DNA of 37,010 bases, taken from NCBI GenBank assembly GCA_945860405.1, contig CAMARC010000007.1, positions 1 through 37,010 of the forward strand. The letters run 5' to 3'. The notes under the pieces are model-generated. The model searched no databases. It saw nothing but the letters and a program-made list of their open reading frames with translations, and was not told where the DNA came from. The DNA is from Candidatus Kuenenia stuttgartensis (lineage in GTDB: Bacteria; Planctomycetota; Planctomycetia; Pirellulales; UBA1268). Positions 1 through 37,010 of the stretch are shown piece by piece (position 1 is the first letter of the stretch; each line of letters opens with the position of its first letter). The position numbers and the translations under genes were made by a program.

Positions 1-46
1 CGTCTTCCGCTCAACCGTGTCTGCCTCCTCTTGTCGGGCCACCCTG

Positions 47-2050
47 ATGACGACCTCTGCCGCTGCCTCTGATATCGACATCCTCCTCGACCGCTTCCGG
101 GCGATGCTCGTCATCCGCCTCACGGAAGAGGAGCTCGCCCGCAGCCACACCCGCGGGCTCGTCCACGGGGCCTGCCACACGTATGTCGGCCAGGAGGCGG
201 TGGCCGTCGGCGTTTGTGGGCATCTCTCGAAGAGCGACACCGTCTTTAGCACCCACCGCGGCCATGGCCATGCCCTCGCCAAGGGCATGCCCCCTGCCGA
301 CCTTTGCGCCGAGCTGTTTGGCCGGGCGGCCGGCTGCTCGCGCGGCCGCGGTGGCTCGATGCACCTCTTCGCCCCCGAGATCGGGATGATGGGCACCAGC
401 GGCATCGTTGGCCCCTGCATCCTCCAGGCCTGTGGGGCCGGATATGCGGCCAAGCTCCGGAAGACGGGTGCCGTGGCGGTGGCCTTCTTTGGAGACGGCG
501 CCGTCAACAATGCCGCCTTCCACGAGGGGCTCAACATGGCAGCGATTTGGAAGCTGCCGGTGCTCTTCGTCTGCGAGAACAACGGCTTTGCGACGGAAGT
601 CCCTTTCAGCTATTCAAGCGGCATCCCCCAGGTCGGCCGCCGCGCCGCCTCCTACGGCCTCGCCGGCGTGGAGCTGGATGGCAACGATCTCGTCGCCGTC
701 CATGCGGCCGCCCGTGAGGCGGTGGAGCGAGCGCGAGCGGGCGACGGGGCCACGCTCCTCGAGTGCCGCACCTACCGCACCCGGGCCCATTCCGAGGGGA
801 TGGGCGACTTCACCTACCGCACCCGCGAGGAAGTCGACGCCTGGAAACAGAAGTGCCCGATTGCCAGGCTCCGTGCTGTCCTCGGGCAGCTTGGCGTCCC
901 CGAGGGGGATCTGGCGGCGATTGAGGCCGACGTCCAGGCTGTTGTGACGCAAGCACGGGCCGCGGCCGAGGCGAGCCCCGCGCCACAGCCGGCGACGGCG
1001 CTCGAGGATGTCTATGCGGTCAAAGAGCCCTCGGGGCCGGTGCCGCCGCAGGCGCACGGCGTCAACACCGAGGGCCCGCCGCGGACCTGGGCGCAGGGGA
1101 CGCTGCAAGCGCTCGACGAAGCGATGGCGGCCGATCCGTCGATCTTCGTGATGGGGGAGGGGATCGGCGTCCGCGGCGGCAACTTCGCCACGACGACCGG
1201 GCTGTTTGCCAAATATGGCCCCGAGCGCCTCTGCGACACGCCGATCTGCGAGCGCGGCTTCGTCGGCCTCGCCTGCGGCGCGGCGATGGCTGGCGCCCGG
1301 CCGGTGATCGACTTCATGTTTGCCGACTTCGTCCTCGACTCGGCCGGCGAGATCATCAATCAGATCGCCAAGATGCGCTACATGTCGAGCGGCCGGCTGC
1401 GGATGCCGGTGATCCTTCGCGGCTGCATCGGCATCGGCCACTGTGCCGCCACCCATCATTCGGGCAGCTACTACGGGATGTATGCGCAGGTGCCGGGGCT
1501 GCGGGTCGTCGTCCCCTCCAATGCCGCCGATGCCAAGGGGCTGTTTACGCACGCCCTCCGCGGCAGCGATCCGGTCCTGTTTCTCGAACACCGCGAATTG
1601 ATGGGGCACAAGACGCCGGTCCCTGATGGGCTTTATGACATCCCCTTCGGCGTCGCCAATGTCGTCCGCCGCGGCCGGCATGTGACGGTGGTGGCGCTGG
1701 CGCGGATGGTGCAGCTCGTGGCGAGCGTCTGCGATCAGCTCGCTGCCGAGGGGATCGACGTTGAGCTGATCGACCCGCGGACGGTCTCGCCGCTCGACAT
1801 GGCGACGATCCTCGCCTCGGTGGAGCGCACCGGGAGGCTCCTTGTCGTCGATGAGCCGCCGGCGTCGTGCGGCTTTTCCGCCGAGGTCGCCGCCCGCGTT
1901 GCCGATGAGGGGTTTGATTTCCTCGATGCCCCGGTCCGACGGCTGACCGGAGCGTTCGTGCCGACGCCCTATGCCCCGTCGCTCGAAGCGGTTGTCGTGC
2001 CGAATGCCGACGATTGCCTGGCCACAATCCGGGCGATCGTCGCCGAGTAG
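47..2050 (+). CDS. Fused 2-oxoacid dehydrogenase E1 (alpha-beta), acetoin/pyruvate/branched-chain type
   Basis: This 667-residue protein joins both chains of a thiamine-diphosphate-dependent E1 enzyme, which decarboxylates a 2-oxoacid (or cleaves acetoin) and passes the acyl group to lipoyl-E2. Residues from about 10 to 320 are the alpha chain. The ThDP/Mg motif begins with GDG at 149-151 and ends with the NN pair at 178-179. From about residue 346 a complete beta chain follows, including the MGEGIGVRGG segment, the CERGFVGLACGAA region and a C-terminal transketolase-like domain. I chose the ATG at 47. A GTG at 17 would add ten residues, and neither site has a clear ribosome binding site. The E2 gene starts 18 bases downstream, so the two are probably one operon. 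No E3 is visible. Alpha-beta fusions of this family are known. The substrate (acetoin, pyruvate or branched-chain oxoacid) cannot be settled from the sequence. Confidence 0.9.
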   Translation: MTTSAAASDIDILLDRFRAMLVIRLTEEELARSHTRGLVHGACHTYVGQEAVAVGVCGHLSKSDTVFSTHRGHGHALAKGMPPADLCAELFGRAAGCSRGRGGSMHLFAPEIGMMGTSGIVGPCILQACGAGYAAKLRKTGAVAVAFFGDGAVNNAAFHEGLNMAAIWKLPVLFVCENNGFATEVPFSYSSGIPQVGRRAASYGLAGVELDGNDLVAVHAAAREAVERARAGDGATLLECRTYRTRAHSEGMGDFTYRTREEVDAWKQKCPIARLRAVLGQLGVPEGDLAAIEADVQAVVTQARAAAEASPAPQPATALEDVYAVKEPSGPVPPQAHGVNTEGPPRTWAQGTLQALDEAMAADPSIFVMGEGIGVRGGNFATTTGLFAKYGPERLCDTPICERGFVGLACGAAMAGARPVIDFMFADFVLDSAGEIINQIAKMRYMSSGRLRMPVILRGCIGIGHCAATHHSGSYYGMYAQVPGLRVVVPSNAADAKGLFTHALRGSDPVLFLEHRELMGHKTPVPDGLYDIPFGVANVVRRGRHVTVVALARMVQLVASVCDQLAAEGIDVELIDPRTVSPLDMATILASVERTGRLLVVDEPPASCGFSAEVAARVADEGFDFLDAPVRRLTGAFVPTPYAPSLEAVVVPNADDCLATIRAIVAE

Positions 2051-2068
2051 GAAACGCAGAGAAAAACC

Positions 2069-3493
2069 ATGGCCTACGACATCCGCATCCCACGTCTCGG
2101 TTGGTCGATGGAAGAGGGGACGTTCGTGCGCTGGCTGAAAGCACCGGGCGACCGGGTGAAGCCGAGCGAGCCCCTCTTCGAACTCGAAGGGGAGAAGTCG
2201 GTCGAGCCGGTGGAGTCGATCGACGGCGGGATCCTCCATGTGCCGGCTGGAGCCCCGGGCGAAGGAGCGGTCGTGAAGGTCGGCACGCTCATTGGCTGGC
2301 TCCTCGCCGACGGCGAAGCGCCGCCGATCTACGCGCCCGAGGCGACGCCGGCCCCAGCGGCAGCACCGGCCTCAGCGCCAAGCCATTCCGCTCCCGCTGC
2401 GGCCGCTGCAGCCCCGGCGCCACTCGCGGCCCGGGCGCCGCGCCCTGCCGGCCCGGTTGGCGGCCCGGTTGGCGGCCCGACCTCGCCGACGATCCGTCGC
2501 CTGGCGCGGGAATTGGGGGTCGATGTGGCGACGGTCGCCGGCTCCGGCCCCGCTGGGCGGATCATGGCCGACGACGTGTTTCATGAAGCCGTGGCAAGCG
2601 TCGGAGGGGCGACGGGAAGTGCCTCCGGAGGACGGAGGCCGGCGACGCCGCGGGCGCGGGCCACGGCCTCCCGTTTGGGCGTTGATTGGGCCTTACTCCC
2701 CGGCAGCGGTCGGGGGGGACGGGTGCGCGAGGCCGATGTCCTCGGCGCGGCCCGGCCTGCAGCGGCGGGGGCCTCTGGGCAATCAGCCCCTTCACGCCTC
2801 GCCGGCCTGCCGAAGCGGCGGCGGACGATCGCTGAACGGATGCTTGCGAGCCAAGCTGAAAACGCCCCGGTCACGCTCCATAACCGGGCCGACGTCACGG
2901 CTCTTGCCGCGCTTCGCAGTCGGCTCAAGTTTTCCGGCACGCTGCCTGTGCCTGCCTACACCGATCTCCTCGCCAAGCTCGTCGCCGACGTGCTTCTGCG
3001 GCATCCGAGCCTGGCCGGCTGCTGGGATCTTTCCGGGGCGCTTGTCTACCCCGACGCAGACAGCCTCCACATCGGGATCGCCGTCGACACCGAGGCCGGG
3101 CTGCTTGTGCCGGTCGTTCGCGACATTGGCAGGCGGACGCTTGCGGAGATCACGGCTGAATCACGCGCGCTGATTGAAAAAGCCCGCTCTCAAAAGCTCC
3201 CTGCTGCGGCGATGGAAGGGGGTGTGTTCACGATCACGAATCTCGGCGGCTTCCGGATCGATGAGTTCACGCCGATCATCAATGGCCCGCAGACGGCGAT
3301 TCTTGGGATGGGGGCGATCCGCCGCGAGCCGGTCGTCGTCGTCGATACGAGCGGCGCCGAGTCGATCGCGATCCGCGACCTGATGACGCTTTCGCTCACC
3401 TTCGACCACTGCCGCGTCGACGGCGGCCCGGCCGCCCGATTCCTCGACGAACTCCGCCGAGCGATCGAATCGCCGGAGTCACTTCTCAGCTGA
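2069..3493 (+). CDS. Dihydrolipoamide acyltransferase (E2) with two E3-binding domains
   Basis: This is the 474-residue E2 core of the complex whose E1 is encoded just upstream. Residues 1-85 form a lipoyl domain, and the lysine in GEKS (K43) is the expected lipoylation site. An Ala/Pro-rich linker follows (about 88-136). Two peripheral-subunit-binding-like segments come next, at about 137-173 (SPTIRRLARELGVD...GPAGRI) and 191-227 (ATPRARATASRLGVD...GRGGRV). Most E2 proteins have one. The catalytic acyltransferase domain covers about 245-474. Its active-site signature reads D446-H-C-R-V-D-G452: the catalytic His and Asp are kept, but the usual Arg after His is Cys. The second E3-binding segment could be a duplication or a degenerate linker element. 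Family confidence is high, substrate unknown. Confidence 0.9.
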   Translation: MAYDIRIPRLGWSMEEGTFVRWLKAPGDRVKPSEPLFELEGEKSVEPVESIDGGILHVPAGAPGEGAVVKVGTLIGWLLADGEAPPIYAPEATPAPAAAPASAPSHSAPAAAAAAPAPLAARAPRPAGPVGGPVGGPTSPTIRRLARELGVDVATVAGSGPAGRIMADDVFHEAVASVGGATGSASGGRRPATPRARATASRLGVDWALLPGSGRGGRVREADVLGAARPAAAGASGQSAPSRLAGLPKRRRTIAERMLASQAENAPVTLHNRADVTALAALRSRLKFSGTLPVPAYTDLLAKLVADVLLRHPSLAGCWDLSGALVYPDADSLHIGIAVDTEAGLLVPVVRDIGRRTLAEITAESRALIEKARSQKLPAAAMEGGVFTITNLGGFRIDEFTPIINGPQTAILGMGAIRREPVVVVDTSGAESIAIRDLMTLSLTFDHCRVDGGPAARFLDELRRAIESPESLLS

Positions 3494-3520
3494 GGGGGGC
3501 TCGAGTGCCTCTGGGCTCGC

Positions 3521-3550
3521 TTGACCAGGGTGTCTGAACGTCCGTATGTT
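3521..3550 (+). promoter_or_regulatory. Candidate sigma70-type promoter for the toxin-antitoxin pair
   Basis: TTGACC (3521-3526) and TATGTT (3545-3550) are separated by 18 bases and lie 28 bases before the antitoxin start. A GAAC-N8-GTTC inverted repeat (about 3537-3552) overlaps the -10 element and could be an autoregulatory operator. The call rests on sequence resemblance only. Confidence 0.4.
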
Positions 3551-3577
3551 CGGGGTGTCTCGCAAGGAGAGCGTTGA

Positions 3578-3892
3578 ATGGTACGGATCCAACTCGATAC
3601 CGTGGCATGCAGCCAGCTCCGCGGTGCCATAGGAATGGTCGAGCTCTGTGACGGCGCCGGTCGCGTCATCGGGCATTTTGTCCCGGAAGGGGTGAAGCAC
3701 GGCCTGCCACCGGCCGATCTCGTCATGCCCCTCTCCGTCGCGGAGATCGAGCGCCGCCGTCAGGCCCGGCATGATCGGACGCTCGACGAGATTCTCAGCG
3801 GCCTCGCTGAAGAGAGTGCTAGGCCGGCGGATTCCCAAGGAGGCATGTTGTCTTCTGGTCCCCTGAGGCAGACGAGACGTTCCAGGCGCTGA
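3578..3892 (+). CDS. Small antitoxin-like protein (planctomycete RelE-partner type)
   Basis: This is a 104-residue protein with a good ribosome binding site (AAGGAG at 3564-3569). Its N-terminus MVRIQLDTVACSQL, the MVELCDGAGRVIGHFVP segment and the later SVAEIERRR...RTLDEIL stretch match my recollection of antitoxin-like proteins that precede RelE/ParE-family toxins in planctomycetes. The next frame encodes a toxin-like sequence, which supports this reading. The C-terminal end after about residue 85 (SARPADSQGG...) reads through the region where the toxin should start and looks like a frame-shifted tail, so the natural antitoxin probably ended earlier. The protein would bind and neutralise the toxin and repress its own promoter. 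No biochemical family signature is strong enough to be sure. Confidence 0.6.
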   Translation: MVRIQLDTVACSQLRGAIGMVELCDGAGRVIGHFVPEGVKHGLPPADLVMPLSVAEIERRRQARHDRTLDEILSGLAEESARPADSQGGMLSSGPLRQTRRSRR

Positions 3893-4131
3893 TCCGGGAC
3901 GCTGCCGACCGGGAGGCTTGCCTCCTCTGGATCCGCGAAATCGATTTTTGGCTCGCCCGCGGCCCGCGCCATTTCGGAGAATCGCGGTACGACGCGATTC
4001 GGCTCGGTGTCGTCGCTCCGCTGGCCGTGCTGTTTGACGTTCTCGACGATCCGCCGACGGTGATCGTGCTCGCCATCTGGCATGGAAAATCCCGGTTTGA
4101 GCGGAGCGCGAGTCGGCGACCTCGGGCGTGA
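3823..4131 (+). pseudogene. RelE/ParE-like toxin frame with no usable start codon
   Basis: Read in frame from 3823 (just after a TAG at 3820-3822) to the TGA at 4129-4131, this stretch encodes a toxin-like chain. It contains VVFWSPEADETFQALI near the start, a GPRHFGESRYDAIRLG turn, APLAVLFDVLDDPPTVIVLA strands and a final IWHGKSRF. This is the layout of a RelE/ParE-type toxin. There is no ATG, GTG or TTG in frame before the conserved core. A strong Shine-Dalgarno sequence (AAGGAGG, 3837-3843) and an ATG (3845) sit exactly where the toxin should start, but that ATG is in the antitoxin frame. One base missing just after the ATG would explain this. The toxin is therefore probably inactivated by a frameshift, unless an unusual start or a ribosomal frameshift is used or the base is an assembly error. 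Confidence 0.6.
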
Positions 4132-4154
4132 GGCCGCCCGACAGGCAGCCGATG

Positions 4155-5351
4155 TCATGCAGGCCGTCGTCCCCGTGCACGGCTCCGCGCCGCCACGGTC
4201 CGCCGCCGTTCGACCAGCCCGGCGCACGCCATCACGAGTGCCACGACGCTCCCCACCCCGGCCGGATCGATCTCGGGCACGGCTGACGGCAGGTTCGCGA
4301 CGCTGAGGCCTCCGAGGGTCGCCGCGTAGATCTTTCCGTTGTCCACGTAGATGTCGTAGACGGCGTTGTCGCCGAGTCCATCCGCGGGCGTGGATGCGGT
4401 CCATGAAGTGCCGTCGTCGAAGGAAATGTTGACGCCGCCGACATCAACGATCGCGTTGTAGACAAACCCCGCATAGATCACGCCGTCAACGACGGAAATA
4501 CTGGTGGCGGAGTTGCTGTTGAGACCGTCTGCGCGGGTGTACGTCGTCCACTGGGCGCCGCCGTTTCTCGAAACGCTCACGCCACCCTTGGTCGTGCCAA
4601 CCGCGGCATAGATCGAGTCGCCAACGACGTCCAGTCCGTAGATGTAGGCGGAAGGAAGCCCGTCTGCCGGTCCGAAAGTCGACCAAGTGGCTCCTCCGTC
4701 CGGCGACGTGTGGACATGGCCATAACTGCCCACATACACCTTGTCCGCGACGACCTTGACCGCGCGGACGGAATCGACAAAGGGCGCGCCATTAGCTGAA
4801 GACAGATTTGTCCACGATGTACCCCCGTCCCGCGAGATGCTCAAGCCGCCGAGTCCACTACTGGAAGCATCCGTCGTGGCATAGAGCGTGCCGCCTGACG
4901 ATGTGATCGAGGTTACATGGTTGCCGCCCAGCCCGTTTGCCGTCGTGGCGAATGTCCACGAAGAGCCCCCATCCGTGGAGATTCCAATGCCTTGAGTATA
5001 GGTACCGGCATACACGGTGTCGCCGATGGCATAGACATTCAAGACATTGAAGAAGTCTCCCTGTCCATAACTTGCGTACGTTGCCCCGCCGTCGGTCGAG
5101 ATGCTGACGCTATTGTAGGTCGCGGCATAGACTCGGCTTCCCTGCGCGTAGACACCGTACACCTCATTGCCGCCCAAGCCGTTTGCCGTGGTGTAGTTCG
5201 TGAACCTCAGCGGCTCAGCGTTTGCCGCTATCGGGCCACCGGCAGCGATCGCTATGAGCACGGCAGTCACGACGGCCATCCGCACATGCAATTTCACCGC
5301 ATGGTGCGAGGCGGATCGACGTCCCAGGCATCGAGCGAAGCAGGCACGCAT
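4155..5351 (-). CDS. Exported Asp-box beta-propeller protein with VPEIDP-type C-terminal sorting signal
   Basis: This is a 398-residue secreted protein of unknown role. The start at 5351 is supported by GGAGGAA six bases upstream. Residues 1-40 contain a long basic N-region and a hydrophobic signal segment ending near AANA. The body holds six Asp-box (BNR) repeats of the form S-x-D-G-G-x-[TS]-[WY], in sialidase-like or photosystem-assembly-like propeller blades, spaced 45-60 residues apart. The C-terminus has VPEIDP (358-363), a hydrophobic stretch (GVGSVVALVMACAGLV) and an ERRR cluster. That is the tripartite layout of PEP-CTERM-like signals processed by an exosortase, in a variant I associate with planctomycetes. 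No catalytic residues are obvious, so it is probably structural or a binding protein. No exosortase gene lies in the window. Confidence 0.8.
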   Translation of the reverse strand: MRACFARCLGRRSASHHAVKLHVRMAVVTAVLIAIAAGGPIAANAEPLRFTNYTTANGLGGNEVYGVYAQGSRVYAATYNSVSISTDGGATYASYGQGDFFNVLNVYAIGDTVYAGTYTQGIGISTDGGSSWTFATTANGLGGNHVTSITSSGGTLYATTDASSSGLGGLSISRDGGTSWTNLSSANGAPFVDSVRAVKVVADKVYVGSYGHVHTSPDGGATWSTFGPADGLPSAYIYGLDVVGDSIYAAVGTTKGGVSVSRNGGAQWTTYTRADGLNSNSATSISVVDGVIYAGFVYNAIVDVGGVNISFDDGTSWTASTPADGLGDNAVYDIYVDNGKIYAATLGGLSVANLPSAVPEIDPAGVGSVVALVMACAGLVERRRTVAARSRARGRRPA

Positions 5352-5659
5352 CGTGGATTCCTCCATTTGAATGGCATCCAGAACCTCGGAGGGTGGCGGG
5401 AGAAACGTCTCGCCCACCCGGGGGTGCATACGATCCTTTCGTGCATGGGCCGTCACGATCGCTTCGGAATGGGCGCGACCCCGCAAAAGCCAACGCCCCG
5501 GGATATCCCAGACGACCGCCCCCGAAACGCTCCGGGGCGAACGAACCCCCAATAAGTTGTGTCAAGCTGCCGTCAACCCGTCAACAGACGGGGTCAGTGT
5601 GTAATTGGGCCGAACGCTTGGCCCGTGTTGAACGTCTCGCTGCGCCGCTGCCGGCTCCT
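5352..5659. other. Gene-free stretch with several small inverted repeats
   Basis: These 308 bases separate two minus-strand genes and contain no credible gene. I see a perfect hairpin CCCGTC-AACA-GACGGG (5577-5592), which could end transcription of the M3 peptidase gene although no U-tract follows. There is an imperfect GC-rich hairpin at about 5392-5420 and a GGGATATCCC palindrome near 5502. The text GGGGTCAGTGTGTAATT beginning at 5590 resembles conserved ends seen around REP/Y1-transposase-associated repeats, but only loosely. The promoter of the downstream Asp-box gene must also lie here. Confidence 0.35.
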
Positions 5660-7831
5660 TCACTCCGCCGCGGCTTCGAAGCCGCGCTTCCGCATCAGGG
5701 CCCCGGTGCCCGGATCCTTGCCGCGGAAGGCCCGGTAGCCGTCGGCCGGGTCGACGGTGTTGCCGACCGAGAAGACGTGGTTTTTGAGCCGCTTGGCCAC
5801 GGCCGGATCCCACGGGCCCTCCGCCTCGGTGAAGGCTTCCCAGGCGTCGGCGGTGAGGACGTCGCTCCACAGATAGCTGTAGTAGGCGGCCGAGTAGCCG
5901 TCGCCCGAGAAGACGTGATTGAAGTGGGGGGTGCGGTGGCGCATGACGATCTCCCGCGGCATCCCGAGGGCGGCGAGCGTGTCGCGCTCGAAGGCGTCGG
6001 GGTCGGCCGTCGGCGTGGAGAGATGGAGCTTCATGTCGACGAGGGCACTGGCGAGAAACTCGACCGTCTTGAAGCCGCGGTTGAAGGTCTCCGCCTTCTT
6101 GATCTTCGCCACGAGTTCCTCGGGGATCGGCTTCCCCGTCTCCACGTGGAGGGCGTACCCCGAGAGGATCTCGGGGGTGGGGAGCCAGTGCTCGAGGATC
6201 TGCGAGGGAAACTCGACATAGTCGCGGGCCACGTTCGTGCCGGAGAGCGACGGATAGCTGACGTTCGAGCAGAGCCCGTGGAGGGCGTGGCCAAACTCAT
6301 GAAAGAGGGTCGTCGCGTCTTCCCAGGAGATCGTCGTCGGCTCCCCCGGGGGGGCCTTCACGAAGTTGGAGTTGTTGGAGACGATCGTCGTCGTTTCCCC
6401 GTCGAAGCGCTCTTGATTTCGGTAGGCATTCATCCACGCCCCTGATCGCTTCCCGCGCCTGGCGTAGGGATCGAAATACCAGAGTCCGACGTGCTTGCCG
6501 CTGCCATCCTTCACCTCCCAGACCTTCACATCGGGGTGGAAGACGGGCACAGACCTTTCAGGCACCGGCGTGAAGTGGAGATCGAAGAGCTTCGCTGCGG
6601 TGTGAAACATCCCCTCGCGGAGCTTGTCGACCTGGAGGTAGGGAACGATCTCCGCTTCGTCGAGGTCGTAGAGCTTCTTCCGCACCTTCTCGGCGTAGTA
6701 GCGGTAGTCCCAGGGCTCGATCACGATCTTCGCCCCTTCGGCATCGGCGATAGCCTGCATGTCGGCCACTTCCTGCTTCACTTCAGCCACGGCCGGCCCC
6801 CACACCTCCTCCATCAGCGCCATCGCGCGCTCGGGCGTTTTCGCCATCGAGTTCTCCAGGCGCCAGTGGGCGTGGGTGGCGTGGCCGAGGAGGCGGGCGC
6901 GGCGGGCACGAAGCTCGAGGATCTGGCGGATCGTGCTGTTGTTGTCGGTGGCACCGCCGCCGTCGCCGCGGCTGACGAACATCTCAAACACCTTGCGGCG
7001 GAGCTCGCGGTCGTCGGCATAGGTGAGGAACGGCTCGACGCTCGAGCGGGTGTTTTGGATCACCCATTTCCCCTTGTGGCCTCGGGCGTCGGCGGCCGCG
7101 GCGGCGGCCGTCACTTGCGCCTCTGCCAGCCCCTTGAGCCCGGCGGCATCGTCGATGATCACGAGCCCGTCGTTCTCGTCCTTGAGGACATTCTGGGAGA
7201 ACTTCGTTGAGAGCGTGGCGAGCTCTTGATTGATGGCCGCCATCTCCTGCTTGGCTTCCGTATCGAGCGCCGCACCGCCGCGGACGAAGTCGGTGTAAAG
7301 AAGCCAGGCGAGGCGCTGCTGTTCTGGAGTGAGCCCTGAAGTCTTCCTTGCGTCGTAGACCGCCTTGATGCGGTCGAAGAGCTTTTGATTTTGGAAGATC
7401 TGGTCGGCAAGCTCCGCCAGCTTCGGCGCCATCTCGCGCTCGACTTTCTGGACGGCGTCATCGGAGAGATTGCCCCCCCAAATTGCATAGATCGTCTGGG
7501 CTCGCTCGAAGTCTCGGGTCGCCTTCTCAAGCGACAGAATCGTGTTGGCAAACGTCGGCGCGGCCGGGTCGGTGGCGATTCTTGCCACGGCCTCGAGCTC
7601 GGCGGCGATCGCGACCTCGAGCGCCGGGCCGAGATCCTCGACGCGAACCTTGTCGAACGGTGGCACGCCGCCGTAGGGGCCTGTCCAGGGACTGTTGATC
7701 GGGGTTGGTGCGGCGGCGAGCGTCATCGGATGGGGGAGGCACGGGAGCCATGCCGCCAGCAGGAGCCATGCGAAGACCATCGATCGCGAACTCGATCGGG
7801 CGTTGCAGGAAGACTGGGCGGAACGCTTCAT
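5660..7831 (-). CDS. M3-family zinc oligopeptidase / peptidyl-dipeptidase (Dcp-like)
   Basis: This 723-residue metallopeptidase belongs to the thimet oligopeptidase/Dcp family, whose members cut short peptides or release C-terminal dipeptides. The zinc motif is H511-E-F-G-H515, with the third ligand probably E540 in the DYVEFPSQ helix. The closing region (HRTPHFNHVFSGDGYSA) carries the conserved His/Tyr substrate-binding residues of the family. An N-terminal signal peptide (hydrophobic MVFAWLLLAAWLPCLP, then AAAPTP) indicates export. Exported members of the family are usually peptidyl-dipeptidases. A GGAGA lies about nine bases upstream of the ATG. It is transcribed divergently from the DabA-like gene across 215 bases that include a purine-rich run on the plus strand. 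Length and motifs are those of an intact enzyme. Confidence 0.92.
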   Translation of the reverse strand: MKRSAQSSCNARSSSRSMVFAWLLLAAWLPCLPHPMTLAAAPTPINSPWTGPYGGVPPFDKVRVEDLGPALEVAIAAELEAVARIATDPAAPTFANTILSLEKATRDFERAQTIYAIWGGNLSDDAVQKVEREMAPKLAELADQIFQNQKLFDRIKAVYDARKTSGLTPEQQRLAWLLYTDFVRGGAALDTEAKQEMAAINQELATLSTKFSQNVLKDENDGLVIIDDAAGLKGLAEAQVTAAAAAADARGHKGKWVIQNTRSSVEPFLTYADDRELRRKVFEMFVSRGDGGGATDNNSTIRQILELRARRARLLGHATHAHWRLENSMAKTPERAMALMEEVWGPAVAEVKQEVADMQAIADAEGAKIVIEPWDYRYYAEKVRKKLYDLDEAEIVPYLQVDKLREGMFHTAAKLFDLHFTPVPERSVPVFHPDVKVWEVKDGSGKHVGLWYFDPYARRGKRSGAWMNAYRNQERFDGETTTIVSNNSNFVKAPPGEPTTISWEDATTLFHEFGHALHGLCSNVSYPSLSGTNVARDYVEFPSQILEHWLPTPEILSGYALHVETGKPIPEELVAKIKKAETFNRGFKTVEFLASALVDMKLHLSTPTADPDAFERDTLAALGMPREIVMRHRTPHFNHVFSGDGYSAAYYSYLWSDVLTADAWEAFTEAEGPWDPAVAKRLKNHVFSVGNTVDPADGYRAFRGKDPGTGALMRKRGFEAAAE

Positions 7832-8046
7832 GTGCCGGTTCTCCAGAGAAGGGAAGGGCAGGGAAGGGGAGGGAAAGAAAGGGACTGGGCAGAAAGATCA
7901 TAGCCACTTCCGACAGGACTGCGGCCAAGGGAATGGAGAGGAAGGCGCCTCGGCGAGCCTCGGTGCCCCGCGCCCTGTCGGTGACGCCCCGTGCCTCGCC
8001 ACGCTACGATTTGAAGGACACAGGTGATTCACACCAAGGATGACGC

Positions 8047-11000
8047 ATGTCTGATTCATCGCCGCCATCGGGCGCCGAGCCGGTGACGCGTGAAGCCCTC
8101 GAGGCGATGGTCGCCCGGGCTACCGCCTGTCTGCCGCAGCAGGGGCCGATCGGCGTGTTCGTGGCGCAGAATCCGCTCCAGGCGCTCGAGTCGATTCGAT
8201 TCGACGAAGCGGCGGTGGTCGCCTCGCGGCTCCTCGAGGCCGAGCCTTATCTCTCCGAGGAGCGTTACCGGGCAGAGCTCAGCAACGGCCGGATCACGAC
8301 GGCCGATATCGATGCCGTCCTCGACGACGAGCACTCCGATGTCGCCTCCCACACCCTCTGCCGGGGGCGGCTGACGCTCCGCCAGCTTCACCGGATGCTC
8401 CTCCTCCATTCGATCGTCCGCGAGACCGACGCCGGGGCCCGCTGGGCGCTCACCGAGACCGGGGCGATCGAGACCCTCCGCAGCGATCTCGATCCGCAGG
8501 TGCGCTGGAAGATCCTCACCGAGTCGCTCGGGGAGGAATCGACGCCGGGACGCGAGCCGCGGCTGTTCCTGGCGGCCGACGAACAGGCCCGCGCGGCGGT
8601 GGTCGCGCAGATGGCTCCGCTGGGGCAGCTCGACGACGAGCGCGAAGTGTCGGCCGATCTCTGGCACGCCTGCCTGGAATCGCTGTCGATGACGCGCCCG
8701 GCGATGACGCCCGTCCGCCCGCCGGTGCGCTTCCGCGATCTGATCGTCGCCCTCGATCCGACGCTCGACACCGACGCCCTCGTCGATCCCATCCTCATCC
8801 GCTGGTGCGGCGCCTTCCTCGATCAGGGGGTCGCTGCTTGGCCGATGCCGGGGCGCGAGCGGGGGCTGCTTCAGGCCGTGGTCGGCTTGTCGGGCCCCGG
8901 GGCCTGGGGGGCCGATCCGTGGGGGGTGCCGCTCGGTGCGGCGCTCGTGGCCGCTGGCGGTCGAGACTCTCTCGACGTCATCCGCGCTGAGCTGTGGCGC
9001 CTCGGGATCCCGCCGAATCGCTGGGAAGACTTTCTTACCCGCGCGCTGTTGGCCCTGCGCGGCTGGGCCGGAATGCTGCGGAGCCTCGAGGAGCGGCCCG
9101 ACCGGGCGCCGGTCGTCGAGGTGCCCGCTCGGGTCGTCGACTTCTTGGCGCTGCGGCTGATCTGCGACCGCGTTGCCACGTCGTGGGCCGCCGGGCAGCT
9201 CGGCGTCCCCCTCGCCGCAGATGGGGATCCGAGGCAGGGGTTCGCGGCCTGGTGGGTCGAGCTCCAGGATCGGTATCCGTGGTTGCAGGGCCAGGGGACG
9301 CTTGCCCGCTCGCTCCTCCTCCATCAGGTCGCCCAGCTCCTCGGGATGACGCCCGCCGACATCCGCGAGCTTTCCGAGAACGAGCTTCTCGAGCTCGAGG
9401 GGGAGATTCGCAACTTCGGCCCGCTCACCAGGCGCCGCCTTCTCCATGCCGCCTACGAGCGGCGCTACCGCACCGAGCTGCTCGATGCCCTCGAGCTCCA
9501 TGCGCTCTCGACGGGCTGGCCGCCGCCGGAGCGCCCCTGGCTCCAGGCGGTGTTCTGCATGGACGAGCGTTGCGAGTCGTTCCGCCGTCATCTCGAGGAA
9601 CTCGGGCCCGATGTCGAGACCTTCGGCACAGCGGGGTTCTTCGCGGTGCCGATGTCGTTTCGAGGGATCGACGACTGGCATGCCTCGCCGCTGTGTCCGA
9701 TCGTCGTCCGCCCCGGTCACACCGTCGAGGAGGTGCCCGACGACGGAGCCCGCCGCCTCCATCACCGCCACCGGGAAGTGGCCCGCCGCCTCGGCCAGGT
9801 GAAGGAGGGAATCTCCTCCGGGAGCCGGACGCTCGTCGGCGGGAGTCTCGTGGCGATGGTGGCCGGGGCGCTGGCGGCCGTGCCGCTGGTGGCGCGGGTC
9901 GTGTCGCCGCTGTCCTCCGACCGGATCTGGCGTTGGGCCAAGGGGTTCGCCCGTCCCCCCGTCCCCACCCGTCTTCTTCTCGAGCGGACCGACGACACGC
10001 CGCTCGCCGACGGCACGCTGGCCGGTTTCAACGTCACGGAGATGGCCGGCTGCGTGCGGCGCGTCCTCGAAGACATCGGGCTGCGGAATGGCTTCTCTCG
10101 CCTCGTCGTCATCCTCGGCCACGGCTCCTCGTCGCTCAACAATCCCCACGAGAGCGCCTATCATTGCGGCGCCTGCGGCGGCGGGCCCGGCGGCCCCAAT
10201 GCCCGGGCCTTCGCGTTGATGGCCAACGACCCACGCGTCCGTGCGCTTCTTGCCGACGGCGGGCTGTCGATCCCCGACGATGCGGTGTTTCTCGGCGGCA
10301 TGCTCGACACCTGTGCCAACACCGTCACCTGGTATGACACCGCCCGCGTGCCGGCGAGCCACGCCGACGATCTCGCCCGCCTTCACCGGGCCTGCGAGCA
10401 CGCCTGCGGCGCTGATGCCCAGGAACGCTGCCGGCGCTTCGACTCCGCGCCGACAGGCCCCACGCCCGCTATCGCCCGGGCCCATGTCGAGGGGCGCGCC
10501 GTCGACTTGGCCCAGGTGCGGCCGGAGCTCGGGCATGCCACGAACGCCGTCTGCATCGTCGGCAGGCGAGAGCGCACCCGCGGGCTCTATCTCGACCGCC
10601 GCGCGTTCCTCGTCTCCTACGATCCCGATGCCGATCCCTCGGGCGAGATCCTCACCCGGACGCTCGCCGCTGTCGGCCCGGTCGCCTCTGGCATCAACCT
10701 CGCCTACTACTTCTCCGCCGTCGACCGCCTTCGCTTCGGCTGCAACACGAAGCTCCCCCACAACCTCGTCGGCCTCGTTGGCGTCATGGATGGCCACGCC
10801 AGCGACCTCCGCACCGGTCTCCCCTGGCAGACGGTGGAGATTCACGAGCCGATGCGGCTCCTGCTGGTCATCGATGCCCCGGCCGAGCGGATCCTCGCCG
10901 CCGCCGATCGGCTCCCGGGGGTGAAGCACTTGTTTGTCAACGGCTGGGTGCAACTGGCGGTGTGGAAGGAGGACGGCACGCTCGCTGTCTTCGACGGCAC

Positions 11001-11184
11001 GACCTTCCGCCACCACACAAGGGAGAACTCCCGGCTGCCGATCGTCGATCGCTCGATTACCTGGTTCCGAGGGAAGCACGGTCATCTCCCGCCAGCGCAG
11101 GTGTTGGCGGCCGCAACGCCGGCCCGCCGGCGACAGCCATCGGGCCCCCGTCCGGCCGCGGTCGGCGAAGGCCCGGCGGGGTGA
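8047..11184 (+). CDS. dabA: DabA-type inorganic carbon uptake protein (DUF2309/UPF0753)
   Basis: This is a 1045-residue member of the DUF2309 family. In Halothiobacillus the family member DabA is a carbonic-anhydrase-like subunit that, with the proton-channel subunit DabB, traps CO2 as bicarbonate. The four zinc-site residues are all present: C504 and D506 in CMDER, H692 in ILGHGSSS and C707 in YHCGACGGG. The 15-residue spacing from His to Cys matches the known protein. A further Cys (C710) follows. The start has AAGGA six bases upstream. The neighbours are a peptidase and a propeller protein, and no NuoL-like DabB gene is present. It therefore needs a partner elsewhere or acts differently. 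It could alternatively be annotated only as DUF2309. Confidence 0.88.
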   Translation: MSDSSPPSGAEPVTREALEAMVARATACLPQQGPIGVFVAQNPLQALESIRFDEAAVVASRLLEAEPYLSEERYRAELSNGRITTADIDAVLDDEHSDVASHTLCRGRLTLRQLHRMLLLHSIVRETDAGARWALTETGAIETLRSDLDPQVRWKILTESLGEESTPGREPRLFLAADEQARAAVVAQMAPLGQLDDEREVSADLWHACLESLSMTRPAMTPVRPPVRFRDLIVALDPTLDTDALVDPILIRWCGAFLDQGVAAWPMPGRERGLLQAVVGLSGPGAWGADPWGVPLGAALVAAGGRDSLDVIRAELWRLGIPPNRWEDFLTRALLALRGWAGMLRSLEERPDRAPVVEVPARVVDFLALRLICDRVATSWAAGQLGVPLAADGDPRQGFAAWWVELQDRYPWLQGQGTLARSLLLHQVAQLLGMTPADIRELSENELLELEGEIRNFGPLTRRRLLHAAYERRYRTELLDALELHALSTGWPPPERPWLQAVFCMDERCESFRRHLEELGPDVETFGTAGFFAVPMSFRGIDDWHASPLCPIVVRPGHTVEEVPDDGARRLHHRHREVARRLGQVKEGISSGSRTLVGGSLVAMVAGALAAVPLVARVVSPLSSDRIWRWAKGFARPPVPTRLLLERTDDTPLADGTLAGFNVTEMAGCVRRVLEDIGLRNGFSRLVVILGHGSSSLNNPHESAYHCGACGGGPGGPNARAFALMANDPRVRALLADGGLSIPDDAVFLGGMLDTCANTVTWYDTARVPASHADDLARLHRACEHACGADAQERCRRFDSAPTGPTPAIARAHVEGRAVDLAQVRPELGHATNAVCIVGRRERTRGLYLDRRAFLVSYDPDADPSGEILTRTLAAVGPVASGINLAYYFSAVDRLRFGCNTKLPHNLVGLVGVMDGHASDLRTGLPWQTVEIHEPMRLLLVIDAPAERILAAADRLPGVKHLFVNGWVQLAVWKEDGTLAVFDGTTFRHHTRENSRLPIVDRSITWFRGKHGHLPPAQVLAAATPARRRQPSGPRPAAVGEGPAG

Positions 11185-11223
11185 GGAGCGGGCCTAAGGA
11201 GCGGGTCTTAGGAGCGGTGGTAT
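11185..11223 (+). repeat. Three tandem 13-base units (GGAGCGG...)
   Basis: Immediately after the dabA stop, three 13-base units occur head to tail: GGAGCGGGCCTAA, GGAGCGGGTCTTA and GGAGCGGTGGTAT. The first seven bases are the same in all three. They sit in the 96-base gap before the propeller gene. The function is unknown, and they may be simple slippage products. Confidence 0.6.
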
Positions 11224-11280
11224 GCTCGGGAAAAGTCGGCGGAGCAAGTCAGCTCTGCCAGACCCTCCGGAGCCCTTGCT

Positions 11281-12570
11281 GTGACCATTTCCCGCATCCA
11301 GTCCGGGCGCTTGTCGCTCTCCCGCTGCTTTGGCCCGGCGCTCTGCCTGGTTGCGATCTCGATTCGGGCAGCGGCCCTCGCCGCCGCCCCGCCGACCGCG
11401 GACGATTGGCCCTGCTGGCGCGGGCCGACCCACGACGGCCAGGCAAGTGCCGGGCAGGTCGTTCCACATTCCTGGGGCGACGCCGAGCATGTCCTTTGGA
11501 CGGTCGATGTTCCGGGCCGTGGCAATGGCTCGCCGACGGTCGTGGGGAGCCGGGTGTATCTCGCCACCTGCGACGAGGCGACCGGGAGCCAGTCAGTGCT
11601 CGCCTACGACCGCGTCACCGGCAAGCCGCTCTGGCAGCGGCAGGTTCACGTCGCAGGGGCGATGCGAAAAAATGAGAAATCGACCGGCGCCTCGGCAACC
11701 GTTTCCGCCGACGGTGGCCGGCTCTTCATCACCTTCCCCAACTCCGACGCCGTCTTCTGCACCGCCATCGATCTCGACGGCCAGGTCCTCTGGCAGACGC
11801 GCGTCTGCGATTACGCGATCCACCAGGGCTACGGCGCCTCGCCGCTGGTCCATGACGGCCGCGTGTTCGTGATCGCCGACCACAAAAACCGGGGCCGCGT
11901 CGCGGCCCTCGATCCGGCCACCGGCAAGGTGCTGTGGGAGAAGGAGCGGCCGCCGGCCCCCAACTACTCCTCACCGATCGTCTGGAAGCTCTTCGGCCGC
12001 GATCAGCTCATCCTCACCGGCTGCGACAAGGTGGCAGCGCTCGATCCGGCCACTGGCGAGACGCTCTGGGAGAAGGAGGGGGCGACGACCGAGTGCGTCA
12101 CGACCACCGTCACCGACGGCGAGCGCGTCTATTCCTCCGGGGGCTATCCGCGCAACCACATCGCCGCCTACCGGGCCGATGGCTCCGGAACGATTTCCTG
12201 GGAGAACGGCGAGCGCGTGTATGTTCCCTCGCTCCTCTATGCCCACGGCCACCTCTACGCGATCCTCGATGCCGGGATCGCCGCTTGTTTCGATGCGGCG
12301 ACCGGCGAGGAGAAGTGGAAGCAGCGGCTCGGCGGTAACTTCAGCGCCTCGCCGGTGATGCTTGGCGACACGGTCTTCGCCACGAGCGAGACCGGCCAGA
12401 CGCACGTCTTCCGGGCGACGCCGGAGAAGTTCGAGGAACTGGCCGTCAACCGGCTCGGTGACGAGACGTTTGCATCCCCGGCGATCTGTGGCGGTAGGCT
12501 CTATTTCCGCGTCGCCGTCACCAGCGGCGACAAGCGACAGGAGAAGCTCGTCTGCATCGGCAATCGATGA
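11281..12570 (+). CDS. Secreted PQQ-like beta-propeller repeat protein
   Basis: This is a 429-residue exported protein of the PQQ-binding-like propeller group, common in planctomycetes. It starts with GTG, preceded by GGAG at 11269-11272. The N-terminus has a signal peptide (about residues 1-35). The mature part begins with the typical DWPCWRGPTHDG segment. Repeated blades carry the ALDPATGKVLWEKE / ALDPATGETLWEKE pattern, plus variants at roughly 40-55-residue spacing. Such proteins often act as scaffolds or assembly factors; true PQQ-enzyme catalytic residues are not obvious. Its TGA overlaps an in-frame ATG that could extend hypF upstream, so the two genes may be cotranscribed. No functional link with hydrogenase maturation is shown by the sequence. 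Confidence 0.85.
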   Translation: MTISRIQSGRLSLSRCFGPALCLVAISIRAAALAAAPPTADDWPCWRGPTHDGQASAGQVVPHSWGDAEHVLWTVDVPGRGNGSPTVVGSRVYLATCDEATGSQSVLAYDRVTGKPLWQRQVHVAGAMRKNEKSTGASATVSADGGRLFITFPNSDAVFCTAIDLDGQVLWQTRVCDYAIHQGYGASPLVHDGRVFVIADHKNRGRVAALDPATGKVLWEKERPPAPNYSSPIVWKLFGRDQLILTGCDKVAALDPATGETLWEKEGATTECVTTTVTDGERVYSSGGYPRNHIAAYRADGSGTISWENGERVYVPSLLYAHGHLYAILDAGIAACFDAATGEEKWKQRLGGNFSASPVMLGDTVFATSETGQTHVFRATPEKFEELAVNRLGDETFASPAICGGRLYFRVAVTSGDKRQEKLVCIGNR

Positions 12571-12629
12571 GTGGGCGGGCAGGAGCCCGGCGTGAATCGG
12601 TCACCAAGGAGCCCAGGAGGAGCGGAGCG

Positions 12630-15095
12630 ATGGCAGCCGATGACCATCCGCCGTCCTCCAGCGGGCTTCGCCATTGCCGCCGGATCGTTGTCACGGGGGT
12701 CGTCCAGGGGGTTGGCTTTCGCCCCTGGATCTGGCGGCTGGCCACGGGCCTCGGCCTCGATGGCTGGGTGGAGAACGACTCGTCCGGAGTGACGATTCAA
12801 GTCGAAGGGGACGAGGCCGCCGTCGCCGCCTTCGAGCGGGCCTTGCGTGGCTCTCCCCCACCACGGGCGCGGATCGAGCGGATCGACGTTGTGGCGCTCC
12901 CCCCCCGCGGAGCCTTCACCGCGACCGATGCCGGCCCGAGATCGGCCGCGGGCTTCACGATCCTCGACAGCCACCGGCAGGCCGGGGGGGCGACGTTGCT
13001 CCCAGCCGACATCGCCCCCTGCGCGGCCTGTCTGGCGGAGGTCGGCGATCCCTCGAACCGTCGCCATCGTCATCCGTTTGCCAACTGTACCGACTGCGGC
13101 CCGCGCTTTACCGTGATCCGTGCGCTCCCCTACGACCGGGCGACGACGACGCTCGCCTCCTTTCCCCTCTGCCTTGACTGCGCCCGTGACTATGCCGATC
13201 CGGCCGACCGCCGCTTTCATGCCCAGCCGATCGGCTGCCCGGCCTGCGGGCCGGTGGTCTGGTTTGACGCCGGCCCGGAGGCTGGAGCGGGGAGGCCCGC
13301 GTCGGCTCGTGGCAGCAGCGACGACGCGATCCGCGCCGCCCGTGCCTCCCTCCGCTCTGGCTCGATCCTTGCCGTGAAGGGGGTGGGGGGATTCCATCTC
13401 GTCTGTGATGCCACGAATCCCGCCGCGGTCGCCCGGCTGCGATCTCGGAAACACCGCCCCTCGAAGCCGCTGGCTGTGATCGTTGCCTCAGCCGAAGATT
13501 GCATGGCGTTTGCGATCCTCTCGGCGACCGAGCGCCGGCTCCTCGAGAGCCCCGAGCGGCCGATCGTGCTCCTCGCCAAGCGTGGGGATGGGGCGGCGCT
13601 CGCGGCAGGCGTTCCGCTTGCCGAAGCCGTGGCCCCGGGGATCGGCCATGTCGGCGTCATGCTCCCCGCCTTCCCGCTCCATGCCCTCCTCCTTGATGCC
13701 GCCGACGGCCGGCCGATGCCGGCGCTTGTAATGACCTCCGGCAACGTCGCAGGCGCCCCGATCGAACATGACAATGCCGCCGCCATCGCTCACCTCGGGC
13801 CGATCGTCGACGGCTTTCTCCTTCACGACCGCCCCATTTATGTTCCCTGTGACGACTCCGTCGTCCGCCTCGCTGCCGGCCACCTCCTCCCCCTCCGCCG
13901 CTCGCGCGGCTACGCGCCGCTGCCTGTTCCCCTGGCCGACGATGGTCCCGATCTCCTCGCCATCGGTGGCGAGCTCAAGGCGACGCTCTGTGTCGCCCGC
14001 GGTCGCCACGCCTGGATGAGCCAGCATGTCGGCGACGTCACGAGCCCCGCGGCGCTCTCCACCCTCGAGCGCACCGCCCGCCATCTCCTCGCCCTGTTTG
14101 CCGTCCGCCCCGCGGCGATCGCCGCCGACCTCCATCCCGGCTATCTCTCCACGGCGCTTGCCCGGAAGCTTGCCATCAAGCTCGGCGTTCCCCTCCTTCA
14201 GATCCAACACCACCAGGCCCACGCCGCGGCCCTCCTTGCCGATCGCCACGCCACCCACCGCGAGCCGCTCGCCGGCCCCACGCTCATCGCCGCCTTCGAC
14301 GGCACCGGCTTTTGTGCCGACGGCTCGATCGCCGGCTCGGAGTTTTTTCAGTGGGCCGGCGGCGATGCCGGCGGGGGCGCGGTCTCGGACCTGAGGCCCT
14401 GCGCCCGGCTCGCCCCCTTTCTCCTCCCCGGTGGGGAAGCGTGCATCCGTCATCCGTGGCGGACGGCGCTTGCGCTCCTTCACGAGGCCGGGATCCCCTG
14501 GGATGCGTCGCTTGCGCCCGTGCAGGCCGCCGGCCCGGCCACGCCGATCCTCCGCCGGCAACTCGACCGGCGCATCGCCACGGTGATCACAACGAGCATG
14601 GGCCGGCTCTTCGACGGGGTGGCTGCGCTCCTCGGCCTCAGGCAGTCGATCGATCATGAAGGGGAGGCGGCGATGGCGCTCGAGGGGCTCGGGCTCGATC
14701 CGCTCGCCCAGCCCCGCGTTCATCCGTTCACGATTCAACCGTTGGCGGGGGGCACGTTCCGCATCGGCTGGGATGCGCTCCTTCGCGGGATCGTTGCCGA
14801 CCTGCGTGCCGGCGTCCCGCCGCGCGATCTGGCTGCCGGGTTCCACCGGGCCGTCGCGGAGATGATTGTCGCGGTGGCAGGGGCCGTGGGAGATTCAGCG
14901 GAGGGTGAGCGGCCGCTCGCTGTCGGCCTCACCGGCGGCGTGTTTCAAAACGCGCTCCTTGTCGAGGAGACGTTTGCGTGCCTTACGGCTGCCGGCTACG
15001 AGCCGTTTGGCCACCGGATCGTGCCGCCCAATGACGGCGGGATCGCGCTGGGGCAGACCCTCCTCGGCCGAGCGGCGTTCGCCCGACATCGGTAG
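12630..15095 (+). CDS. hypF: Carbamoyltransferase HypF (hydrogenase cyanide-ligand synthesis)
   Basis: HypF uses carbamoyl phosphate and ATP to carbamoylate the C-terminal Cys of HypE, the first step in making the CN ligands of [NiFe]-hydrogenase. All domains are present in order: an acylphosphatase domain with VQGVGFRPW (R31), two zinc-finger-like Cys clusters (CAAC...CTDC and CLDC...CPAC), a YrdC-like domain ending in the PLRRSRGYAPLP region, and a Kae1-like carbamoyltransferase domain with HHQAHAAAL and AFDGTGFCADG. I chose the ATG at 12630 because AGGAGG (12615-12620) lies nine bases upstream. An ATG at 12567 overlapping the preceding stop would add 21 residues. At 821 residues it is somewhat longer than most family members. 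It is separated from the other hyp genes by about 2 kb. Confidence 0.95.
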   Translation: MAADDHPPSSSGLRHCRRIVVTGVVQGVGFRPWIWRLATGLGLDGWVENDSSGVTIQVEGDEAAVAAFERALRGSPPPRARIERIDVVALPPRGAFTATDAGPRSAAGFTILDSHRQAGGATLLPADIAPCAACLAEVGDPSNRRHRHPFANCTDCGPRFTVIRALPYDRATTTLASFPLCLDCARDYADPADRRFHAQPIGCPACGPVVWFDAGPEAGAGRPASARGSSDDAIRAARASLRSGSILAVKGVGGFHLVCDATNPAAVARLRSRKHRPSKPLAVIVASAEDCMAFAILSATERRLLESPERPIVLLAKRGDGAALAAGVPLAEAVAPGIGHVGVMLPAFPLHALLLDAADGRPMPALVMTSGNVAGAPIEHDNAAAIAHLGPIVDGFLLHDRPIYVPCDDSVVRLAAGHLLPLRRSRGYAPLPVPLADDGPDLLAIGGELKATLCVARGRHAWMSQHVGDVTSPAALSTLERTARHLLALFAVRPAAIAADLHPGYLSTALARKLAIKLGVPLLQIQHHQAHAAALLADRHATHREPLAGPTLIAAFDGTGFCADGSIAGSEFFQWAGGDAGGGAVSDLRPCARLAPFLLPGGEACIRHPWRTALALLHEAGIPWDASLAPVQAAGPATPILRRQLDRRIATVITTSMGRLFDGVAALLGLRQSIDHEGEAAMALEGLGLDPLAQPRVHPFTIQPLAGGTFRIGWDALLRGIVADLRAGVPPRDLAAGFHRAVAEMIVAVAGAVGDSAEGERPLAVGLTGGVFQNALLVEETFACLTAAGYEPFGHRIVPPNDGGIALGQTLLGRAAFARHR

Positions 15096-15108
15096 GGCGC
15101 TGGCAGAG

Positions 15109-15129
15109 GGCGGTCCGAGCCCGACCGCC
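15109..15129. terminator. Possible bidirectional terminator hairpin
   Basis: GGCGGT (15109-15114) and ACCGCC (15124-15129) form a perfect six-base-pair stem with a nine-base loop. It lies between the convergent ends of hypF and the NHL-type gene and touches the latter's stop codon. There is no U-tract on either side. Confidence 0.35.
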
Positions 15130-16163
15130 TACTCGACACGGACGAGCTTCATGATCCGCCCCGAAACGTTCCAATCCTGGATGTAGAGATTGCCGGCCGC
15201 ATCCCAGGCCGAGCCGTGGGTGCCGTTGAAGATCCCTTCGATCCACTTTTCCTGGGGCACATTGTGATTGGTGCGCGTCTCGCCGTCGGGGTTGTGGCCA
15301 AGAACGGCCATGATCGTGTTGCTCTTGTCGAGGACCACGAGCCGGCCGTTGAGGTCGGGGATGGCGACAAAGTCCCCCTGAACGATCGCCGAGGTGGGCA
15401 TCCCCAAGCCGGTGACGACTTCCTCGAGGAAGTTGCCATCGAAGTCGTAGTGGACAAGCCGCCCCTTCGGCTGGTGGTTGCGGTCGCAGACGAGGAGCCG
15501 CGGGGGATCGTAGCGCGGGTCGAGCGTCATCCCGTGGGCGGTGTTGAACTCCTTCATCCCGTTGCCGGCGACGCCGAAGTGCTTCAGATACTTGCCGGCC
15601 TTATCGAACTTGAAAACGTGGTTGGAGGCGTAGCCGTCGGCGAGGAAGATGTCGCCATTGGGGGCGACGGTGATCGCCGTCGGCGCCCACTTGTCGAGAT
15701 TGAGCCCCGATTCCTTGGGGATGCCGAGCTTGAGAACGACGTCGCCGGAGACGGGGTGAATCTTGATCCCTTCGCCGGCGACATTGCGGGCGCCGTAGAG
15801 GTATTCGCCTTCTCCTTCCGCGTAGATCTTCAGGTCGTGGATGTTGGAGTAGGCGTCGCCGAGAAAGCGGCGGACGACCTTCCCGTCGGGGGAGAAGCCA
15901 AAGATCCCCAGGGAAGAGCTCGTCCAGATCGTGCCATCCTTGCCGACGGCGACGCCGCCGTGGGTCGAGCCGATCTGCGACTTGCCATCCTCGCCGAGGC
16001 CCCAGCCGGGGACGGTGTCGAAGGTCATCTTCCCGCATCCCATCCGCACCGGCTTCTGAGCCGCGGCGGGCTCAGCCGCAACCGCGCCTTGCGGCGCCGC
16101 GACGACGAGGGGGAAGGCCACGAGGGCGACGAGGGTGGCAACGAGGCGGTGGCGGATCGACAT
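15129..16163 (-). CDS. Secreted NHL/six-bladed beta-propeller protein
   Basis: This is a 344-residue exported propeller protein. The second of two nearby ATGs (16163) is preferred because AGGGGA sits six bases upstream of it, whereas the first overlaps that site. Residues 1-30 form a signal peptide ending near AVAAEP. The body has blade-like repeats typical of NHL or peptidylglycine-lyase-like propellers: THGGVAVGKDGTIW, TAITVAPNGDIFLADGY, FNTAHGMTLDPRYDPPRLLV and GSAWDAAGNLYIQDWN. The closest described fold group is the peptidyl-hydroxyglycine alpha-amidating lyase-like/SMP-30 type, but I cannot confirm catalytic residues. It lies convergent to hypF and upstream of nothing co-directional, so its place inside the hydrogenase maturation region may be coincidental. 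Confidence 0.78.
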   Translation of the reverse strand: MSIRHRLVATLVALVAFPLVVAAPQGAVAAEPAAAQKPVRMGCGKMTFDTVPGWGLGEDGKSQIGSTHGGVAVGKDGTIWTSSSLGIFGFSPDGKVVRRFLGDAYSNIHDLKIYAEGEGEYLYGARNVAGEGIKIHPVSGDVVLKLGIPKESGLNLDKWAPTAITVAPNGDIFLADGYASNHVFKFDKAGKYLKHFGVAGNGMKEFNTAHGMTLDPRYDPPRLLVCDRNHQPKGRLVHYDFDGNFLEEVVTGLGMPTSAIVQGDFVAIPDLNGRLVVLDKSNTIMAVLGHNPDGETRTNHNVPQEKWIEGIFNGTHGSAWDAAGNLYIQDWNVSGRIMKLVRVE

Positions 16164-16237
16164 GGACATTCCCCTTTCGTGTGCTGAAGACCGGCGGAAA
16201 GTATCGGTCCTGCCGGGGCCGCTGGCAACCTCTCTCT

Positions 16238-16257
16238 GCCGGCCCTGCCGGGCCGGC
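16238..16257 (-). terminator. Strong GC hairpin between vapC and the NHL gene
   Basis: GCCGGCCC and GGGCCGGC form a perfect eight-base-pair stem with a TGCC loop. It lies about 80 bases beyond the vapC stop and about 75 bases before the next gene on the same strand, so it is placed as a terminator for the toxin-antitoxin operon. No U-tract follows. Confidence 0.4.
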
Positions 16258-16339
16258 GCTTGCTGGCCCTGAGAGAACGTCAGCTACGCGGCCTATGCGG
16301 GGAGGGAAAGCGTCCCCGCGCATGCAGCCGGAGGTTGAC

Positions 16340-16750
16340 TCACGCCCCGAAGGGGTTGAGGACGTTGACCTGAGCCTTGCGGAAATCGGTCACGTTGCGG
16401 GTGACGACTGTCAGGCCGTGAGCGAGTGCGCTTGCGGCGATCAGGCTGTCCTTGATCGGCATGGCCGTTCCGGCAGAACGCATCTCCGCAAGGAGTTTGG
16501 CCCAGCGGAGGCCGGTCTCGGCTGTCCAGTCGAGGCAGGTGATTCGGCCGACACCGCTTTCGAACCAGGCTTCCAGCCGCTTGCGCCGCCCGCTCGACGG
16601 GAGCAGATCGATCCCGAACCTCAACTCACCGAGGATGATCGGATCGATGGCGATCTCGCGTTCATGACGACGGAGCCAGTCGACGACCTTTGCATCAGGC
16701 CGTGGCCGCGTCGGTTCGCTGAGAACATTGGCATCAACGAGGTAGTTCAC
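16340..16750 (-). CDS. vapC: PIN-domain ribonuclease toxin VapC
   Basis: This is a 136-residue PIN-domain protein of the VapC/FitB group, an RNase toxin held inactive by its antitoxin. The four acidic active-site residues expected for the fold are visible: D6 (VDANVLSE), E42 (LGELRFG), D101 (IKDSLIAASA) and D122 (TRNVTDF). Length and order are normal, so the toxin should be intact. Its ATG lies six bases after the antitoxin stop, the usual operon layout. It sits between hypF and hypAB and may be a later insertion into that region. Composition looks like its surroundings. Confidence 0.93.
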   Translation of the reverse strand: MNYLVDANVLSEPTRPRPDAKVVDWLRRHEREIAIDPIILGELRFGIDLLPSSGRRKRLEAWFESGVGRITCLDWTAETGLRWAKLLAEMRSAGTAMPIKDSLIAASALAHGLTVVTRNVTDFRKAQVNVLNPFGA

Positions 16751-16756
16751 GGCGGC

Positions 16757-16987
16757 TCACAAGTCGTCGGTCGACTCTGAATCCACGCCCACGAAGAAGC
16801 CCTTCTCCGGGCAGGAAAGCAGCCAGTCCGCGAGCCCCTCATTCGGCGACGGTTCGCACCGCCGCAGTCGATACTCTCCGCGGTCGATCCGCTCGATCTC
16901 GAACTCCTGGCCAGGCCTGATGTCATCCTGGAGCCGAACGGCCGCCGGAAGAACGATCTGCCCCTTACTCGAAACGCGTGTGTGCAT
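16757..16987 (-). CDS. vapB: AbrB-fold antitoxin VapB
   Basis: This is a 76-residue antitoxin. The N-terminal 45 residues (TRVSSKGQIVLPAAVR...PGQEFEIERI) are a SpoVT/AbrB swapped-hairpin DNA-binding domain. The acidic C-terminal tail (...GVDSESTDDL) would wrap the VapC toxin. It directly precedes vapC. No Shine-Dalgarno sequence precedes the ATG. Instead a perfect inverted repeat starts four bases upstream, so the mRNA may be leaderless or nearly so and repression may block both transcription and translation. Confidence 0.9.
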   Translation of the reverse strand: MHTRVSSKGQIVLPAAVRLQDDIRPGQEFEIERIDRGEYRLRRCEPSPNEGLADWLLSCPEKGFFVGVDSESTDDL

Positions 16988-16990
16988 GGA

Positions 16991-17009
16991 TGTAAGATAG
17001 CGTCTTACA
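16991..17009. promoter_or_regulatory. Inverted-repeat operator of the vapBC operon
   Basis: TGTAAGA-TAGCG-TCTTACA is a perfect seven-base inverted repeat around a five-base spacer, located directly upstream of vapB. AbrB-type antitoxins bind such sites to repress their own operon. The role is inferred from position and symmetry. Confidence 0.7.
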
Positions 17010-17115
17010 CCGGTGGTTTCAAGCCCTGTGGATGGCTTGGCCGGATTGAGGTTGAGGCGACGATGACGCTCGGAACGCGACGCGATCGCCAGGTTACGGC
17101 CGGCCCCCGCCCGAC

Positions 17116-17793
17116 TCAGCGGCTGTTCAAGAGGGCCACGCGGCGGGCGAGGAGGGCTTCGATCCAGGGGTCGATGCCCGTGCCTGTCTTCGTCGCCACT
17201 TCGAGGACCGGCATCCCCGGCCGAACTTGCTCGATGTTCGAAAGGGTCAGCGCCCGATCGAAGCCGACTGCCTCCGCGAGATCGGTCTTCGTGATCACCG
17301 CCAGATCGGACGTGTTGAAGAGCCCCGGATACTTGAGCGGCTTGTCCTCCCCCTCGGTCACCGAGAGGAGCGCCACCCGAACGCTCTCGCCGAGATCCCA
17401 GCTCGTCGGGCAGACGAGATTGCCGACGTTTTCAATGAACAGGATCTCCAGACCAGCCAGATCCCAGCCGGCCAGACGCTCGTCGACCATCGCCGCTTCG
17501 AGATGACACAGCCCGTGCGTCTCGATCTGCCGTACCGGCACGCCACTGCGGGCCAGCCGCTGGGCGTCGTTGTCGGTCTCGAGGTCACCGACGATTGCCG
17601 CCACCGACATCCCCCGGGCCTTGAGCCGGCGGAGCGTCTCCTCGAGGAGCGCTGTCTTGCCACTCCCCGGACTCGAGACGAGATTCACGACGAGCACCCC
17701 GGCTGCTTCGAAACGTCGCCGCATCGCGCGGGCCGTCTCGTCGTTGACTTTGAGGATCTTCGTCCGCACCTCGAGGATCCGGGGCTGGATCAT
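17116..17793 (-). CDS. hypB: Hydrogenase nickel incorporation GTPase HypB
   Basis: HypB is the SIMIBI-class GTPase that, with HypA, inserts nickel into the hydrogenase large subunit. This 225-residue protein has a Walker A motif SSPGSGKT at 40-47, the GDLETDND switch segment and the G4 motif TKTD. The G-domain metal-site residues C96, H97 and C128 are present (GLCHLEA and NLVCP). It lacks the N-terminal CxxCGC nickel site and the His-rich stretch found in some homologues, so it is the minimal form. Its ATG overlaps the hypA stop (ATGA), indicating translational coupling. hypA and hypB are divergent from the protease and hypCDE genes. Confidence 0.95.
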   Translation of the reverse strand: MIQPRILEVRTKILKVNDETARAMRRRFEAAGVLVVNLVSSPGSGKTALLEETLRRLKARGMSVAAIVGDLETDNDAQRLARSGVPVRQIETHGLCHLEAAMVDERLAGWDLAGLEILFIENVGNLVCPTSWDLGESVRVALLSVTEGEDKPLKYPGLFNTSDLAVITKTDLAEAVGFDRALTLSNIEQVRPGMPVLEVATKTGTGIDPWIEALLARRVALLNSR

Positions 17794-18248
17794 GGCTGGT
17801 CTCTTTCTAGGAGGGGCTGCGGGGCGGTTGAATCAGGCTCGGTCGATGTCGATGTGGACGAGGTTAGCTCGGATGCTGTCTGCTCAGTCGATGGCGGGGG
17901 GAGCGGCTCCAATTCAATCGATTCCAAGTCGAGCTCCCGGCCGGCCCGGATGTCGCCACTCAATCGACCACACTCCGGGCAGGCGAGGCTTTGAACCCCC
18001 GGCAGCTCCTGCTCCGCTCCGCAGGCCGGGCACCAGATCCGCACCGGCACGTCGATGATCTCGAGGCGAGCCCCCGAGAGCTTTGTGTCGGCACTGGCGA
18101 GATCGAAGCAAAACCGCAGCGCCCCCTCTTGCACACACGACAACCTCCCGATGCGGAGCGTGATCGCCAGCACTCGGCCCCCCCCGGCCCCGGCGACGTG
18201 CTTCGACACCTCGTCGATGACCGCGGTGGCAATCGAAAGCTCGTGCAT
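17790..18248 (-). CDS. hypA: Nickel metallochaperone HypA with Ser/Thr-rich tail
   Basis: HypA carries nickel to the hydrogenase large subunit together with HypB. The N-terminal MHEL supplies the nickel ligands (H2), and the zinc site is formed by C73, C76, C90 and C93. The conserved protein ends at about residue 115, the usual HypA length. It is followed by about 37 extra residues (PPPSTEQTASELTSSTSTST...) rich in Ser, Thr, Glu and Pro, likely disordered. This tail is real coding sequence in that the frame continues to a stop that overlaps hypB. No strong ribosome binding site precedes the ATG. The region upstream is shared with the divergent protease-Rieske gene. Confidence 0.93.
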   Translation of the reverse strand: MHELSIATAVIDEVSKHVAGAGGGRVLAITLRIGRLSCVQEGALRFCFDLASADTKLSGARLEIIDVPVRIWCPACGAEQELPGVQSLACPECGRLSGDIRAGRELDLESIELEPLPPPSTEQTASELTSSTSTSTEPDSTAPQPLLERDQP

Positions 18249-18425
18249 GGAGGTCTCGAGTGACTGGTCGTGCCAGCGCTGTGGATCGATCGCGGGGTGT
18301 CATCGCCGAAGGAGGCCAGTAAGAGGAGATCGTACCGTCCGGCTCGGTTGGTGGTGGGGAATGACAGGCGTAGACTCGTAGCGGTCGAGTCGAAGCTGCC
18401 TCGTCAGCCAGGGCGTGGCGGCAAC

Positions 18426-18457
18426 GCGAAGGCGCGAAGGCGCGAAGGCGCGAAGGT
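18426..18457 (+). repeat. Four tandem GCGAAGGC octamers
   Basis: Four direct copies of GCGAAGGC (the last ends in T), plus a partial fifth (GCGATGGG), lie in the 261-base gap between divergent hypA and the protease-Rieske gene. This resembles the short slippage-type arrays (CACGAAGG-like units) scattered in many planctomycete genomes. Any regulatory role is speculative. Confidence 0.7.
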
Positions 18458-18509
18458 GCGATGGGGACGGATTCCCCGGTCGGCATGCCGGGGCGGAACG
18501 GGGGAACGC

Positions 18510-19403
18510 GTGCGGGCACTGATCATTGGCTGTGGGAATCTGCTCCGGGGCGACGATGCGGCTGGCCCGGAAGTCGTGCGACGCCTCACGGCCCGCGGGC
18601 TCCCCGACGGCGTCGGCTGCGTGGACGCTGCTACGGCAGGGATCGACGTCGCCCTGTCGATGCGCTCGGTGCCGCATGTGATCGTCGTCGATGCCTGTCG
18701 CTCCGGGAACACCCCAGGGGCGCTCATGGAGCTTTCCGGCGCGGAGGTAGAGCAGTTGCCTCCCCCCTCTGGCATCAGCGTCCATGCCCTCCGGTGGGAT
18801 CATGCGCTCGCCTTCGCTCGCTGGCGTTTGGCTGACGAGTATCCGGCCGAGGTGACCGTGCTGTTGATCGAAGGGGAGCGATTCGAGTACGGCGAGCCAC
18901 TTTCCCCAGCCGTCGAAGAGGGGGTCGAGAGGGTGTGCGAGAGGATCCTCGAGGACCTGTTTGTCGTCGCTGCCGCGGCCACCGCTCACCCGACGACGAC
19001 GCCGCTGTCGGAGGATGGAGAGGCGTGGCCGGCACCGGGGTGGCACGCTGGGCCGCCAGTGGACGCGGTGCCGGATGCACAGCCGATCCCGTTCATGGCC
19101 GGCGACGCGCCGGGAATCATCGTGCGCGGAAAGGGCGGGCTACGGGCCTTCCGCAGCCGTTGCGCGCACGCCGGCTTGTCGCTCGACAACGCCTCGATCG
19201 ATTGTGGGAGCAACGCCCTCGTCTGCCGTTGGCACGCCTACCGCTTCGACGCCGACACGGGGGCAGGCCTGACGGCGCCCCATCGCTGCCTCGAAGGCTG
19301 GCCGCTGCGGGTTGTCGATGGTCTGATCTGGGTCTGTCCGCCGGTGACGGAAGGCTCCGCAGAGGAGGCCGACGTGTCTGAGCGACCGGGCCCTAGGGCA
19401 TGA
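18510..19403 (+). CDS. Hydrogenase maturation endopeptidase fused to a Rieske [2Fe-2S] domain
   Basis: Residues 1-150 are a HyaD/HybD-type protease, which removes the C-terminal peptide of the [NiFe] large subunit after nickel insertion. The opening is ALIIGCGNLLRGDD. The nickel-sensing residues match HybD E16, D62 and H93: here D16 (Asp instead of Glu), D61 (VIVVDACRSG) and H92 (SVHALRWDHA). A Pro/Ala linker (about 155-190) leads to a Rieske domain at about 190-285. Its cluster ligands are C218-x-H220 (CAHAG) and C239-x2-H242 (CRWHAYRFD), the ferredoxin-like Rieske pattern. The GTG at 18510 is preferred (GGGG just upstream); an ATG at 18270 would add an implausible basic leader. hypC follows 55 bases later. 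I know of no standard family with this order, so the Rieske half may be an electron-transfer or redox-sensing partner of the hydrogenase. Confidence 0.85.
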   Translation: MRALIIGCGNLLRGDDAAGPEVVRRLTARGLPDGVGCVDAATAGIDVALSMRSVPHVIVVDACRSGNTPGALMELSGAEVEQLPPPSGISVHALRWDHALAFARWRLADEYPAEVTVLLIEGERFEYGEPLSPAVEEGVERVCERILEDLFVVAAAATAHPTTTPLSEDGEAWPAPGWHAGPPVDAVPDAQPIPFMAGDAPGIIVRGKGGLRAFRSRCAHAGLSLDNASIDCGSNALVCRWHAYRFDADTGAGLTAPHRCLEGWPLRVVDGLIWVCPPVTEGSAEEADVSERPGPRA

Positions 19404-19458
19404 ATCCGACGACGGGTGAATCGAAGACCTGCCAGGGGGCGGAAAGAAGGGAACGAGC

Positions 19459-19773
19459 ATGTGTCTGGCCGTACCGGGACGGATTGAATCGATCCGTGAA
19501 GACCAGGGAACGCGGATGGGAAAGGTGAACTTCGGCGGCGTCGTCCGCGACGTCTGCCTGGCCTACGTTCCCGAGGCGCTTGTCGGCGATTACACGATCG
19601 TCCATGTCGGCTTCGCCCTTTCGCGGATCGACGAGGCTCTGGCGCTCGAGACGCTGCGGACGTTTGCCGAGATGGGGATCCTTGAAGAGGGGCTCGCGGA
19701 GATCCGCGGCGAGGCGCCCGGCGACGAGCCGGCTGTTTGCCCGCTTCCCCCCGCAGAGGCGCCGCGGCGATGA
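19459..19773 (+). CDS. hypC: Hydrogenase assembly chaperone HypC
   Basis: HypC holds the iron atom with HypD while CN and CO are added, then delivers it to the large subunit. This 104-residue protein starts with the invariant MCLAVPG, where C2 is essential, and has the [12 protein letters not shown] and [10 protein letters not shown] strands of the family. It is somewhat longer than many HypC proteins because of an acidic, Pro-rich C-terminal tail. AAGAAGGG precedes the ATG. Its TGA overlaps the hypD ATG (ATGA). Confidence 0.95.
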
Positions 19774-20879
19774 AGCATCTGGCCGAATACCGCGACGGCG
19801 ACACGGCCCGGCGCCTCGCCGCCGGGATCGCTGCCATCGTGACGCGCCCCTGGGCGATCATGGAGGTGTGTGGCGGCCAGACGCACTCGATCATCCGCAA
19901 CGCCCTCGACCAGCTCCTCCCGCCGGAGGTGGAATTGATCCACGGCCCCGGCTGCCCGGTGTGCGTCACGCCGCTCGAGATGATCGACCGGGCGCTGGCG
20001 ATCGCGGCCCTACCGGGAACGATCTTCTGCTCCTTCGGCGACATGCTCCGAGTTCCCGGGTCGCACGGCGATCTCCTCGGCGTCAAGGCGGCGGGGGGCG
20101 ATGTCCGCGTTGTCTATTCGCCGCTCGATGCCCTCGAGCTGGCCCGCCGCCATCCCGATCACGAGGTGGTGTTTTTCGCGATCGGCTTCGAGACGACCGC
20201 GCCTGCCAACGCCATGGCCGTCCGCCTCGCCGAGCGCGGCGGCGTGAAAAACTTCTCGGTGCTCGTCTCGCACGTCCTCGTGCCGCCGGCGATCGGGGCG
20301 GTGATGGAGTCGCCGGGCAACCGGGTGGAGGCGTTCCTCGCGGCGGGGCACGTTTGCAGCGTGATGGGGACCCTGCAGTATCCGCCGCTGTGCGCCCGCT
20401 ACCGCGTGCCGATTGTCGTGACGGGTTTTGAGCCCCTCGACCTCCTCGAGGGGATCAGGCGGACGGTCATGCAACTCGAGGCAGGGAAGCATGAACTGGA
20501 GAATGCCTACCCGCGCGTCGTCACGGAGGAGGGGAACGCCGCAGCCCAGGCCGTGATCGCCGAGGTGTTCGAGCCCTGTGACCGCACCTGGCGGGGGATC
20601 GGCACGATTCCTTCGAGCGGCTGGAAGCTCGCCGAGCGGTATGCCCCCTTCGACGCCGAGCGCCGGTTTGCGGTCGGGGGGATCGTCACGGCGGAATCAG
20701 CGCTGTGTCGGTCCGGGGACGTGCTCCGGGGCGCGATCAAGCCGAACGAATGCCCCGCCTTCGGCCGGGAGTGCACGCCGCGGACGCCGCTGGGGGCGAC
20801 GATGGTCTCTGGCGAAGGGGCGTGCGCTGCCTATTACCATGCCGGCAGGTTTGCGGCGGTGCAGGGGGAGCGCCCTTGA
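19770..20879 (+). CDS. hypD: Hydrogenase Fe-cofactor assembly protein HypD
   Basis: HypD is the [4Fe-4S] scaffold on which the Fe(CN)2CO unit is built with HypC. The 369-residue chain has the iron/cyanide site C34 (MEVCGGQTH), then C62 and C65 (GPGCPVC), and the C-terminal cluster of cysteines ([10 protein letters not shown] and GEGACAAYY) for the [4Fe-4S] cluster. I chose the ATG at 19770, which overlaps the hypC stop. The alternative at 19737 lies inside hypC. hypE starts at the end of this gene. Confidence 0.95.
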
Positions 20880-21955
20880 GCGACGAGCCCCCCGACATGA
20901 CGCGGATCGCTTGCCCAGCGCCGCTCCCCCATCACGAGCGGATCGTTCTCGGCCATGGCGGCGGAGGAGTGCTGACGCGCGAGCTCATTGAGAAGGTCTT
21001 TCTGCCGGCCTTCGCCAATTCCGTCCTCGCCGGGCTCGGCGACTCAGGCATCCTCCCGGCGGCATGGTTTTCGAGTGGCGGAGGGGAGCGGCTCGCGTTC
21101 TCGACCGACTCGTTCGTCGTTCAGCCGCTCGTCTTCCCGGGCGGCTCGATCGGCTCCTTGGCTGTCAACGGCACGGTCAACGATCTCGCCATGAGTGGGG
21201 CTAGGCCGATGGCCCTCTCGGCCGCGTTCATCCTCGAAGAGGGGCTCGACGTCGGGCTGCTCGTGCGCGTCGTCGCCGACATGGCGAAGGCGGCGCGAAT
21301 GGCGGGCGTGGGGATCGTCACCGGCGACACGAAGGTCGTCGAACGGGGGCGGGGAGATGGCCTCTCGATCACCACGGCCGGGATCGGCCTGGTGCCTGCC
21401 GACTCACGCCTCGGGAGCCGGCCGCCGGAGCCGGGGGATGTGATCCTCGTCAGCGGCACCGTCGGCGATCATGGGATGGCGGTGATGAGCGTCCGCGAGG
21501 GGCTCGGCTTCGAGGCGCCGATTGAGAGCGACTCTGCGGCGCTCCATGGGCTCGTCGCCGATCTCCTCGCCGCCTGTCCCGACGTGGTCCTCCTTCGCGA
21601 CCCGACCCGCGGCGGCCTGGCAATGACGCTCGGCGAGCTCGTGGCGGGGAAGGGGATCGGTATCGAGTTTGACGAGGGGGCGGTGCCGGTCGATCCGGTC
21701 GTCGCTGCGGCCTGTGAGATCCTCGGCCTCGATCCCTTGCAAGTCGCCAATGAGGGAAAGCTCGTGGCTGTGGTGCCTGAGGCGGGGGCGGAGGCGGCGC
21801 TTGCGGCCCTGCGGGCCCATCCGCTCGGGGGCAAGGCAGCGCGGATCGGGCGTATGGTCGCCGACCATCCGGGCCTCGTCGTGGCTCGGACGCCCTATGG
21901 CGGGACACGGATCGTGCCGATGCCGCTTGGCGAGCAGTTGCCGCGGATCTGCTGA
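20876..21955 (+). CDS. hypE: Carbamoyl-phosphate-dependent cyanide synthesis protein HypE
   Basis: HypE dehydrates the thiocarboxamide made on its C-terminal Cys by HypF to thiocyanate and hands cyanide to the HypC-HypD complex. The protein ends in PRIC, the required C-terminal cysteine. It has the AIR-synthase-type ATP-binding fold with [32 protein letters not shown] and [11 protein letters not shown] motifs. The start is assigned to TTG at 20876, which overlaps the hypD TGA and has GGGGGAG five bases upstream, giving 359 residues. An ATG at 20897 would lose seven residues and has no ribosome binding site. This completes the maturation set. Confidence 0.95.
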
Positions 21956-21978
21956 CGGTCGCGCGTCGATGGGGTATT

Positions 21979-22003
21979 CTCTTCGCTCCGGTGGGGAGAA
22001 GAG
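21979..22003 (+). terminator. Weak hairpin after hypE
   Basis: CTCTTC (21979-21984) and GAAGAG (21998-22003) can pair across a 13-base loop that can pair further inside (CTCC with GGGG). It lies 24 bases past the hypE stop and could end the hyp operon, but no U-tract follows. Confidence 0.25.
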
Positions 22004-22054
22004 GCTTGTGATCCCCCCGTTTCCGTTCCTCTCCACAGCCCCGCGAGGTGTGCC

Positions 22055-22534
22055 TTGTCGAGTTCGGTTCAAAAGCGGTTTGAGTCTCTTGTTGAGTCTC
22101 TTGGTCTCGTCCTCCCGCCGGCGCCGGCGCCTGCCGGTGTCTACAAGCCGTGTGTCACGGTCGGCAACCTACTCTACGTCTCCGGGCACGGGCCGCTCCT
22201 CCCCGACGGCACGCTCATGGTGGGACGGGTGGGGAGCGATCTCGATGCCGATCAGGGGAAGGCGGCAGCCCGGCAGGTGGGGCTGACGATCCTCGCGACG
22301 CTGCTTGCCAACCTCGACGGCCTCGACCGGGTGCGCCGGGTCGTGAAGGTGCTCGGGATGGTCTATGCCACCGACGACTTCGCGCGCCATCCGTATGTCA
22401 TCAACGGCTGCAGTGAACTGTTTGCCGAGATCTGGGGTGCCGATGCCGGCATCGGGGTTCGCAGCGCCGTCGGGATGGGATCGCTGCCTGGCAATATTCC
22501 GGTGGAGATTGAGGCGATCTTCGAATTGGCCTGA
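22055..22534 (+). CDS. RidA/YjgF-family protein
   Basis: This is a 159-residue member of the Rid superfamily, whose archetype RidA hydrolyses reactive enamine/imine intermediates released by PLP enzymes. The typical segments are visible: a TVGNLLYVSGHGPLLPDG strand-turn, QVGLTILATLLANLDGLDRV helix, and the C-terminal SLPGNIPVEIEAIFEL edge strand. Arg in GVRSAVG is near the position of the RidA carboxylate-binding Arg, but this longer subgroup often lacks full RidA chemistry. It starts with TTG preceded by GAGGTG four bases upstream. The KDPG/KHG aldolase follows closely and a D-threonine-aldolase-like PLP enzyme lies 6.5 kb away, which fits a role in amino-acid catabolism. Confidence 0.88.
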   Translation: MSSSVQKRFESLVESLGLVLPPAPAPAGVYKPCVTVGNLLYVSGHGPLLPDGTLMVGRVGSDLDADQGKAAARQVGLTILATLLANLDGLDRVRRVVKVLGMVYATDDFARHPYVINGCSELFAEIWGADAGIGVRSAVGMGSLPGNIPVEIEAIFELA

Positions 22535-22565
22535 CACGACCGTGTCCCCGTGGAGCTCCCTGCCC

Positions 22566-23225
22566 GTGATCCAGCGAGACGAGATCGTCGCCCGATTGGC
22601 GGCCCAGCGAGCCCTGCCGCTGTTTACGTGCAGCGATGCCGAAGCCGGGATGAAGGTCCTCGGGGCCCTCGATGCCGCTGGCCTTCAGATCGTCGAGTTC
22701 ACCAACCGCACGCCTGCGGCACTTGACGTCTTTGCCGAGATGGTGAGCCGTGCGGCGGTTGTCCATCCCGGCATGGTCCTCGGGGCCGGGACGATCCTCG
22801 ACGTGGCGCAAGCGAAGGCGTTTCACGCCGCCGGCGCGGCGTTTCTCGTCGCTCCACACCTCGACGAGGAGGTGGGGAAGTGGTGCGCCGGGCGCGATCT
22901 CGCCTGGTGCCCCGGCACCGGCACCGTCACGGAGATGATCCGGGCCGATTGGCTCGGCGCGGCGGTGATCAAGGTCTTTCCGGCCGATGCCCTCGGGGGA
23001 CCGGCGTTTCTCAAGGCGGTGCGCGGGCCCTGCCCCCACTTGCGGCTCATGCCGTCGAGCGGGGTTTCGACCGATCCTGGCAATCTCGCCGGCTGGTTTG
23101 CTGCTGGCGCGCACTGCGTGGGGATCGGGTCGCAGCTGATCGACCCCAAGGAAGTGACGGCGGGGCGCTTTGAAGACCTAGCCCCGCGGGCGCGGGCGCT
23201 GGTGACGGCCCTCAAGGGAGCGTGA
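22566..23225 (+). CDS. eda: KDPG/KHG aldolase (Eda family)
   Basis: This 219-residue class I aldolase belongs to the Eda family, which cleaves 2-keto-3-deoxy-6-phosphogluconate to pyruvate and glyceraldehyde 3-phosphate, or 2-keto-4-hydroxyglutarate to pyruvate and glyoxylate. The Schiff-base lysine is K136 (VIKVFPAD; usual text IKFFPAE), and the general base is E44 (IVEFTNRT). The GAGTIL and LMPSSGVS phosphate-binding loops are present. I prefer the GTG at 22566, with GGAG ten bases upstream. A GTG at 22542 would add eight residues. Three bases separate it from the GntP permease, so the two are an operon. Because the neighbours are amino-acid-type enzymes, the substrate could be a keto acid other than KDPG. 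Confidence 0.88.
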   Translation: MIQRDEIVARLAAQRALPLFTCSDAEAGMKVLGALDAAGLQIVEFTNRTPAALDVFAEMVSRAAVVHPGMVLGAGTILDVAQAKAFHAAGAAFLVAPHLDEEVGKWCAGRDLAWCPGTGTVTEMIRADWLGAAVIKVFPADALGGPAFLKAVRGPCPHLRLMPSSGVSTDPGNLAGWFAAGAHCVGIGSQLIDPKEVTAGRFEDLAPRARALVTALKGA

Positions 23226-23228
23226 CCT

Positions 23229-24542
23229 GTGGGGCCAGCCGTCGTCGCCGTCGCGATTCTTGCGCTTGTGCTCCTCGTGGCCTGGGGGAAGGTCCATCCC
23301 TTCCTCGCCTTCATTCTCGTTTCGGCAGGGGCAGCGCTCGCCCTCGGCATGCCGCCGGCTGACGTCGCCGGGGCGGTGCGGAAGGGGATCGGCGCGGCAC
23401 TTGGCAACCTGGCGATCGTGATCGTCGCCGGGGCGATGCTCGGCAAGCTCGTCGTCGAATCGGGGGCGGCGCAGCGCATCGCCCAGGTGCTCGTCTCCTT
23501 GTGCGGCGAGCGGCGGATGGCGTGGGCGATGGCGGCGACCGGCTTCATCGTCGGGATCCCGCTCTTCTATGGCGTCGGCTTCGTGCTCCTCGTGCCGATC
23601 ATCTTCGCCTGCATCGGCCGCTACCGGCTCCCGCCGCTGGTGGTGGGGATGCCGGCCTTGGCGGCGATGAGCGTGGCCCACGGTCTCCTCCCCCCCCATC
23701 CGGCGCCGACGGCGCTCGTGGCGGCCTTCAAGGCCGACCTGGGAACGACGCTCCTCTACGGGCTCATCGTCGCCGTGCCCGCCCTGGTTATCGCCGGGCC
23801 ATTGTTCTCCCGATTCCTCGCCAACATTCCCGCCAAGCCGCTCGAGGGCTTCCAGGGAAAGATGCTCGCACCGGAAAAGCTTCCCGGCACGGCGGTGAGC
23901 ATCGTCACGGCCCTCCTTCCGGCGGTGCTGCTCGTGATCGCGACGATCATCGAGTGGCAGGTGCCAGCAGAGAGCGGGATGGCGTCGGTGATCAAGTTTG
24001 TGGCCGATCCCGACCTCGTCATGATCCTCACGCTCGGTCTGGCGGCGGTGACGCTGGGAACGATGCGGGGGCGATCGATCCCGGAGGTGATGGGGACGTA
24101 TACCGCGGCGATCAACGACGTGGCGTCGATCCTCCTCATGATCGGCGGCTCGGGGGCCTTCAAGGAAGTCCTCGTGCAGACCGGCGTCGATAAAACGATC
24201 GCGTCATCGCTCGGCTCGCTGCAGATCGAGCCGCTGATTCTGGCGTGGCTGGTGACGGCGGCGATCCGGGTGTGTGTCGGCTCGGCGACGGTGGCGGGGC
24301 TGACGGCGGCCGGGCTCCTGACACCGCTCGTGGCCTCTGGCGAGGTCGATCCGAATCTGATGGTGCTCGCCATCGGCGCCGGGAGCCTGGCGCTGTCGCA
24401 TGTCAACGACGGAGCGTTCTGGATGTTCAAGGAATACTTTCAGGTGAGTCTCGTCGACACGCTCAAGACCTGGACAGTGATGGAGACGATCGTGTCGGTG
24501 GTGGGGCTCGTCGGTGTCCTCGTGCTTTCGCGGTTGGTATGA
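23229..24542 (+). CDS. GntP-family gluconate/hydroxy-acid:H+ symporter
   Basis: This is a 437-residue inner-membrane permease of the GntP family, which imports gluconate and related sugar acids or hydroxy acids, and in some members D-serine. It shows about 12 hydrophobic segments. The characteristic VAHGLLPPHPAPTAL motif and the late SHVNDGAFWMFKEYF segment identify the family. It starts with GTG three bases after the aldolase stop, with GGAG eight bases upstream. Pairing with a KDPG/KHG aldolase suggests import of a sugar acid or hydroxy acid whose carbon reaches the aldolase. The D-amino-acid-type neighbours make a D-amino acid an alternative substrate. Specificity cannot be read from sequence alone. 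Confidence 0.92.
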   Translation: MGPAVVAVAILALVLLVAWGKVHPFLAFILVSAGAALALGMPPADVAGAVRKGIGAALGNLAIVIVAGAMLGKLVVESGAAQRIAQVLVSLCGERRMAWAMAATGFIVGIPLFYGVGFVLLVPIIFACIGRYRLPPLVVGMPALAAMSVAHGLLPPHPAPTALVAAFKADLGTTLLYGLIVAVPALVIAGPLFSRFLANIPAKPLEGFQGKMLAPEKLPGTAVSIVTALLPAVLLVIATIIEWQVPAESGMASVIKFVADPDLVMILTLGLAAVTLGTMRGRSIPEVMGTYTAAINDVASILLMIGGSGAFKEVLVQTGVDKTIASSLGSLQIEPLILAWLVTAAIRVCVGSATVAGLTAAGLLTPLVASGEVDPNLMVLAIGAGSLALSHVNDGAFWMFKEYFQVSLVDTLKTWTVMETIVSVVGLVGVLVLSRLV

Positions 24543-24696
24543 CGATGGCGTCGCTCATTCCATCTCTGGCTCCGCTTGCCGGCTCCGCCCGCTTCGGGGC
24601 ACGGGCCACCCCTCCCTCCTTCGGCATCGGATTGCGTGTTCCGGAGGCTCCATGGCCCCACAGTGATTTCCTTCCACCCCTCCGAGGACGCTGAAC

Positions 24697-25788
24697 ATGT
24701 TCGCCGTCGATGCCCATCTCGATCTCTCGATGAACGCGCTCGAATGGAATCGCGATCTCCGCTTGCCCGTGGGGGAGATCAATGCCCGGGAGCGGGCGCG
24801 GGGGTGGACCGACAAGCCCGACCGGGGTAATGCGACGGTGGCGTTCCCGGAACTGCGTCGGGGAGGCTTCGGTCTCGTCGTGGCGACGCAGATTGGCCGG
24901 TTCGTGGCGGCCGACAACCCGCTGCCAGGGTGGCACTCGCCGGAGCAGGCCTGGGCGCAGACCCAGGGGCAACTCGCCTGGTATCGAGCGATGGAGGAGG
25001 CGGGGGAACTCGTCCAGATCGTCGATGCCGCGGGGCTCGACGCGCATGTAGCGCGCTGGCAGGGGGCGCTCGAAGCCGGGGCCGACACGTCGCGATTGCC
25101 GATCGGCTACATTCTGTCGCTTGAGGGGGCAGATTCGTGTGTCACGCTTTCGCATCTTGAGCGGTCGTATGGCTACGGCCTGCGGGCGCTCGGCCCCGGG
25201 CATTACGGGCCGGGGCGGTATGCCCATGGCACCGATGCAAGCGCGCCGCTCAATGCCCAGGGAAAGGCGCTGCTCAAGGAGATGGAGCGGCTGGGAATCA
25301 TCCTCGATGCCACGCATCTGTGCGACGAGGCATTCTGGACGGCGCTCGAGATTTATTCGGGCCCGGTGTGGGCGAGCCACAACAACTGCCGGGCGCTTGT
25401 CGATCACAACCGGCAGTTTTCCGACGAGATGATTCGGGCGCTGGTGTCCCGGGGGGCGGTTATCGGCGGGGCCCTCGATGCCTGGATGATGGTGCCCGGG
25501 TGGGTGCGGGGGAAGAGCCTTCCGGAGCCTCTCGGATGCAACCTTGAGGTGATGCTCGATCATCTCGACCACATCTGCCAGATCGCCGGGAATGCCGATC
25601 ATGTCGGGATCGGGTCCGATCTCGATGGCGCCTACGGCCGCGAGCAGTCGCCCTACGATCTGGAGACGATCACCGATTTGGGGCGGCTGCCGACGATGCT
25701 TGCCAAGCGTGGGTATTCAGCCACCGACATCGGGAAGGTGATGCACGGCAACTGGCTGCGGTTTCTGCGCAACGCCTGGCGGGCGTGA
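24697..25788 (+). CDS. Membrane dipeptidase-like (peptidase M19) zinc enzyme
   Basis: This 363-residue amidohydrolase belongs to the renal-dipeptidase family. Family members hydrolyse dipeptides, often with a D-residue at the C-terminal position, using two zinc ions. The metal ligands are visible: H7 and D9 (VDAHLDL), the Glu in LSLEGADS, and the His residues in LDATHLCDE and ASHNNCRAL. The late VGIGSDLDG segment is also typical. There is no signal peptide, so it is probably cytoplasmic. GAGGA lies eight bases before the ATG. It follows the GntP gene by 154 bases with nothing evident between them. Its end nearly touches the convergent PVC cytochrome gene. Confidence 0.92.
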   Translation: MFAVDAHLDLSMNALEWNRDLRLPVGEINARERARGWTDKPDRGNATVAFPELRRGGFGLVVATQIGRFVAADNPLPGWHSPEQAWAQTQGQLAWYRAMEEAGELVQIVDAAGLDAHVARWQGALEAGADTSRLPIGYILSLEGADSCVTLSHLERSYGYGLRALGPGHYGPGRYAHGTDASAPLNAQGKALLKEMERLGIILDATHLCDEAFWTALEIYSGPVWASHNNCRALVDHNRQFSDEMIRALVSRGAVIGGALDAWMMVPGWVRGKSLPEPLGCNLEVMLDHLDHICQIAGNADHVGIGSDLDGAYGREQSPYDLETITDLGRLPTMLAKRGYSATDIGKVMHGNWLRFLRNAWRA

Positions 25789-25795
25789 GCCGCCG

Positions 25796-28700
25796 TCAGC
25801 GGCCTGCCGATGCCGTCCGCTGCCGGAGAAGAAACTCGAGGAGGTGAGGGACGTTCTCCTCGCCGATGAGTTCGGCGACGTTGGCGGGCATCGGCGAGAG
25901 CCGCGAGACGCTTGTCGCGTCGATCTCTGCGGCCGGAACGCGGATTTCCTTGCCTTGGGTGTCGGCGAGGACGAGATCGCCACCGTCGTCGCGGAGCTTG
26001 AGCCCCGAGATCGCCCGGCCATCGGTCGTGATCACGGTCGTGAGCCGGAAGGCCTCGTCGACGTTGCGGGCCGGATCGAGAATGTCTTCGAGGAGCCGTT
26101 CGCTGCCCCGCTGGCCGATGCCGTCGAGCTGCGGCCCGATCGCGGGCCCGAAGCCCTCGAGCCTGTGGCAGTTGGCACAGACCTTGTTGAACAGGCCGCG
26201 GCCGATGTCGACCGACGCCTTCCCCTGGGCATGGATCGCCGCGACCCGCTCGATCCGCTGCCGGATCGCCTCGTCGGCGGCGGGAAGATCGCGCGTCAGG
26301 TCGGCGAGCCGGGCGTCGAGATCGGCAATGTTCGAGGCCCGCAGCCGCTCCGACACTGGCCCATATTGGAGGACGGCGCCGGTCGTCTTGCCGGCAGCGA
26401 CAAGCTGGAGGAGCCGCTCGGCTCCAGCCGGTCGCGTCGCGAGGGCCCAAGCCGCGGCCTGTCGGAGCGACGGCGGCGCCGTGGCGACCACTTCGCAGAG
26501 CGTCTCCCGGCTCGCTTCGGCATCGACGCCACCGAGCTGGCGGAAGATCGCCTCGCGGAGCGGCGCGGGCTCCGCCGCGTCGAGGGCCACCGCCGCCAGA
26601 AGGGAGCTGGCCCGGTCGGGATCGAGGGAGAGGAGCGTACCGGCCGCGGCAGCGCGGACGTCGGGAGGAAGGGAGCGGTCGGTGAGCGCTGCGGCGACGT
26701 CGCCCGCCGGCGCGGACGACGGCAGTTGCTCCACGACTTTGAGCGCCACGAGCGTCTCCGCGGCTTGACGATCCTCGTGCCGGGCGAGGACCCCGGCCGC
26801 GAGTTTTCCCCCCCACTCGGCGAGCGGCGTGCCGGGCGTGAGGCGCTTGCCCGCCCGGCCGAGGCCTTCGAAGAAGGCAGCGAACAGACGTTTTTCCGCG
26901 CCGGCTCCGTCGCCTGAGGCGTCGCGCGTCAGGGTCAGGAGCACCGCCTCGGCGATCCGCTCATCGGGGCAGAGCCGGGCGACGCCCGACGAGGCGCGCT
27001 CGAAGAGCGCGCCGCCGGACCGCGCCATCATGAACGCCTGCCATGCCGCCTCGGCGTCGGGCACCGCCAGCAGCACGTCGATGAGCCGCTCGCGGTCGCC
27101 GGGGAGGAAATGCCATGTGGTGAGGTCGGCTGGGGCCACGGCACGCCCGCCGGGGGCAGAGCGGAGATGGTTGCGCATGGCGATGCGGAGGGCGTGGACG
27201 AGTTGGACGTCGGCGGCGTCGGTGGCGCGGAGCGCTCCGAGCAACGCCGCGAGCGTGGCTCGCGACGGATGGCTGCCGAGGGCCTCGGCGGCGGCCCGAC
27301 GGACGGACGCGTCGTCATCGGCGAGCAGTCGCGTCACCGTCGCCGCCCGCTCGCCGTCGAGCCCTGGCCACCCGGCCGCAGCGTCGAGAGCCTTGACGAG
27401 GTGGACCCTCACCACCCGCTCAGGATCTTGCGAGAGCCGCTCGATGGAGCGTGAATCGAGCCGGTCGAGCCGGGCGAGGATCCAGGTTGCCAGGGCCCGA
27501 GCGGTTGCCGGCGCTGCGGTGTCGGAGGCGAGCAGGAGGCAGTCGCGGGGGACGCGCTCGTCGGTCACGCCGAGTACCAAGAGTTGCTCGAAGGCAAGCC
27601 GACGGACGGTTTGGTTGGCGTGCCTAAGGAGGGAGAAGAGCTTGTCAGCCGGGGCCGAGCTGAGGTTGAAGGGGAGGAGCGACCCGTCTGTCTGGGGCCG
27701 GGGCCCCTTGTCGGTGTCATCCCCCTTCCACACCACCCGCCAGATCCGGCCCCGTTCCCGGTCGCGGCGCGGGTGGAGGAGATCGACTTCGTAGTGGCCG
27801 ATGATGCAGTTGTAGAAGTCGGCGACATAGAGGGCGCCGTCGGGGCCTGTCTGGAGATCGACCGGGCGAAACCACCAATCGTCGCAAACAAGAAAATCCT
27901 CCGGGGCCTCGACCCACGGTGACGATCCCTTCCACTGGAGCCGGTCACGGTGAATGGTGTTGGTGATCACGTTGCCGACGAACAGGTTCCCCTGGTAGTC
28001 GGCAGGAAAGCCTTCCGAATCGTCGTAGACAAGCGCCCCCGCGATTCCGGTGGAGCCATGGTCGTGGCCGGTCATCGCCGGCGCGTAGCCAAGGCCGTCG
28101 TGCGGCTTCCCGAAGCTTTCGTAGACGCCCCCCCGCAACAGCATCGTCACCGGACGGGAGTGGCAATCGGCGGTGAACTGGTTGCCGAGGGCGTCGAAGC
28201 ACATGCCGAACGGGTTCACCTGGCCCCAGGTGACCTGCTCGATCGCCGAGCCATCGGGCTTGAAGCGGTAGGTGTTGCCCGACTGCATCGTGAGAACGAC
28301 CTCGCCCTCCCCCTTGAGCTTGATCTTCGAATCGTTACGGAAGCCGTGGCAGGCATACACCCAGCCATCGGGGCCCAAGCGGAACGAGTTTTGATCGCCG
28401 TGGGTGTCGACGAAGTCAAACGGACCGTAGAGGATCTCGCGCGTGTCGGCCTTGCCGTCGCCGTCGGTGTCGGCGAGCTTCCAGATGTTGGGGATCGACC
28501 AGACGATCGCCTCGTCGCCTGGCCCGAGGGGGAGGACGCCGATTGGGATATTGAGATCGTCGGCGAAGCGAACCGCCTTCCGGGCCCGGCCATCGGGGCC
28601 GAAATCGGAGAGGACGGTGAGGCCGTCGCGGTGCGGTGCGCCCTCCTTCGGCGCGAACGGATACTCGACGGAATGCGTCACCCACAGCCGCCCCCGGGCG

Positions 28701-28930
28701 TCGAAGGCCAGGTTCATCGGCTTTTGGATGTCCGGCTCGGCTGCCACCAGCTCGATCGCAAATCCCTCCGGCAGGCGGAACTTCTCGAGTTGTTCCGCGG
28801 GCGAGAGCGCCTCAGTGGGGGCCACCGGGGGGCTGGCGGGAGCGGGGAGCGGGAGGAGTGCCGCCACCGCTGCAAGCAGTGGCCAAACACCTATGGCGAC
28901 TCTGGAGACGCGAGTGGCTATCGACGTCAT
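25796..28930 (-). CDS. PVC-type cytochrome c / membrane-bound dehydrogenase-like protein
   Basis: This is a 1044-residue exported protein of the type expanded in planctomycetes. The start at 28930 has GGGAG five bases upstream; an upstream in-frame start at 28966 would add 12 residues. After a signal peptide (about 1-32) comes a glucose-dehydrogenase-like beta-propeller (about 45-400; PEGFAIELVAAEPDIQ, RLWVTHSVEYP, GPDGALYVADFYN). A HEAT-like helical repeat region follows (about 420-880). The C-terminal cytochrome c domain has the heme site C918-A-N-C-H922 and a probable Met ligand in LSPMPA. It is thought to act in periplasmic oxidation linked to electron transport, with substrate unknown. 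All domains are intact. It splits the metabolic genes around it, and no partner gene is adjacent. Confidence 0.93.
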   Translation of the reverse strand: MTSIATRVSRVAIGVWPLLAAVAALLPLPAPASPPVAPTEALSPAEQLEKFRLPEGFAIELVAAEPDIQKPMNLAFDARGRLWVTHSVEYPFAPKEGAPHRDGLTVLSDFGPDGRARKAVRFADDLNIPIGVLPLGPGDEAIVWSIPNIWKLADTDGDGKADTREILYGPFDFVDTHGDQNSFRLGPDGWVYACHGFRNDSKIKLKGEGEVVLTMQSGNTYRFKPDGSAIEQVTWGQVNPFGMCFDALGNQFTADCHSRPVTMLLRGGVYESFGKPHDGLGYAPAMTGHDHGSTGIAGALVYDDSEGFPADYQGNLFVGNVITNTIHRDRLQWKGSSPWVEAPEDFLVCDDWWFRPVDLQTGPDGALYVADFYNCIIGHYEVDLLHPRRDRERGRIWRVVWKGDDTDKGPRPQTDGSLLPFNLSSAPADKLFSLLRHANQTVRRLAFEQLLVLGVTDERVPRDCLLLASDTAAPATARALATWILARLDRLDSRSIERLSQDPERVVRVHLVKALDAAAGWPGLDGERAATVTRLLADDDASVRRAAAEALGSHPSRATLAALLGALRATDAADVQLVHALRIAMRNHLRSAPGGRAVAPADLTTWHFLPGDRERLIDVLLAVPDAEAAWQAFMMARSGGALFERASSGVARLCPDERIAEAVLLTLTRDASGDGAGAEKRLFAAFFEGLGRAGKRLTPGTPLAEWGGKLAAGVLARHEDRQAAETLVALKVVEQLPSSAPAGDVAAALTDRSLPPDVRAAAAGTLLSLDPDRASSLLAAVALDAAEPAPLREAIFRQLGGVDAEASRETLCEVVATAPPSLRQAAAWALATRPAGAERLLQLVAAGKTTGAVLQYGPVSERLRASNIADLDARLADLTRDLPAADEAIRQRIERVAAIHAQGKASVDIGRGLFNKVCANCHRLEGFGPAIGPQLDGIGQRGSERLLEDILDPARNVDEAFRLTTVITTDGRAISGLKLRDDGGDLVLADTQGKEIRVPAAEIDATSVSRLSPMPANVAELIGEENVPHLLEFLLRQRTASAGR

Positions 28931-29055
28931 GACGACTCCCAAAGCGAGGACGCGGGGAATCGCCAACAGCAGCGCTTCCCCACCCGAGATATGAGAGTAT
29001 GGCTTGGGCCGATATCGACGGGCAACGTCGGCCAGAGGAGGCCGTGATCAGCGGA

Positions 29056-30180
29056 TCACGAAAGCTTCCCGCGGGCGTCGACAGGGAGCACCTGGAGGCT
29101 GCCGTCGGCCTCCCACCACCAGGCAGTGTCGTGGAGATTCACGACCGGGCAGATGTGGTTGGGGATCACGGTCACGCGCTCTCCGACCCGCGGCCGCGCG
29201 GTGCAGCGGCTGACATCGACCTGGGCGTGCTCCTCGGTGAGCTTGCCGATGAAGGCCTCTGGATACTCGACGATCAGGCCGTGGCCTGAATCGGGGGCCG
29301 GGCCGCAGCGGTCCATCGTGAGCGTCTTCGAACCACCGTCGAGGATCACCTGATCGCTGACCGCGTCACTGACGACCGTGCAGATGACGCTCGCCGCGCA
29401 GTCGTCGATCGAGCCGAAGCCACCGCGGACGATGTTGAGATCGTTGTAGACACACGTGCCTGGGCGGATCTCGGTGCCGCTGCGAATGAGGTGCGATTGG
29501 TACGCCGTGGGCGTCGAGCCTCCTGACACGATTCCCCGGCACAGGCCCATCCAATCGAAGCGGCCGATCGCCTCGGCGAGTTTTTCAGCGACGAGGCTGA
29601 GCGCTGCTTCCTGCCGGTCGGGGAGCACGGTGACGTGCCCCGGGTAATAAAAAATCCCGTCGAGGCGGAGACCGGGGGCGCGGTCGACCGCCTCGGCGAG
29701 TGCCACGAGCCGATCCGCTGTGGGAACGCCGGTCCGTCCCGAGCCGACATCCAAATCGACGAGGATCCCGATCGTCGTACCTGCTTCCCGGGCTGCGGCG
29801 GAGAGAGCGGCGATCGCCTCGGGGCTGTCGACGGCGACGCGGATCGTGGCGCTGCGGGCGAGGGCGGCCAGCCGCACCGTCCGCGCCGGATCGACCGCCG
29901 GGTAGGCGACGAGAATGTCTGGCTGGCGATCGGCGAAGGCGTGGGCGAGGGTCTCCGCCTCCCCGACCTTGGCCACCGTCAGCCCGACAGCGCCTGCGGC
30001 GAGCTGGAGGCCGGCGATGGCGATGCTCTTGTGCGTCTTGGTGTGGGGGCGATTGGCGACGCCGATGGACTTCGTGTAGGTCGCCATCCGCGCGATATTC
30101 CGCCGCACCTTCGCCGCGTCGAGCACGAGCGCCGGGGTGGGGATCGTGTCGATTGAATGTCCGCGGGCCGATCCGGCCAT
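29056..30180 (-). CDS. D-threonine aldolase-like PLP enzyme (DSD1/alanine racemase fold)
   Basis: This is a 374-residue fold-type III PLP enzyme of the D-threonine aldolase/D-serine dehydratase family. It cleaves or dehydrates D-beta-hydroxy amino acids and needs a divalent metal. The PLP lysine lies in RPHTKTHKS. Other family marks are DLDVGSGRTGV, FYYPGHVT, SGGSTPT and the metal-binding HxC region in VIPNHICPVVNLHD. The ATG at 30180 has AGGA nine bases upstream; a TTG at 30204 is less likely. It is divergent from the DapA-family gene, 137 bases apart. It fits with the RidA, GntP and M19 genes as a D-amino-acid pathway, but that link is inferred. Confidence 0.88.
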   Translation of the reverse strand: MAGSARGHSIDTIPTPALVLDAAKVRRNIARMATYTKSIGVANRPHTKTHKSIAIAGLQLAAGAVGLTVAKVGEAETLAHAFADRQPDILVAYPAVDPARTVRLAALARSATIRVAVDSPEAIAALSAAAREAGTTIGILVDLDVGSGRTGVPTADRLVALAEAVDRAPGLRLDGIFYYPGHVTVLPDRQEAALSLVAEKLAEAIGRFDWMGLCRGIVSGGSTPTAYQSHLIRSGTEIRPGTCVYNDLNIVRGGFGSIDDCAASVICTVVSDAVSDQVILDGGSKTLTMDRCGPAPDSGHGLIVEYPEAFIGKLTEEHAQVDVSRCTARPRVGERVTVIPNHICPVVNLHDTAWWWEADGSLQVLPVDARGKLS

Positions 30181-30317
30181 GGTGAGTTTTCCTGCGGGGG
30201 GCAAACTGGCCGATCCGCGTGGGATCCGCGACGTCGATGCTACCGCGGGTGGCCGAGCGGGGGCAGGTGGGTGTACGCTTGCCGTTCCTAAATCCCGTTC
30301 AAGGAGTCCACCCGAGC

Positions 30318-31277
30318 ATGTCCGCTGCCAGCCACGCCCCCGCGATCACCGGTATCCTCGTTCCCCACATGGTGCCTCTCGATGCCAAGGGGCGGATCGA
30401 CGAGGACGAACTGTTCCGGTATGTGCAGTGGCTCGTCGATCGGGGTGTCCATGGCCTCTATCCCAACGGCTCGACCGGCGAGTTTCTCCGCTTCACGGTC
30501 GAGGAGCGGCAGAAGATCGTTCGGATCGTCTGCAAGGCCGCCGCGGGACGGGTGCCGGTCGTCGCCGGCGCGGCGGAGGGAACGGCCGCCGAAACGATCC
30601 GCGCCTGTGAGCATTGTCTCGAGGCCGGGGCGCGGGCGGTGGCCGTCGTCGCGCCGTACTACTACCGGCTTTCGGCGGAAAGCGTCGAAGCCTACTTCCG
30701 CGAGATCGGGGCCCACAGTCCGATCGACGTCACGCTCTACCACATCCCGATGCTCGCCTCGCCGATCGAGATCCCGGTGGTTCGCCGGCTCGCGGAGGAG
30801 TTTCCCAGGATCATCGGCATCAAGGACTCCAGCGGCGACATCTCCCACATGCAGCGGTTGATCGCCGCCGTCCGTCCGGTGCGGCCTGGCTTCTCTTTCC
30901 TCACCGGCTGGGATCCGGCGCTGACGTCGATGCTCCTGGTCGGTTGCAGCGGCGCCACGGTCGCCACCAGCGGGATCATGCCGGAGATGACGCGTGCGGT
31001 ATATGACATGGCGATGGCGGGAGACGTGACGGGGGCGATGCGCCTCCAGCCGCGGATCATCGAGCTGTTCGACATGGCGATGCAGGGGGCCGACTTCCCG
31101 GAGGGCTATCGAGTGGCGGCCTCGTGTCGCGGATTTCGCATGGGGCCCTCCAGGCAGCCGGCCTCGGCGAAGCAACTCGCCGACCGCTCAGCGCTCGGGG
31201 AGCGGCTCACGGCGCTCCTCGAGACCTTGGGCATGAATCGGGCTCGCCCCAGCGACGCGGTCGTGCCGGTGGCGTGA
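30318..31277 (+). CDS. DapA/NanA-family class I aldolase
   Basis: This 319-residue TIM-barrel lyase belongs to the dihydrodipicolinate synthase/N-acetylneuraminate lyase family. Members condense or cleave pyruvate-containing compounds. The Schiff-base lysine is in IIGIKDSSGD, the catalytic Tyr is in LYHIPM, and the pyruvate-binding loop is NGSTGEF (usual GTTGE or GSTGE). The C-terminal part continues normally to about residue 300. The ATG at 30318 follows AAGGAG (30301-30306); the upstream GTG at 30219 would add a spurious leader. It ends 12 bases from the convergent eutBC gene. It is not obviously DapA itself; a catabolic keto-acid lyase of the 4-hydroxy-2-oxoglutarate aldolase type is equally possible. 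Confidence 0.88.
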   Translation: MSAASHAPAITGILVPHMVPLDAKGRIDEDELFRYVQWLVDRGVHGLYPNGSTGEFLRFTVEERQKIVRIVCKAAAGRVPVVAGAAEGTAAETIRACEHCLEAGARAVAVVAPYYYRLSAESVEAYFREIGAHSPIDVTLYHIPMLASPIEIPVVRRLAEEFPRIIGIKDSSGDISHMQRLIAAVRPVRPGFSFLTGWDPALTSMLLVGCSGATVATSGIMPEMTRAVYDMAMAGDVTGAMRLQPRIIELFDMAMQGADFPEGYRVAASCRGFRMGPSRQPASAKQLADRSALGERLTALLETLGMNRARPSDAVVPVA

Positions 31278-31289
31278 GCCGCCGGGCCG

Positions 31290-33482
31290 TCATGGATCCC
31301 GGGTGAGAAGACCTTCGAGTCGGTTGCCGGCCGCGTGGTGGCGGAGGATCCTTTCGACCTTCTCGACAATCTGGGCGGCGGCCTCGACGGGGGGAAGGCC
31401 AGCGGAGTAGATGTTCGAGATCACCGTCACCTCATGGCGGATGTCGGCGTTGCCGCTGGCCCGCGCCGCATCGCTTTGCTGTTCGGCCGGCACCCAGTAG
31501 ACGAGATACGCCGACAGGCTCCGCGACGCGAGGGCATCACCGCCGGGCCGCTCACCGATCAGATGGATGACGAGATCCGCAGCAAGTTTCTCCCCCACCG
31601 GCTCGGCGAGCTTCACCCGGCCGTGGCGGGCGACCAGCGGCACGCCGACGCCGATTCCCTTGGCGGCCAGGCCGTCGAGGAGGAGCGGAAGGAGATCGGG
31701 GAGGTTGTGGTGGACGGCCGCCGCCGAGAGGCCGTCGGAGATGAGGATCTGCACTGGGAACGGCTCGGCCCCAAGGCTGGCGAGGGCCGCGGCAGTCGGT
31801 CGGGTGCCGAGGGCCGGTGAAGCGAGGTGGGCCTCGTGCGTGGCGGCCTCGGTGGCGATCTCGCGGACGGGGTGAAGAGCCCTGAGGCGATCGACATCGA
31901 GGGGGAGGTGGACGGCTCCGCGGCCGACCGCCTGGTGCCAGCGGACTTGCCGCGTGACGGCATCGGCGGGACGGGGGCCGGCATTCTCGAAGCCGTGGAG
32001 CGCCGGCGTGGCCGCCACGAGCTCCTCAAACTCCTCCACCGAGTCGCAGAACAACTCCGGCCGGCCCCACGCCGGTCCGCGGACGACCGCGTCAGAGCTG
32101 TCGCGGGCGAGGATTCCCCGGCCGAGACACCACTCGAGAAACTCCCCCGCCGGCTCGCGGCCATGGATTTCGCGGAGCGTCTGGTTGTCGTGGGCACTGG
32201 TGTCGAAGTAGGCGAGCATCCGATCGGTGTTGAGAGCGACGTCCATGAAGTAGGTGGCGCCGCCGGCTGCGAGGAGCTCGGTCGTCGCCTGCTGCCCTTC
32301 GAGGCCGCTCCCGGCATGGAGCGTGTAGCAGCTCCCGATCCCCATCGGCAGGCCGAGGAGCTTCGCCAGAAAGAGATCCTGGAGGCTCGCCACGAGGAGT
32401 TCGAAGTTGTCGGCGTGGGTCTCTGGGCCGATGAAGCCGGTGACGTTGTTGATCATGAACGGATCGTAGCGCCGCGCCAGGCCGTAGCAGAGGGCCTCAG
32501 TCGTCGTCATGTCGATCCCGTCGTGGCGGCCGTAGGAGAACTCGCTCCCCTGACCGGTCTCGAAGTACATCGCCTGCGGTGCCCGGCCGTGCAGCGGCCC
32601 GCGGTCGTGCATCGTCCGCCAGCCGCGGTCGAGGAGATCGATCGTCACGTCAAACTCGGCAGTCAGCGTCGCTTCGGTGCCAGCGAGGCTCTGAAAAAGG
32701 ATCTCGACCGGGGCGCCGGCATCGAGGGCGGCAAGCTGCGTCTTGATGTGGGAGAGGACACAGATCTGTGTCGGAGCGCCGGCATGGCGACGGAGGCTGT
32801 CGAGGAGCCGGAGCACCGCCGACACGTTCTCGACGGTGTCGATCGCCGGATTGACGCCGAGGAGCGCATCACCGGCGGCCATCGACAGGCCCCACCAGGT
32901 GAGCAGCGCGATCCCGCGGGGGTCGTCGGTGGGATGGTTCGGCTGGAGACGCGAGGAGAGCGTGCCACGGCGACCGAGGAGCGTGCGGGCCTTCGTTGGA
33001 TTCGCAATCCGCCGGGCGACGAGGATCAGCTCGTGAACATCGCAGAGCTTCGCGACCGCGGCGGCCGTGACGCCGGTGAGCCCGCGGCCGAGGCGCACCG
33101 CCTCGTCTCCGGAGCAGGCCAGAAGACGGTTCTTGAGGTTGCCGACGGTGAGGTGGGCGATTTCGCCAAGGACCGCCCGATCGACGTCGTAGTTGACGCG
33201 CATCACGTCATCGACGCGGCCGTCAGCCGTCAGCAGGGGACGGTCGTGGAGATGGGCGATCTTGAGCCCGGCGAGGATCGAGCGCGCCGCCTCCCGACCG
33301 ATCTCGTTGGCGGCCGAGAGTCCGGCGTGCCGATCCCCTGCCTTGGAGAAGTCGGCAGCGCCGAGGAGCGATTTCAAGCCGACAAACCGGATCGGCCCCT
33401 CGGGGCCCTCAAAGGCATAGGTTTCGTCGGGCCGCGGGAGCGGCACTTCGATTTCGGGGAGTGGGGTGAGACGGGCAAGCAT
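31290..33482 (-). CDS. eutBC: Ethanolamine ammonia-lyase, large and small subunits fused (EutB-EutC)
   Basis: This 730-residue protein joins EutB and EutC, the adenosylcobalamin enzyme that converts ethanolamine to acetaldehyde and ammonia. The first ~460 residues are EutB. RLQPNHPTDDP (R and Q contact substrate), GVNPAIDT, NVTGFIGPE and the SAHD acidic residue are kept. The stretch after CYT, normally NHADADQN, reads LHAGSGLE with no length change, so that part is divergent. From about residue 500 EutC begins: LPLDVDRL, QILISDGLSA, HLIGERPGGDALASRSLSAYL and VISNIYSAGLPPVEA are its cobalamin-contacting motifs. I prefer the ATG at 33482 because it leaves 113 bases for promoters before the divergent gene; a GTG at 33581 would extend it. 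EutA and a permease are encoded on the same strand just upstream. Confidence 0.93.
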   Translation of the reverse strand: MLARLTPLPEIEVPLPRPDETYAFEGPEGPIRFVGLKSLLGAADFSKAGDRHAGLSAANEIGREAARSILAGLKIAHLHDRPLLTADGRVDDVMRVNYDVDRAVLGEIAHLTVGNLKNRLLACSGDEAVRLGRGLTGVTAAAVAKLCDVHELILVARRIANPTKARTLLGRRGTLSSRLQPNHPTDDPRGIALLTWWGLSMAAGDALLGVNPAIDTVENVSAVLRLLDSLRRHAGAPTQICVLSHIKTQLAALDAGAPVEILFQSLAGTEATLTAEFDVTIDLLDRGWRTMHDRGPLHGRAPQAMYFETGQGSEFSYGRHDGIDMTTTEALCYGLARRYDPFMINNVTGFIGPETHADNFELLVASLQDLFLAKLLGLPMGIGSCYTLHAGSGLEGQQATTELLAAGGATYFMDVALNTDRMLAYFDTSAHDNQTLREIHGREPAGEFLEWCLGRGILARDSSDAVVRGPAWGRPELFCDSVEEFEELVAATPALHGFENAGPRPADAVTRQVRWHQAVGRGAVHLPLDVDRLRALHPVREIATEAATHEAHLASPALGTRPTAAALASLGAEPFPVQILISDGLSAAAVHHNLPDLLPLLLDGLAAKGIGVGVPLVARHGRVKLAEPVGEKLAADLVIHLIGERPGGDALASRSLSAYLVYWVPAEQQSDAARASGNADIRHEVTVISNIYSAGLPPVEAAAQIVEKVERILRHHAAGNRLEGLLTRDP

Positions 33483-33595
33483 GCCCTGTACGATACCGTG
33501 CGGCGTCTCCGCCGCCAGCGGGGTGGAGGCAGAGCGGCCCGGCGCGACAAAGCGGCGCGTCGTACCGTGTCCATTCACCACCGAGATTGTTCGCC

Positions 33596-34240
33596 ATGCC
33601 CCGCGTTCCGCTCCTCGTCTCGCTCGCGCTCATCGGCATGGCGCTTGCCGTATCGGCCTGGGTTTACCCGGCCCTTCCCGACGTCATCCCCACCCACTGG
33701 AACATCAAGGGCGAAGCCGATGGCTTCGGGCCGAAGGCGGTGGCAGCTTGGCTCCTCCCCATGGTTGCCCTCGGGCTTCTCGGCTTCATAGGCCTCATCC
33801 CCTGGCTCTCGCCGCAGGGATTCCAGGTCGATTCCCACAGCCGCGCCTTCAGCGTGCTGTTCGTAACGATCACGGCGCTGATGGTTTTCATCCATCTCCT
33901 CTCGCTCGCGGCGGCAATGCGGCCCGGGCTCCCCGTCGGCCGGCCCATGGTGGCCGGCGTGATGTTCTTCCTCGGGGCCCTGGGAACGACGTTCAGCGGA
34001 ATCAAGCGCAACTTCTTCATCGGGGTCCGTGTCCCTTGGACGATCGCCTCGGAGCGGGTGTGGGATGACACCCATCGGCTCGCCGCCCGGATCTGGGTCG
34101 CCTGTGGATTTCTCGGCGCGGGGCTCGCTGCGGTGGGGCAGACGCTGCCGGCGCTGCTGCTGATCGCGCCGATGACGGTCGTGCCGATCGTCTACTCCTT
34201 CCTCCGCTACAAGCAGCTCGAGCGGCTCGGCCAGCTCTGA
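33596..34240 (+). CDS. SdpI-family membrane protein (DUF1648-containing)
   Basis: This is a 214-residue integral membrane protein with about six hydrophobic helices. The N-terminal part matches DUF1648 (ALPDVIPTHWNIKGEADGFGPK), and the C-terminal half fits the SdpI/YhfL group (KRNFFIGVRVPWTIASERVWDDTHRLA). In Bacillus, SdpI protects against a secreted toxin and signals to a repressor; most homologues have no known role. The ATG at 33596 is chosen; a TTG nine bases earlier is possible. It interrupts the ethanolamine genes on the opposite strand and has no toxin gene beside it, so the immunity role is not supported here. Confidence 0.85.
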   Translation: MPRVPLLVSLALIGMALAVSAWVYPALPDVIPTHWNIKGEADGFGPKAVAAWLLPMVALGLLGFIGLIPWLSPQGFQVDSHSRAFSVLFVTITALMVFIHLLSLAAAMRPGLPVGRPMVAGVMFFLGALGTTFSGIKRNFFIGVRVPWTIASERVWDDTHRLAARIWVACGFLGAGLAAVGQTLPALLLIAPMTVVPIVYSFLRYKQLERLGQL

Positions 34241-34263
34241 AGAAGAGCGCGAGCGGCGGGGTG

Positions 34264-35694
34264 TCAACCCTCGAGCCCGTGGAACGACACCGGCACGACG
34301 CCGTCCCGCTCCTTCCCGAGAGTCACCCAGCGGGCTGCGGGGAGGTCGAGCTCGTCGGCGACCACGAGCGGGAGGGTGAGCTGCCCCCAGCGGGTGACGC
34401 ACTGCCCGAGGGCTTTGCCGCAATTCGACTCGAGAAGGAGGACGAGCGGCCGATCCTTCGGCCAGGCCATCTCCTCGAGGGCCGACGCGAGTCGGGCCCC
34501 AAACATTCGCACGCCGTCGGCTTCCGGTAGGAGTCCACGGACGTGCATGGCAGCGCCCTCGGGCGCCCGGCGGGCGAGCTCGAGCGTCGCCCGCAGCACG
34601 GTCTGGTCGGCGTGGGGAAGGAGCGAGCCGACGATGGGGAGATCGGTGAGTGGCAAAAGTGACGGCGCGGGGAGATGAATACTCGCCCCGGAGATCCTCG
34701 TGGCATGCCGGAGGAGTCCGGCGACGGTGGCCCGGCCTCCCCCCTCCGGAAGAGAGGCCCGCCAGTGTCGGGCCCATGTCGGGTGGGTGAGGAGCCGGTG
34801 CGCCAGATCGACGCCGAGATCGCCGTAGGGGGTGATGCCGGGGGGGGCGGCTCCGCGGGCCGCGGCGTAGACCAATTCCCCGACCCCGCCCGAAAGCGTC
34901 ACTTTTGTTTCCGACGCATCGTCACAGAACGTCGGCGGCAGCGGCACCTGGACGTGGTCGAGCGTCGAGCGATCGGCTGGATCGGCCCGGCCGTCGATGG
35001 CCCGCCCGAGGAGGTCGAGATACCAGTCGAGGATCCGTGTTAGGTCGGCCGGTGGGAGATCGTCGCCGGGGCCTGAGCTGATCCCGAGAGCCGCGAAGAG
35101 CGCCTTCGAATGCGACGAGAGGGATTCGATCCGCCTTGTTCCTGGCGTGAAACGCACATGCCTGGCCCCGACGAACAGGCAGCCGGTGGCAAGGACGTCG
35201 CCGTGGCGCCCCAGCGCCATGTTCGTCGTGCCGCCACCGATGTCGAGATGGAGAAACGTCTGTTCCGGGTGGCGTCGCGAGAGCGGGGCGCAGCTCCCCT
35301 GGAATGCCAGCCACGATTCCAGGCAGGGATCGTCGGCCGTGGCAATGAGGGCCGGACCGAGGCGCTGGCGAATCGCCGCCACGAGCCCGCTGGCATTCTC
35401 CCTCCGCGCGGTGAGCCCGGTGAGGAGCGCGCCGCCGCCGCCGACGTCGGCGTGGCCGGGCGCGATTCCGCCGCGGGCGAGCCAGTCGTCGACGAGTCGG
35501 AGCGTGGCGGCGAGGTCGAGCCTGTCGTTTTCGAGCGGGGTGAAGACGAGTGGCGAGCGGAAGGTCTCGCGGGTGAGGGAAAGCTCCATTCGTCCGGTGA
35601 CCGCATTGCGGCGGACAACCGCTTCCGCCACCAGCGCACTCGACGTCGTCGTGCCGAAGTCGAGGCCGACGAGTTTCGTTGTGGCGGCAGCCAT
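34264..35694 (-). CDS. eutA: Ethanolamine ammonia-lyase reactivating factor EutA
   Basis: EutA is an ATP-dependent chaperone that exchanges damaged cobalamin on ethanolamine ammonia-lyase for a fresh cofactor. The 476-residue protein has the actin/Hsp70-like ATPase motifs in order: LVGLDFGTTTSSALV near the N-terminus, FLHLDIGGGTTNMAL in the middle and VTLSGGVGELVY later. The closing residues GQCVTRWGQLTLPLVV and GVVPVSFHGLEG fit the family. The ATG at 35694 overlaps the permease stop (TGATG), so the two genes are translationally coupled. Long in-frame codons further upstream belong to the permease in another frame. eutBC lies 0.8 kb downstream on the same strand. Confidence 0.92.
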   Translation of the reverse strand: MAAATTKLVGLDFGTTTSSALVAEAVVRRNAVTGRMELSLTRETFRSPLVFTPLENDRLDLAATLRLVDDWLARGGIAPGHADVGGGGALLTGLTARRENASGLVAAIRQRLGPALIATADDPCLESWLAFQGSCAPLSRRHPEQTFLHLDIGGGTTNMALGRHGDVLATGCLFVGARHVRFTPGTRRIESLSSHSKALFAALGISSGPGDDLPPADLTRILDWYLDLLGRAIDGRADPADRSTLDHVQVPLPPTFCDDASETKVTLSGGVGELVYAAARGAAPPGITPYGDLGVDLAHRLLTHPTWARHWRASLPEGGGRATVAGLLRHATRISGASIHLPAPSLLPLTDLPIVGSLLPHADQTVLRATLELARRAPEGAAMHVRGLLPEADGVRMFGARLASALEEMAWPKDRPLVLLLESNCGKALGQCVTRWGQLTLPLVVADELDLPAARWVTLGKERDGVVPVSFHGLEG

Positions 35695-37010
35695 CACGCC
35701 CGCTGTCCCGCGAGGGTGTCGAGCTTCGGTGGGCCGGGGAAGTGACGGCGCTTGTGGAGGAACCACCAGGCGCCGAGCACGACGGCAAATCCCGGCACGA
35801 TCCACAGTGCCACATCGTTCGGTGGTTGGACGCCGATGACGAACAGGGCGACGCCCCCGGCGAGGGAGAGGGCCGCCAGCGGACGGTAGGCACTTCCGAG
35901 CGACCACGGCCCCATCCTTGTCCACGTCCGCCCGTACGCCAGCAGCCCGGAAAGCGTCGGCATCATGTAGGAGATGTAGAGGAGGATCACGCACACGGCG
36001 GTGATCGCCAGATAGGGCACGAGCGCCGTAAACATCACGCCGAACGCGGCCACCACCCAGATGGCGACGTTCGGCGTGTGGTGCGTGGGGCTCACCCTGC
36101 GAAGGAACGGCGACCACGGAAGGCCGCCGTCGCGGGCGAACGCAAACAGCATCCGCGAGCCGCTGGTGACGGTGGCCAGCCCGCAGGAGAACTGCGCCGC
36201 GGCGATGCCGACGAGGAGGAGGAGCCGCAGCGGCGCGGGGAGAACCTGGGCGATCGTCCAGAAGAAGGCATTCCCTCCCTGAGCGGCGGCGGCATCGAGA
36301 TCGGGGATCGCCATCACGAGCGCCGAGAGCATCACCCAGCCGGCCAGCGCCGAGACGATGACGGCCCGGACGATCGCCCTCGGCACCTCAATCGCTGCGC
36401 CGACCGTCTCCTCGGCGGCGTGGGCCGAGGCGTCGAAGCCGGTGATCGTGTAGGCCGGGAGGAGGAGGCCGAGGGCGAACGCCCAGCCCGGGCTCTCCGT
36501 CGCCGGCCAGACCGGCTCTCCCATCGGGATGCCAGTCAGATTCCGCACCTCGAGGAGGCGCCAGGGATCGAGAGCGGGGGCGAAGGCGAGGAGGGCGAGA
36601 GTCAGGGCGGCAGCGACGACGAGGATCAGCCAGCCGCTCAAATCGATGATCCGCGTCGTCGCGCGGATGCCGAAATGGTTGAAGGCAGCCTGCGTGACGG
36701 TGAGGATCATCACCGCGAGGAGTTGGAGAAGGAGCGGAAGGAGTCGGTCGGAGCCGGGGGTCAAGAGTTCATGGGCCGGAGCCGAGGCGACGAGCGCTGC
36801 AAGGGTCTTTCCGGCGTCTTCCGCGGTCCATCCCAACAGGGGCGCGAACGCCCCGAAGCAGAATTGCACGGTCGCCAGGTTGATGGCGGCGAGCACCGTG
36901 ATGATCCCGGCGAGGTTGAACCAGGCTGTGGCCCAGCCCCATCCGCGGCCGCCGAGGATTGCCCCCCAGTGGTAGAGACCGCCGGCGGTGGGAAAGGCCG
37001 AGGCGACCTG
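35694..37010 (-). CDS. APC-family amino acid/ethanolamine permease (5' end cut by window)
   Basis: This integral membrane transporter of the amino acid-polyamine-organocation superfamily continues past the right edge; the frame is open to base 37010. The earliest visible residues are ASAFPTAGGLYHWGAILGG, the classic first-helix motif, followed by GWATAWFN. About ten more hydrophobic segments follow, with a GFDASAHAAEET motif in the middle and a short basic tail. At least 438 residues are present; perhaps 50-90 are missing. Its stop overlaps the eutA start, so ethanolamine (or choline-derived amine) import is the most likely role. The sequence alone would also fit a GABA or general amino acid permease. 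Confidence 0.9.
   Translation of the reverse strand, partial: QVASAFPTAGGLYHWGAILGGRGWGWATAWFNLAGIITVLAAINLATVQFCFGAFAPLLGWTAEDAGKTLAALVASAPAHELLTPGSDRLLPLLLQLLAVMILTVTQAAFNHFGIRATTRIIDLSGWLILVVAAALTLALLAFAPALDPWRLLEVRNLTGIPMGEPVWPATESPGWAFALGLLLPAYTITGFDASAHAAEETVGAAIEVPRAIVRAVIVSALAGWVMLSALVMAIPDLDAAAAQGGNAFFWTIAQVLPAPLRLLLLVGIAAAQFSCGLATVTSGSRMLFAFARDGGLPWSPFLRRVSPTHHTPNVAIWVVAAFGVMFTALVPYLAITAVCVILLYISYMMPTLSGLLAYGRTWTRMGPWSLGSAYRPLAALSLAGGVALFVIGVQPPNDVALWIVPGFAVVLGAWWFLHKRRHFPGPPKLDTLAGQRA

Follow-up and report, generated by a model that had tools for sequence, protein, structure and literature searches.

The open reading frame analysed here lies on contig 7 of a 402-contig metagenome bin (82% complete) of an uncultured planctomycete, within a 37,010-nucleotide stretch of DNA which we call the window. 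On the plus strand it runs without interruption through 297 codons, starting with a GTG at 18510 and closing with a stop whose last base is 19403, and encodes a hydrogenase maturation protease of the HycI type joined to a Rieske domain. A sequence-only reading of the window had described it as a single-frame fusion of a HyaD/HybD-type protease with a Rieske domain, situated between hypA-hypB and hypCDE. Both the architecture and the siting were borne out; ahead of the fusion hypBA occupy the minus strand, and hypCDE follow it on the plus strand:

12567..15095, plus strand: hypF
17116..17793, minus strand: hypB (profile match)
17790..18248, minus strand: hypA (profile match)
18249..18509, no strand: intergenic stretch, where hucS and hucL sit in relatives (comparison with relatives)
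18510..19403, plus strand: fusion of HycI-type protease and Rieske domain, 297 aa, GTG start, stop included
18510..18959, plus strand: protease module, aa 1–150, Huc-operon type
18555..18557, plus strand: D16, predicted nickel position 1, equivalent to HybD Glu16 by alignment
18690..18692, plus strand: D61, predicted nickel position 2, equivalent to HybD Asp62 by alignment
18783..18785, plus strand: H92, predicted nickel position 3, equivalent to HybD His93 by alignment
18960..19037, plus strand: linker, aa 151–176, omega about 1, in-frame length changes
19038..19343, plus strand: Rieske module, aa 177–278, homologous to the C-terminal half of HucE, omega 0.30
19161..19169, plus strand: Rieske ligand motif C218-A-H220 (C-x-H)
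19224..19235, plus strand: Rieske ligand motif C239-R-W-H242 (C-x2-H)
19459..19773, plus strand: hypC, 55 bp downstream of the fusion; relatives have an NHL gene between HucE and hypC
19737..20879, plus strand: hypD, called from an upstream TTG; likely start an ATG near 19770
20930..21955, plus strand: hypE

Both halves match their family profiles above the respective cut-offs. PF01750 (HycI) covers residues 21–148 (E = 1e-13, 51.7 bits against a curated cut-off of 23) and the NCBIfam profile TIGR00072 is matched with E = 3e-38 and 131 bits against a cut-off of 47.5, the two together spanning residues 4–149, and PF00355 (Rieske) covers residues 182–258 (E = 6.5e-10, 39.2 bits against a curated cut-off of 20.3). 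A NifU domain was not matched in the fusion by the Pfam profile search. The ORF is a real protease–Rieske fusion. Its D16, D61 and H92 align with E16, D62 and H93 of E. coli HybD (alignment to 2kml/1cfz), which we take to be the metal-binding residues, so that the nickel-site positions named before could be retained, as could the Rieske ligands C218, H220, C239 and H242; all seven residues are invariant across the four genomes now known to carry the fusion. The second ligand loop reads C-R-W-H-A, and the compared HucE proteins mostly show C-P-W-H-G at this point. An AlphaFold model from the four-row alignment was poor (pLDDT 43.5) and no claim on the fold is drawn from it.

The whole fusion is present without a stop in three congeneric bins (G152 and G129 with 84% identity each, G204 with 80%) among 297 sampled genomes of the order. 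Searches of the genus (12 genomes) and the family (72 genomes) yielded no further fusion, and neither did a non-exhaustive sampling of the phylum (392 genomes); none of 72,556 plasmid records holds a full-length one. A literature search found no published account of a protease–Rieske fusion, though one may exist. A long match in G282 proved not to be a fusion: a stop interrupts it, and the protease there stands alone ahead of hypC. The three named fusion records are two Planctomycetaceae bins and one labelled Candidatus Kuenenia, each with its own isolate name and accession; this label is probably wrong, because the bin falls in the same genus as the other fusion bins. As all four fusion genomes are metagenome bins, an assembly or binning artefact has to be considered, but the identical junction recurs in four bins, of which the three named ones differ in isolate name and accession, at 80–84% identity, and coding constraint is seen on both sides of the linker. 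Such an artefact can be dismissed with near certainty, and because three other bins of the genus hold the same open frame the fusion is no product of chance or of an assembly error. The sequence-only reading had also named what would speak against it, a stop or frameshift splitting the two genes or a loss of the ligands in relatives; within the genus the frame is open and the ligands are kept in all four genomes.

In other genera of the family protease and Rieske domain are encoded by separate genes. Relatives such as G042 and G231 show the order hucS-hucL-protease-TPR protein-short unknown protein (DUF)-HucE-type protein (NifU-Rieske)-NHL-hypC-hypD-hypE with hypA-hypB on the far side of hucSL, and the landmark genes follow each other in the same order in G027, G116 and G177. 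A distance of about 2–3 kb divides the unfused protease gene from HucE across several more genera and families of this order; hucL immediately precedes the protease, and NHL-hypCDE come after HucE. The large subunit adjoining the protease in one relative was identified as Huc by its best hits among solved structures (PDB 7uus and 7utd, E about 5e-263). The same Huc gene order is found on a Mycobacterium intracellulare plasmid and on a Sulfobacillus plasmid, and NifU and Rieske domains are both present in the HucE of G042, Mycobacterium and Sulfobacillus. Parageobacillus operons 2–4 have this order as well (PMC12976888). The Huc-locus protease of the M. intracellulare plasmid (L169, 9007–9780) is itself 257 aa long, with about 110 residues beyond the HycI domain that have no Pfam match.

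Both halves of the fusion point to such an operon. The protease is 51% identical over 142 aa to the Mycobacterium Huc-locus protease, and the tree places the four fusions together with the protease of the congener G240, which lacks a Rieske domain, next to a clade of Huc-locus proteases. The Rieske domain is 45–49% identical to that of planctomycete HucE-type proteins of the same family and 37% to that of mycobacterial HucE, compared with about 37% or less to the other Rieske proteins of the order, and its alignment with HucE begins at GWHxGP, the start of the HucE Rieske half. Fusion and HucE also occupy the same place ahead of hypCDE; in contrast to HucE, the fusion lacks NifU, is joined to a protease and stands in a genome in which no Huc hydrogenase was found. 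The link to HucE suggested earlier thus holds for the homology to the C-terminal half of that protein but not for the assignment to group 1h, as HucE (MSMEG_2268) belongs to group 2a, and HucE is not a small Rieske-like protein, as had been stated, but a NifU-Rieske protein (PMC6883350). The group 1h counterpart HhyE has rubredoxin-like CxxC pairs and no Rieske motif (PMC6883350).

With the Huc operons of Mycobacterium, Sulfobacillus and Parageobacillus the fusion locus shares divergent hypBA, protease, Rieske domain and the hypCDE side, but hucS, hucL and the TPR, DUF, NifU and NHL parts are missing. A Rieske gene directly after a HyaD/HybD protease and before hypA is also known from the group 1d operon of Parageobacillus thermoglucosidasius, a likeness in gene position; there the two are separate genes and the enzyme belongs to group 1d (PMC12976888). 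From the gene order of the relatives, the ancestor would have had hypB-hypA on the minus strand facing hucS-hucL-protease-TPR/DUF-HucE(NifU-Rieske)-NHL-hypC-hypD-hypE. The simplest history would then combine the loss of hucS and hucL, a deletion that began where the protease ends and reached into mid-HucE, taking TPR, DUF and the NifU part with it and leaving the protease reading in frame into the Rieske half, and the loss of NHL. We consider it probable that the fusion is a genuine two-domain protein which originated in this way from the stepwise collapse of the operon for Huc, a group 2a enzyme acting on atmospheric hydrogen, and the locus would then be an example of a respiratory operon decaying into a new protein.

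Decay of hucL can be followed in the relatives, three of which hold clear remnants beside the protease: just ahead of that gene, G184 and G176 are left with nothing but pieces of hucL, and the hucL of G249 is internally deleted. In the window, a possible trace of the hucL 3'-end within 18249..18509 upstream of the fusion is weak (P about 0.01–0.03) and suggestive of a remnant, not decisive. G176, which has no Huc large subunit, also encodes a 115-aa Rieske-only HucE remnant without NifU (L046, 6758–7105, minus strand) at a distance of 7 kb from its protease gene. An NHL-like gene in the window (15129–16169, minus strand) was rejected as the displaced Huc NHL protein, its similarity being marginal and repeat-like (E = 0.03, single comparison). 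In the region 15216–16780 a comparison with G204 gives two plus-strand ORFs a dN/dS close to 1, which marks them as probable shadows; the genes that appear real there lie on the minus strand and encode this NHL-like propeller protein and a PIN-domain protein (16340–16750).

The window holds no match to a hydrogenase large subunit (PF00374). Elsewhere in the genome a single large subunit was found; it belongs to group 3b, is closest to sulfhydrogenase 1 (9nez, E = 9e-68) and is encoded on contig 31 together with the 3b small, flavin and FeS subunits. Its C-terminus reads DPCISCATH-FLRLSIERAERGVIRL, and the 16 residues following DPCISCATH look like a normal cleavable tail. The fusion is the only HycI found in this genome, and in G129 and G152, each 91% complete, a 3b enzyme is likewise the only large subunit found. 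Exactly one HycI match occurs in 27 of 33 related genomes and two in none of them, and the single-HycI genomes include some with a 2a and a second, 3b-like large subunit, some with 2a alone and some with 3b alone, the BLAST typing of second large subunits covering part of these subunits. As there is at most one HycI per genome whether 2a, 3b or both are present, the Huc-type protease probably matures the group 3b enzyme here, and judged from gene content one protease lineage most likely serves both 2a and 3b enzymes. Since the window's bin is 82% complete, an unassembled Huc or second protease is possible.

Compared with the HycI/HyaD/HybD endopeptidases (PF01750, TIGR00072; HybD 1cfz), the fusion is alike in its protease domain, metal positions and siting in a hyp cluster, and it too is accompanied in the genome by a substrate-like large subunit with a C-terminal tail (none found in G204), but it has 147 extra residues with a Rieske domain, and its protease of Huc lineage occurs with a 3b hydrogenase. 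According to the gene content the protease part would still be a HycI-type, nickel-sensing endopeptidase, and it would clip the 3b tail after DPCISCATH because it is the sole HycI found in the genome. The usual view of maturation proteases is that each serves a single hydrogenase and contains no redox cofactor. For some Nitrospirales that possess both enzymes a single protease has been reported and left unexplained (PMC12342949), and a single HycI serving 2a and 3b throughout the family would fit this observation.

For the Rieske half, a codon model of the four fusion sequences gave an omega of 0.30, compared with 0.19 for the protease and 0.98 for the linker, whose length varies by whole codons only. 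The value for the Rieske part differs from 1 with P = 6e-7, and this half is under purifying selection. In HucE-type Rieske pairs of the closest relatives pairwise omega is mostly about 0.07–0.2, so that the constraint may be somewhat relaxed yet is real. Because the ligands are invariant and purifying selection acts, the Rieske part would on balance still fold and probably bind a [2Fe-2S] cluster. It would most likely be a redox or maturation accessory held beside the precursor large subunit and carried over from the role of HucE. In M. smegmatis HucE is required for Huc activity, for which its authors favour electron transfer but allow a role in maturation, citing a factor related to rubredoxin on which aerobic maturation depends in Ralstonia (PMC6883350). 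The union with a maturation enzyme is a mild argument for the latter, and the fusion, which places the HucE Rieske next to a protease, offers a natural clue, though no proof, that this half of HucE works at maturation.

We thus regard the Rieske half as probably a retained redox or maturation module and possibly a tolerated passenger. According to the passenger reading the protease is the sole working part, and the Rieske domain, a deletion accident, persists solely because the protease would suffer if this domain misfolded or were lost. A protease without a Rieske partner is indeed found in the congener G240 (locus L052) and in further 3b-only genomes of the family, and an omega of 0.30 means weaker constraint than in most close HucE-type pairs. 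This omega is nevertheless well under 1, all four ligands are invariant and the neutral linker changes its length in frame only; moreover, a stop in the linker would have removed a useless domain, because short proteases are the rule in the family. A mere passenger is therefore conceivable, but on the unlikely side. The sequence-only reading had instead proposed a gate, with the Rieske cluster sensing redox or oxygen state and switching the processing of the large subunit on and off. The physical link of the domains agrees with this, as do the need of Huc for HucE, the maturation role allowed for it and the Ralstonia factor (PMC6883350), but a variable and neutral linker argues against tight coupling and relatives in which the genes are separate manage the processing of this enzyme type with no such fusion, which leaves such a switch quite unlikely.

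An exchange of electrons between the Rieske half and the 3b hydrogenase, with the fusion as a convenience of delivery, could be derived from the proposal of HucE as electron carrier of Huc (PMC6883350). Group 3b enzymes have FeS and flavin subunits of their own, however, and these were found in this genome, making a Rieske carrier needless, and most 3b-only relatives lack a Rieske partner; we give this idea little credence. The retained module could, in its most specific form, make the fusion a maturation endopeptidase with its own Rieske cluster used in maturation, for example to sense the precursor's redox state, or to set it, ahead of the irreversible cleavage; in this lineage a group 3b hydrogenase would have taken over a Huc-type protease. 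In this full form it appears unlikely.

A role now unrelated to hydrogenase has to be discussed because of G204, which keeps the fusion intact and in whose genome neither a hydrogenase large subunit nor hypD was found, a state consistent with either a very recent loss or a function of the fusion beyond hydrogenase. The G204 branch has an omega of 0.30 (P = 8e-6 against 1). That branch also covers the time before the loss, however, the bin is 91% complete, and in the window's genome and two of the other three the fusion lies directly before hypCDE with 3b in the genome, so that an unrelated role seems very unlikely. At the G204 locus (L042, 7800–11300) pieces of hypF, hypB and hypE are all that is left of the hyp cluster around the intact fusion; hypA and hypC are gone.

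Three further loci of the window were recorded. On the plus strand, 8047–11184 encodes a DabA-type inorganic carbon transporter subunit of 1045 aa, with no DabB-like neighbour among the ORFs scanned. EutB and EutC, the large and small subunits of ethanolamine ammonia-lyase, lie in one 763-aa frame at 31290–33581 on the minus strand, an apparent fusion, with EutA and an amino-acid permease just beyond it. At 17–2050 (plus strand) the alpha and beta parts of a dehydrogenase E1 share a single 677-aa frame, which is followed by an E2 gene.
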